From Dicyema japonicum (taxonomy: Eukaryota; Dicyemida; Rhombozoa; Dicyemidae): a stretch of 64,000 nt of DNA. The notes beneath the pieces were generated by a model. The model saw only the letters and a list, made by a program, of their open reading frames with translations, made no database searches and had not been told where the DNA came from. The translations under genes and the position numbers were made by a program. How positions within the stretch are numbered: the stretch's first letter is position 1; each line of letters begins with the position of its first letter. The stretch lies in the NCBI GenBank assembly GCA_011109175.1, contig RDEW01000016.1, positions 958,547 through 1,022,546 on the forward strand, read 5' to 3'. This document shows positions 1-64,000 of the stretch, one piece after another.

Positions 1-32
1 ATTAAAATTAAATGATTTAATTCTAACAACCC

Positions 33-218
33 TGATTTTAACTAATCGTAGAACCGAAGAATGATCTTCACTTTGTTTATTTTTCTTGTGTGTGTCTTTT
101 CTAGACAATCAAGTTCCAAAGTGAGTATCCACTGATGATGACGTCATTAGTAAAGCCCTTATAGCATCGTAACCTAAGTCACTTTAGCCCGACATTTAAC
201 CACTATGCCACCCGGTGG
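33..218 (-). mobile_element. tRNA-derived SINE, internally deleted
   Basis: The minus strand carries the same head found in full copies elsewhere in the window (TGGCATAGTGGTTA, an A-box-like motif), followed by the conserved body ending near GATTAGTTAAAATC. The part corresponding to the CACCTGGTGGAAAG block of other copies is missing. The right end abuts a short duplication of GGTGG at about 215-222. This is a non-coding, RNA-polymerase-III-type element remnant. Confidence 0.7.
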
Positions 219-270
219 TTAGAATACATAATAAAAGAGGTTTTCTTTCCAGGACACTTCGGAGGATTAT

Positions 271-670
271 GCTGTGATCGGGGACGATTGATGGACGCTG
301 ACGATGTGGACGAAATCAGGAGGCGAACAAGATGACGTAAGGGATCGAAAGGCTAACGGCAAGAATAGTTGAAAACATAGCACGTGTCAAAACATAAACA
401 CTATTTACTGGCAACACGGAAGTGTCATTCCGATTATCTCATCATTCTGATATTTTCTCTGTCCGACTCANGCTGTGATCGGGGACGATTGATGGACGCA
501 GACGATGTGGACGAAATCAGGAGGCGAACAAGATGACGTAAGGGATCGAAAGGCTAACGGCAAGAATAGTTGAAAACATAGCACGTGCCAAAACATAAAC
601 AATGTTTACTGGCAACGCGGAAGTGTCATTCCGATTATCTCATCATTCTGATATTTTCTCTGTCCGACTC
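271..670 (+). repeat. 200-bp direct repeat around a single N; LINE family A tail inside
   Basis: Positions 271-470 and 472-670 are almost identical and are separated by one N at 471. Each copy contains a decayed LINE family A C-terminus on the plus strand (DADDVDEIRRR, compare SADDLDTLRELA at the end of the family A frame near 53740). A repeat that meets exactly at an N is what overlapping contig ends look like after scaffolding, so the second copy may not be real. Confidence 0.75.
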
Positions 671-974
671 ATGTCGTCATGTGCCTTGCTAGTTGTTTGA
701 ACGCCGTGCTGCTAAAAGAGGTCAAATGCACAGCTTATCCTGCGAGTGCAATACCATTAGAATTGCTCTTCCCTCGGCAGTGCCATATCACAAGGGCGTA
801 AATGGAGGCCTGAGATCTTCAAACATCCGAGGTGAAAGAAGCATCCACAGCAGGACAATTTAATTCACTTTTAAGGTCATTTTTTGATTCTAAGGGCAAC
901 TATTAGAATGATAAGATCCATTTTCTGCCTGATATTTGAAAAATCCATGATTGGGTTCAAATCATCCTCATCAG

Positions 975-1822
975 AGACTTTTATATTCTTCACCACTGAT
1001 TTAGATATTGTCTTCAAATCCGAATAATCTGACGGAAACATTTCTAAAGGATTATTAAAGACGTAAGAATAGAAGTAAATCTTTTGTCATAAAAGTCCAC
1101 AATCTTCATTTAAGCGTCAAATTCATCTGGGAAAGTTCTATAAATACAAGATATCCCGATGTTGTTGTAAAATCTGATTTCAGTACATCTGACAAGTAGA
1201 AAGTTTTTTTCCATTTAATGGATGGATAACATTTTTCAGACTATTTAAAGAGACTTTAGATTATTGTTTTCGTTTTCTCTCTCCAAACAATTGCGATGCA
1301 CAGAAAATTAAAGAAAATGTCAAGTACATGTGGTCTTCGGAACAAATTACAAAAAGTGTAATGTAAATGATAGCTACTTGAACAAATGATCACACAGAGG
1401 CCCCCCAAACTGCATGACTATTCCTTCTCAGGAGGGAATTTTTTTACAAAATGAAAGATAGTGATCGGATCTCAATATGACTGTTCGAGTTTTTAATCTA
1501 AAATCAGCCGATCGTCTCAGAGCCCCATCAGCGACGATTGTGGTCTCTGAAATTGCAGGGATGATACAAGCATGTACTTTGAACGATAGCCTTACATTCA
1601 TGAGTGACAATACGCCCAGCTGAGTCTGATCTATCTCTTAACTCAGACAGTTACATACAACTGTAAGTGAAATCTTTGATGCTGAATAAATTCACTACGG
1701 CTACTGGACGACATATTAGTTTGTTGATACGTGTAAAAGAGCAATGTCATTTTTTATCAGAGATTTTTATATTCTCCACCACTGATTTAGATGTTGTCTT
1801 CAAATACGAATAATTTGACGAT
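975..1822. repeat. Short direct repeat, about 64 bp, 780 bp apart
   Basis: The stretch at about 975-1040 (TCAGAGACTTTTATATTC...) recurs at 1757-1822 with a handful of substitutions. On the minus strand both read as similar peptides (KTISKSVVKNIKVSDE and KTTSKSVVENIKISDK), which suggests two fragments of one old coding element. The family is not recognised. The sequence between them holds nothing I can assign. Confidence 0.5.
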
Positions 1823-2639
1823 GTCATTGAGGGCTGCATGAAGCGGGGCTCGACCAGCACTTCGTCGGCAAGAGAGTGGATGTAAGCCTTTCGTATCAAC
1901 GTCCCCGCCGCAACGTAATTTGCGTCTCTGGCATATGTCCAGTCCTAGGGGCAGTGCCACCCCGATCCTCAGGCTGTTTTCGTTAAGGAGGGTCCCCAGA
2001 TATGGGCACGGAAGGGCCTCAAGCCAGAGTCCACTTCAGCGATGTGCGGCTGACTTAATGCTTGCTCGTCGGTGTTGATTTGCAAGCAACTCTTCTGGCA
2101 AGCATAGTTCGACTGAAATTCAAAGCCAAACTCTCCCCACAACTTGCTAACTCTATCAAGCTCCGAGTCCAAGGTATGTCCGATTGCGTTACATAGGATC
2201 TCTTGGACCAAGCGACTGCATCTCGCAAGGGATGAAGATTAGGAAGGCAATGGGGGATCTTAACACAATGACCCCATTTCTCTCAGGTATTTGCACATTG
2301 TCCAGCCCAGATCATCGAATTTGACATTCAGTATTGACTCCGCCGGTCGTCTCAGAGTCCCATCAGCGATGTTGCTCTCCGGTGTTCAAAACATGGTGAA
2401 CATCTCAAAATTTACATCAACTTCGACATGGAACTACATTTCTTGAGCAATAAGAACGACAATGTGGATAAAGATGATACTCTTTTTGTAAAGGCTTCAA
2501 CTTCATTATGCTTACTGGTTGAGCAGTTTTTTAGCTCGTCGTTTCCGAGAGGGTAGCCGAGGATGTGTGCCTTGTCCAAGAAGGATGTGCTAAAACATGG
2601 AAGTTAGGATCTAATTTCTTGGCTGGCAGTAGAAATGCT

Positions 2640-2890
2640 TGGAGATGAGCAGGAAATATTGATCACTTTCGATTTCATAACATTGGCACTTAAACCCAAT
2701 TGGTTTTGAGCTGAAATGGTTGAAGAAATATCCTGATATACATACTTCACATTCAGTGGGAGTAAAAGCCGGGAAGTCTTCTAGCATTGTCAAGTTCCGC
2801 TGGTTCGGTGGTGGAGCAGAGTGCTTTTTTCTCAGTAACTCCAAGACTTTTCGGCACGGCTTCAACAGTGATTCGTCACAAGACACTAAT
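2640..2890 (-). pseudogene. LINE family B fragment (region before the RT)
   Basis: The minus frame contains VLELLRKKHSAPPP, which aligns with VLELLRRKHPCPPA in the longer family B copy at about 25.9 kb, just upstream of its RT domain. Similarity fades after about 45 residues and there is no RT here. It is a short isolated piece of a dead retrotransposon. Confidence 0.6.
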
Positions 2891-3006
2891 AATACAGCTG
2901 CGTGAACGTCCCCTTCTATGTTGATATTAAGTTTTCTTCATGACTAGCCCTAATGGCTGATACTCATTGCACATACTTTTGGCCTAATGGCGCTTTACTT
3001 CTCAAG

Positions 3007-3576
3007 TTAGCAAACGGGAATTTTCACAATCACAATTGAAGTAAGATTACAATCAACAATATTAATAAAGTGACATAGCCAAAGAATATATTCATCAACA
3101 ATCCCTCCAAATTGTTTGCTAAAATAACTAATAACTTTTTTTGATGCTAAGATACTGACAAAAAAGCCTACACTCATGACTACTTCGGTTCCTTGAATAA
3201 TCTTGGAAACCACACTTCTATCTAGCAGATCGATTCCGAGCGAATGTTGACCATTGGAAGGCTTGTAAGAACTCGCCACTTCCATCTTCCAAATACTTGC
3301 AGTTGTCCCGATTTTGTAAACATGCGATCAAAAAATAAAATTTTCTGAAGCCATTCAAAGGTTACATCCTTATTTTTATAGAACAATTTAATTGAAAACC
3401 TCAGTAAGATCTTTATAAAATCTACAACACACACGGCGTTGAAAAAAATCTTTAGACGATCTATGAAAGATGCCAAACACCCTTCTTTGGTCAAACCAGT
3501 CCTTTAATGGGGGAAACATCCTATGGGATGACCATCTTCCCCTTGAAGCGGGGAAAACTCTTGCTGGGACCACCAT
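3007..3576 (-). other. Unassigned minus-strand open frames, possibly one split gene
   Basis: Two overlapping minus frames (about 3494-3222 and 3285-3007) together look protein-like: the first is rich in Phe, Lys and aromatic residues and the second contains a hydrophobic stretch (VVMSVGFFVSILA). A GT...AG pair giving a 24-nt intron occurs inside the second frame, which fits the intron style of the recognised genes in this window. I cannot name a family. It could be a small membrane-protein gene or a degraded element. Confidence 0.25.
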
Positions 3577-3719
3577 CTTTCCTTAATACTATATCAAAGT
3601 CCACTTTATTTATTGTAAAACCACAAGACCACCAAGAATAAAGAATTAACTCAGTAAAAATTTTACTACATCACATAAATAATTTCCATTAATTTAGATT
3701 TATTTTCCGTCATCAAAAA

Positions 3720-4010
3720 CAATTGGGTCTGACTTTCGATACTAACGTGCTGAACAAATGTGAAAAGAAATGCCTAACAGGTCTGTGGAAAATTGGACAT
3801 CACCCTATACTTAAAACGCTCTACTAACAGTACATTAAACCATGCATTTCATATGCGTGTACTTAATAGGGACCACTAGCCTTTTATACGAAGGCTCAGA
3901 AAATCTCCGCAACTCAGAAAAGGGCCTTCAAACTAACTGAAAGATTGTATACAGGNAACGCCTCAGAGGTAACGCCTTCGCCATTCTGTCGTCCTAATTA
4001 TTTATAATTT
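3720..4010 (+). pseudogene. LINE family D (Jockey-like) 3' end
   Basis: Plus-strand frames give YQQYIKPCISYACT and QKRAFKLTERLYTG, the C-terminal region typical of Jockey-like RT proteins and close to the better copy at 18038-18379 (YKQYIEPCFSYACASWG). The end (GTAACGCCTTCGCCATTC and about 60 bp of AT-rich 3' sequence) recurs at about 26728-26810, marking a shared LINE 3' terminus. A single N at 3956 interrupts the copy. Confidence 0.65.
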
Positions 4011-4141
4011 AAAAAATAAATTTTTTTTGATTCAAAAAAAAAAGTTGTAAATAATTATAACTTTATGAAATAATAACATAAATAAAACTTAACAAATTTT
4101 ATTGGGGTAGTTTAAGATTCTAAACGTGACCCCGTGGCGAC

Positions 4142-6720
4142 ATGCGGTGCTATGTGACTAGTATGTCAAAAATTATTTTCCCTCTCTTCGATGATGCACC
4201 CCACAGTAGACGGGTCGCAAAAGATTCGGACGAACTTGACGCTTTTTACGTGCAGCTGTCGAGGACATATGCCGAACTGGAATCGTCTTTTCTAGTCTTC
4301 ATTGCCGGAGACTGGAATGCTATAGCAGGATTACGTCGGGAACATGAGTCGACTATCGGAAGATATGGAAGAGGGATCAAGAACTTGCCGGGGCTGTGCT
4401 GATAAATTTCTGGGGCATTTGGTCTATTCCTGTGTAACACTGCGTTTGCGCATGCTGCACGACATAAGACTACCTGGACGAGCTGCAGAAAAATGAATCT
4501 GGGGGCCATGTGATGATTTACAGTCAGATTGATTACATTCTTTGCCGACTATTACGGGACTCGACGTCATACGGAGATGTCGTCGGAAAGCGATCACAAG
4601 ATCGTCTTGGCCCTGTTTGATATTACAAGTCGCTATGCACGTATTTCAGGAACAAAGCTATCTCAGGTCATACGGAGAGGATACCTAGTCGAGAATTTAT
4701 GTTTTTCACATTCTACTCGAATTATCTATCGAGCATCTATGGAACATTATCTACAAGCAATATAGACAGACCTTCCACCGGTAGTCACTTGGACGCATAC
4801 AATGGAAAGAATTCATATGACTACAGACGAACTCATTGTGAGGCGGCCGCACAACGCACGAAGTACCGAGCAGGGCCACCCCGATGTTCCCGCACTAGCT
4901 GCAAAACAGAAAGATCTTCGACTATTACTGGAAAACATGACAAATACAGACAAAATGCTTTTTACAGTCGGAACGTACCAGGATACAGAGAAAAATCAAA
5001 ATTAAAAGTGAACATGTTGCAGACGTTTAAGATGCCAGGTTAAAAAGTGGAGAATCTAAAGGATTGTTCATAGACGCTCTTGGCAATGCGCCTGCTTTAG
5101 AGGAGGAATTAAAAAGGCAAACTAAAAATTCAGGATAACAAAGGGAATATGATTTTTGACGCTACGGAACAAGCCGAACTTATTGCTGCTCATTTTGAAC
5201 GACTCTTTGACGTTGACGAGGAAATGGTGGACCTAATCATTGGTAATGCAGAAAATCTTGTAAATGAAATCACGGTGGGAGAAGTTATGAAGGAAATAGA
5301 GAGACTGAAGTGGAATCGCTTGTCAGGACCGGATGGTATAAGTGCTGAGTTACTAAAGTACGGCCCACAAACCCTGGTGGAAATCGTGGCCAAAGTATTA
5401 AACGAAATGTTTGCAACTAACGACCTTTTCCGTTGGACAAAGGAATTCTGGTGCCGATTCAAATACCGAATAAGAGAGCAGGCCCTGTGGAAAACCTGCG
5501 CCAGTCATCCTAATCAATTCGCTAAGAAAGTCCTTGCTCGGTAGTGCTGGATCGTGTGCAAGAGCCTGTGAATGAATTACTGTCATCGAGCCACAGTGGA
5601 TTCAGGACAGGCAGATCTACCGCTGATGTGGTCTGGGGCATAGGTGACGTTGTGCACTTACCAAAGATTTGAGAGTGCGAACTACAATTTTGGGGATCGA
5701 CATGTCGAAAGTTTTCAACAAAATTCGGCGAGGAAAGCTTATTGATGTTTGCGGGGATTTCTTAATAAGGATTCTCTCAGGATAATAGAAGTTTTATTGT
5801 CGAACACAGAACTGACGGTACGAGTTGGGAGTACGTCGTCCAGAAATTTTTCGACGACTGTGGGTACCCCCCAGAGGGACTCCCTTTCCTCTTTGCTGTT
5901 TGTTATATACCTGGAGGTAGCACTGCGTGGTATTAGAAGTTTTTATAATGGGCAAATCACCGAAATTATAAACCCTGATGATGTGGATTTCGTATCTGAA
6001 GATAAAGCAGCCTTGAGGCGGTTACTTGACGTTGCCCCTGCAGAGCTTGGGAAATGGTTTCTTACGGTGAATACAACTAAAACTGAAATTGTGGAAATCG
6101 TACGCATGGATCAAGATTGAAAGAGGGATTGAGACGTTCCAGAAAGCTCGGCTCCCTCCTTGGGGACAGTGAGGACATAACCCGGAGGAAAAGTACTATC
6201 GACGGTCGCACTGAACAGAATGAAGACGGATTAATTGGCTAACAGACCGGTAACGATCGCGCGTTGTTTGCATCTTTGTAATGCTTTCGTGAAGCCGGTC
6301 TTGCTATATAACTTTTCCTGCTGAAGGACATCGGTCTCAGAAACCAAAAATCTTAACTCCTTCCATCGAAGACAATTACGAATACTGTGCGGGGTACAAT
6401 GGTGGACACGGATCAACAATGAGGCACTGTACCGAAAGTGCTCAACGCGCCCTGTGACTTGGGATGTGGTGGATGTCCGATGGAGACTGTTTAGACACAT
6501 TCTACGGATGGACCTCAATCACCTGAAAATTTGCCAATGGATGAATATTTCCCTGCAAGTGGAAAGAAATATCGGGGCGCTACCGGGGGTGCTGGATGAG
6601 GATCTCAGGGCAATCAACCGGAGGCTCGTAAATGGAGGAGATCTGGATGCTATGAGAAGTTTGGCGTGTAACAGAGGAGGATGGACGAGATTGATCCAAA
6701 AAATCGCTTTGAATTATGTT
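4142..6720 (+). pseudogene. LINE family A, decayed copy with AP-endonuclease and RT
   Basis: The 5' part (4142-4560) encodes an AP-endonuclease-type domain: the AGDWNA motif, then GRYGRG, then a shifted frame ending in DYILCRLL. From 5149 the frame enters the RT (SGPDGISAELLKYGP), continues to a shifted fingers region (SSHSGFRTGRSTADVVWG), and reaches DDVDFVSEDKAALRRLL where the usual YADD has become NPDD. The C-terminal part runs to about 6720 (GGDLDAMRSLACNRGGW). There are many frameshifts and stops, so it cannot be active. It gives the domain order for family A: endonuclease, then RT. Confidence 0.85.
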
Positions 6721-6997
6721 TCTATGATAGTTGCCTATAATAATATAAAACAAAAGTCACAAAATAAAACATGTTATAAATATATTTTTCCACACTTTAT
6801 ATTAGTATACGAAGAGTTGGAGCAATTTAAAATTCATATTTTTCCAAGTAACGTTGTCTCTATTTTTAATGCTAGTTGGATAAAAAATGACCCCAACGCA
6901 TATATCCTCAAAAGTAAAAGAAAGGAGGATTTATAGTGATCCTTAAATTAAAAACTTGACAATTACATTCCAATAACAAAATATATTAGTAATAAAG

Positions 6998-8460
6998 TCA
7001 CTTAGTAAATGAGAGGTTAAACTTTTCCCACGACGACACAACAGACTCCACAAAATAATCAATCATTTCCTTTGTATGATAAGGAGTGACCACAATCCTT
7101 ATTCTTTCTGTCCCACGTGACACTGTCGGGTAATTTATAGCCTGAACATATATTCCGTGATTTCTCAACAGGTGTTGCGACACTTGAGAACACGTGGCTG
7201 CATTTCCGATAATCAGAGGGATGATATGACTCTCATTCTTCAAAACCGGAAGATTCCGCGAAATCAACGCCTCCCGGAGAATCCTTACATTCTCCTGATG
7301 TCCTGCTCTAAGATTCCGTCCTTCGTCCGACATGAGGATATTTAAGGATTGAATGGCTCCCCAAATCACGGTGGGAGGTAAACTAGTAGTAAAAATCAAG
7401 TCAGGAGCGTAAGAACGAATAAAATCGACCGTGGAATTTGTGGAAGTAACATAACCGCCGAAATTTCCGATCGCCTTTCCTAAAATATCAGGTTTTGTGA
7501 CTTACCGAGAGTCCCAGAAATGATATCAACGAGATCCGTGAGTCCTTCCTTTTCCGCGATCCCTGATCCACGGTGGCCATAAAGTCCGACAGCGTGGACC
7601 TCGTCAAGAAAGGTGATACAACCGTGCTGTTTGGCAATCTTGCAGATTTTCTCAATCGGAGAAATATCCCCTTTAAATTAAGGTGAAAATCACCGGACAT
7701 TGAATAAACTGACTCGAATGCCACAATTTTCGGTTGTGTGTGGGGAAAGGACTCCAAAATTTCTGTGAAATGATCCACATCGTTGTGTCTGTAAATAAAT
7801 TTGGGAACTCTGCTGTAATTAATTCCTGCTATCATCGAGGCGTGGTTTTCCGCGTCGGAAATGATCACGGAATCTTTGATGTGTCTTGCCAGAGTGAACA
7901 GTGAGGACTGATTCGCCACATAGCAGGAACTGAACAGTAAAGCTGACTCCTTTCCATGGAATCTAGCGATTTCTTTCTCCAACTGCATATGGTATGTGGT
8001 GGTTCCCGAGATATTTCGAGTTCCTCCGGACCCACTGCCGTGTTTGGAGGCGGCTTGTCTGCAAAGATCAGAGGAATTCAAAACTGAACGGCGGAAATAA
8101 CTTTTGGGTGTCTTGTCATCCCCAAATAGTCGTTGCTACACCAAACCGTTACTTCCTTGTTTTCCTGTCCGTGGAATGCCCGGGGACAGTTTTGAGCCTG
8201 TCGATTAACCTAAGGTTAAAGAGATAGAAGACCTGTTGGAAAACCCGATAAGTGTTGTCCCTTTCTTTGGTGAGGATCTTCTCAACAAAGATACTATCAT
8301 AATTAAAATTTTTATTCAAAAATGTGCATTTTTCCCATGGTTTGGGTCTTACTAAAGTTGTCAGAGTACAAAAATACAATTTCCCGTGGAATTGCCGGTC
8401 TTTTCCGTTGAAAAAATTCGAAAAGTAGACGGTCTTAGAGAGAATTTTTGTAGATTCCAA
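6998..8460 (-). CDS. ALAS: 5-aminolevulinate synthase, five exons, four 23-26 nt introns
   Basis: This enzyme makes 5-aminolevulinate from glycine and succinyl-CoA with pyridoxal phosphate, the first step of haem synthesis in mitochondria. Exons read on the minus strand: [12 protein letters not shown] at the start of the conserved core, then [35 protein letters not shown] and [14 protein letters not shown]. The last contains the PLP lysine, directly after an exon junction. The end is FIFTTSLPP-like followed by [16 protein letters not shown]. Introns lie at 8210-8232, 8059-8084, 7671-7693 and 7480-7505. All are GT...AG and each restores the ALAS frame. No lesion was found in the core. The start is uncertain: the first exon is open to about 8460 without an in-frame ATG. 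An ATG at 8474-8476 might be joined by a further intron, so the presequence is unresolved. Confidence 0.93.
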
Positions 8461-9015
8461 TAATTACCTTTCATGTCGTGTTAGGATTAATTGATTGTTT
8501 ATATTATTAATTTTATTATTTTTAAAATAAAAACAACTTAATAATTAAATTATAATTTATTATTCACTTCTACAATAGAACAGGAATTAGGACTGTCATC
8601 ATTGTATGTATATCCCTCTTTTTTAGAAATAATAATATTGGTCTATGAGAACCCATCACTGTATTAGTTCGTCTGGGAACTTCTCTAGATTACTTTATTA
8701 ATTGAACCTGTGGAACTAGTCTGTCTTCTGTAACACTAATAGCACTTAATGTATTTTTTCCTTGGTGATTTGACTTTTTTGAGTATTTTTTAAAATGTCA
8801 AAAATTTACTAACTCATATACAGTCCGACCTCGTTTTGGGTAATCAAGTGCCTAAAAATAGGGGTTTTGTGCATTATATAATTTCGACTAAAGAATGAAG
8901 ATTAAAAATTAATTTTACAAAAGTAATCTGTTATTTTCTTCACAGGTTTAAGGCTATTTCTTACATTTTTCATAAAATTTAATAGAAATTTGTAGAAATC
9001 TTAGACTGACTCGGT
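8461..9015. other. AT-rich interval, nothing recognised
   Basis: Apart from the possible ALAS 5' exon at its left edge, this stretch has no open frame or repeat that I can support. It ends where unit 1 of the tandem duplication begins (GGTTAAATGCTGAAAA). Confidence 0.6.
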
Positions 9016-9097
9016 TAAATGCTGAAAATTTTGTTCTCCAAATTCTCAAGTGAATCTTGCATTTCTTTAACAATTATAAATTGAGAAACATGAGTAG

Positions 9098-9316
9098 TTA
9101 ATTACTGAGTCCAGCGGATATGATCGAGTGGCTGTTACCTCTGACTACTGCCAGGGATATCCTTTGGAAAAGCCACTCGGTTTCCCGACGCTCCCTCGAG
9201 GCTTTGGTCAATAGACACCCAAGTGCTCTAAGGAAAGAGACCGTCTTGGGGCCGAAGACTCCGCTCGTCTCGACGACCACTGGCTGTACATGGAAACGGT
9301 TTAGGAGGCTGCTGTA
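9098..9316 (-). pseudogene. LINE family B C-terminal nuclease fragment
   Basis: The minus frame reads VVVETSGVFGPKT, then FLRALGCLL, then FQRISLAVVRGNSHS and a stop. This is the C-terminal end of the family B nuclease domain, matched by VAIETSGNFGPKT...LSLAVVRGNSL at 37.9 kb. Upstream of VVVETSG it runs into the left arm of a perfect hairpin (9283-9370), where the coding sequence folds back on itself. It is repeated at 32385-32603. Confidence 0.75.
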
Positions 9317-9370
9317 AAGAAATAAAAATAAAGAAATACAGCAGCCTCCTAAACCGTTTCCATGTACAGC
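9283..9370. repeat. Perfect inverted repeat, 34-bp arms, 20-nt A-rich spacer
   Basis: 9283-9316 and 9337-9370 are exact reverse complements over 34 bp. The spacer 9317-9336 is AAGAAATAAAAATAAAGAAA. Both arms carry family B coding sequence in opposite directions, so this is a foldback junction of an inserted LINE. It is conserved without change in unit 2 at 32570-32603 and 32624-32657. Confidence 0.9.
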
Positions 9371-9720
9371 TTTAACAATTGTATTCGTGTCTAAAGTTTA
9401 TAATTATTAAATATCATTCACAAATTCATTGTTTTCAACATTTATATGCTTATATATTCATTTGTAAGATTATCTTCTGAATGGTTTAAAAAATAATAAT
9501 TCAATATGGATTTTTCTTTGTTCTCAGCCAAAATGTTAGATTTAAAAAAACTGCCCCAATTCTTTTAATGTGAATATATGTGAATAAATAGTTTATTGTG
9601 AAATGTTTTAAAGAATTACTGTGCTAAAATATTAATGGTTTTATGACAATTCCACGTTATTATTGATGTCTCAAAATGAAAATATTTCTTGTCAACTCTA
9701 TTGTACAAAACACAGACTAT

Positions 9721-10027
9721 AATAATAATAAAGCCTTTTCACGAGAGCCATAGTATTTATAGCTCCGCATAGGCAGGACACACACTTTATTTGAGTAAAG
9801 AGCAGTTAATTTTAACTAATCGTAGAACCAAGGAATGATCTTCACTTCTTTTTTTCTTTTTCTTGTGTGAGTATCCTTTCTAGACAATCCAGTTCCGCAG
9901 TGAGTATCCACTGATGACGGCGTCACTCGTCAAACCCTTTCTGCATCGTAGATGTGTGGAACTTTCCACCAGGTGAACAGCAGCCGTAACCTAAGCCACT
10001 TAGGCCCGACACCTAACCACTATGCCA
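9721..10027 (-). mobile_element. Full-length tRNA-derived SINE with 10-bp target-site duplication
   Basis: Read on the minus strand, the element begins TGGCATAGTGGTTAGG (A-box-like), passes a tRNA-like head and a body with CACCTGGTGGAAAG and GACGCCGTCATCAGTGG, and ends in CTATGGCTCTCGTGAAAAGG plus a (TTA)n-like tail. CACAGACTAT flanks it at 9711-9720 and 10028-10037, a perfect target-site duplication. The B box is better preserved in the copies at 11949 and 61.4 kb (GGGTTTGATTC, GGGTTCGATTC). The 3' end resembles that of LINE family A, its likely source of RT. Confidence 0.85.
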
Positions 10028-10739
10028 CACAGACTATGGGAATATATTTTTTATAATGATGCCTTTGTTATTTAAAGGCCAATAATAAACATTGTTTTTA
10101 AAGGCTAAGCTTTTCATATTTTTTAAGAAAGTATGAATTCTCCTATATTCAAAACATGACAATGATATGTGATTGGTTATAATTGCTAATTGGTAAGAAA
10201 GTTGAGATTGGGATATATTTTTGGTGATGACGCAGCTCTTGTTTACTGATTCCCTCAAGATTGATGTAACATTTCGTTCCCCTTCTTATATTCACAGACA
10301 AAATAATTGACTCAGGAGACATCTGATAAACCAAGTTTTTAGAATAAAGAATGGCCTGAAATATTGAGGAATCTGATTAGCATCGTTCACTTTGGGGAGA
10401 ACAAGGGAATTAATAGTAAATAATAACCACGGAATTGAGTTAATTAAAGTCTAATTAAGGGACATTCAGTTTCCACTGTTAGAGGGAGACACGTATTTTT
10501 CTAGTATGATGTTTATCCATATCCGCTGTTATGGGAACCCCTCCAATTGAGTGCGCAAAAGATTAATTTTTTTTGGATACCGACCATCCACTAGGCGTCT
10601 CCTAAAATAGATAGATCACATGACGCATCTTAAGATATGTAAACGGACAAAACACTAAAATATCTTTCGCTATGTACGCAGTGGTGTGGAAATATTCGTA
10701 AAATCCTAATAGTTATAATTTCACTTGTGCAGCATTCAA

Positions 10740-11765
10740 AACAATCCTCCGAACCAACTTCTTCCAACCTCCTCGATCGTAAGAGAGTTTCCTCTACTCG
10801 TCCAGGTCGTCCCCACTTCTTAGACGTTTGTTCACAAGCTTTAGATCTCCGTCAAGTGTTTCAGGTAGTGTAATACGCCGAGCGCCCAAGTCCATACGCA
10901 AGATATGTCCAAATAGCTCCTCCAGCGCATTTTGGCGCAACAAATGTCGAGACTCAGTGGACCCGTGCAACATCTCTTGTACAGCGATTCCTTTTTTATT
11001 CTTGCTGGCCAGTTCAGTCCTAGTAAGGATCTAAGTTGTCTTCGATTGAAAGAGTCTAGTCCAAGTTGTTCGGTTTTGGACGTTCCCCAGGTCGATGAAT
11101 TGTACATTAGGATGGGCTTGACAAAGGCTTCATATAGTCTCAAACGAAGTGATGTGCAGGATCGTCGTTTGCCAATCCACTTTTTTTCAACTTGTTCATC
11201 GTTACCCAAGTGAGGACCTTCCTTCTGGGAATATCTTGACTATCTCCTAATAAAGAGCCAAGTTTGTCTGTTTTTTCGCCATGTTTCACTTTATCTGCTT
11301 TCTATTCTCCTGATTTCCACAATGTCAGTTTTTGTGGTGTTCATTCCAAGGAACCATCGGTTCAGCTCAGCAGGTGCCACCTCGAAGAGTCGAAGTAGAG
11401 CCGATTTGTCTTCTGACACAAAGTCGACGTCGTCCGCATAGGCAATTTCGACGATGTTTCCATCATATAACTTCCGAAAATCTCGTAATGCCGCCTCCAG
11501 ATATATGACAAATAGCAGAGGCGAGAGGGAATCTCCCTGGGGACGTAAATTCACGGGAAAACGTCATACCGACCCGTACTCTGAGCTTCGTGTTAGATAG
11601 CAGCACTTTGATCATACTGACAGAATGAGGGTCCAAGAATTGTTCCAGTATCCTGAGAAGTAGACCACGGCGGACCGTGTCAAAGGCCCTAGAGAGTCTA
11701 TTATTATTAATGCACAAATTTTTTTTGTCAAGAGTCACAAAATCATGTCAACAAATGTGTTGGCG
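10740..11765 (-). pseudogene. LINE family A RT fragment (unit 1 copy)
   Basis: Minus frames in order: LSRAFDTVRRGLLLRI, a shifted GDSLSPLLFVIYLEAAL, AYADDVDFVSEDKSALL (RT active-site box), WFLGMNTTKTDIVEI, then AFVKPILMYNSSTWGTSK and RRQLRSLLGLNWP. The 5' endonuclease is absent. Near 10915-10945 unit 1 carries a small rearrangement that breaks the C-terminal frame, which unit 2 keeps. Confidence 0.85.
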
Positions 11766-11948
11766 CCTTCCTGCATTGTGACCAACTTGTTTATGGAATA
11801 ACAGGAAATGACAATCATAAATCAATACAAATTGACGGTATATGGCGGTGAAGTATTAATCGTTGCTTCCAAGAGCTTTTGAGACAATCTTTAAGATAGT
11901 TACTCTCTCTGGTTTTCCGCATTTTTGAAAAAAAAATTCCTACCTGGG

Positions 11949-12235
11949 TGGCATAGTGGTTAGGTGTCGGGCTAAAGTGGCTTAGGTCACGGGTTTGATT
12001 CTCGCTGCTGTTCACCTGGTGAAAGGTTCAACGCATCTACGATGCGGAAAGGGCTTGACAAGTGACGGCGTCATCAGTGGAGATTCACTGCGGAACTGGA
12101 TAGTCAAAAGGACATGCACACAAGAAAAAGAAAAAAAAGAAGTGAAGAGCATTCCTTGGTTCTCCCTTTACGATTAGCTATAATAACTGTTCTTTACTCA
12201 AATAAAGTGTGTGTTCTGCACGAGCGAAACCTTAG
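11949..12235 (+). mobile_element. tRNA-derived SINE, plus strand
   Basis: Starts GGGTGGCATAGTGGTTAGG, with a clear B box GGGTTTGATTCTCG about 50 nt later, then the body shared with the 9721 copy (CACCTGGTGAAAGG, GACGGCGTCATCAGTGG, CACAAGAAAAAG) and a 3' part ending around CTCAAATAAAGTGTG. The ATGGCTCTCGTGAAA tail block seen in other copies is missing. No target-site duplication was identified. Confidence 0.75.
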
Positions 12236-13269
12236 ACATCTTACGTGCTTATAGCAACGTGCTAGTGCTTAATTAATATTAAATTTTAAAACATGATTTC
12301 CAGATATTTGATGTGCTATTGGTAGAGAGAATTCGTTTTTTGAGGAGGATTCTCGATTTGAAGTACTAGTCCTCGTTTAAATGTAGTAAATATAGTCGGA
12401 AAGGACTTGGTTGGCAAAACTTCATATTATATTCATGGAGTCAGAGTGTTACCTATTTTTGTATGACCTCAGTGGCTGTTTGATAATCATAGAAGCAGCA
12501 GGCGATGTGGATACCATTAACATTTAGCTGAGGAATCGTTAGAGAGTAGCCATAACAAAGGTTTGGTTACACATCACCAGACGGGAGCAACAATAAGAAA
12601 ACGGAAATATTGCAAAACTATTTGAGGAAGAGAACTATCTAGAACAACGGATTCTGACATCATATTTGTATAATATGTTGGACACATTATTATTACCTTA
12701 GAATCACCTGATTAAAAGTAAATAAAGTTCATAACTAAGTGACCCTAGACCGACATGGGGGAGGTCCTATCCGAAGTGGGAGAAAATCCTGGATGACTTT
12801 ACAGATACTTTGAACACATTGTAGGAACACTCATTAAACTTATTATCTTGCTCCTCGAAAAAATATGAGAGTAACAATAAGGATTGCTCTTGGAATGAGG
12901 TTCGAGGAAGTTCTGAATGATCAAGAAACCCTCTTAAAACCAAGGCAAAACATTATCAAAATCTGAGTTAAGGTTTAAAAACACATATTCTCAACTTGGG
13001 GTGCTTCAAGACATTCTTTCAATTCAATGTCCATTACCAAGAGAGTGTGGGCATTCATATTGATGACAGCCATTCCAGGCACAGTTGTTTACTTAATGTT
13101 ATCAATGGCTTTTCTACTCGTCCCCACCACAAAGAAATCCATCTCCAAGGTTTAAAACTGTCGCGAGCCACAGACTTACCTTGATAGCTAAAATCAATGT
13201 AAATCATTGTCAAAAAAAAATATTCAATTATTTCAAAGCAAACATTAACTAATTATTGATAATTATCTT
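12236..13269. other. Mostly unassigned; LINE family D 3' remnant on minus strand at about 12733-12790
   Basis: Most of this interval has no recognisable gene. At about 12733-12790 the minus frame VIQDFLPLRIGPPPCRSRVT resembles the family D end at 28535 (AVQDSRPRRTRPHLCRSGIT). A plus-strand open frame at 12996-13184 has no recognisable family. The same content is present in unit 2 at about 35556-36584. Confidence 0.45.
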
Positions 13270-13617
13270 TCAAAGCGTTTAGAATGCACCTTCTTCACAA
13301 TTCCCTCACTATCTTTAACATTGACAAAATTGTTAGACAATTTTGCAACAATATTGACAGCATCTCCGTAGGGATGTTCAAACCTTTGCAGACGTAGTGA
13401 AGGATTAGTTCCATAGTCCTTCTGAATTTTTCTGAATACGAACCTTTTAAGTAATTATAAATTATCTCCAATGTTAAATTCATATTTCGATCGATGCACT
13501 CCCATCTTTTTATTCATCCTTTTATAATAAGGAGAATTCAATTCTACCCGAGGAAAATCAAATCCGATGTTCAGCCAGAAGGCCAATGTAATGTAATTAT
13601 AGGTTCGCCATATTGTA
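13270..13617 (-). pseudogene. Possible LTR-retrotransposon integrase C-terminus remnant
   Basis: The minus frame reads HRSKYEFNIGD, a stop, LLKRFVFRKIQK, then VAKLSNNFVNVKDSEG and KKVHSKRFER. The pattern of a basic segment, FxIGD, then a short beta-barrel-like segment ending in VHxxRxE resembles the C-terminal domain of Ty3-like integrases. The match is by eye and weak, with one in-frame stop. Unit 2 has the same remnant at about 36585-36935. Confidence 0.3.
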
Positions 13618-13685
13618 AAATTATTTTAATTTTTTATTTATTTAACCCAAGAACACCAATAGTTAATTTAATTGTATTAAACTAA

Positions 13686-14069
13686 TTAGGTGATCCCGGT
13701 CGCCTCCATCAGGTCTCTCATCTTTTTTTGGTGGACCTTCCGAGATCCAACACAGCTTCTCTGAGGACGGGAGGGTTTTGAAAGAAAAGCAAGAGGGGTG
13801 ATGTAAAGTCTTCTAGTAAGACCCAATCCATTAGAGCATTGTAGGAAGTTGGATTTTCGGCACAGAGCGGCGAATCCCTTCCCATTTTGTCCGATAAGGT
13901 CTTCCAGAGAGGTGGGTGTGAGACTGACTGTTCTCACGAGCTTGCCGATAGTTGTAGCTGATAGGGACTGAATATCACTGATTTTCTGTTTGTTCGTCCA
14001 GGATAGGTTGATAGACGCACAGGCGTAGCTGATAGATTGCTCAATGAATTGTTTATGTAATAGTTTCAA
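13686..14069 (-). pseudogene. LINE family D C-terminal fragment
   Basis: The minus frame contains HKQFIEQSISYACASINLSW, TTIGKLVRT and SCVGSRKVHQKKMRDLMEAT, then GIT and a stop. It aligns with the family D copy at 18038-18379 (YKQYIEPCFSYACASWGPSL ... ACVGTREEHRERMRILAERI). It is a 3'-end fragment with internal loss. The unit 2 copy is 36997-37380. Confidence 0.7.
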
Positions 14070-14249
14070 TGCTGGGAAAGGGGTTCTGATGCCACCAAAA
14101 ATAGAAAAAAAGATTTTAATAAATAAGTAATAATTTAATAATTATTATTTATATTATCGTAGAATTAATCTTTATATCGGAATATAATAATATAGAAAAA
14201 ATATAGTATTGATTAAATTTTAATTAAAATAACAGTTATGACAGCAGAT

Positions 14250-15120
14250 GACAGCTGTATAGGTAACGTCTGTGGCTCGGTGACTGATGTGGCTCGCGAC
14301 AATCGTAGATATAAAGAACCCGCTATTATACATCTCAACTTACTAAAAGAGCTCCAGGAGAAATCTTACTGATAAAGCAATTCATAGAACAAATACTGAG
14401 GAAGCAATTTCATGGAACTCTTTTCGAATATCGATGTCAGGGAATTATTTCAGTGGTTATCACATGGGAACAATTCTCCAAGATCAGAAGGATTGTAGTG
14501 TCTTATACAAGACCGTAATCTGTTCTTCAACAATGCTGGAAAAAAGTGCAATCATTGCAACTCTCCAGGAAAGTATTGATCATTTGGCAACAAGGTGTGG
14601 TCGTATGTTTATCAGCGATTACCTGAGAAGACATAATGAGGTGGTTAAATACAAACATCTGCACCTGTGTCTTCAATATGGAATTAATAAGATTAAGAAA
14701 CTCAAGACACATTCCGTGCAGTCTATTTTTGTTAACGAGTCTGTAGAGATTAAAGAGGTACAACAATAGCCACGGACAATGAGTGATACAAAATAAAAAC
14801 CGGACATATTTGTTGTCGATAGAATTATATATATAAAAACTCTAATGGGGAATCACATCCCAAAAATCGCTAAAGTATGTCGAGAAGGCACACAAGTATG
14901 ATCTCTTAGCAAGCGAACTCGGTTAATACACAAAAAAGTATAGAGTGCCAGTTGACTTGGGACTGTCAGCAAATATTACAAGCACCATTTAGAAGCCTTG
15001 AAGCTGGAATGTCCTTAAAAGCCTATGTACAGACTGTCACGATTAAGAAGACAACAGAGAGTATTCTTAATGGTTAAAAAGATTAATTGTGGACGATGAT
15101 GAGTAGGTAGGTAAGAGTTA
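14250..15120 (+). pseudogene. LINE family C C-terminal nuclease-like domain
   Basis: Plus frames give DHLATRCGRMFISDYLRRHN, then VVKYKHLHLCLQYGI, then HSVQSIFVNESVEIK, followed in a shifted frame by KPDIFVVDR. The KPD...D pattern after a VEI segment resembles a PD-(D/E)XK nuclease core at the C-terminus of this LINE type. The same block in family C on the minus strand at 31.1-31.35 kb (DHLATKCDRLLNSDYLQRHN) shows it belongs with the FMDD-type RT. Stops and frameshifts make it a dead fragment. Confidence 0.6.
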
Positions 15121-16083
15121 CCCCAAAAATATAATATGGGTTGGACACACTAGAAGGTTTTATTTCGACTGACTCTAATGTGGAGATATGGAATAAGAGG
15201 GAGTTAATGGCACACATTTCTTCGAAAGAAGGAGAGGATTATTTGGCGTTTTTTAAGGTCATGTCTAACATAACTACAGGAAAAAAATAAAAAAAAAGTA
15301 AATAAAAATTTTTGCAAAATACAAGATACTTAAAAAACGCTTTCAAGTTTAAAATTTCGGTGTTTAAATAAATGATGTAGAAGGATATTTATTAGATAGC
15401 TGTAATCGTGAAGAGGAATATGCCGTTTGCCAAATAATCGACGAGTTAGTTCCGGGGTACAATCAGCGACACGATGTTAAAGTACTTTACTCGAGTTATA
15501 AAATTTACGATAAAAGTATTCAAATATGTCGAGACAACCGGAGCGATAAGCAACAAGTACCTGATCGTCCTTAACAAACTCGGTAGTATTGCCTCGTTTA
15601 GAAGCCACTATGACAACTAAATGTGATGTTCATTCAGTTGGTCTCCATAGAACTCCTGGGGGAGACACTGCATCAATAAAGTGGCAATAATAAATTAATC
15701 AGTTTATGAAATGACCTACTTTTTCAATAAAAAAATTAATTCACATATTTCTGTCGATTTTGTCAAAATAACTCACTAACTCGTAGGAAACTATTAAGTG
15801 ATACGTCTGTCCCATAGATCTGTCAACTTTGGCGTGTAGACAGACAGTGTACAAGTTCGGGACATTCAAAAAAGTGATTTGCAGTCAACTCATAACAAAA
15901 AACACCATTCTCATCATTCAGATACGTGCGTATGTTAATGAGAGGATACGTCATTTATTTATTTGAGAGGATACGTCATAAGGTGAGAAGGACATTAATT
16001 GAACAAGACTACACAAAAGTTAAACTAAATAAAAAATAAAAGTACAATGTGTGTTAATTATTTTTAAATGGATTAAATTTAAA
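15121..16083 (+). other. AT-rich interval with one unassigned open frame at 15372-15573
   Basis: From about 15372 a plus frame without an upstream ATG reads NDVEGYLLDSC, EEEYAVCQIIDELVPGYN and KVLYSSYKIYDKSIQICRD before a stop. Composition is protein-like but I recognise no family. It is conserved in unit 2 at about 39223-39425. The rest, including the sequence just 3' of HPRT, has nothing I can assign. Confidence 0.3.
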
Positions 16084-16838
16084 TTAGTTATTTCGATAAT
16101 GATTTATTGCTGTTTTAATGACGCAAATGTCCCTAAGATCTCTGAAATGTTCATTATAGTCTATTCCAAATCCCACGATAAATCTGTCTGGTACACTAAA
16201 CCCCACATCAGCTAATAAATTTAAAATGCAAACATTCTGGTGTCCCATTCTGTCCTGTAATTCGTTTTTGGCAGAGAATTGCTAACCTGACTGAATTTGG
16301 TTTAAAATCTGAGATGACTTTAATCAGTTTAGAGAGGGTTAACCCAGTATCGAGTATATCATCGACAATCAAGACGTTCTAACAATTAACAGGAGTCAGT
16401 TACATTCTGATATACACATTCAAGGCAATCTTCAAGGGCAATAGTCACGTTTCCTGTAGATTTGTCGTTCTATCAATATAATAACGTTTCTACCGCGTAA
16501 CTGCTAGCTTTGATGAATTCTGGTCTGATTTTCACATAATCTGAGTTTGAACAGTCAGAATTCAGCCTTTCAATAGCATCCATAAGAGCATGGAAAAACT
16601 TAAAGCCCCTTTGAGGAGGCACACCATGACTAGTTCCTGCCCTCTTGAATCATTCCAAATTTCCTGTGCCATTGCATCAATTCTTAATAATTGAAAAAGC
16701 TACCGATTTATAATCACATCGCGGCTAATCATAACACTTTCAATATGATCCGTTAATATTGGGTGAACTCCATTCTTATCTGTGTGAATACATGAGTCGG
16801 AGATCTTCAATGATTCATAATCAAACCGTAATTGTCAT
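16084..16838 (-). CDS. HPRT1: Hypoxanthine phosphoribosyltransferase-like gene, six exons, one apparent 1-nt deletion
   Basis: Purine salvage enzyme: hypoxanthine or guanine plus PRPP gives IMP or GMP, in the cytosol. Minus-strand exons: a four-codon start MTIT; then ISDSC to [57 protein letters not shown] (the PRPP-binding loop); and [20 protein letters not shown] followed by [12 protein letters not shown]. Introns: 16805-16826 (22 nt), 16683-16703 (21), 16470-16493 (24), 16379-16403 (25), 16212-16233 (22). Each junction restores the human-like alignment. Exon 3 (16494-16682) is one nucleotide short, at the run AAGTTTTTCC on the minus strand (about 16600). One extra T would give the expected [13 protein letters not shown]. 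The gene is either a pseudogene or carries a consensus error. Unit 2 shares the lesion. Confidence 0.9.
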
Positions 16839-17142
16839 TTTATTAATATTTTAGGTCAGTATTTATTAAGAATATTTTTTTAAATTAAATCACAATTTTT
16901 TTTAATTTAAATAATAAAATAATGATGCCTTAGTATTTTATTCAAAAACTCGAAAGATTAAAAATAAAAATAATAAAAATCAATTTTTGTTATAAGTAAG
17001 GCGACTATGCCACGTGGCGCCAACGTTTGTGTAGTGGATACTTGAATTGAAGATTTTTTGTTTGTTTCTTGTGTTCCTCCTTTTCTCTTTTGGCTACAGG
17101 GAGCTTGAATTGTTATCGTACGTCATATGATTCACTATTTCT
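16839..17142. other. AT-rich sequence between HPRT and the next open frames
   Basis: Immediately upstream of the HPRT start. It is very AT-rich with homopolymer runs. No promoter motif can be claimed from sequence alone. Confidence 0.4.
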
Positions 17143-17622
17143 TTGGCGCTAGATATAATCATAAATTATATCCAAAAAGGACCATTAGTCAACAACCGTC
17201 CAGAGGAGTCCCCACTGAACGACAACTCCTTTATGTCCGAGCAAGCGTGGACTGCTAAGGGAGGCTGGGATCACCCTAATTTTTTCATTCTGGCAATGAC
17301 GGTGGTTTCTGGTCCAATAGATTTAATTTAAATTTAATTAAAAAATTTTTTTGAACCACAGTTTTAGAAGTTTTTAACAATTTTGAAGAACATACGAATT
17401 TTTGACTTTATGGGCAAAATCGGCCTAATTATCACTTTAGTGTTCGTTTTTGCCTCTCACGATAGCAACAGGGATCAACTAGAGAACTTACTGAGTTTTA
17501 CGGACCTCATGGATTCTGAGAGTTGCCAGACATCCAAGACTCTTGAAGTTAAAAAAAACTTTTTGCTTATTCCTCAGTCGTCCTACAGCAATCCAAAGGA
17601 ACCTGAACCTGTTAATGACTAA
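17143..17622 (+). other. Two unassigned plus-strand open frames
   Basis: Frame one (17143-17331) includes SEQAWTAKGGWDHPNFF followed by a hydrophobic end. Frame two (17383-17622) has a hydrophobic N-terminal segment (KIGLIITLVFVFASHDS) that could be a signal peptide, then a polar tail ending EPEPVND. I recognise neither. Both are preserved nearly unchanged in unit 2 (40999-41187, 41239-41478). They may be exons of one gene or unrelated frames. Confidence 0.3.
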
Positions 17623-18037
17623 AATTATAATTTTTTAAATTTTCAACTAGAACCACATGACTATAAAGGAGATCAACAGCTAACTTCACAATCGTACATT
17701 TTAAAAGTATACATACAAGATAACTATTTATTGCCCCACGATGACTGGGTTATAGGAGAAAAGTCATCAAAGTGATCCAAGACCGACAATGGAGAGCCCA
17801 ACGCCGGCGAGAAAGATATGCCAAGGACTGTAGGAGTATTGTCTAGTTAAAGGTTGATAAAATTGTTAATATATTTTTAAATAATTTCAGTCATAAAGAG
17901 CCATAAAATATCTAACTATCTTGTATTCCTTAACCATAATGTAAAAACCGCATTTTAATGGAAAATTTATGAGTCAATAAATTTGCCATTAAAACATAAT
18001 TTAATACTATAATTAATGACATTTACAGAGTTGACCA

Positions 18038-18430
18038 GTGAACTCCTTAACTTTCTCGGTCTTGATGAACATTTACAAACAATACATAGAACCATGCTTC
18101 TCGTACGCGTGTGCTTCGTGGGGACCTTCATTATCATGGACGAACACTAAGAAAATCGAGGATGTTCAAAAGAAGGCTTTCAGAATGACGGAGCGGTGGT
18201 CTTGTGGGAGACACAGAACCGGACCGACTACTCTGGAGGCCCTCATTAAACAAAACTCCGGCATGTTGGAAGGTGGCCCTACAAATACAGTCAGTCGCCC
18301 AGTACGAGCTTGTGTGGGTACGAGGGAGGAACACCGGGAAAGAATGAGGATTTTGGCGGAGCGCATCGGAATCACGTGATAGTTAGTTTTGGTTTTACCG
18401 TGGTCTTGGGTGTTAAATAAAATAAAAAAC
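18038..18430 (+). pseudogene. LINE family D (Jockey-like) 3' end
   Basis: The plus frame carries YKQYIEPCFSYACASWGPSL, QKKAFRMTERWSCGRHRTG, TLEALIKQNSG and CVGTREEHRERMRILAERIG and ends at GIT plus a stop. This is the C-terminal end of a Jockey-like RT protein, after the thumb. The 3' UTR (GTTAGTTTTGGTTTTACCG ... AAATAAAATAAAA) recurs in shorter form at about 60391-60430. It is 5'-truncated: no RT core is present. The unit 2 copy is 41918-42290. Confidence 0.75.
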
Positions 18431-18549
18431 TCTATAATTAATAAATTGTTACACCAGAGGTTTTCTCTGAGAGATTGAAAGCACAATCTCGTCAAGGTTG
18501 GGAGATTCTCAAAAGCGGCGTTGATTCCGAGAAGGTTTCGGAATTGCCA

Positions 18550-19165
18550 TCATTCAAATGGTTCTCGGTTTATATCCGCTGATGTCTTTTCCTGCTGAGC
18601 CAGAGATTTATCAAAGATGAGTTTCCAAAGGGGACTTTGGATAGTTATGTAATCGTGAGATCTTCTTGATATTCCGTTTTTGATCAGTTGTTTCGACTTT
18701 GTAACAAACTGTCTTGTCGAGAAATAGTTTCTGTTTTTATTCGATAATATTTGGAAGACCAGCACAAACAATCACGACTAATTAATTTAAGGAAGAAACC
18801 CAAGGGAGGATGTTTGCTTGTGTCAACCAAATCCATCCTTCAACAGTCCATTACAGGCTTTCGCATCCAAAAAGAGTTAGAGGTCCATCCTCTTCCATTT
18901 TCATAAGAAGCTCAACTGACAGTGACATCACTTCATTCTTCGGGAGAAGATTTTTCATAATGATAATCTTCACCAGTGAAGTTGGTCGGGGAGAAAGTGA
19001 AAGGATCTTCCAACAACTGTGTCGTGTCAGAAGTACTCGTCGACTCGTGGATGTGATCCTGTCGACGAGAATTGACCATTTACTGAAAAGTTCACATTTC
19101 GAATTCGAAACCACGACAGTCATATCCGATGTCATTGGATGTATGGATTCTGAAAATATCAGCAT
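18550..19165 (-). other. Unassigned minus-strand coding-like region
   Basis: Minus frames include a long open stretch (19165-18851) with KNLLPKNEVMSLSVELL and, in a neighbouring frame, DHIHESTSTSDTTQLLED. A GT...AG pair of 25 nt lies within it. The piece around NEVMSLS and a following DL-LFLDAKAC in another frame resembles the locus at about 60.7-61 kb (MNEVMSATV ... DLLLHLFLSEACKR). It is probably one decayed member of a small gene or element family that I do not recognise. The unit 2 copy is 42406-43098. Confidence 0.3.
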
Positions 19166-19665
19166 TGTCGGGGAGGGCTTTTCTTCAGACTGTTCTTGCC
19201 TCTTATATAATCATGTTGAACCGTTAACCATGATCAATAGAAATGTAACGACGTACTTCTAAGAGCATAACAAACTTAACGACAGATTGACTAAAGATTC
19301 CAACTTGCAAGGTCATAGCTACATAATTGGGAGATTTCTTTGTGACTGAATCGTGTTTAAGATATTCAACAAAGTCAGGTCGTATCCTTTAAAAAATTCC
19401 TTAATTCTTGACTCAGTAAATAATTATTAGGACGATTGTCATTAGACTCAAGTTCACCTCAATGTCTTTGCAACGAATAAGCGTCTATCGATCATGATCC
19501 ATGAGAATCGATAATATCCTATTAGAAATAATATAAATAAAAAAAATATTTGTTTAATTTAATAAATTAAGAAAATATTTTAATAATATCCATGATCGTT
19601 TTTAAACGTAATCATTTTTGTTTTCTTGTGGTGAGGACCAAATTAACTTTATAAAAATAAAATAA

Positions 19666-20385
19666 ATGAAATTAATAGCAATATCTATCTTATTCAAACA
19701 CACAGAAAACGCAAAAACAGACTGCTTGTCACAGGCAAGCGATCTTGACTCCTTTGGTTACTTTATCCGCTCTTCGTAATCTATATAGTAATTTCTAGAG
19801 TTCGTCAGTTCATAAACTTTGCCTCTAAGCAAATCACGATGAGAACTCCCTTCAATACCCACCAGACCATCAAAGAAGAGGGTATTTTTTAAAGCTCATG
19901 TTGGTAGAGTACAACTGTCACGTGTTTGTTCGACCCGACGGACTCTGTGCTGTTGCCGTAACCGATTTAGAGTACCCAGAAAAGATTGCCCACTTTCTGC
20001 TGAACAAAGTGAGACATAATTTCCATTTTAGGTTATGGATGAATTCTCGGCTACTTTTAGGGGCGTTTCATGGAATTCTCCTGCGGATTGGTCCATCGAA
20101 TATCCTACCTGATGGAGTACTTACATAAATATCAGGATCCAAAAGAGGCTGATCCGTTGGTGAAGACCCAACAAGACCTGGATGACATAAAAATCATCAT
20201 AGTTTGGCCGTTTTGTGAAAGTAGAAAAATACCATACAATCGATGCTTGAAAGAGGGGAAAAGTTGGACGATTTGGTGACGAAATCAGAACAACTTAATT
20301 CACAAGCGAGATTCTTTTATACGACGGTCTGTGTTTATGTTTATTGTAGGCGAAAAAGGCTAATCGGTGCTGTAATTTATTCTGA
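19666..20385 (+). CDS. YKT6: YKT6-type R-SNARE (longin domain, CaaX end), six exons, one apparent 1-nt deletion
   Basis: YKT6 is a lipid-anchored R-SNARE for ER-Golgi, endosomal and autophagosomal fusion. The start MKLIAISILFK matches the longin fold. DSFGYFIRSS joins VRQFINFASK across intron 1. Then come CHVFVRPDGLCAVAVTDLEY, YQDPKEADPLVKTQQDLDDI, the SNARE core with MLERGEKLDDLVTKSEQL, and the end AKKANRCCNLF plus a stop: a palmitoylatable Cys followed by a CaaX box. Introns: 19776-19798 (23 nt), 19882-19907 (26), 20009-20031 (23), 20202-20224 (23), 20327-20349 (23). Exon 4 (20032-20201) is 170 nt where 171 is needed. The lesion is at CCTACCTGATGG (about 20104-20115), where a missing C creates a TGA. 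Unit 2 has the same lesion, so both copies are either pseudogenes or share an error. Confidence 0.93.
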
Positions 20386-21429
20386 TCCATTCTGCTTGAT
20401 TACTTTATGATTTTTGAATTAATTATTATTTATTTTATTATTTTTAATTTGTTATTTATAATTGTTAATTTAATTTGTATTTTTTAAAATTTGTATATTT
20501 CATTGTGGTGTTATTTATTACATTTTTTTCAATAATAATAATATTAAAAATTACACTTTTAAATAATCTTTTAATAATCTTTTTAAATAAATTACACTTT
20601 TTTAATAATCCCAGAAGTACCTGATGGAAATTTTAACTAATTCCCACATAGAAACCTCCCTCTGTAGTAGGAAAGAAAGGGATTCTTTTTATAACTATCA
20701 CATATTTGTTATATATCGCATGCCACAACGGTTACAGTGGTAATAAGGTCGGTCAGGGCGACTGTATTAACTATTTTTATTTTGTATTATTAATAAAGAT
20801 AATAAAGGTCACTGACCCTGTTAAACAGAATCGGATCTCGGAGAGGAAAACTGATAGAATAGAAAGGAGCTGGCTGATTGAGCGTAATTCCTTGCAAATC
20901 GTGAGGGGAAATGCGTTATAGATTATGAGAGCAGTCAGTAATTGCTAACTGTTAATTTTTGTCTTTAATTGGTTTAATAAATTTAAAAAAAAGAAGTTAA
21001 GTACTATAACGTTTATTTTAGTGTAACCGTAATGGCATGTGACATAGACCTATTGGGAACCACTCAACTGGATTGGATATATCGAAGAGTTGATAGTGTT
21101 TGACATACAAGTAGGCTTACTACTTTATTATTCTAGAAATCCGGGACATTTATTAATTTTGATAATCAAAATACGGGACTTTCCGAAACAAAAAAAATTT
21201 TCATTTTTGAACTGAATATACTTTATCTAGAAATTTTTGATTTTTTTCAAAAAATTAATGCACAGCATGTCAATGTTCAATTTGCAACTCAAAACTGTTT
21301 TGAGGGTTCTTCTTTCATTCAGCCTCTTTCTTTTGACCAATTGGAATTCATAGTTGAAAATATTCTTCTACAATATTCTTATCACAATTTCACATTACTA
21401 AATAATAAATATGATAATCTATGCTAATT
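20386..21429 (+). other. AT-rich interval with a LINE family B end at about 20811-20925
   Basis: Most of this interval is AT-rich and unassigned. At 20811-20925 the plus frame PVKQNRISERKTDRIERSWL continues to IERNSLQIVRGNAL and a stop, matching the last 35 or so residues of the family B nuclease protein. The unit 2 copy is at about 44672-44785. Confidence 0.5.
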
Positions 21430-21545
21430 AATCCAAGACTTTGAAGGTGTTAACTTCCTTTTCGATTTACTTGAGTATGAGTCCCTGAGACAATCCGGAT
21501 CCCAAGTGATTAATCACTGACGACGGTGACGTCACTCGTCAATCC
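21430..21545 (-). mobile_element. SINE body remnant
   Basis: GATTAATCACTGACGACGG followed by TGACGTCACTCGTCAA is the body of the tRNA-derived SINE in the orientation of the 9721 copy (compare CCACTGATGACGGCGTCACT). The tRNA head is missing. The same block occurs at 45290-45405 and 57120-57245. Confidence 0.5.
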
Positions 21546-22289
21546 CGTTAAACCATATTATTTTGTATTTTAACAGATTTTGATTAGTTTTTTATATTTG
21601 CTGCACCAAAGATAGTGTTTACTACTAAACAGAGTGCCCAGGATTTCCCCACTGTATCAAAACTGCTTTTAATTGACATACCAGTAGATGACGACAGACT
21701 CACTGTCATTATAACCTCATCGTCACACCCAGAAACCATTTAGCATTAACCAAAGCCTCCAAGGTTCAACTGAGCCCTACAAATAGTATGAAGAAATGCG
21801 TTTTTTTAATTTTGAGAGCAGTAGACATTTTTTCCTAGTTGTAACCCCGAAAACTTGTCTCATGGTCCAAGACAACTTTACCTTCCGTGTTAAATGAAGG
21901 GTGTTGCCAGAATACTAAAAACAGTCCGCAATCTTGATGACTTAAGAAAACCTGCAAAAAAAGGAACCTTGGATGAGACTAGTACAAGGGTAGTTGGGGC
22001 AGCACAAAGAAACCTTAATTGACTTCTTGCTATTATGTGTCCTTTGCGGTATCGATCATAATGATAACTTTATATTATCAATCTGATTTTTAGTCTAAAA
22101 GCGAATTTCTTGGAGGGAAAATCTTCCCCCAAACATACTACGGGAGAGACCGGCACTTGTCGCATCTCATTTAATAGTTCCCTCTAGTTAGTGAGTTATT
22201 CATCCGTAATTTAAAGTAGCGAGATTAGAACCCGTGAAAATCAGGATTTTGTCAAGCACTCCACTATAATTGAAAGTCATTAACAACTG

Positions 22290-22640
22290 TTGTCCAAAAA
22301 TAAAAGGATATTTTAAATCTTATTATTTTTCGGTAAATTCCTCAACTAAAAACAAGCTGAGAAACCTATTTCATCAACGGGATGAAAATAAACAGATTCA
22401 AAAATTGTATTTCATTAAAGATTTATTAGAATAAATATTGTCGTTTTTGATTGACAAGTGTCGTTATTGATAGGAAAACCCTATAAATGGAGTCTAAATT
22501 TTCTGTTAATAGAGTTCTTTCTGGAAAAACGACATATTCCTCTTTAAGATTACAGCTATCTAAAAATGTTTTTCTACATCAGTGTTTCTCAATTTTTTTC
22601 CGGGGAAATCTTTTTTTAACAATAAAATGTTATTTATTAA
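22290..22640. repeat. Dispersed non-coding repeat, four copies in the window
   Basis: A stretch containing TTGTATTTCATTAAAGATT, ATTTTCTGTTAATAGAG and ACGACATATTCCTCTTT recurs with divergence at 45590-45965, 54760-54960 and 56790-57010. It has no coding content and no recognised ends. It is probably an old non-autonomous element or the 3' region of a LINE. Confidence 0.45.
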
Positions 22641-22959
22641 CTATGGGAAAGAACGGCTGCTGACATTACGGAGTAAGCGTTTCCGCATACAACTGCAATC
22701 CCAATTCGTTGCCTCAGCAAGACCGCTTCCCACTAAATCTAGAAAATATTTTCAGGAGACTTTTTATTTTTATATTCAAATTAATTTAATATTGTTATAT
22801 GAAATATAAATTCTTGGTTTTAAATAAAAAATGATTTTAAAACATGAATTCTAATTTTGTAGGGATGTCTGGTTTCTGTAACTGAAAGCCATGCGCTTAT
22901 CGCCCTTTCCTCGAAGAAGATTTCCGAAGTAAAATTTCAACAATGGAATTGTCAGGCGA

Positions 22960-23395
22960 GCTATGGATGCTGCTGGATACTCGGCCATTCTTGAACCGGT
23001 CGGGTTATGCAGAAGTGACGGGAAACGACCGGACGGGATGACCATATTTCCATTTGAGGCCGGGAAACCACTGGTTTGGGATGTGACATGTACAGACACG
23101 TTCGCCCAGAAAAATCTTCACGAGAGTGCTACAAGGGCCTGTTTAGCATCCGTAAAGGCGGAGAAGGCCAAACTCGTTAAATACGTCGACCTTCCCGATG
23201 ATGTCAAATTTGTTCCCCTTGCTGTGGAGACTTCCGGATCCTACTCCCCCTCTATACTCGAGTTTTTCGGACGTTTTTGAAACCGGATCACCTCATGCAC
23301 TGGAGATCTCCGTGTACGCCGCTGGCTATTTGAGCGAATTTCGCTCGCAATTTTGAGAGGGAACAGCCACGCAGTGAGGACGGCAACTACCTGAC
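22960..23395 (+). pseudogene. LINE family B C-terminal nuclease domain
   Basis: The plus frame reads MDAAGYSAILEPVGL, DGKRPDGMTIFPFEAGKPLV followed by WDVTCTDTFA, then FVPLAVETSGSY. It shifts frame near 23278 and ends with IERISLAILRGNSHAV. The RPD...WD(V)T spacing is a PD-(D/E)XK-like signature. The RT is absent, so this is a 5'-truncated insertion. Unit 2 lacks it: there the flanks meet at about 46700-46765. Confidence 0.8.
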
Positions 23396-23769
23396 TTCTA
23401 TCTATAACTTAAAATTAACAAGAAATATGTTTTTACTTACTAATTTTATTACTAATCTACCTTCCGTCATAAATCTAATTAAAATAGTGAAAATGTCAGC
23501 AAAAAAAACGATTTGGTTTAAATTTAGGGGATTTAAGCATTTATGAGAAATGTGATCTCCACACTTTTTCAAAAAATTGAAAATACACCCGACCATCGCA
23601 AATTGGCCACCTTGCAAATTTTTAAATTGGCCACATTTTGAAAATTTTTCTTAGAAAAAATCCTATTCTCCTTTAAATACAGTTAAAGTAAAATATTATT
23701 TATTAACTATGGGGGAGAGCGGCAGCTGACAATACGGAGTAAGTGTTTCCAACTGAGATCCCGATTCGT

Positions 23770-26640
23770 TGCCTCAGCCAGACCGCTTCCCGCACGTCTT
23801 TCTTACGGTGGGGCAATTTCCTCCGATTTCCTTTAGAAAAGAGGCTGTAATACTTCCGACCGCACCAGACGTCTTGATTGCCACCGATACAAAAATGTAG
23901 CGGTCTCCAATTTCGCCATATTTTTTAATCTTGATGTTCTCGGCCAGATCGGCTGCCGATCTAGCAGACTGCGCTGAGCTGAGTATCATCGAGTTCGAGA
24001 AAGAATCCACAACAGTGCAGTCCCATACGAGCGATTTTCCCTTAATTAACGGAAAGATAGTTGACCCATTCGGTCTTTTCCCGTCTCCGCGGTTCAATCC
24101 CACGGGCTCCAGTACTGACGGGAAGCCTGCAGGTCCAAGAGCACGCATGACAATGTTGTTCCTAGCAGCATGGCGAGGTGCTCTGTCCGCACTCCTTTTG
24201 CACGAGAGCGGATGCAGCCCTTTGGCATCGACGATCCATCCACAACGACATTGGTGTTTGACGCAAACATCAACTCCCAGGCGTTGTGCGATCCAATCCG
24301 AATACAGTCATCGTCCAATACCCACGGGAGTGCATCCAGCCACGCTCCGCTCCCATGGTTGGCGGCAGATACGAGGCATGCAAGACGATGCTGGTTGGCC
24401 TCAGAATTTAGCACGCCGAAGATATTCTTGGAGTAGATATCATCCCAGTCACGTCGCCTCTAAGGATCGTTCGTCGTATCCAAACCAGTTTCACACCATT
24501 CGCGACGAGCTTCGTCGAAGACTTTTTCCCAAGAAGTCCAGTTGTAAACGTAGGATATCTTAGACCAAAAGGCATCCACTTGAAAGCGATGACTCATATG
24601 CTGAAAAGGCGATCTCCAGCGCCGACCTGAAACCCGTACCTCCAAGGACTGTAGGAAGCTTGAATTGACTCCAACTCGACACGTCAAAGTGGATGTTTAT
24701 AAGCAATTCAGCTGATTTTCTCAATATCCTATCCAGTGACAGGAGGATGTCACGATGTTTGAAGCAGGGAGAACATCGGAGAGCATATAGGAGTTTGGGC
24801 AAGCCGATGCTATTCTTCGAAAGGAAGAACGCTGTATGAGCATCGAGTAAGGAGAGTTTCTCCGTAACTCTAGTGAGTTCATTCTCTTTTGTTAGTAGAT
24901 GGCTCCGCAGCTTTTTTTCGTCAAGTGGGCACCCAAGAAAGTATGTCCGTGCCCTGGGTACGACTGTAATTCCAGGTAATACCGTATTAAAAGACTCAAC
25001 CACGTTGATAAAATCACGCTTCGAGTATGTGATATTTATTAGCTCCAATTTCTTTATATTTATCTCATGTCCGAGGTTTCGTAGTGCATGAACGGCATGT
25101 GACAGAACGTCATGAACTTTTTTCCACGGCTCTCCAATCGTGGCGTCATCAAGATACCAGAGGTTTAGTTTGTGTTGATAGAGCGGACAATTTCATCGAT
25201 GGCCAGAGGGAAGAGAAGTTGACCAAGTGGGTCCCTTGTTGGACTCCTGTCTCCGAACAAATAATCTTGTCCCCGAAAACCAGTGAAGAATTGGTTCCGT
25301 AAGCGAGGAAGACAAGTGGAATAAGTTCCGGGGCTCGTTTGCTTGTAGTTTCGAAAATTTGATCCCTCCTCAATGAATTGAAGGCATTGCAGATGTCCAG
25401 CTTGACCCCAATGTGTGGGTTTTGTTCGTCTTTCTGTCCAAAAAAACACCTCGCAGCATGCACTGCCGCCTCGCATCCGTTCCTTACACCAACCCCCAGT
25501 TGGAGGGGGAAAATTCTTCAGATATTCTCGGACAGACAATGCTGCATGCGATTTTCGCTGTCAGTCTTCTGAAATAGTTGCCGACTGCGATGGGGCGGAC
25601 CCCACCTCCAGGTTTTTTGAAGGCCAATAAATGTGCACTGAAAAGAAGCTCCCTTGCGTGAGGAGGAATATCTCCGTTCAAAATACGCATAACCAGTTTT
25701 GTAATTGATTTGACAAGGCTGCATCCAGCTTCTGTGGTAGCCCCCGCCGTAAGATCTTGATGTGACCTGGCCGCAAACCATCGAGACCTCCACTGCTACT
25801 CGCCGCAAACGACGAAATGCCGCGCCGCACTTCGCCTTCGGTGATGGTCGTCTTTGACAAATTTCCCGGATGCACGAATGGGCGGTAATCTGCCGGAGGA
25901 CATGGATGTTTTCGTCTGAGTAGTTCAAGCACCTCAGGCGTCGCAGCCATGACAGTATCGTTGCTGGAAACAACGCGCAACGGCGCTCAGACGTCGCCTT
26001 CAAATAGTTTACGTTTACTCTTTAAGTTTGTCCGGGACATTCAAAGAAACGGAGGATTGGAATCAGGTTGTTTTGGTTTCATGACTTCCGTCTTGGTGAA
26101 AGAATGCACATAGAAAACATGGATGTTCTTCATTTTTGAGGAAAGGGAGTTTCCAAGTGTCGACTTTCTCCTGTTTCTTTGATCTCCTTTTGAGTCGTAA
26201 AAGGAATTCCAAGGCCATCGGGCGAAACTGACAGGTTTTAGCCAGGCCTCCTGGTCGTCGGACGTGAGAGCATCGTCAATTACAGAGGCCAGGCATGTAG
26301 CCGCGGAGATCCGGACGGATCTTGGGATCCTGATTGGGGTCTTCCTGGCTTTCCTTAGATCTGACAAGAAGAGCAAGAGGTTGTCCATATCATTGAAGTC
26401 TAGAGGCTCATTCGGTTCGACGTGCTCGTTTGGAATGATCCTCTGGGTTTTCCGACCAGTGCCCATACAGACACTGCAGTTCCACAGGCAGAGCAACCAT
26501 ACAGCCCGCTGAGACATATTTATGCATCCGAGGTGGAAAAAGTCACCGCAAGACGAGCAGAAAAGTCCATATTTGCGTGCATTAGTATAACCGCATCAAA
26601 AGCATGTAGTTTCCAGTCTTTTGGGTATAATATATGTTGT
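23770..26640 (-). pseudogene. LINE family B: PHD-like finger, RT, zinc motif, PD-(D/E)XK-like nuclease
   Basis: This is the longest family B copy, with domains in 5'-3' order on the minus strand. Near 26610-26480 there is a PHD-type finger with FCSSCGDFFHLGCINM, then LWNCSVCMG. VLELLRRKHPCPPADYRPF follows at about 25.9 kb. The RT has AFKKPGGGVRPIAVGN, LDICNAFNSLRRD, a shifted GVQQGDPLGQLLFPLAID, and LWYLDDATIGE as the active-site box near 25160. The thumb is ARTYFLGCPLDEKKLRSHLL and KNSIGLPKLLYALRCSPCF. The nuclease is LEPVGLNRGDGKRPNGSTIF with VWDCTVVDSFS (catalytic Asp of RPD altered to N here). The element has several frameshifts and is dead. The order PHD-RT-nuclease is clear; the clade name within the restriction-like-endonuclease LINEs is not. 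Confidence 0.8.
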
Positions 26641-26839
26641 TTCATTATATGAACGACGCTCCATAATGATACAATTCTCCTTATTAATTGGCCAATTTTT
26701 AATTTAAATTTTTCGAAATAACGAATATCAGAGGTAACGCCTTCGCCATTCTGTCGTCCTAGTTATTTATAATTTAAAAAATAAATTCTTTTGTGGTTCA
26801 AAAAAAATTTTTTTAAATGAAAATTTAATTAACACATGT

Positions 26840-27620
26840 TTTCCAATTTCTCTCGTGGACGCGATACTGGCTTACTTTTAATGGAAAAACTCAAATTGTT
26901 AATTACAAAGAAAATGATGATGTTTCGTGCCAGCGATTAGCTGATAGATTCTCAAGCATGTTCCGAAAGACAATACGAATTTTTCTATTGATTGACAACT
27001 GCCCTGCGCGTTGTATCCCGCCGAATTTGGAATATATAAAAATATTGTTTCTTCCAAAAAATAGTACGGGGTTGCTTCAACCCATGGATATTGGCATCAT
27101 AAATTCTTTAAGAGTAATTTTACAAGACGCAAGTTAATCTATTTGACGGAATTATTGGAAACTCAAAATATTTCGGTCTATAATTCTTAGAAAAAAATGA
27201 ATTTAAAGGATACGGTCTTTTTGACCAAAAATGGTTTGGGAAGACATAACCGAAGAAACGATCTGGAAATTTTTCAAAGTTATTAATAACTCCAATAACG
27301 AAATTCTTGAAATTGATATTAATGATACAATAATCAGAAGAACAGACATTTTCGCTCCTCTCAATGTTGACGATTTTTTAATTATTGAATACACGGAAAA
27401 TGAAACATTTATTGAAAATCAAAATTCTTAGAATATTCAGAAAATAGTGAACAAGAATCTGAAAAAACAAGGGATACAGACAAAATGGATATTGCAGTTA
27501 GATTAACTGTTATAGAGAAGGAACTCTTAGCCAATGTTGAGAATGAACATGAAGTTTCTCTAATTTCTTCAATAAGAAAGTACAAAGCTAGTATTATTGA
27601 CGGAAAGAAAAAAATTAGGA
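26840..27620 (+). pseudogene. pogo/Tigger DDE transposase remnant
   Basis: The plus frame includes FLLIDNCPAHCIPPN (second catalytic Asp context), then LFLPKNSTGLLQPMDIGII (third acidic residue context), then after a shift VWEDITEETIWKFFK. These are the conserved blocks of Tigger/jerky-type transposases. The N-terminal CENP-B-like helix-turn-helix half is missing, presumably displaced by the LINE insertion. Stops at about 27137 and 27187 confirm it is inactive. Confidence 0.8.
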
Positions 27621-27777
27621 ATTACATTTTATTTTAATAAAACTTAAATACATTTTTTTGTTCATTTAAGGCAATTATTTGCTTGTTGTTCTTGAAAATT
27701 ATTGATTTTATTTTTTTTCAAATTGGCCACAAAATTCTAAGGAACCAAAAATGGCCAAATTGCGAGGGTCGAGTGTA

Positions 27778-28519
27778 GTCGCATGCAACACAACAGCTAT
27801 GGTTAGTGCCTTTCCATTACTTCTGTATGATTTTTTTAAATCAAAATTTAACATAAAAATAAGACCAACTGCGTGTCTTATAATCCGGCATGAAAAAAAA
27901 CGTTACAATAAATTTGTTACGAAAAATAATTAAATGTCTAGAAAAAAACGTTATTATTATTATTCCCCTTCAACTTAGTCTCCTCCTCTTTTCCTTTTGG
28001 CACGATGATGCTGCTTCATTCGTTCCCCTTAGGCTGTGAGTTTTCTGGGAATCGTCCAAGGAAGTCATTCCATATTATGCTCTATACACATACTCTCCAA
28101 GGTTTTCTTTGATTAAATATACGCTCGAGTTGGTGCCTCAACCTTCAGGGAATTGTGATGATGTTTGTAGAATTTGCTCACAGTACCATCCAATGTTAGT
28201 GCGATTGATACAATTTATGTTAGTGCAATATTAACTTCAGCATTGTGGTGCCAATTCACTAGCAGGCAAGTCATATTTGTGTAGCTTTTCAACCTCGACT
28301 TGTTTCAATGCCTGTTAAGAGGTGACTCCCACTTGGATAAGCGTAATTAAATTCCTCCTTTCGTCTATAAAATTTTCAGTTTAATTACAATTTTTATATC
28401 TATTTTGACTATGCGATGTTCTATTTTGACATTTTTTAAATCTATTTTAACAGTGCAATATTCATCTTTGACAATTATTATTATTACCCCAGGATCACTG
28501 GGTCAAAGAGAAAGAAATA
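27778..28519. other. Unassigned AT-rich interval
   Basis: No repeat or coding frame that I can support. It lies between the Tigger right end and a set of minus-strand transposon remnants, and is absent from unit 2. Confidence 0.5.
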
Positions 28520-31110
28520 AAAGTTCTCATCTAACTAAGTGATCCCAGACCGACAAAGGTGAGGACGAGTCCGGCGGGGTCGAGAATCCTGAACAGCTCT
28601 TCTCATAGGACATGGCATCGGCTCACAATTTCTGTATGATTGTAGATAATTCGATAGTATTTGGAATAGAGGGCAGCTCGGTAGAACAGCCTCCTTTAAT
28701 AGTTTTCGTTGTAGTTCAATTAAAAAATTTTCAATAGGTTGGATGTTGTGATCTGGTCCAATTAACCTTATTGCATCTTTGACAATGCAATTAACAATAT
28801 TAATTAACAACTTAATCATATAATGGAATCCCAAGCGTACAATTTCCATTTATTTTTTCAACATTCCTGTAAAAATGTCATATTTTCTTCCGCGTTAGAT
28901 GTGTTAGAGAATAATCCAAAGCATTTTGTAGTAATTGACTTCGAAATTCGGTCAGGGTTCCATTTCCTGCTGCAATAACATCATTATGGGGATCGTTGTG
29001 ATTAGATAAATACGTCTTTATCCCAGCCTTAAGAATTAAGTTGAGGAGAATATCAAATCTTCGTATAGTACGTTCTACTCGTATACCTTCAAAATTTCTT
29101 TGTTTTTTATGGATTGGAGCATTATCCATATAAATAATAAGTTCCTCTCCAGCTAAACTGTCTTCCTTTTAGGTATACTTTCACCCAATTCACTAGTTCC
29201 TTTGGGCTCCCTCTCCGAGATAAGTGATCGATTATGGCTCTGTGATTAACACTGTCAAATGCTTTTGATATGTCGAGACATATGACATTCAGGAAACATT
29301 TGGATTCTCTGGCTTTGCATAACTCGGAGTTGAGATGAAATAAGCAATCACCGCATGACCATCCTGGGCGAAAACCAAATTGATCATTTCTGAAGTAATC
29401 TTCTTTTTCCAGCTGATTTGTAAGCCTCCAGAAAACAATTTTTCCATGATTTTTGAAATTGACCAACTCAGGCTGATCGGACGGTAGCTATCAGGATCAT
29501 TCTTCGGTCTTCCTGTCTTCGCTATCATCCGTACAATGGTCTTCTTCCATTCCTGTTGAACATGACCAATTTTTATGTATGCGTTGAACATATTTTTGAG
29601 AACTTCAAATAAAATTTCTGGGACTTCTTTGAACATCCTAGCTTTGATGAAATCACTGCCCGAGCTTTATTCTTGACAGCTCTTATTGCTATCTTCCGCT
29701 CTTCTAGAGAGATCTCTATAAATGCTGTTTTCTCTGACAATGGTTCGTAACATGTCTTCTCCGCGATGACATCATCGTCCACATCAAATATCTTTTTAAG
29801 CTGTGTCTCAAAAACTAGAAGTATTTCTTCTTCAGCATAGTGGGTGCCATCCGGTTTCTTGAGCACAATCTTGTTTGCGATTGATTCTGGGTTCCTCACT
29901 TTTCGGTATACCTTCCAGAAAGAGGGATTGTGTTTGTTTAGCTTCCGTAGTTGAGAGTTCCACTTATTCTCATTCCAACTTTTGAATTGTTCCGACAACT
30001 GCTTTTGTAGTTCGCCGATTTTGTGAGACAAGGCTAAGCGGTCCTGTGGGTCTACGCATCTCCTCAGTTTAGTCCTTAGATTATTTCTTTTCAACACAAT
30101 TTTCTTGATGTGCCATGGAATAGGGACAACATTATCGTTTCTTGAGTATATTTTTCTACCAAAGTTATCCAGATAGTATAATATCAGATCCGTTACTCGT
30201 TTACTTGTTTTATCAATTTCCAGACGAGTCTTGGGCTCGGTATGCCCTAACATCAATTCCTTTGCAATGAACATCTTATAGTGATTCCAGTTTAGATTCT
30301 TGGTATCGTAACCGACAAAGACTCCAGGTTCATTAATCATTTTCATATCCACGGATGTTAGCAATGGAATGTGGTCACTGTCAATATCCGGAAGAGTAAT
30401 TGGTACGTCGGCGTATTCTGATAGCAGGGGAAATCAAGAAGACACCAAGCTTGTCACCCCCGTAGAGAGAGAAATGGTTATCCTCTTTTGATAAATTTCG
30501 ATTTATAGATCCAATGTGTGATTCAATTCTCACAATTGTTCCATTGTCATCAATTGCTAAAATGCCGTTGAGATTCACTCCTTTGCTTTCCTTTACTGGA
30601 ACTATCGCACGTGATCCTATATGGGATCAGCCGAATTTTTTTAATGTAAAGAGATTGAACTTTGTTTCGTCCAAATGTATTTTTCTATTTGTATTACGTT
30701 GATAATCCAATGCAAATATTTTTTTTCTATATTTTCCAGACTATTCCTGGAAATTGGTCTCTTCGCAGCATTAGTTAGGTAATCAATCGGCCATTAAGTC
30801 GGTTATATATTGTCGCAATACAAACTTTATTATTTACCAATGTTCGTATTTCCTTCAATGTTATCGATGGATTATTCTCAATTTTTTTTAATCATCATCA
30901 GTAAGTTTAATCGTAGCATCCCTTCTACCTCCATGTTTACAAACATACGGATTTCCACTTTTTACGATGGCTATAGCTGTTGTCCTCTTGACTCCAAAAT
31001 CTCGAGCAAGCTGTATTTAATCGCCACCCTCTTCATCCTTATTTATAAGTGATCTTCTCGAAGCTATTCTGATATTCTTGAAATAAAATTGGTACAAGAA
31101 CAACGAATCA
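28520..31110 (-). pseudogene. Tc1/IS630-like DNA transposon remnants, split by a LINE
   Basis: Minus-strand pieces in order: an N-terminal helix-turn-helix region (RTTAIAIVKSGNPYVCKHGG then IKLTDDD) at about 31.0-30.77 kb; the first catalytic block HLDETKFNLFTLKKFG, a stop, SHIGSRAIVPV at about 30.7-30.6 kb; IRVESHIG-like sequence to about 30.48 kb; then after a 1.3-kb LINE, EELIIYMDNAPIHKKQRN (second Asp) at about 29.14 kb and possibly PIENFL at about 28.74 kb. It is inserted in a LINE family C protein at NNKP (about 31.11 kb). The far end runs into a family D 3' remnant (RTRPHLCRSGIT). Confidence 0.6.
29145..30465 (-). pseudogene. LINE family D-type (Jockey-like) endonuclease end and RT, both ends missing
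   Basis: The minus strand begins inside the endonuclease (DKLGVFLISPAI, then ITLPDIDSDHIPLL with the catalytic SDH). It continues through a 260-codon linker (KKPDGTHYAEEEILLVFE) and the RT fingers/palm: KTGRPKNDPDSYRPISLSWS, NDQFGFRPGWSCGDCLFHL, CLDISKAFDSVNHRAIIDHL. It stops at VNWVKVYLKGRQFSW before the YADD box, where Tc1-like transposon sequence resumes. The 5' loss is usual for LINEs; the 3' loss is not. Confidence 0.75.
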
Positions 31111-31114
31111 ACTG

Positions 31115-32285
31115 GTTTGTTGTTTTGTAATTTTTTATCTGTGGTTATTTCTGTATCCACTCGGATCTCGACTGATTTATTCACAGTTACTGATTGTACA
31201 GAATGTGTATTCAGTTTCTCGGATTTTTTAATTCCGCATTGTCTGCATAGATGCAAATACAACTTCGTTATGACGTTGGAGATAATCACTATTCAACAGT
31301 CGATCACATTTTGTTGCCAAGTGGTCAACAGTTTTCTTGGCTGAGTTGCAGTGGCTGCAGCTAACCCCAGTATAATCAATAGGTTTCGGTCTTGTGATAG
31401 ACACAGTATCCCTTCACATCTGAGAGAGTTGTTCCCGTGTGATAGCCAAAGGGAAGATTCGGCGATGTCGATTTTTAAATCACGCAGACAGTGGAATGGG
31501 ACTCCATGTAGCTGCTTTTTCTGAATTTCTTTACTATCCAGTTCTTTTAATGTCTTTTAATAAACCGGAACTGAGAATATCAGGCCTTCGAGCTTTATAT
31601 TTTCGGCATAAAAATTCTGCGATAGTGATCATGTTTTCTTTGATTTGACGATCCGCAGAATCCCTGAATTCCTCAACCAATAACTAGACTTCTTTCCAAG
31701 GTCTCGTAGGAATTGGAGTAGCATCCGTCACTTTTATGTGTAATAGATTCCAATCCCATTCCAAGTTGGTTTCTTGACATATAAAGTCTTTAATCGCTAG
31801 TTTCAGGTGAATCCGATGGTTTACAAGGATTTTTCGTATGCTTTTGTCAATCAGTTCATATTCAGTTGGTTCGATGTCAATTAGTCCGATGTAATAGTTA
31901 TACAGAGATAAAGCATATTCGTTTATAGCTTTAAACAAGTTCGCTGAGTTTAATTTTGACTTGGCCAGGTTGTCGAAACTCTTTTTAACTCCGTCAAAGA
32001 TTGACTTTAGTATTTCTTCTTTCAAGACTTTGCTATCTTTATTTTCGAGGACCCGAGGTTTCGATAGCCATCTATTCCATCAACTTTCCTTCAGAACTGA
32101 GATTTCGCACATTTTTAGCTGACTTCTCTACATTTCTCACAAATCCAGAAACTTAGAAGAAACTGTTCACTTCGTTAGTCGTCCATAAACAGTAAGTGAT
32201 TTGTTGCGTATGAAATAGAGCCTTTGCCTGTGTTATCCAAAACCACTTTTGTGTATTTCGCATTTAAAACCCTACTCAGTGGGTC
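31115..32285 (-). pseudogene. LINE family C RT and C-terminus, cut by the unit junction
   Basis: Minus frames: LSRVLNAKYTKVVLDNTGKG, NHLLFMDD (RT active-site box with Phe-Met before the two Asp) at about 32.18 kb, YYIGLIDIEPTEYELIDKSI, then DHLATKCDRLLNSDYLQRHN and SVTVNKSVEIRVDTEI. It ends at NNKP where the Tc1-like element begins. The 5' side is lost at the duplication junction (about 32285). The intact continuation is at 50229-51306. Confidence 0.7.
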
Positions 32286-32384
32286 CGGTAAAATGCTGAA
32301 AATTTTGTTCTGAAAATTTTGTCTCCAAATTCTCAAGTGAATCTTGCATTTCTTTAACAATTATAAATTGAGAAACATGAGTAG

Positions 32385-32657
32385 TTAATTACTGAGTCCA
32401 GCGGATATGATCGAGTGGCTGTTACCTCTGACTACTGCCAGGGATATCCTTTGGAAAAGCCACTCGGTTTCCCGACGCTCCCTCGAGGCTTTGGTCAATA
32501 GACACCCAAGTGCTCTAAGGAAAGAGACCGTCTTGGGGCCGAAGACTCCGCTCGTCTCGACGACCACTGGCTGTACATGGAAACGGTTTAGGAGGCTGCT
32601 GTAAAGAAATAAAAATAAAGAAATACAGCAGCCTCCTAAACCGTTTCCATGTACAGC
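32385..32657 (-). pseudogene. Unit 2 copy: LINE family B end plus 34-bp hairpin
   Basis: Same as 9098-9370: VVVETSGVFGPKT ... ISLAVVRGNSHS on the minus strand, then arms 32570-32603 and 32624-32657 with the 20-nt A-rich spacer. The hairpin is unchanged between units. Confidence 0.75.
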
Positions 32658-33043
32658 TTTAACAATTGTATTCGTGTCTAAAGTTTATAATTATAAATAT
32701 CATTCACAAATTCTAAAGTTTATAATTATAAATGTCATTCACAAATTCATTGTTTTCAACATTTATATGCTTATATATTCATTTGTAAGATTATCTTCTG
32801 AATGGTTTAAAAAATAATAATTCAATATGGATTTTTCTTTGTTCTCAGCCAAAATGTTAGATTTAAAAAAAACTGCCCCAATTCTTTTAATGTGAATATA
32901 TGTGAATAAATAGTTTATTGTGAAATGTTTTAAAGAATTACTGTGCTAAAATATTAATGGTTTTATGACAATTCCACGTTATTATTGATGTCTCAAGGTG
33001 AAAATATTTCTTGTCAACTCTATTGTACAAAACACAGACTATA

Positions 33044-33348
33044 ATAATAATAAAGCCTTTTCACGAGAGCCATAGCATTTATAGCTCCGCATAGGCAGGA
33101 CACACACTTTATTTAAGTAAAGAACAGTTAATTTTAACTAATCGTAGAACCAAGGAATATCTTCACTTCTTATTTTCTTTTTCTTGTGTGAGTATCCTTT
33201 CTAGACAATCCAGTTCCACGGTGAGTATTCACTGATGACGGCGTCACTCGTCAAACCCTTTCTGCATCGTAGATGCGTGGAACTTTCCACCAGATGAACA
33301 GCAGCCGTAACCTAAGCCACTTAGGCCCGACACCTAACCACTATGCCA
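33044..33348 (-). mobile_element. Unit 2 copy of the SINE with target-site duplication
   Basis: Same element as 9721-10027, flanked by CACAGACTAT at 33034-33043 and 33349-33358. A few substitutions separate it from the unit 1 copy, so the SINE was present before the duplication. Confidence 0.85.
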
Positions 33349-34061
33349 CACAGACTATGGGAATATATTTTTTATAATGATGCCTTTGTTATTTAAAGGC
33401 CAATAATAAACATTATTTTTAAAGGCTAAGCTTTTCATATTTTTTAAGAAAATATGAATTCTCCTATATTCAAAACATGACAATGATATGTGATTGGTTA
33501 ATATAATTGCTAATTGGTAAGAAAGTTGAGATTGGGATATATTTTTGGTGATGACGCAGCTCTTGTTTACTGATTCCCTCAAGATTGATGTAACATTTCG
33601 TTCCCCTTCTTATATTCACAGACAAAATAATTGACTCAGAAGACATCTGATAAACCAAGTTTTTAGAATAAAGAATGGCCTGAAATATTGAGGAATCTGA
33701 TTAGCATCGTTCACTTTGGGGAGAACAAGGGAATTAATAGTAAATAATAACCACGGAATTGAGTTAATTAAAGTCTAATTAAGGGACATTCAGTTTCCAC
33801 TGTTAGAGGGAGACACGTATTTTTCTAGTATGATGTTTATCCATATCCGCTGTTATGGGAACCCCTCCAATTGAGTGCGCAAAAGATTAATTTTTTTGGA
33901 TACCGACCATCCACTAGGCGTCTCCTAAAATAGATAGATCACATGACACATCTTAAGATACGTAAACGGACAAAACACTAAAATATCTTTCGCTATGTAC
34001 GCAGTGGTGTGGAAATATTCGTAAAATCCTAATAGTTATAATTTCACTTGTGCAGCATTCA

Positions 34062-35047
34062 AAACAATCCTCCGAACCAACTTCTTCCAACCTCCTCGAT
34101 CGTAAGAGAGTTTCCTCTACTCGTCCAGGTCGTCCCCACTTCTTAGACGTTTGTTCACAAGCTTTAGATCTCCGTCAAGTGTTTCAGGTAGTGTAATACG
34201 CCGAGCGCCCAAGTCCATACGCAAGATATGTCCAAATAGCCTCCAGCGCATGTCAACAATGTCGAGACTCAGTGGACCCGTGCAACATCTCTTGTACAGC
34301 GATTCCTTTTTTATTCTTGCTGGCCAGTTCAGTCCTAGTAAGGATCTAAGTTGTCTTCGATTGAAAGAGTCTAGTCCAAGTTGTTCGGTTTTGGACGTTC
34401 CCCAGGTCGATGAATTGTACATTAGGATGGGCTTGACAAAGGCTTCATATAGTCTCAAACGAAGTGATGTGCAGGATCGTCGTTTGCCAATCCACTTTTT
34501 TTCAACTTGTTCATCGTTACCCAAGCGAGGACCTTCCTTCTGGCAATATCTTGACTATCTCCTAATAAAGAGCCAAGTTTGTCTGTTTTTTCGCCATGTT
34601 TCACTTTATCTGCTTTCTATTCTCCTGATTTCCACAATGTCAGTTTTTGTGGTGTTCATTCCAAGGAACCATCGGTTCAGCTCAGCAGGTGCCACCTCGA
34701 AGAGTCGAAGTAGAGCCGATTTGTCTTCTGACACAAAGTCGACGTCGTCCGCATAGGCAATTTCGACGATGTTGCCATCATATAACTTCCGAAGATCTCG
34801 TAATGCCGCCTCCAGATATATGACAAATAGCAGAGGCGAGAGGGAATCTCCCTGGGGACGTAAATTCACGGGAAAACGTCATACCGACCCGTACTCTGAG
34901 CTTCGTGTTAGATAGCAGCACTTTGATCATACTGACAGAATGAGGGTCCAAGAATTGTTCCAGTATCCTGAGAAGTAGACCACGGCGGACCGTGTCAAAG
35001 GCCCTAGAGAGGTCTATTATTATTAATGCACAAATTTTTTTTGTCAA
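34062..35047 (-). pseudogene. Unit 2 copy: LINE family A RT fragment, better preserved
   Basis: The same fragment as 10740-11765, but here the C-terminal frame stays open through DIVDMRWRLFGHILRMDLGA and ITLPETLDGDLKLVNKRL, ending SGDDLDE. Active-site box AYADDVDFVSEDKSALLRL at about 34.75 kb. One frameshift near 34865 separates the palm from DLSRAFDTVRRG. Confidence 0.85.
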
Positions 35048-35265
35048 GAGTCACAAAATCATGTCAACAAATGTGTTGGCGCCTTCCTGCATTGTGACCA
35101 ACTTGTTTATGGAATAACAGGAAATGACAATCATAAATCAATACAAATTGACGGTATATGGCGGTGAAGTATTAATCGTTGCTTCCAAGAGCTTTTGAGA
35201 CAATCTTTAAGATAGTTACTCTCTCTGGTTTTCCGCATTTTTGAAAAAAAATTCCTACCTGGGTG

Positions 35266-35555
35266 GCATAGTGGTTAGGTGTCGGGCTAAAGTGGCTTAG
35301 GTCACGGGTTTGATTCTCGCTGCTGTTCACCTGGTGAAAGGTTCAACGCATCTACGATGCGGAAAGGGCTTGACAAGTGACGCGTCATCAGTGGAGATTC
35401 ACTGCGGAACTGGATAGTCAAAAGGACATGCACACAAGAAAAAGAAAAAAAAGAAGTGAAGAGCATTCCTTGGTTCTCCCTTTACGATTAGCTATAATAA
35501 CTGTTCTTTACTCAAATAAAGTGTGTGTTCTGCACGAGCGAAACCTTAGACATCT
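35266..35555 (+). mobile_element. Unit 2 copy of the plus-strand SINE
   Basis: Equivalent to 11949-12235: TGGCATAGTGGTTAGG head, B box GGGTTTGATTCTCG, the same body. It differs by a one-base loss at GACGCGTCATC and a few substitutions. Confidence 0.75.
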
Positions 35556-36996
35556 TACGTGCTTATGGCAACGCGGTAGTGCTTAATTACTATTAAATTT
35601 TAAAACATGATTCCCAGATATTTGATGTGCTATTGGTAGAGAGAATTCGTTTTTTGAGGAGGATTCTCGATTTGAAGTACTAGTCCTCGTTTAAATGTAG
35701 TAAATATAGTCGGAAAGGACTTGGTTGGCAAAACTTCATATTATATTCATGGAGTCAGAGTGTTACCTATTTTTGTATGACCTCAGTGGCTGTTTGATAA
35801 TCATAGAAGCAGCAGGCGATGTGGATACCATTAACATTTAGCTGAGGAATCGTTAGAGAGTAGCCATAACAAAGGTTTGGTTACACATCACCAGACAGGA
35901 GCAACAATAAGAAAACGGAAATATTGCAAAACTATTTGAGGAAGAGAACTATCTAGAACAACGGATTCTGACATCATATTTGTATAATATGTTGGACACA
36001 TTATTATTACCTTAGAATCACCTGATTAAAAGTAAATAAAGTTCATAACTAAGTGACCCTAGACCGACATGGGGGAGGTCCTATCCGAAGTGGGAGAAAA
36101 TCCTGGATGACTTTACAGATACTTTGAACACATTGTAGGAACACTCATTAAACTTATTATCTTGCTCCTCGAAAACATATGAGAGTAACAAAAAGGATTG
36201 CTCTTGGAATGAGGTTCGAGGAAGTTCTGAATGATCAAGAAACCCTCTTAAAACCAAGGCAAAACATTATCAAAATCTGATTTAAGGTTTAAAAACACAT
36301 ATTCTAAACTTGGGGTGCTTCAAGACATTCTTTCAATTCAATGTCCATTACCAAGAGAGTGTGGGCATTCATATTGATGACAGCCATTCCAGGCACAGTT
36401 GTTTACTTAATGTTATCAATGGCTTTTCTACTCGTCCCCACCACAAAGAAATCCATCTCCAAGGTTTAAAACTGTCGCGAGCCACAGACTTACCTTGATA
36501 GCTAAAATGTAAATCATTGTCAAAAAATAAAATATTCAATTATTTCAAAGAAAACACTAACTAATTATTGATAATTAAATTTTAAGGCGTTTAGAATGCA
36601 CCTTCTTTACAATTCCCTCTCTATCTTTAACATTGACAAAATTGTTAAACAATTTAGCAACAATAGTGACAGCATCTCCGTAGGGATGTTCAAACCTTTG
36701 CAGACGTAGTGAAGGATTAGTTCCATAGTCCTTCTGAATTTTTCTGAATACGAACCTTTTAAGTAATTATAAATTATCTCCAATGTTAAATTCATATTTC
36801 GATCGATGCACTCCCATCTTTTTATTCATCCTTTTATAATAAGGAGAATTCAATTCTACCCGAGGAAAATCAAATCCGATGTTCAGCCAGAAGGCCAATG
36901 TAATGTAATTATAGGTTCGCCATATTGTAAAATTATTTTAATTTTTTTTTATTTAACCCAAGAACACCAATAGTTAATTTAATTGGATTAAACTAA
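35556..36996 (-). pseudogene. Unit 2 copy: unassigned interval and possible integrase remnant
   Basis: Equivalent to 12236-13685. The integrase-like remnant (FNIGD ... KKVHSKRF) lies at about 36585-36935. Nothing new relative to unit 1. Confidence 0.35.
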
Positions 36997-37380
36997 TTAG
37001 GTGATCCCGGCCGCCTCCATCAGGTCTCTCATCTTTTTTCGGTGGACCTTCCGAGATCCAACACAGCTTCTCTGAGGACGGGAGGGTTTTGAAAGAAAAG
37101 CAAGAGGGGTGATGTAAAGTCTTCTAGTAAGACCCAATCCATTGGAGCATTGTAGGAAGTTGGATTTTCGGCACAGAGCGGCGAATCCCTTCCCATTTTG
37201 TCCGATAAGGTCTTCCAGAGAGGTGGGTGTGAGACTGACTGTTCTCACGAGCTTGCCGATAGTTGTAGCTGATAGGAACTGAATATCACTGATTTTCTGT
37301 TTGTTCGTCCAGGATAGGTTGATAGACGCACAGGCGTAGCTGATAGATTGCTCAATGAATTGTTTATGTAATAGTTTCAA
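36997..37380 (-). pseudogene. Unit 2 copy: LINE family D C-terminal fragment
   Basis: Same as 13686-14069 with a handful of substitutions (ends KVHRKKMRDLMEAAGIT). Confidence 0.7.
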
Positions 37381-37546
37381 TGCTGGGAAAGGGGTTCTGA
37401 TGCCACCAAAAATAGAAAAAAAGATTTTAATAAATAAGTAATAATTTAATAATTATTATTTATATTATCGTAGAATTAATCTTTATATCGGAATATAATA
37501 TATAAAAATAGAAAAAATGTAGTACTGATTAAATTTTAATTAAAAT

Positions 37547-38111
37547 TCAATTCTACCAGGGTCTCCACCTCCTCTCATGCCGGAGCGGAATTGGCAGATC
37601 TTCTCGACATTCGGCAATGAACGGCATCATTAAGAGGGCATTAGAATCGGCTGGATTCCGTTGCCGGATCGAACCGACTGGTCTATTTGACAACGGAAGA
37701 CGCCCTGACGGCATGACCTCCTTTCCTTTTGAGCGAGGGCGAAACCTTGTATGGGATGTGACCTGTGTCTGCTCTTTCGCCCCAAGCAAAAAAAATTATT
37801 CACCGGGCAGACCTTCTTCTCAAGCAGAGGAAGTAAAAAATGCTAAATACTCTGATATCAGCGACAGGTACATTTTTCGCACCTGTCGCGATTGAAACTT
37901 CGGGGAACTTTGGCCCTAAAACGCTGAAGCTCCTGAACCATTTGGGAAAACTACTAACTGACAAAACTGGTGATCTTCGTGAGACGAGATGGCTCAAGGA
38001 GAGGCTCTCGTTGGCTGTTGTCCGTGGGAATAGCTTGTGCATCTCCAACAGCTGAATTAAAATTAACTATTCTTTTTCCATTTAAAAAATTTTGTAATAA
38101 AGGAAGTTGTC
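37547..38111 (+). mobile_element. LINE family B insertion present only in unit 2, 10-bp TSD
   Basis: TAATTAAAAT occurs at 37537-37546 and again at 38112-38121, and once at the empty site in unit 1 (14221-14230). The insert encodes, plus strand, a zinc-knuckle-like segment (GLHLLSCRSGIGRSSRHSA) and then LESAGFRCRIEPTGL, RRPDGMTSFPFERGRNLVWD and VTCVCSFA. After a shift near 37870 it reads AIETSGNFGPKT and LSLAVVRGNSLCISNS with a stop. The rest is 3' UTR ending GTAATAAAGGAAGTTGTC. It is a 5'-truncated copy, as expected of target-primed reverse transcription. Confidence 0.88.
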
Positions 38112-38121
38112 TAATTAAAAT

Positions 38122-38990
38122 AACAGTTATGACACCAGATGACAGCTGTTATAGGTAACGTCTGTGGCTCGCGACAATCGTAGATATAAAGAACCCGCTA
38201 TTATACATCTCAACTTACTAAAAGAGCTCCAGGAGAAATCTTACTGATAAAGCAATTCATAGAACAAATACTGAGGAAGCAATTTCATGGAACTCTTTTC
38301 GAATATCGACGTCAGGGAATTATTTCAGTGGTTATCACATAGGAACAATTCTCCAAGATCCGAAGGATTGGTGTGTCTTATACAAGACCGTAATCTGTTC
38401 TTCAACAATGCTGGAGAAAAGTGCAACCATAGTAACTCTCCAGGAAAGTGTCGACCATTTGACAACATGGTGTGGTCGTATGTTGAACAATGATTACCTG
38501 TGAAGACGTGATGAGGTGGTTAAATACAAACATCTGCACCTGTGTCTTCAATATGGAATTAAGAAGACTAAGAGACTCGAGACAGACTCCGTGCAGTCTA
38601 TTTTTGTTAACGAGTCTGTAGAGATTAAAGAGGTACAACAATAGCCACGGACAATGAGTGATACAAAATAAAAACCGGACATATTTGTTGTCGATAGGAT
38701 TATCCATATAAAAACTCTAATGGGGAATCACATCCCAAAAATCGCTAAAGTATGTCGAGAAGGCACACAAGTATGATCTCTTAGCAAGCGAACTCGGTTA
38801 ATACACAAAAAAGTATAGAGTGCCAGTTGACTTGGGACTGTCAGCAAATATTACAAGCACCATTTAGAAGCCTTGAAGCTGGAATGTCCTTGAAAGCCTA
38901 TGTACAGACTGTCACGATTAAGAAGACAACAGAGAGTATTCTTAATGGATACAAAGATTAATTGTGGACGACGATGAGTAGGTAGGTAAG
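38122..38990 (+). pseudogene. Unit 2 copy: LINE family C C-terminal domain
   Basis: Equivalent to 14250-15120, with an extra 25-30 bp deletion near 38150 and a stop in the RRH segment. The KPDIFVVDR segment is retained. Confidence 0.55.
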
Positions 38991-39935
38991 AGTTACCCCT
39001 AAAAATATAAATATGGGTTGGACACACTAGAAGGAGATATGGGAATAAGAGGGAGTTAATGGCACACATTTCTTCGAAAGAAGGAGAGGATTATTTGGCG
39101 TTTTTTAAGGTCATGTCTAACATAACTACAGGAAAAAAATTAAAAAAAGTAAATAAAAATTTTTGCAAAATACAAGATACTTAAAAAACGCTTTCAAGTT
39201 TAAAATTTCGGTGTTTAAATAAATGATGTAGAAGGATATTTATTAGATAGCTGTAATCGTGAAGAGGAATATGCCGTTTGCCAAATAATCGACGAGTTAG
39301 TTCCGGGGTACAATCAGCGACACGATGTTAAAGTACTTTACTCGAGTTATAAAATTTACGATAAAAGTATTCAAATATGTCGAGACAACCGGAGCGATAA
39401 GCAACAAGTACCTGATCGTCCTTAACAAACTCGGTAGTATTGCCTCGTTTAGAAGCCACTATGACAACTAAATGTGATGTTCATTCAGTTGGTCTCCATA
39501 GAACTCCTGGGGGAGACACTGCCATCAATAAAGTGGCAATAATAAATTAATCAGTTTATGAAATGACCTACTTTTTCAATAAAAAAATTAATTCACATAT
39601 TTCTGTCGATTTTGTCAAAATAACTCACTAACTCGTAGGAAAGTATTAAGTGATACGTCTGTCCCATAGATCTGTCAACTTTGGGGTGTAGACAGACAGT
39701 GTACAAGTTCGGGACATTCAAAAAAGTGATTTGCAGTCAACTCATAACAAAAAACACCATTCTCATCATTCAGATACGTGCGTATGTTAATGAGAGGATA
39801 CGTCATTTATTTATTTGAGAGGATACGTCATAAAGTGAGGAGGACATTAATTAAACAAGACTACACAAAAGTTAAACTAAATAAAAAATAAAAGTACAAT
39901 GTGTGTTAATTATTTTTAAATGGATTAAATTTAAA
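38991..39935. other. Unit 2 copy of the interval 3' of HPRT
   Basis: Equivalent to 15121-16083, including the unassigned frame at about 39223-39425. A deletion of about 30 bp near 39035 relative to unit 1 (about 15155-15190) is the main difference. Confidence 0.4.
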
Positions 39936-40693
39936 TTAGTTATTTCGATAATGATTTATTGCTGTTTGGTTAATGACGCAAATGTCCCTAAGATCTCTGA
40001 AATGTTCATTATAGTCTATTCCAAATCCCACGATAAATCTGTCTGGTACACTAAACCCCACATCAGCTAATAAATTTAAAATGCAAACATTCTGGTGTCC
40101 CATTCTGTCCTGTAATTCGTTTTTGGCAGAGAATTGCTAACCTGACTGAATTTGGTTTAAAATCTGAGATGACTTTAATCAGTTTAGAGAGGGTTAACCC
40201 AGTATCGAGTATATCATCGACAATCAAGACGTTCTAACAATTAACAGGAGTCAGTTACATTCTGATATACACATTCAAGGCAATCTTCAAGGGCAATAGT
40301 CACGTTTCCTGTAGATTTGTCGTTCTATCAATATAATAACGTTTCTACCGCGTAACTGCTAGCTTTGATGAATTCTGGTCTGATTTTCACATAATCTGAG
40401 TTTGAACAGTCAGAATTCAGCCTTTCAATAGCATCCATAAGAGCATGGAAAAACTTAAAGCCCCTTTGAGGAGGCACACCATGACTAGTTCCTGCCCTCT
40501 TGAATCATTCCAAATTTCCTGTGCCATTGCATCAATTCTTAATAATTGAAAAAGCTACCGATTTATAATCACATCGCGGCTAATCATAACACTTTCAATA
40601 TGATCCGTTAATATTGGGTGAACTCCATTCTTATCTGTGTGAATACATAAGTCGGGGATCTTCAATGATTCATAATCAAACCGTAATTGTCAT
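39936..40693 (-). CDS. HPRT1: HPRT-like gene, unit 2 copy, same apparent 1-nt deletion
   Basis: Same six-exon structure and intron sizes as 16084-16838. Differences include an in-frame 3-nt insertion near the C-terminus (CVINQTA in place of CVIKTA), and IPDLC for ISDSC just after the first intron. The T-run in exon 3 is one base short exactly as in unit 1 (about 40455). If the lesion is real, neither copy can make a full-length enzyme without a frame correction. Confidence 0.88.
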
Positions 40694-40998
40694 TTTATTA
40701 ATATTTTAGGTCAGTATTTATTAAGAATATTTTTTAAAATTAAATCACAATTTTTTTTAATTTAAATAATAAAATAATGAGGCCTTAGTATTTTATTCAA
40801 AAACTCGAAAGATTAAAAATAAAAATAATAAAAATCAATTTTTGTTATAAGTAAGGCGACTATGCCACGTGGCGCCAACGTTTGTGTAGTGGATACTTGA
40901 ATTGAAGATTTTTTTGTTTGTTTCTTGTGTTCCTCCTCTTCTCTTTTGGCTACAGGGAGCTTGAATTGTTATCGTACGTCATATGATTCACTATTTCT

Positions 40999-41478
40999 TT
41001 GGCGCTAGATATAATCATAAATTATATCCAAAAAGGACCATTAGTCAACAACCGTCCAGAGGAGTCCCCACTGAACGGCAACTCCTTTATGTCCGAGCAA
41101 GCGTGGACTGCTGAGGGAGGCTGGGATCACCCTAATTTTTTCATTCTGGCAATGACGGTGGTTTCTGGTCCAATAGATTTAATTTAAATTTAATTAAAAA
41201 ATTTTTTTGAACCACAGTTTTAAAAGTTTTTAACAATTTTGAAGAACATACGAATTTTTGACTTTATGGGCAAAATCGGCCTAATTATCACTTTAGTGTT
41301 CGTTTTTGCCTCTCACGATAGCAACAGGGATCAACTAGAGAACTTACTGAGTTTTACGGACCTCATGGATTCTGAGAGTTGCCAGACATCCAAGACTCTT
41401 GAAGTTAAAAAAAACTTTTTGCTTATTCCTCAGTCGTCCTACAGCAATCCAAAGGAACCTGAACCTGTTAATGACTAA
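40999..41478 (+). other. Unit 2 copy of two unassigned open frames
   Basis: Equivalent to 17143-17622. The first frame differs at two residues (NGNSF for NDNSF, TAEGG for TAKGG); the second is identical. The lack of change in two copies is compatible with either a recent duplication or constraint. Confidence 0.3.
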
Positions 41479-41917
41479 AATTATAATTTTTTAAATTTTC
41501 AACTAGAACCACATGACTATAAAGGAGATCAACAGCTAACTTCACAATCGTACATTTTAAAAGTATACATACAAGATAACTATTTATTGCCCCACGATGA
41601 CTGGGTTATAGGAGAAAAGTCATCAAAGTGATCCAAGACCGACAATGGAGAGGCCAACGCCGGCGAGAAAGATATGCCAAGGACTGTAGGAGTATTGTCT
41701 AGTTAAAGGTTGATAAAATTGTTAATATATTTTTAAATAATTTCAGTCATAAAGAGCCATAAAATATCTAACTATCTTGTATTCCTTAACCATAATGTAA
41801 AAACCGCATTTTAATGGAAAATTTATGAGTCAATAAATTTGCCATTAAAACATAATTTAATACTATAATTAATGACATTTACAGAGTTGACCAGTTAACT
41901 CCTTAACTCTCTCGGTC

Positions 41918-42290
41918 TTGATGAACATTTACAAACAATACATCGAACCATGCTTCTCGTACGCGTGTGCTTCGTGGGGACCTTCATTATCATGGACGAA
42001 CACTAAGAAAATCGAGGACGTTCAAAAGAAGGCTTTCAGAATGACGGAGCGGTGGTCTTGTGGGAGACACAGAACCGGACCGACTACTCTGGAGGCCCTC
42101 ATTAAACAAAACTCCGGCATGCGGGAAGGTGGCCCTGCAAATACAGTCAGCCGCCCAGTACGAGCTTGTGTGGGTACGAGGGAGGAGCACCGGGAAAGAA
42201 TGAGGATTTTGGCGGAACGCATCGGATCACGTGATAGTTAGTTTTGGTTTTACCGTGGTCTTGAGGTGCTAAATAAAATAAAAAACTCTA
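41918..42290 (+). pseudogene. Unit 2 copy: LINE family D 3' end
   Basis: Equivalent to 18038-18430. A one-base difference near the end (GIGSRDS for GIT-stop) changes the final residues. Confidence 0.7.
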
Positions 42291-42405
42291 TAATTAATAA
42301 ATTGTTACACCAGAGGTTTTCTCTGAGAGATTGAAAGCACAATCTCGTCAAGGTTGGGAGATTTTCAAAAGCGGCGTTGATTCCGAGAAGGTTTCGGAAT
42401 TGCCA

Positions 42406-43098
42406 TCATTCAAATGGTTCTCGGTTTATATCCGCTGATGTCTTTTCCTGCTGAGCCAGAGATTTATCAAAGATGAGTTTCCAAAGGGGACTTTGTATAG
42501 TTATGTAATCGTGAGATCTTCTTGATATTCCGTTTTTGATCAGTTGTTTCGACTTTGTAACAAACTGTCTTGTCGAGAAATAGTTTCTGTTTTTATTCGA
42601 TAATATTTGGAAGACCAGCACAAACAATCACGACTAATTAATTTAAGGAAGAAACCCAAGGGAGGACGTTTGCTTGTGTCAACCAAATCCATCCTTCAAC
42701 AGTCCATTACAGGCTTTCGCATCCGAAAAGAGTTAGAGGTCCATCTTCTTCCATTTTCATAAAAAGCTCAACTGACAGTGACATCACTTCATTCTTCGGG
42801 AGAAGATTTTTCATAATGATAATCTTCACCAGTGAAGTTGGTCGGGGAGAAAGTGAAAGGATCTTTTCCAACAATTGTGTCGTGTCAGAAGTACTCGTCG
42901 ACTCGTGGATGTGATCCTGTCGACGAGAATTGACCCTTTACTGAAAAGTTCACATTTCGAATTCGAAACCACGACAGTCATATCCGATGTCATTGGATGT
43001 ATGGATTCTGAAAATATCAGCATTGTCGGGGGAGGGCTTTTCTTCAGACTGTTCTTGCCTCTTATATAATCATGTTGAACCGTTAACCATATGATCAA
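42406..43098 (-). other. Unit 2 copy of the unassigned coding-like region
   Basis: Equivalent to 18550-19165. Here an extra T breaks the frame after CWKRSFHFLPDQ, which argues against this exact frame being under selection. Confidence 0.3.
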
Positions 43099-43526
43099 TA
43101 GAAATGTAACGACGTACTTCTAAGAGCATAACAAACTTAACGACAGATTGACTAAAGATTCCAACTTGCAAGGTCATAGCTACATAATTGGGAGATTTCT
43201 TTGTGACTGGATCGTGTTTAAGATATTCAACAAAGTCAGGTCGTATCCTTTAAAAAATTCCTTAATTCTTGACTCAGTAAATAATTATTAGGACGATTGT
43301 CATTAGACTCAAGTACACCTCAATGTCTTTGCAATGGATAAGCTTATATCGATCATGATCCATGAGAATCGATAATATCCTATTAGAAATAATATAAATA
43401 AAAAAAATATTTGTTTAATTTAATAAATTAAGAAAATATTTTAATAATATCCATGATCGTTTTTAAACGTAATCATTTTTGTTTTCTTGTGGTGAGGACC
43501 AAATTAACTTTATAAAAATAAAATAA

Positions 43527-44246
43527 ATGAAATTAATAGCAATATCTATCTTATTCAAACACACAGAAAACGCAAAAACAGACTGCTTGTCACAGGCAAG
43601 CGATCTTGACTCCTTTGGTTACTTTATCCGCTCTTCGTAATCTATATAGTAATTTCTAGAGTTCGTCAGTTCATAAACTTTGCCTCTAAGCAAATCACGA
43701 TGAGAACTCCCTTCAATACCCACCAGACCATCAAAGAAGAGGGTATTTTTTAAAGCTCATGTTGGTAGAGTACAACTGTCACGTGTTTGTTCGACCCGAC
43801 GGACTCTGTGCTGTTGCCGTAACCGATTTAGAGTACCCAGAAAAGATTGCCCACTTTCTGCTGAACAAAGTGAGACATAATTTCCATTTTAGGTTATGGA
43901 TGAATTCTCGGCTACTTTTAGGGGCGTTTCATGGAATTCTCCTGCGGATTGGTCCATCGAATATCCTACCTGATGGAGTACTTACATAAATATCAGGATC
44001 CAAAAGAGGCTGATCCGTTGGTGAAGACCCAACAAGACCTGGATGACATAAAAATCATCATAGTTTGGCCGTTTTGTGAAAGTAGAAAAATACCATACAA
44101 TCGATGCTTGAAAGAGGGGAAAAGTTGGACGATTTGGTGACGAAATCAGAACAACTTAATTCACAAGCGAGATTCTTTTATACGACGGTCTGTGTTTATG
44201 TTTATTGTAGGCGAAAAAGGCTAATCGGTGCTGTAATTTATTCTGA
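43527..44246 (+). CDS. YKT6: YKT6-type R-SNARE, unit 2 copy, same apparent 1-nt deletion
   Basis: Identical layout to 19666-20385, offset by 23861 bases. Intron positions and lengths are the same and the end AKKANRCCNLF is retained. The one-base deficit at CCTACCTGATGG (about 43965-43976) is shared. I saw no coding difference between the two units in the exons compared. Confidence 0.92.
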
Positions 44247-45589
44247 TCCATTCTGCTTGATTACTTTATGATTTTTGAATTAATTATTATTTATTTTATT
44301 ATTTTTAATTTGTTATTTATAATTGTTAATTTAATTTGTATTTTTTAAAATTTGTATATTTCATTGTGGTGTTATTTATTACATTTTTTTCAATAATAAT
44401 AATATTAAAAATTACACTTTTAAATAATCTTTTAATAATCTTTTTAAATAAATTACACTTTTTTAATAATCCCAGAAGTACCTGATGGAAATTTTAACTA
44501 ATTCCCACATAGAAACCTCCCTCTGTAGTAGGAAAGAAAGGGATTCTTTTTATAACTATCACATATTTGTTATATATCGCATGCCACAACGGTTACAGTG
44601 GTAATAAGGTCGGTCAGGGCGACTGTATTAACTATTTTTATTTTGTATTATTAATAAAGATAATAAAGGTCACTGACCCTGTTAAACAGAATCGGATCTC
44701 GGAGAGGAAAACTGATAGAATAGAAAGGAGCTGGCTGATTGAGCGTAATTCCTTGCAAATCGTGAGGGGAAATGCGTTATAGATTATGAGAGCAGTCAGT
44801 AATTGCTAACTGTTAATTTTTGTCTTTAATTGGTTTAATAAATTTAAAAAAAAGAAGTTAAGTACTATAACGTTTATTTTAGTGTAACCGTAATGGCATG
44901 TGACATAGACCTATTGGGAACCACTCAACTGGATTGGATATATCGAAGACTTGATAGTGTTTGACATACAAGTAGGCTTACTACTTTATTATTCTAGAAA
45001 TCCGGGACATTTATTAATTTTGATAATCAAAATACGGGACTTTCCGAAACAAAAAAAATTTTCATTTTTGAACTGAATATACTTTATCTAGAAATTTTTG
45101 ATTTTTTTCAAAAAATTAATGCACAGCATGTCAATGTTCAATTTGCAACTCAAAACTGTTTTGAGGGTTCTTCTTTCATTCAGCCTCTTTCTTTTGACCA
45201 ATTGGAATTCATAGTTGAAAATATTCTTCTACAATATTCTTATCACAATCCCACATTACTAAATAATAAATATGATAATCTATGCTAATTAATCCAAGAC
45301 TTTGAAGGTGTTAACTTCCTTTTCGATTTACTTGAGTATGAGTCCCTGAGACAATCCGGATCCCAAGTGATTAATCACTGACGACGGTGACGTCACTCGT
45401 CAATCCCGTTAAACCATATTATTTTGTATTTTAACAGATTTTGATTAGTTTTTTATATTTGCTGCGGGAGAGACCGGCACTTGTCTCATCTCATTTAATA
45501 GTTCCCTACTAGTTAGTGAGTTATTCATCCGTACTTTAAAGTAGCAAGATTAGAACCCGTGAAAATCAGGATTTTATCAAGCACATCCA
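44247..45589. other. Unit 2 copy: LINE family B end, SINE body and a 534-bp deletion scar
   Basis: The family B end lies at about 44672-44785 and the SINE body at 45290-45405. At about 45465 (TTTGCTGC then GGGAGAGACC) sequence corresponding to unit 1 21607-22140 is missing. The third copy at 57.3-57.8 kb retains that segment, so this is a loss in unit 2. Confidence 0.6.
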
Positions 45590-45965
45590 CCATAATTGAA
45601 AGTCAATAACAACTGTTTGTCCAAAAGTAAAAAGGATATTTTAAATCTTATTATTTTTCGGTAAATTCTTCAACTAAAAACAAGCTGAGAAACCTATTTC
45701 ACCAACGGATGAAATAAACAGATTCAGAAATTGTATTTCATTAAAGATTAAATTAGAATAAATATTGTCGTTTTTGATTGACGAAGTGTCGTTATTGATA
45801 GGAAAACCCTATAAATGGAGTCTAAATTTTCTGTTAATAGAGTTTTTCTGGAAAAACGACATATTCCTCTTTAAGATTACAGCTTATCTAAAAATGTTTT
45901 TCTACATCAGCGTTTTCTCAACCTTTTTTCCAGGAAATCTTGTTTTTAACAATAAAATTTTATTT
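45590..45965. repeat. Unit 2 copy of the dispersed non-coding repeat
   Basis: Equivalent to 22290-22640, with many small indels and clearly more divergence than in the gene-bearing parts of the unit. Confidence 0.45.
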
Positions 45966-46131
45966 TATTAACTATGGGAAAAAACGGCTGCTGACATCAC
46001 GGAGTAAGCGTTTCCGCATACAATTGCAATCCCAATTCGTTGCCTCAGCCAGACCGCTTTCACTAAATCTAGAAAATATTTTCAGGAGACTTCTTATTTT
46101 TTACATTCAAATTAATTTAATATTGTTATAT

Positions 46132-46528
46132 TTATTATTATTTTATTTATTAACCCCGGATACACCAAGAAAGAAGTTAAAGTAAACAACTAATTCAGCG
46201 ACAGGTACATTTTCGCACTGTCGCGATTGAAACTTCGGGGAACTTTTGGCCCTAAAACGCTGAAGTTCCTGAACCATTTGGGAAAACTACTGACTGACAA
46301 AACTGGTGAATCTTCGTGAGACGAGATGGCTCAAGGAGAGGCTCTCGTTGGCTGTTGTCCGTGGGAATAGCTTGTGCATCTCCCAACAGCTGAATTAAAA
46401 TTAAAATTAACCATTCTTTTCTTTTTCCTTATAAAAAAACTAATTAAGTGTATCAGTTTCCATTCACAGAAACAGAGTCCATCCGGAATCAACATAAAAG
46501 GTAAGACGTCCATTACATGCAGTTGTGG
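46132..46528 (+). mobile_element. Composite insertion with a perfect 23-bp direct repeat, unit 2 only
   Basis: Positions 46109-46131 are repe​ated exactly at 46529-46551; unit 1 has the sequence once (ending at 22800). The insert starts with an A/T-rich tail-like run followed by ACCCCGGATACACCAAG, which on the minus strand looks like a LINE 3' end. It then contains family B C-terminal coding sequence on the plus strand (LRETRWLKERLSLAVVRGN) nearly identical to the 37.9-38.05 kb insertion. Opposite orientations within one insert indicate a chimeric or inverted integration product. Confidence 0.75.
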
Positions 46529-46940
46529 AAATTAATTTAATATTGTTATATATGATGTATAATTGTTGGTTTTAAATAAAAAATGATTTTAAAACATGAA
46601 ATCTAATTTTGTAGGGGATGTCTGGTTTCTGTAACTGAAAGCCATGCGCTTATCGCCCTTTCCTCGAAGGAGATTTCCGAAGTAAAATTTCAACAATGGA
46701 AACATCGCAATGATCGCAATGGAAATTTTTTTTCTCCATAAAATAATATTATTTTAGAATGGAATTTTTCATTAACAAGAAATATGTTTTTACCTACTAA
46801 TTTTATTACTATTTACCTTCCGTCATAAATTTAGTTAAAATACTGAAAATGTCAGCAAGAAAAAACAATTTAGTTTAACTTTGGGGGATTTAAGCATTTC
46901 TAAGAAATATGATATCCACACTCTCAAAAAATTGAAAATA

Positions 46941-48112
46941 CACCCGACCCTCGCAAATTAGCCACCTTGCAAATTGCCAACTTTTAAATTGGCCACATTT
47001 TGAAAATTTTTCTTAGAAAAATCCTATTCTCCTTATAAACATTTAATAAATACAGTTAAAGTAAAATATTATTTATTAACTATGGGGGAGAGCGACTGCT
47101 GACTTTACGGAGTAAGCGTTTCCGCGGATAACTGCGATCCCATTTTGTTGCCTCTGCCAGACCGCTTCCCGCACGTCTTTCTTACGGTGGGCCAATTTCC
47201 TTCGATTTCCTTTAAAAGAGGCTGTGATACTTCCCACCGCACCAGACGTCTCGATTGCCACCGTACAAAACGGTAGCGGTCCCCGATTTCGCCATATTTT
47301 TTAATCTTGATGTTCTCGGCCAGATCGGCTACCGATCCAGCAGACTACGCCGAGCTGAGCATCATCGAGTTCGAGATAAAATCCACAACAGTGCAGTCCC
47401 ATACGAGCGATTTTCCCTCAGTGAACGGAAAGATTGTTAACCCATCCGGTCTTTTCCCGTCTCCGCGGTTCAATCCCACGGGCTTCCACCACTGCCGAAA
47501 AGCCTGCAGCTTCAAGAGCACGCATGACAATGTTGTTCATAGCAGCGTGGCGGGGTGCTCTGTCCGCACTCCTTTTGCACGATAGTGGATGCAGCCCTTT
47601 GGCATCGACGATCCCTCCACAACGACATTGGTGTTCGACGCAAACATCAACTCCCAGGCGTTGTGCGATCCAATTCGAATACAGTCATCGTCCAAAAAGG
47701 TCCCTAGGGAGAGGAACACGGGAGTGCATCCAGCCACGCTCCGCTCCCATGGTTGGCGGTAGACACGAGGCATGCAAGACGATGCTGGTTGGCCTCAGAA
47801 TTTAGCACGCCGAAGATATTCTTGGAGTAGATCTCATCCCAGTCACGTTGCCTCTAAGGATCGTTCGTCGTATCCAAACCAGTTTCACACCATTCGCGAC
47901 GAGCTTCGTCGAAGACTTTTTCCCAAGAAAGTCCGGTTGGATAACGTAGGATATCTTGTACCAAAAGGCTTCCATTTGAGAGCGATGAACACATATGCTG
48001 GAAAAACGATCTTCAGCGCTGACCTGAGACCCTCTCCTCGAGGCGTGTAGGAAGCTTGCATTGGTTTCCAACTCGGTACATCAAAGTGGATGTTTAAAAG
48101 CAATTCAGCTGA
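46941..48112 (-). pseudogene. Unit 2 copy: Tigger left end plus LINE family B 3' half
   Basis: The Tigger left terminal repeat (CACCCGACCCTCGC) is followed by family B sequence on the minus strand: FLDDDCIRIGSHNAWELMFA, VGLNRGDGKRPDGLTIFPFT followed by EGKSLVWDCTVVDFIS, and IETSGAVGSI. Here the RPDG catalytic motif is intact, whereas unit 1 has RPNG. The element ends abruptly at 48112 where sequence equivalent to unit 1 30358 begins. Confidence 0.75.
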
Positions 48113-49010
48113 TTAGCAATGGAATGTGGTCACTGCCAATATCAGAAAAAGTAATTGGTACGTCGGCGTATCTGAATCAGTTAGCAAATCAAAAGACACC
48201 AAGCTTGTAATCATTTTTCATATCTACGGATGTTACCAAATGAAATGTGCTCACTGCCAATATCCGGAAAAGTAATTGGTACGTCTGCGTATTCTGATAG
48301 CAGGGGAAATCAAGAAGACAAAGCTTGTCACCCCGTAGGGAGAGAAATGGTTATCCTCTTTTGATAAATTTCGATTTATAGATCCAATGTGTGATTCAAT
48401 TCTCACAATTGTTCCGTTGTCATCAATTGCTAAAATAACGTTGAGATTCACCCCTTTGCTTGCCCTTACTAGAACTATCGCACGTGATTCTATATGGGAT
48501 CGGCCGAATTTTTTTAATGTAAAGAGATTGAAATTTGTTTCGTCCGAATGTATTTTCTATTTGTATTACGTTGATAATCCAATGCAAATATTTTTTTTCT
48601 ATATTTTCCAGACTATTCCTGGAAATTGGTCTCTTCGCAGCATTAGTTAGGTAGTCACTCGGCCATCAAGTCGGTTATATATTGTCGCAATACAAACTTT
48701 ATTATTTACCAATGTTCGTATTTCCTTCAGTGTTATCGATGGATTATTCTCAATTTTTTCAATTATCAAATTCATATCATCATCCGTAAGTTTAATCGTA
48801 GCATTCCTTTTACCTCCACGTTTACAAACAAACGGATTTCCACTTTTTACGATGGCTATAGCTGTTGTCTCCTTGACTAAGATCTCGAGCAAGCTGTATT
48901 TAATCGGCACCCTCTTCATCCTTATTTATAAGTGATCCTCTCGAAGCTTCTGATATTCTTGAATTTTTCTTGAAATAAAATTGGTACAAGAACAACGAAT
49001 TAACTGGTTT
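48113..49010 (-). pseudogene. Unit 2 copy: LINE endonuclease scraps and Tc1/IS630-like N-terminal half
   Basis: 48113-48330 holds two partly overlapping copies of the LINE endonuclease end (ATTGGTACGTC appears twice), a local duplication not present in unit 1. Then come, on the minus strand, the first-Asp block (DET...FNL) at about 48.53 kb and the helix-turn-helix region (KRNATIKLTDDDMNLIIEKI, ENNPSITLKEIRTLV) at 48647-48919. Confidence 0.6.
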
Positions 49011-51306
49011 GTTGATTTGTAATTTTTTATCTGTGGTTATTGCTGTATCCACTCGAATCACGACTGATTCATTCACCACTACTGATTGCACAGAATGTTT
49101 TCAGTTTCTTGGATTTTTTTATTGCGTATTGTCGGCATAGATGCAAATGTAAGCTGACAACTACTTTATGACGTCGGAGATAGTCACTATTTAGCAATCA
49201 AGCACATCTTGTTGCCAAGTGGTCAACAGTTTTCTTGGCTGAGTTGCAGTGGGTGCAGCTGGCCCCATGATAATCAATAGGTTTCGGTTTTGTGATAGAC
49301 ACAGTATCCTTCAAATCTGGGAGAGTTGTTCCAGTGTGATAGCCAAAGGGAAGATGCGTCTATCTCGATATTTAAATCACTCAGACAGTGGAATAAGACT
49401 CTATGTAGCTGATTTTTCTGAATTTCTTTACTATTCAGTTCTTTTGATGTCTTTTAATAAACCGGAACTGAGAATATCAGGCCTTCGAGCTTTATATTTT
49501 CGGCATAAAAATTCTGCGATTGTGATCATGTGTGTTTTCTTTGATTTGACGATCCGCAGAATCCCTGAATTCCTCAACCAATAACTAGACTTCTTTCCAA
49601 GGTCTCGTAGGAATTGGAGTAGCATCCATTCACTTTTATGTGTAATAGATTCCAATCCATTCCAAGTTGGTTTCTTGGCATATAAAGTCTTTATTCGCTG
49701 ATTTCAGGTGAATCCGATGATTCACAAGGATTTTGCGTATGCTTTTGTCAATCAGTTCATATTCAGTTGGTTCGATGTCAATTAGTCCGATGTAATAGTC
49801 ATACAAAGATAGGTCATGTTCGTTTATAGCTTTAAACAAGTTCACTGAGTTTAATTTTGACTTGGCCAGGTTGTCGACCCTTTTTTTAGCTCCATCAAAG
49901 ATTGACTTTAGTATTTCATCTTTTAAAACTTTGCTATCTTTATTTTCCAGAACCCGAGGTATCGGTAGCCATCCATTCCATCAATTTTGCTTCAGAACTA
50001 GATTTTGGACATTTGTAGCTGATTTCTCCGCATTTCTCTCAAGTCCAGCAGCTTGGAAGAAAGTATTAACTTTGTTCATCATTTTCATCATAGTTTCGTC
50101 CTTTTGAGAAAATATTTTTAAGTCGTCCATAAACAGAAAGTGATTTGTTGTGTATGAAATAGAGCCTCTGCCTGAGTTATCCATAACCACTTTTGGATAT
50201 TTCGCATTTAAAATCCTACTCAGTGGTCCCATTATGATTACAAAAATCTGCGGTACAGAGTCATCTGCAGATTTTCCCTTTTCACTCTGAATTCCCTAAT
50301 TTGTTTCCGATTGAAATTCAATTTAATTTTCCACCTCGTGACCAAGTTTTTTTACAAAAGTCACAATCAAGTAGGGGAGTCCAGAGTTATCGAGTACCCG
50401 ATACAAAAAGTCATGATCCACTGAATCGAAGGCCTTTTAACGTCCATCCACGCAGAGGCCAAATTATTCCCGTTATGCTGGTTGATGCATTGATTTAATA
50501 GTACCTGCTCATTATACCCTTGGCACATTCTTCGGTTTCCCAATTGATTGTCACTGATCATATGGTCTGCCTCAATATAGTTTAATAATTTTCTGTTCAC
50601 ACACTTCGTAGCCAACTTTTGTAGATCGGGTATACACATAATTGGGCTTAGGTTCTTTGGGGTATGGCACAAGTCTTTCTTCAGGATAAGATATGTGATT
50701 CCAGTGTAAAACCACTCATCCTGCTAAGTCATCTGACAGTACAAAATATAAAAGATCTCCATATTCTGCTTCAGTATCCATTAGAATTGTCTAAACTGCC
50801 GATGATTTAAGCCACGGAAAAAATAAAATTAACTGCATTAACAGCAGCATCCACCGTCTCGCTTAATTTGATTGATTTGGCAATTAACAGCAGCATCCAC
50901 CGTCTTGGTGAATAATACAATCTTGATCAAATTGTGAAGAATTCCAAGAATTTCCATTTCTTTTTGAAGTAATGTAATTATTACCTTTTTGTTCCCAGCC
51001 ATAGAAGGATCTGTCGTAATTCCAACAAATTTCAAAGTGGGAGATTTGATTCTGTTAAAATTGCAGTAAATACCCGAAAACGTCGGTTCCTGTCACTGTG
51101 GAATGCCACTGACAAATTCTTCAAAAAATTGGAATGTTTTCTGTTATCCCTCGTAAAAACGGCAAGTTGAGAAGTATCTCTTCTGTTATATCAAAACTAG
51201 ACACCTGTGCACGTCTATCTCTTCTGGAAGGCCTGTTGCGAGCTTCGAAAAAGTTTTGAACAAATAAAAACATTTCAGAAAGTGAGTGAATGTTCACATC
51301 CGACAA
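49011..51306 (-). pseudogene. LINE family C, longest copy, spanning the right edge of unit 2
   Basis: Read on the minus strand from the 5' side: unassigned N-terminal frames at 51306-50838; RT fingers NLSPIMCIPDLQKLATKCVN, NQLGNRRMCQGYNEQVLLNQ and AWMDVKR (usually a DxxKAFD block, shifted here); palm SRILNAKYPKVVMDNSGRG and HFLFMDDLKIFSQKDE; then IGLIDIEPTEYELIDKSIRK and VVVNESVVIRVDTAI. It ends at the Tc1-like insertion. It crosses the unit 2 boundary (about 50228) without interruption, while the unit 1 copy is cut. A 21-bp segment near 50837 is repeated at 50887. Confidence 0.7.
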
Positions 51307-51509
51307 ATGCGGGCTAGAAAATCAGCAGAACAGCATAGCAGTCGGTTAACCTAATTGAGGACACGTACACAACAAATGCGGGCTAAAGAATCAGTAGAAC
51401 AGCATAGCAGTCGGTTAACCTAATTGAGGACACGTACTCAACAAATGCGGGCTAAAGAATCAGTAGAACAGCATAGCAGTCGGTTAACTGGATGAGAACA
51501 CATGCCCAA
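51303..51509. repeat. 69-bp minisatellite, three copies
   Basis: Units start with ACAAATGCGGGCTA at 51303, 51372 and 51441. The first two differ by a few bases and the third diverges in its last 20 bp (GGATGAGAACACATGCCCA). 69 is a multiple of three, but all frames contain stops. It sits between LINE family C and the LINE family A copy. Confidence 0.9.
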
Positions 51510-51744
51510 CAAGTCCTGACTTTGGAGGTCCCAGAAAAGACTCAGCGTCGTTTGTCAAATAATCAAAGCTCACGGCAGACCCTGGACAGGGGAGCTAAAC
51601 CATGTGTCTAGTATTATATATAAATTTTATGAAGTAAAAAAAGTCAAAATTTTGGTAATGTCAAAGAAGGTAAAATTTAATTTTTAGGTCAATAAAATCA
51701 AAATTTTTATTGATTTTTAAATTTTTATTGATTTTTATTTTATA

Positions 51745-53896
51745 CCTCAGTACGTTTTCGACACTGAGAGGTTACGCTTCGAAGAATCCACCAAATGTCG
51801 TTATAGTGCAGTTCTGAGAGATAGCATCAACAGTATTAACCAAAATCAGCCGACAAACAGCTTATGGGATGAAATAGTGGTTGCTATCCAAAACACAGCC
51901 TTTAGTGTGCTTGGTCACATCACCAAATCTCGTCACAAACAATGTAATCCGGATATCGGACAACTCTCTGTAACACAGAAAGAGCTCAGACTCCGGATGG
52001 AAAACACAAACGCTCCGGAAGATATCAAAGTACTGCGCACCCAGAGAGGGAGAGTCTTAACGAAGATCAAACAAATACAAAGATTCCTTGCCAAAAATGA
52101 AGCTGAGGAGAAAATCTCAGACATATTAAAGTACAAGAACGGACCAAGAATGTTCAAAGCAATCCGGCTTCTTAGCAGAGAAAACTGTCCAATTTCGTTA
52201 ACTGTCCATGACAACCTTGGTCACGACGTTATCGGGACCATTAACAAAGCAAACGTTCTGGCATCCCATTTTGACCTTATGTTCAACAAACAGGACGCGG
52301 CTGACCAAGCAATGAAATCTCGGAAGTCTTACAAGTACACTCTAACTAGCCCTATTACCATATCCGAAACTCAACAAGCTATTAAAAAATTAAATACCGG
52401 AAGATCTGCCGGACCAGACTTCATTACTGCAGAACTTTTACAATACGGCCCGGAGGAGCTAATTGAAATGATTACTAACATTTTCAACCGGTCTCTCGAG
52501 GGTGCAGATGAACTGGAACTGGGAAAAGGGTGGCTAATTCCACTACAAAAACCGGGAAAAAGTAAAGGCCCCCCTCACAACTTCAGACCTATTATACTCC
52601 TAACCTCCATACGAAAAACATTATCCCTCATTGCTTTAAACCGAATAAAGGAGAGGGTGAACATATTTCTTTCGGACGGCCAAAGTGGATTCCGGACGGG
52701 CAGGTCCACGGCTGACGTGGTATGGGGGCACAGGTGGTATTGTGCCCTGTGCCAAAAATACAAAAAATCTATTGAGATACTTGGTATCGACATGTCCCGT
52801 GCGTTCGACTCGGTGGACCGTGGAAAACTTATGGAAGTGTTGGAGAGTTTTCTACTGCCTGACGATGTCAAAATAATACACTTACTCATGCGGAACACTC
52901 AACTTGCCGTCAAAATTGGTGACTCTACCTCTAACTTTTTTTCGACCTCACGTGGAGTTCCACAGGGGGACTCACTATCCCCGGTCCTCTTTATTGTCTA
53001 CCTTGAGGCCGCACTAAGAGAGTTCAGACCCCTGGTTGGCAACAATTATAACGAGATAATCTACGCGGACGACCTGGACTTTGTTTCTGAGGATATTCAA
53101 GTACTTCAACACATGCTTAACGTTCTTCCACACGTATTCTCGAAATGGTTCTTAACCGTTAACACCGATAAAACAGAGTTCACAACACTTACACGCAATG
53201 ATCGAAGATCGGACGAGTCTTGGAGAAAGCAAAAGAAGGTGGGTTCGCTTCTCGGGGACTCAGAAGATGTTTCTCGGAGGAAAATCCTCGCAATGTGTGC
53301 ACTAAAGAAAGTATCGAATATGTGGGGTCATAAGAAGAGGATGGGATTAAACACCAAACTCAGAATATATAAGGCTTTTGTCATCCCCGTCCTGACCTAC
53401 AATTCAGGCACTTGGGGAATCTCTAAACAAGAGATGGACCGTCTTGACGCTTTCCACAGGACACAATTGAAATCAGTAATCAAGATCAAGTGGCCTAAGA
53501 AGATCTCAAACAATGACCTCTACTCGAAGTGCAAATCTGGTATACTATCCGAGGAGATCTTCAGATCAAGATGGAGTCTCTTTGGACATATCTTACGTCT
53601 AAATGCTCAAGTACCCGCGAATATCGCCATGGAAAACTACCTAATGCATACGGGAGCCGGTTTCCGTGGAAGACCAAGAGTCACACTCCCAACTATTTTG
53701 AATGGAGACCTATCGGCTGTGGGACTGAAGCTCACTTCCGCAGACGACCTAGATACCTTAAGGGAACTGGCACGAAGTAGAGGGTCCTGGAAAAGGCTGA
53801 TAGAGAGGATGGCTAGAAATACGGCACAAGGGAGGCTTGATTAATTTTATGACTTCTCGGGAGTGCTTTAAATAATAATAAATAATAATTTTTATA
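51745..53896 (+). pseudogene. LINE family A, long open RT frame, 5'-truncated
   Basis: One uninterrupted frame runs from about 51745 to a stop ending at 53844. It starts inside the linker after the missing endonuclease (FDTERLRFEESTKCRYSAVL). RT blocks: LNTGRSAGPDFITAELLQYG, LIPLQKPGKSKGP, DGQSGFRTGRSTADVVWG, LGIDMSRAFDSVDRGKLMEV, RGVPQGDSLSPVLFIVYLEA, YADDLDFVSED (catalytic Asp pair), WFLTVNTDKTEFTTL. The C-terminal region is FVIPVLTYNSGTWGIS, RWSLFGHILRLNAQ, SADDLDTLRELARSRGSWKR. The 3' UTR is short and ends TCGGGAGTGCTTTAAATAAT with a (TAA)n-like tail. It is recent by its intact frame, but without its endonuclease it is not autonomous. Confidence 0.9.
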
Positions 53897-54539
53897 GTTT
53901 TTGAATAAGGTCATTGAAAAGGTTAAGACTGTTATTAGAAAATATTCTATCAACTCACGAATTTTCAAACAACAGATTTTTTGATTCTATTGTCTACGAA
54001 ACATTTCAAACTAACAGGTCTATCATTTTATTACCATTTCACGGATGTCACTTTAAAACTATTTGATTTTCTCATTCCATCTACCGAGTCTAGGATCAAT
54101 AAAATCACTAATGCTTTGTCAAATATGATTTTCTTTGCATAAGTTGAACATTAAAGTTTACAAAACTTGTTTGAGGGTATTGGATGTCTTTTTACTTTTT
54201 TCTATGCAAAAGTGTAGAAATATTATGCCAAAGGTAAATTGACCGAAGCTATTTTTGAGTTTTTTACATGCATTTATTATAGAATTGGAAAAAAACTGTT
54301 TGATCCAAGAAATCGATATAAATATATGTGAATACACAAATAAATTTCTGTCATAAAAACAGAAAATTTTATTGAAATTGGCTATACTACCAAAATAATT
54401 CTGGTCAGAAGGGGAAATTGTTGAATAATATTGTAAAAATTTTATTGAAGTAAAAAATAATTATAATTTTGATAAAAGAATTTTAATATAAAGATGGCTG
54501 GAACTAGTATATCAAAATGACCTACGGAGCAGTGATAAC
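53897..54539. other. AT-rich interval, nothing recognised
   Basis: Long A/T runs with no frame or repeat that I can assign. Confidence 0.5.
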
Positions 54540-54706
54540 ATTGCCATCTGGTGACGACCTGGACACACTGAGTGATCTGGCTAAGAACAGAAAAGCCTGG
54601 AACAAGTTAACTAATTCTCTTATATTTTTTGCTGCACATATAAATATTATTAATTAATTAATTAATTAAATATTATGGCTCTCGTGAAAGTGCTAATAAT
54701 AATAGT
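54540..54706 (+). pseudogene. LINE family A 3' end with full tail
   Basis: The plus frame PSGDDLDTLSDLAKNRKAWN matches the last coding block of family A. The 3' end reads ATTATGGCTCTCGTGAAAGT followed by GCTAATAATAATA. This tail is the same as the SINE 3' end, linking the two. Confidence 0.7.
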
Positions 54707-54759
54707 TATGTCAATATTAGTTTATATATTGATAAGGATGACAGGAAAAACTTACTTAC

Positions 54760-54960
54760 TTCACCGTAGAAGACGCAGTTAGCATATTCAGAAATGTATT
54801 TCAGTAACGATTTTGCGAAATTAAGAAGTATCTAGAATCTAGATTTTCTGTTAATAAGTTTTTTTCTATTAAAAACGGAACATATTTCTCCATGCATATA
54901 CGGCTATTTGAAGAATATCCTTCTATCTATTCAGAAAAGATTTTTATTATTGATAAAATT
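54760..54960. repeat. Dispersed non-coding repeat, third copy
   Basis: CAGAAATGTATTTCAGTAAC, GATTTTCTGTTAATAAG and AACGGAACATATTTCTCC match the repeat at 22290-22640 with substantial divergence. Confidence 0.4.
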
Positions 54961-55169
54961 ATTATCTAAAGACCGAACTTTTTTATCCAAAAACGTTTTT
55001 AATTACATTATTCTATATTTTAGTAAAGTTTTTAATTTGTTTTTTCATATTTAAAAAAATTTTTTCTAGATAAATTTTTCATAAAGTTAAAAAAAAGGTC
55101 AAAATTTTGATTTTGACAGTCAATAAAGTCAATTTTAGGTCCAAATTTCTGATTTATAAAGGCAAAAAA

Positions 55170-55557
55170 ATCGCCCTAAAAATCATTTTTGTTTACCTTT
55201 GATGAGGATTAAATTGACCTTATAAAAATAAAAAAATGAAATTAATAGCAATATCTATATTATTCAAACACACAGAAAACGCAAAAACAGACTTCTTGTC
55301 GCAAGCGATCTTAAGTCCTTCCGTTACTTTATTCGCTACTCGTAATCTATACAGTAATTTCTAGTTCGTCAGTTCATAAACTTTGCCTCTAGGCAAATCA
55401 GTGAGAATTCCCTTCAATACCCACCAGACCATCAAAGAAGAGGTTATTTTTAAAGCTCATGTTGGTAGATTACAACTGTCACGTGTTTGTTCGACCCGAC
55501 GGACTCTGTGCTGTTGCCATAACCGATTTAGAGTACCCAGAAAAAATTGCCCACTTT
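55170..55557 (+). pseudogene. YKT6: YKT6 third copy, truncated, introns retained
   Basis: From ATGAAATTAATAGC (about 55236) the sequence follows the YKT6 gene through exon 1, intron 1, exon 2, intron 2 and most of exon 3, breaking off inside EKIAHF at 55557. Small deletions disrupt both introns (loss of AG-AG at intron 1, loss of GG at intron 2) and exon 2. Because intron sequence is kept, this came from DNA duplication, not from a reverse-transcribed mRNA. It is fused directly to LINE sequence. Confidence 0.88.
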
Positions 55558-55790
55558 CGCGTCATAGTTGACTCTAAGGAGTCTAGACCTTTTCTACCAA
55601 TGCTGGAATTCCACAAGGGGACACGCTATCACTTGTATTGTCTATCATATTTTCGAGGCATCTTTGAGAGATCCAAGATAACAAATTGGATGTCTGTACA
55701 ACCAATTTATTGAACTCGTCTACGCGGATGATGTTGACTTTGTCACGGAAGATCTGAATTATCTCAAAAAATGAAGGGATCTTTGAAAAG
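55558..55790 (+). pseudogene. LINE family A RT piece fused to YKT6
   Basis: A shifted series of frames gives the PQGDxLSPVLF-like block (from GGAATTCCACAAGGGGACAC) and then ELVYADDVDFVTEDLNYL. It lies directly against the broken YKT6 exon 3, so a LINE or a recombination event replaced the gene's 3' half. Confidence 0.7.
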
Positions 55791-57114
55791 ATTGTATAAA
55801 TAGCAGAATGAAGACGATATAAAAATCGGTTTTATATTTTCATCTGAATTCCGTGACTATCCTATATGTTTATACAGACAGCATCAAACTATTCCTGATC
55901 CATGGTCATCAGGGATTGAATGAAAGCTAAAAAGGAAGCAAATTTGTTGAGTTCTCGGATGGATCAAGAAGATGTGCCATAAACTGGCACAAGGTCCAAA
56001 ATCAACGGACTATCTTTTACGCACATAAATCTGATGATCGCTTTTGAGTCGAATCCTGTCCTTGAACAAATTTCAGTAACATTAGAGTTCTTCTATTCTT
56101 TTAATAATTATGACTAACGTACTCGAGATATCAATATCTTGACTCGATTTATTACGAAAAGTTCATATTGCCATTTCTTAGAAACACTCCATCCATCAGT
56201 CTGCCCTCGGATGCAGACGATCTGGACGAAATCAGGAGACGAGCACGACAACGAAAAAAATGGAGAAGGCTAACGGAAAGGAAAACATGGCACAAGCTAA
56301 ACCTAAACAGTGTTTACTGGTAAATCCCTTTTGTGGAGATTAATCCAGGTCTCCAAAACTAACCACAGGAGAAAGTCTCATATGGACACCAGGATCACAG
56401 CTTAGACGACAACACTTGTCCTCCTGTGATTGACAACTCTCGTCCTTCGGATTAAGTAATAGGACTGTGACATTTTATGTTGATTTTTTAATTTCTTCGG
56501 TAAAGGTCGCAACCATCAAAACAAGATACGAGAGAAAAATTTGTTGAAATTGGGTATCCGCAGGAAGTTATTCTGACAAGATGGGGAAGTTGGATAGAAG
56601 CTGGTCTATATAATTACAAAAATTCCACTGAAGTAAAAAAATAATTGAAAGTTTCGACGGATAAGGGATTTTAGTCGAAAGATGTTTGCAAGTAGTTTAT
56701 CAAAACAACCTAAGTACAAATATATCGGCAGTGGGGGGTATATATGAATTAATAAAAAGGCAGAGGAAACCTATTGTACAATAGAAGTGGCTGTTGAACA
56801 CATTCTGAAATTATATTTCGGTGACTTTTTATGTGGAAGTGGAAGATATCTGGAATCTTGATTTTCTGTCTATCCAGTTCTTTCTATCACAAAAATGGAT
56901 AAACAACATATTTCTCCAAATATACAACTATCTTCAAAGGTGTCGTTCTACATCATTATCTGTTGGGAGAAGTTTTTTTTGTTGGGAAAATTACTATATA
57001 AAGACAACTTCTAATCCTGAAAACGTTTAATAATAATTCAACCTTTCTGCCGGCGATGTTTCCATTACTCATCTCAGCTAAGGCAGAACTCGCACTTTAA
57101 TAAAGAATTAAAAA
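55791..57114 (+). other. Debris: LINE family A end at about 56205-56325, dispersed repeat at 56790-57010
   Basis: At 56205-56325 the plus frame DADDLDEIRRRARQRKKWRR and LTERKTWHKL matches the family A C-terminus, close to the copies at 271-470. At 56790-57010 the dispersed repeat recurs (GATTTTCTG, CATATTTCTCC, CTACATCATTATCTG). Other parts are unassigned. Confidence 0.5.
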
Positions 57115-57840
57115 AAAGTTATGTTAATTAATCCAAGACTTTGAAATTGTTAACTTCCTTTTCTTTTTTCTTACGTGTCCTGAGACAATCCGGTTCCCCA
57201 GTGATTAATCACTGATGACGGTGACGTCACTCGTCAATCCCGTTAAACCATATTATTTTGTATTTTAACAGATTTTGATTAGTTTTTTATATTTAATTTT
57301 TTTATTATAAATGTATCATAAAGTCAAAAAGGTCGAAATTTTAAAGTAAATTTTGAGGTCAAACGTTAGGATTTATAAAGTCAAAAAAGACTTCACTGTT
57401 TCTAATTGACATACCAGTAGATGACTACAGAATCACTGTTATTATAACCATATCGTCACATCCGAAACCATTTAGCATTAACCAAAGCCTCCAAGGTTCA
57501 ACTGAGCCTTACAAATTGTGTGGAGAAATGCGTTTTTTTAATTTTGAGAGCAATAGACATGTTTTCCTAGTTGTAAGCTCCAAAAACTTGTCTCAAGGCC
57601 CGAGACAACTCTACCTTCAGTATTACATGAAAAGTTAAAGGGTGTCGGCAGAAAACTAAAATAGATCACAATCTCGATGAATTAATAAAACTTGCGAAAA
57701 AGAGGAAACCATGGTACAAAGGGTGGTCGGAGCAGCACAAAGGAACTTCAATTGACTTCTTGTTATTCAGCGATGTCGATAAAATGATAACTTTATATTA
57801 TCAATGTGATTTTAGGGAAAATTTTCCTCCAAAATTACTA
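57115..57840. repeat. Third copy of the sequence downstream of YKT6
   Basis: Matches unit 1 from about 21425 to 22130, including the SINE body (57120-57245) and the segment that unit 2 has lost (GACATACCAGTAGATGAC, CCAAAGCCTCCAAGGTTCAA). With 55170-55557 it shows a third, older copy of this neighbourhood, with its middle replaced. Confidence 0.75.
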
Positions 57841-58138
57841 AATTTGAAAGTCATTCCAAGTAGATCGAAATCAATAGAATTTTGAGCAAATTCAAAATTC
57901 CTAAATTCTAATGAATATGCATTTAGATATTATGATGCTCTAATATGCTTAATGTTAGAGTAAAAATGATGAGGATACGATAACCTTATTATTTAATTGA
58001 TCTTATTGTTTCATGACGTAATTAGAAAGATATTGTAATAATTTAAAATTTATATTTGACATAATTAAATTAAATCTATTTTAAATAATTTATTTTAAAA
58101 TATTAATATTTGTTTATTGCTGGAATTTTAGGCATCAA
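57841..58138. other. AT-rich sequence upstream of the OSBPL9-type gene
   Basis: Probable promoter and 5' UTR region. A splice-acceptor-like GGAATTTTAG ends 7 nt before the start codon and could be the 3' end of a 5'-UTR intron or a trans-splice acceptor. Confidence 0.4.
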
Positions 58139-60126
58139 ATGGAAGGCCCCTTAAGTAAGTGGACAAATGTGGTACAAGGCTGGCAGTACAGGTGGTTCGT
58201 CATAGATATTATGAACGCTGAACTTCTCTACTACACAGTAAGTCTTATTTTAACCAAAGTCAAAAGATAAAATGGTCAAAAGATTACCCAGAGGTCGCTT
58301 CAATCTAAAAAATGCAGCCATTGGAGTAGACGACTTGGATAACAGCAAATTCACTATTTTCTGCGAGGGTGACCACGTGGGTTCCAAAACCTTTTACTTC
58401 CAAGGTTCCTAAAGTTCATTACTATAGCAATGAACACTCTCGAGCGTAACACGTGGGTGAATGAAATTGCGAAGGTTATAAACAACCGTACCTCTGTCCT
58501 ATCGGAAGAAGCCGTGGCAAATGAGAGTATGAATCAGATCCAGTCCGATCTGGCTGAGGGAAACCGTCTTGTAGGTCAACTTGGGGGGACTCTCAATGAG
58601 CTCCGAAAACTCGTCTCCAATTTCGACAATGCGGCCGTTTTGGTTAATTCTCTTGAAGTTCCTTTCTAAATAACCTATTTAGAATCAACTGATGGGACTC
58701 AACCTCGTTTTCATCAACCTGGGGAAGAAAATTGTACCGTTTCGTTTAATTGAAGACCACCGATATGATTGCGAGCCCCGTGGAGGACTCACAAAGTGAG
58801 GAAGTCGAATTTTTTGACTGCAACGAAGACTCCTTTGACGAACCTGATAAAGAACATGTGGACGAAGACGTCTTATACAGTACATATAATAGCTGTAATT
58901 GTCATGGTAACTAGAGGTGGGGATGCTGGGTCGGGGGAGAGTATAATAAAGCACCTGATAAAGCAGGTTCAGATAGGAATGGACCTCACTAAGATAACAC
59001 TACCGACCCATATTCTCGAAAGGCGGTCTTTTTTGGAAATGCTGGCTGACTTTTTTTCTCATTGTGACCTCTTTTCGAATATTACTGACGAACCTGACCC
59101 ACATGAACGTATGATCTGTGTTGTTCGAGCTTTTCTATCTTGTTTTCACGCTGGAAGAGATCCTGAAGTTGTCAAAAAGCCTTATAATCCAATTCTGGGC
59201 GAGATTTTTCGTTCCCATTGGAATTTGACTGATGACTCGTGCCCGGTACATAAATCTGGGCCATTTCCTTGGGCACGTGAAGGTGACATGACTATGCTGG
59301 CTGAACAGGTCTCTCATCATCCTCCTGGTTGGATTTGTTTGATAACTCTAGTGAGTGCCTTTTTTGCAGAAAACAAAAAGAAGGGTTTTTCATTTGAAGG
59401 TCAGATTTGGACCAAGTCGAAGTTTCTCGGGCTACACGTGGTTGTTCATATGGTTGGGACAACTGTGATCAGGTTAGAAGAGCATGATGAAACCTACACA
59501 ATCTCCTTTCCGTCCGGATATGCGAGGTTTATTTATGTTCTAATGAAAGATCGATTCTTACTGTTCCCTGGTTCGAATTAGGCGGGAAAGTTCAGTTGAC
59601 TGCGAGTACGGGGTACTCAGCTCAGGTAGAGTTCCACACGAAGGTGGTTGAGGTCTTATTCTAGCCCTCATACAAGAATACAAAGAATCAGATTACTGCA
59701 CAGATTTTTGCTCCAGGAGAAAGCTCTCCGTTTTCCACTGTGAAAGGGGCATGGAACGGATTAATGACTGCAACCTTTGGGGAGAGGTTCTGCAAGTAGT
59801 TATTAGTAGTCGGAAGTGTTCTTTGACGCTGGGACTTCCCCGACTGTAAAGAAACTCATACGACCCATAAGAAACCAGGAGCCAAACGAATCTCGACGGT
59901 ATGGAGTGTGGTGAATGTAGTCTGTGGTACGACGTGACTATGTGTCTGTACAAGGGAAACGTTGTAGGAGCGACGGGACATAAGCACAGACTGGAAGAGA
60001 GACAGAGACATGACAAGAAAGTGAGAGAAGAGAACGGGGTGGTTTATAAACCAAAGGTGGTAGAGTGGGTTATTTTAGTATTTTGAGTTGATTGGGGATG
60101 TGTGGAAGTATAAGCCTGTAGATTGA
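58139..60126 (+). CDS. OSBPL9: OSBPL9-type oxysterol-binding-related protein: PH domain, FFAT motif, ORD
   Basis: Lipid-transfer protein acting at ER-Golgi/endosome contacts. The PH domain starts [20 protein letters not shown] and reaches [14 protein letters not shown] motif EFFDCNE (58807-58827; consensus EFFDAxE), flanked by acidic residues, should bind VAP at the ER. The lipid-binding ORD has [37 protein letters not shown] (the family signature), [42 protein letters not shown] and [10 protein letters not shown]. It ends [19 protein letters not shown]. Introns: 58238-58259 (22), 58405-58427 (23), 58658-58682 (25), 58734-58755 (22), 58895-58916 (22), 59328-59351 (24), 59527-59549 (23), 59644-59664 (21), 59899-59920 (22), 60057-60078 (22). 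One further junction after TFGE (59787 to 59806 or 59809) leaves the frame one nucleotide short. The protein is much smaller than human ORP9 because the PH-FFAT linker is short. Confidence 0.95.
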
Positions 60127-60430
60127 TTTATATTAACGTTTAATTTTAATTTGACTATTTTTGGTTCTGTCGAGTATTAATTTGAATTCTTTTCGGGGGA
60201 CCACTCGAAGAGAGTTACGGAAAGATAGGCTTTTGGAAGGGTCTCCTCTGTAACGTCTCTGGAATCCCTAAGAACTGGGGGTTTGTCCATTCAACTAAGA
60301 GCATCCTATTATATGTGATTGCGTGGGCTCGAGGAGGGGGAGCATCGGGCAAAATGAGCTCTCTGTTGGAGCGTGTTGGGATCTCGTATAGTTAGTTTGG
60401 CGTTACTTTGGTCTCTGGAATTTTCTGGAA
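60127..60430 (+). pseudogene. LINE family D 3' end remnant downstream of OSBPL9
   Basis: At about 60330-60395 a decayed frame (GEHRAK, then a late CWSVLGSRIV) corresponds to REEHRERMRILAERIG of family D. It is followed by TTAGTTTGGCGTTACTTTGG, the family 3' UTR also seen after 18379. Short and heavily mutated. Confidence 0.5.
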
Positions 60431-60669
60431 CATTTGCTTTTGGCTGTTACATGATGTGCAATGCAAAAGGAACATTACTCACCTCCATTCCCCCAACGGA
60501 AGGGTTTTCACAACTTTAGGAATGGCCCTCCTCTACCTTTTATGTATCTTTTGGAGGACTTGTGTTTATTGGAAACTGAAAATGCTTAATTAGTTGTTAA
60601 CAATAAGGCACGAGATCACAAGGAATGAAGCCAATTAAGTAATCCCAGCTTCTAATAACTCCGAACATT
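60431..60669. other. Unassigned interval
   Basis: A plus-strand open frame overlaps most of it but has no recognisable family and could be chance. Confidence 0.3.
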
Positions 60670-61302
60670 TCCCAACGAGGCCCTGATTTCCTCAGCATGA
60701 CGAGTAAATGTCATTAACATGTCGAAAGTGATCTCGAAAATCTTGGAGCATCTTGTAAATTTGATATGTATATCGACAAGGAATAACTCAGGTTCACCCT
60801 TGAGTCTCCTATTTGTGGTAAAAAGTGAAGTGTTAGAGAAGGTCCTACACGAAAAATACAGAGATACTCTTTTACATGCTTCACTTAAAAAGAGGTGGAG
60901 TAGTAGGTCCTTTCCCCGTTTTCATCACGTCCTACCGTCGCGGACATCACTTCATTCATAAACGGAAGAGTTTTCATAATGATTTTAGAAATTAACAACG
61001 ATTTTGTCAATAATTTATTATGCGATGAATTTAGCTGTTACCCACGTGTTGTCGCAATGATTTTTCTTTTGTTTATCACCACCTCAACCAAAGCAACTAA
61101 ATTTAGTAAGTCGGGAACATTTGTTTAAGTTGAGTAACACAGCCACACTAAGTAATCCAAAGCATGAAACTGTTCTCGAATTGTCCTTATATTTTTTGCT
61201 TGTGAGTCCCAGAAGACAGCCCATTAATTTGACCAAGAACGAGCATAAAGGGAACAGTGAAAGTTCTCGGCATCTGTATAACACGTGTCTAATACGTTTT
61301 AT
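60670..61302 (-). other. Unassigned minus-strand coding-like region, relative of 18550-19165
   Basis: Minus frame MKTLPFMNEVMSAT is followed by a candidate 26-nt GT...AG intron. A long open frame then reads DLLLHLFLSEACKRVSLYF, NTSLFTTNRRLKGEPELFLV, DIHIKFTRCSKIFEITFDML and RHAEEIRASLGN. The start resembles KNEVMSLS at about 18.93 kb. Further upstream on the same strand (61302-61084) is a hydrophobic frame (RCRELSLFPLCSFLVKLMGC). It looks like a real split gene or its remains; I do not recognise the family. Confidence 0.35.
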
Positions 61303-61437
61303 AAAAATAATAACAGCATTTTCATGAGAGCCATAATATTTATAGCTCGTGGAACCTTCCACCAGGTGAACGAACAGCAGCAAGAATCGAACCCGTAACC
61401 TAAGCCACTTTTGCCCGACACCTAACCACTATGCCAC
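61303..61437 (-). mobile_element. Short SINE: tRNA head joined to the LINE-like tail
   Basis: Minus strand: TGGCATAGTGGTTAGG, then the B box GGGTTCGATTCTTG (best match to the GGTTCGANTCC consensus in the window), CACCTGGTGGAAGG, then directly TATGGCTCTCATGAAAATGC and an A/T tail. The 150-bp central body of the other copies is absent, so head and tail alone may define a short subfamily or a deletion. Confidence 0.75.
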
Positions 61438-62460
61438 CTTATGGAAAATAAATTCTCAAAATAATACGGAAAGGTAAAAATATAGTTTATGTCTCTGAAG
61501 AAAACTTTGGCTAAGACAAACTTATCCCCACATCATTGAATCGCTCCAATATACTTGTGACTAGTTGGAATGGCTTAGTCAGAATAAGCTTCCCCCAAAA
61601 GTCCACTTCGAGGCCGACTCCTTCCTACAAATTAGTCACGATAAAAACAAGTTATTTGGTTGCACCAGATTGCCAACTGAAAAGAAAACGTAGCACTCAT
61701 TCTTATAATCATTGACTTTATCATAGTCTTCTTTATCCACGTTAATGATAAAGTTGGCTGTGAACTGGGCCAGATCGAAAATCTGACGACTTTGTCCTCA
61801 AATATAAATTTATAAATGATTAACAGTTCCAATCAATTTATATGAATTGTTAGTTTCATCACAGACAACAAAGATGTTACTGTTGGTCTTATTTGTGATG
61901 TTAACATGTGGTGACGTACAAGAAATTTGAATTCCCAAATCACCGAACATATTGAGTAACATTAGTCATATTATCGGGGAATAATTCTAGCAAACGGAGG
62001 TTGCTATTGTTTATCAAGAAGACATTCTCATATATTTTATGATCTCTCACAATTGGACACTCCTTGTGGTAAATGTTAAGTAGAGCCCACGTCATTGATT
62101 CAATTTCTACAAAGGAACTCAAAGTTACTACTTTTGTCATTGAGATAGTAATGGTTTGGATTCAGACAGATGTATTCACCATTATTGTCCATATTGTATT
62201 TGCAATTTTCATGGGAATTCATTTGTGACTCCCTTTAAGTGATTCCAACGGAAGAGCCTACATGAAATCACGTTTAAGGAGTCCTCGTATCTGGGAAATA
62301 TAAAATAAGACTTTGTTGTCAAGACGCATTGAGAATTTATGTCACACAGTGAAATGGCATTATATAGATTCAATGTATTGGTTCACCTCATAGAGCAACG
62401 TCCATAGATCTTCCATGAAATCGTATTTCTGTGGTACTGCCAATGTATTCATTAAAATTC
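61438..62460 (-). pseudogene. Broken coding remnant of an unassigned secreted or membrane protein
   Basis: From about 62460 down to 61620 the minus strand shows successive open pieces in different frames. Pieces include VPQKYDFMEDLWTLLYEV, AISLCDINSQCVLTTKSYFI, NCKYNMDNNGEYICLNP, ECPIVRDHKIYENVFLINNS, SCTSPHVNITNKTNSNIF and FIINVDKEDYDKVNDY. They are rich in N-glycosylation sequons (NNS, NMT, NVT, NIT, NKT) and spaced cysteines, as in an extracellular domain. Breaks between pieces do not all fit 21-26 nt introns, so decay is likely. The family is unknown. Confidence 0.4.
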
Positions 62461-62539
62461 ATTAACTCTGATTTTTTACGCAACGAACGAAATATATAAA
62501 GTAATCAAATTGATTGCGTAATTGACCCTAAATGGGAGA

Positions 62540-62820
62540 GTGATTTTATCAATGTGGTCGAGTCTTTCAACTCGGTACTACCTGGAATTAATGTCGTACC
62601 CAGGGAGCTGACATACTTTCTTGGGTGCCCACTTGAGCCATCTACTAACAAAAGAGGATGAACTCTCTAGAGTTACGGAGAAACTCTCCATACTCGATGC
62701 TCATACAGCGTTCTTTTTTTTGAAGAATAGCATCGGCTTGCCCAAACTCCTATATGCTCTCCGATGTTCTCCCTGCTTCAAACATCGTGACATCTTCCTG
62801 TCACTGGATAATCCATGTTT
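62540..62820 (+). pseudogene. LINE family B thumb-region fragment
   Basis: Plus frames VVESFNSVLPGINVVPREL and TYFLGCPLE, then HLLTKEDELSRVTEKLSILD and NSIGLPKLLYALRCSPCF, match the family B copy at 25.0-24.7 kb on the minus strand. The fragment is short, with one frameshift. Confidence 0.8.
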
Positions 62821-62924
62821 AACATAACTCTTTAAATAATTTTATTGATTTATTTAAATTCTGGGTCCCCAAGGCTCGAATCCCCACCCTGGTTTCCCTA
62901 TTCTGGGTCCCCAAGGCGCCCTCA

Positions 62925-63435
62925 TTGACCCTAAATGGGATAACAATCCCCTTCACTAATTCAACCAAAATACTGGGGAACACATATGACCCACTAATGA
63001 CCTTCAGCAAACATGTGAGCAACATAATCTCCTCTTCTCAGCAAAAATTAAACTTTGTAAAAACGCTATTTGGATACTACAAGAGATGGTTCCACCCAAC
63101 AGTAGATCATCTCTACTACCAATATATACTTCCGTCAATCAGCTACTGCTGCACGACATGAGGTACTACATATCCACACCAACCTAAAGAAAATAAATTC
63201 TTTCCAAGAGACAGTAACAAAGACTCTACAAAGATCTTCCTCGATATTAAAACCAACCCCGTTCGCAGGAACTTGTGAGGGAAACGGAAGCCCGATTGCA
63301 ACCTCAGAAAAAGTGTCCCGTATGTACATGAAGTTCGTCGGTTCTCGGGACAAACATCATGAAAGGATGAGGAAGATGCTAAGGAAGACAGGATCACGTA
63401 TCTTTTTAATTTTCGGCGATTCTTGGTTTTAAATA
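62925..63435 (+). pseudogene. LINE family D C-terminal fragment
   Basis: The plus frame MTLNGITIPFTNSTKILGNT, then SQQKLNFVKTLFGYYKRW and YYQYILPSISYC, continues in a shifted frame as MKFVGSRDKHHERMRKMLRK ending TGSR. This is the region after the RT active site in Jockey-like proteins. The 3' end is followed by GGTTTTAAATAAATAAATTA. Confidence 0.7.
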
Positions 63436-64000
63436 AATAAATTAGTGTCGACTAGAGAAGTAACAGAGAAAATGGAGATACCTTTCAAAGCTCAGCTGCA
63501 TGATGACCCTGTTGAAGTTTCTCTTCGACTATGTCTCAATGTCTGCTCAGAACGACAATGCAGCAGCGGTGAGACGGTTCACTACATCCAGACAGAGTGC
63601 CAGGAGATTTCCTCACCATGGCATGTTAAATTGTCATGAAAGCTATCGAAGATGCAGAATTCATTATTCTTCTGGAACCCATCGGACTTGACAGGGGCCG
63701 GATAACATAACGTGCGTCGGAACCTTGGGAGGTCTATTGCTTGTGATTAAACGTGGACGGATACCTTCTCAAATTTGCCCAATCATCGCTGTTGAAAAAT
63801 CTTAAAAAGGAAATACGGGGATCGCACCTTCTAGCCGATCTCCTTTGAGACGTCTGGCGTACTTGGCCTCAGCACAGCAAAGTTTGTCAAGCTAATCAGG
63901 CAGCTTGCAGGGTTAAAGAAGAGAGACCCTAGAATGATTCGATTGCTCTTTCTCAGATCATTGGGCTCGCGATCATGGAGGTATTTCCATTATGTTCAAA
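63436..64000 (+). pseudogene. LINE family B C-terminal fragment at the window edge
   Basis: Frames give MKAIEDAEFIILLEPIGLDR (the segment before the DGKRPDG motif), then after damage TSGVLGLSTAKFVKLIRQLA and LLFLRSLGSRSWRY. The nuclease motif itself is destroyed. The fragment may continue past the window. Confidence 0.6.

Follow-up and report, generated by a model that had tools for sequence, protein, structure and literature searches.

The genes of this window (the whole stretch of 64,000 nucleotides analysed here) are interrupted by miniature segments that are very probably spliceosomal introns of the U2 type, about 20-26 nt long, belonging to a dicyemid or to a very close relative and recognised, in an otherwise ordinary spliceosome, by intron definition. 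Miniature dicyemid introns are already known; what is added here is their mean length of 23.4 nt (33 unselected introns) and an adenine that recurs at the seventh position from the intron end (-7). These features bear on the way in which a spliceosome that looks ordinary manages to find introns with hardly any donor signal.

As de novo gene finders deprived of homology gave mostly long spurious introns, in part through weak codon bias, introns were called by homology, with a spliced protein-to-DNA aligner that required only GT..AG ends and applied one constant penalty, without any preference for length or motif. In the four genes of the window it placed 13 introns, four in each of the genes for ALAS, HPRT and YKT6 and one in a gene for an oxysterol-binding-protein-related protein (ORP), with the lengths listed in Table 1. 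When the 256 possible pairs of terminal dinucleotides were compared over ALAS, HPRT and YKT6, GT..AG came out on top, with a score of 1736 against 1615 for the runner-up and a median of 1528, and returned 12 introns of 21-26 nt; several of the runner-up pairs may be the same gaps, shifted. An intronless reverse-transcriptase ORF of 707 codons elicited no intron call in any of five alignments with versions of its protein in which half of the residues had been mutated. The de novo calls were set aside. With a flat length prior they comprised 38 introns in PRP8, of which 33 had 19-26 nt; among the other five (61, 41, 209, 18 and 101 nt) the 41-nt call is exonic by comparison with human PRP8, and the four others lie at or beyond the ends of the gene. 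At other loci 94 of 348 de novo introns measured 15-30 nt, the rest being noise in non-coding flanks, and another run produced five introns, three of them within matches.

Homology supports 17 introns in the window, all of 21-26 nt, and about five more can be read by eye; the total of 24 that the initial annotation had counted in the four genes is plausible. The two introns that it quoted, of 22 nt (58238-58259) and 24 nt (59328-59351), are exact, and the GT..AG ends that it ascribed to all of them are those preferred in the dinucleotide comparison. It also held that removing the segments restores family alignments, and this is what the scores say: spliced ALAS matches human ALAS2 with 477 bits over 390 residues, against only 142.8 bits for a single open frame, spliced HPRT and YKT6 reach 146 and 157.6 bits, and the Pfam PH domain of the ORP gene rises from 18.8 bits in the unspliced piece to 49.8 bits in the spliced protein. 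The range of 21-26 nt that it proposed for every gene holds for these four, whereas the lengths called genome-wide also include 20, 27-30, 33, 35 and 42 nt.

Table 1. The ORP gene and the introns of the four genes of the window, with positions in the duplicated copy where there is one.
Feature	Position	Strand	Length (nt)	Phase	Second copy	Basis
ORP gene, PH and ORP domains	58139-60126	+				Pfam PH and Oxysterol_BP matches
ORP intron (YYT/SKDK)	58238-58259	+	22			PH domain restored; A at -7
ORP intron	58405-58427	+	23			PH domain restored; A at -7
ORP intron	58658-58682	+	25			by eye only, without homology support
ORP intron	58734-58755	+	22			by eye only, without homology support
ORP intron (HHPP/VSAFF)	59328-59351	+	24	1		spliced alignment, both references
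ORP intron	59527-59549	+	23	2		spliced alignment to C117 paralogue
ORP intron	59644-59664	+	21	0		spliced alignment to C117 paralogue
ORP intron, candidate	59787-59809	+	23			by eye only; out of frame as read
ORP intron	59899-59920	+	22			by eye; aligner picked same acceptor
ALAS intron	8210-8232	-	23	0		spliced alignment
ALAS intron	8059-8084	-	26	2		spliced alignment
ALAS intron	7671-7693	-	23	1		spliced alignment
ALAS intron	7480-7505	-	26	1		spliced alignment
HPRT first intron	16805-16826	-	22		40660-40681	by eye only
HPRT intron	16683-16703	-	21		40538-40558	spliced alignment
HPRT intron	16470-16493	-	24		40325-40348	spliced alignment
HPRT intron	16379-16403	-	25		40234-40258	spliced alignment
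HPRT intron	16212-16233	-	22		40067-40088	spliced alignment
YKT6 intron	19882-19907	+	26		43743-43768	spliced alignment
YKT6 intron	20009-20031	+	23		43870-43892	spliced alignment
YKT6 intron	20202-20224	+	23		44063-44085	spliced alignment
YKT6 intron	20327-20349	+	23		44188-44210	spliced alignment

The ORP gene scores 145.3 bits with Pfam Oxysterol_BP (58769-59578), has ORP8 as its best PDB match, and shares 205 of 299 residues with a paralogue elsewhere in the genome (contig C117). Its first two introns are supported by the restoration of the PH domain on splicing. The paralogue has an intron of 23 nt at the position of the ORP intron 59328-59351, and alignment with it yields introns of 24, 23 and 21 nt, together with a single call of 134 nt (59787-59920) that spans a diverged exon, and inside which two short introns can be read by eye. 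The paralogue (locus L006) also carries a 35-nt intron that is absent from that place in the window gene, and this is a gain or a loss between the two.

ALAS lies on the - strand (about 7000-8300), as does HPRT (about 16100-16840, with a second copy near 40200), and YKT6 on the + strand (19830-20390, with a second copy near 43700). HPRT and YKT6 belong to a direct duplication of about 14 kb (9022-22948 and 32310-46701), whose main pieces, about 98% identical, pair 9022-14230 with 32310-37546 and 14221-21604 with 38112-45465, the copies being devoid of any difference over about 19500-21000. Selection was considered as the reason why the HPRT and YKT6 copies stay alike, and was discarded, because this last stretch exceeds the length of YKT6. 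A third, truncated copy of YKT6 (55181-55558) is 91% identical, and alignable over 28 residues only. One-base frame offsets with respect to relatives are seen in HPRT near 16610 (-) and in YKT6 near 20107 (+), each of them in both copies of its gene, and again in PRP8 (L040/L041) and at three kinase loci (L046, L048 and L066), in genes that are otherwise well kept; they are possibly deletion errors of the assembly, the alternative being a real, shared frame offset. The window also contains, at 51721-53841, a LINE-like element whose reverse-transcriptase ORF is intact over 707 codons and scores 111.6 bits with Pfam RVT_1.

The same sizes prevail in the rest of the genome (64.67 Mb in 191 contigs). 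In PRP8, aligned over two stretches of the human sequence (473 and 939 aligned residues), all 20 introns have 20-26 nt, so that the range covers 33 of 33 introns when ALAS, HPRT, YKT6 and ORP are counted with it. At 30 kinase loci, the first of the match list, with boundaries set from distant references, 124 introns were called; 90 were kept because both flanks scored at least 8, and 77 of these measure 20-30 nt, as do 24 of the 34 set aside. The 13 accepted introns outside that range measure 12, 33, 42, 65, 68, 108, 267, 312, 320, 665, 927, 1056 and 1289 nt; the long ones are probably for the most part artefacts of alignment ends, and the 42-nt intron, with strongly aligned exons on both sides, looks real. 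By sequence comparison, intron positions are held in common with animal relatives.

Several features point to the kinship of the organism. Pax genes are animal genes, and Pax domains are found at four places in the genome. In the Pax6-like gene (L078) the paired domain is interrupted by an intron of 24 nt and phase 0, and the homeodomain by one of 23 nt and phase 1 and one of 25 nt and phase 0; an additional call, of 191 nt, falls towards the end of the paired domain. This succession of phases, 0, 1, 0, is the one published for Pax6 of Dicyema acuticephalum, at its introns a, c and d (PMC2222250). With the size of the genome and the class of its introns, it makes a dicyemid much the best reading, dicyemids being the known case to which the initial annotation had pointed. 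The mean near 26 nt that it attributed to dicyemids agrees with a published figure of 26.2 nt for 16 introns (PMC2222250), but another, for 41 introns of D. acuticephalum, is 24.93 nt (PMC2483917), and the introns described here are slightly shorter still, their mean lying below both values (p 0.002 against the second). For D. japonicum the published genome size is 67.5 Mb, which the 64.67 Mb found here resembles, and the mean intron measures 38.2 bp; median introns are given as 27 bp in Dicyema sp. and 57 bp in orthonectids.

What, then, marks such introns for removal? The set used to look for signals comprised 110 introns, 20 from PRP8, 13 from the window and 77 from the kinases, the last having been limited to 20-30 nt, which truncates their mean. 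Donor positions +3 to +6 carry 0.8 bits in total (0.6 without PRP8), and the exon preferably ends in A/C-A-G. Near the other end, 64 of the 110 introns have an A at -7, as against 34.8 in composition-preserving shuffles (z 6.3), and every group contributes (PRP8 13/20, window genes 6/13, kinases 45/77); outside the set it is met in four of four further ORP introns and in four of six Pax introns. T is favoured two bases earlier, at -9, and T-N-A ending at -7 is found in 40 introns where shuffling gives 15.7 (z 6.9), with weaker excesses at -8 (z 2.7) and -11 (z 3.0). Among 513 size-matched GT..AG decoys taken from exons, 31% have A at -7, much as at their other positions. The signal is nonetheless modest: it occupies one position, of about 0.24 bits, 46 of the 110 introns lack it, and among 23 low-confidence kinase introns A stands at -8 in 14 and at -7 in 10.

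The comparison of introns for a branch-point consensus, which the initial annotation had recommended, has a double outcome: an A at -7 within T-N-A on the one hand, and, on the other, no dominant branch-point word in the hexamer measure over the 110 introns, where the top hexamer reaches 11.8% and CTRAY 12 of 110. A 6-mer motif model is in line with the positional signal, gaining 32.4 in introns and 9.1-13.3 in shuffled ones. That no hexamer stands out would account for the 2008 survey of 41 D. acuticephalum introns (PMC2483917), which saw no branch-point signature. Branching probably takes place at this A at -7. Of the 64 introns that have it, 47 place it 15-17 nt downstream of the donor; three bases separate it from the final YAG, and with the AG so close, no room is left for a separate polypyrimidine tract. 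When a cross-validated score built on these weak signals was used to tell 133 introns apart from decoys bounded by GT..AG in exons, the AUC was 0.92, or 0.93 when A+T content was included, and nine of 566 decoys ranked above the median intron.

The components expected to read these signals look ordinary, judging from their matches. U2 has 25 matches, 22 of them above the cut-off, and each of the 15 copies read carries GTAGTA. In U1, ACTTACCTG is intact in three of the four copies read, none of its 11 matches exceeding the Rfam cut-off (the best at 69.0 against 69.5). A match to SF1-HH (80.5 bits) and a U2AF-large-type RRM piece (85.8 bits) were found, and PRP8 is present, aligning with human PRP8 along its length. 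We may picture the process, tentatively, as follows. The short intron would be recognised as a single unit, by intron definition, U1 pairing weakly with the GT and the exon bases that precede it; SF1 and U2 would select an A within a loosely defined U-N-A, some 15-17 nt past the donor, and the AG seven positions downstream of this A would be used, while intron length and richness in A+T would take over part of recognition and exclude most decoys. The specific proposal that dicyemids branch at an A placed at -7, in a loose U-N-A and 15-17 nt beyond a donor nearly free of information, so that a fixed spacing replaces sequence words, seems to us rather more credible than not. It is new relative to the 2008 survey, and later literature may possibly hold a report on dicyemid branch points.

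Other readings of the segments have to be weighed against spliceosomal introns. They could be cut from the DNA rather than from the RNA, in the way internally eliminated sequences are excised in the somatic nuclei of ciliates: lengths of 20-30 nt resemble those of the shortest ciliate elements, and elimination of DNA in somatic cells is reported for dicyemids. This is nevertheless most improbable, because the ends are GT..AG, the best of the 256 pairs, with no TA..TA among the eight best listed, because excision from DNA would make an A at -7 unnecessary, and because the Pax6 phases match published Dicyema introns that were defined, according to the article, by comparing genomic and cDNA sequences (PMC2222250). 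Even less credit can be given to translational bypassing, or to retained inserts that the ribosome would skip or translate in frame. Half of the kinase introns of 3n length (15/30) have no stop and could be read through, but the other 15 do contain one, where shuffling predicts 14.6; stop-free 3n introns are therefore not avoided, a test that is weak as they are harder to detect. The GT..AG ends are fixed, and lengths modulo 3 are near even in the 110 introns (41/38/31), so that most of them would break the frame if retained. Mimicry of introns by decayed pseudogenes or errors of assembly, to which the single-base offsets in HPRT, YKT6 and PRP8 and the location of HPRT and YKT6 in a duplicated block might lend some colour, is hardly conceivable: insertions and deletions would lack GT..AG bounds and would not cluster at 20-26 nt, spliced PRP8 follows its human counterpart along its length, and the dinucleotide control excludes it.

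A more serious competitor accepts the introns and denies the branch point, taking the A at -7 for some other preference of the 3' end, with branch points scattered. The narrowness of the signal, a fraction of a bit at a single position, speaks for it, as do the peak at -8 in the low-confidence set and the fact that the 2008 dicyemid survey found no branch-point signature (PMC2483917). We hold it unlikely, though well within consideration, since the A and the T that stands two bases ahead of it are enriched jointly, as would be expected for pairing with U2, since U2 keeps its GTAGTA, and since exonic decoys that also end in AG display no peak. Of the two readings, a branch A set at a constant distance from the 3' end seems the more credible.

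If it is correct, a geometric lower limit emerges, with about 15-17 nt between donor and branch and seven more to the end of the intron; for an animal spliceosome whose snRNAs are canonical, this would come close to the tightest arrangement known. There is also a practical side to the matter: annotation pipelines and aligners whose minimum intron is set at 20-30 nt or more will misread the genes of this genome.

Miniature introns are known from other lineages as well. In Trichomonas vaginalis the branch A lies close to the AG, and in Paramecium stop-free introns of 3n length are depleted, whereas those counted here are undepleted. Published values make the introns of T. vaginalis short as well, at about 25 nt. 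They are few, however, and strict conservation marks both their branch-point sequence and their 5' sequence, while here both signals are degenerate and introns frequent. Paramecium tetraurelia, a ciliate and not an animal, has introns of 20-35 nt with a mean of 24.8 (PMC2222250), 5' sites that are largely GT(A), and, in the 2008 survey, no branch-point signature. The nucleomorph of Bigelowiella natans likewise combines GT(A) donors with the lack of such a signature, its introns of 18-21 nt being shorter still and belonging to the reduced nucleus of an endosymbiont. The closest likeness is with the dicyemids themselves (D. acuticephalum, Dicyema sp. and D. japonicum), whose introns are described as very short and uniform, with 5' splice sites that carry little information (0.5 bits in the literature, 0.6-0.8 here) and a similar A+T content (69.9% published, 70.9% here). 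What sets the present introns apart is their slightly shorter mean and the positional A, where the 2008 survey saw no branch-point signature.

Two further observations concern splicing in this genome. A match to U12 (85.4 bits, G000:C68:163471-163599) and one to U6atac (37 bits for a cut-off of 33, G000:C34:237761-237858), one of each, suggest that a minor spliceosome has been retained. The U12-type intron pattern has six matches, against one in the reversed control; two of the six lie in the window, at 19383-19416 and in its copy at 43244-43277, with stops in all three frames around the first, and the one on C141 shows no clear coding frame. No U12-type intron can be claimed from them, and none of the 110 introns begins with GTATCC. 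The introns of PRP8 (L040/L041, contig C87) have a composition of their own, about 90% A+T and less than 1% C in a repeat-like succession of TTA and TAA; the exons between them contain 33% G+C, and the introns of the window genes and of the kinases do not have this composition.
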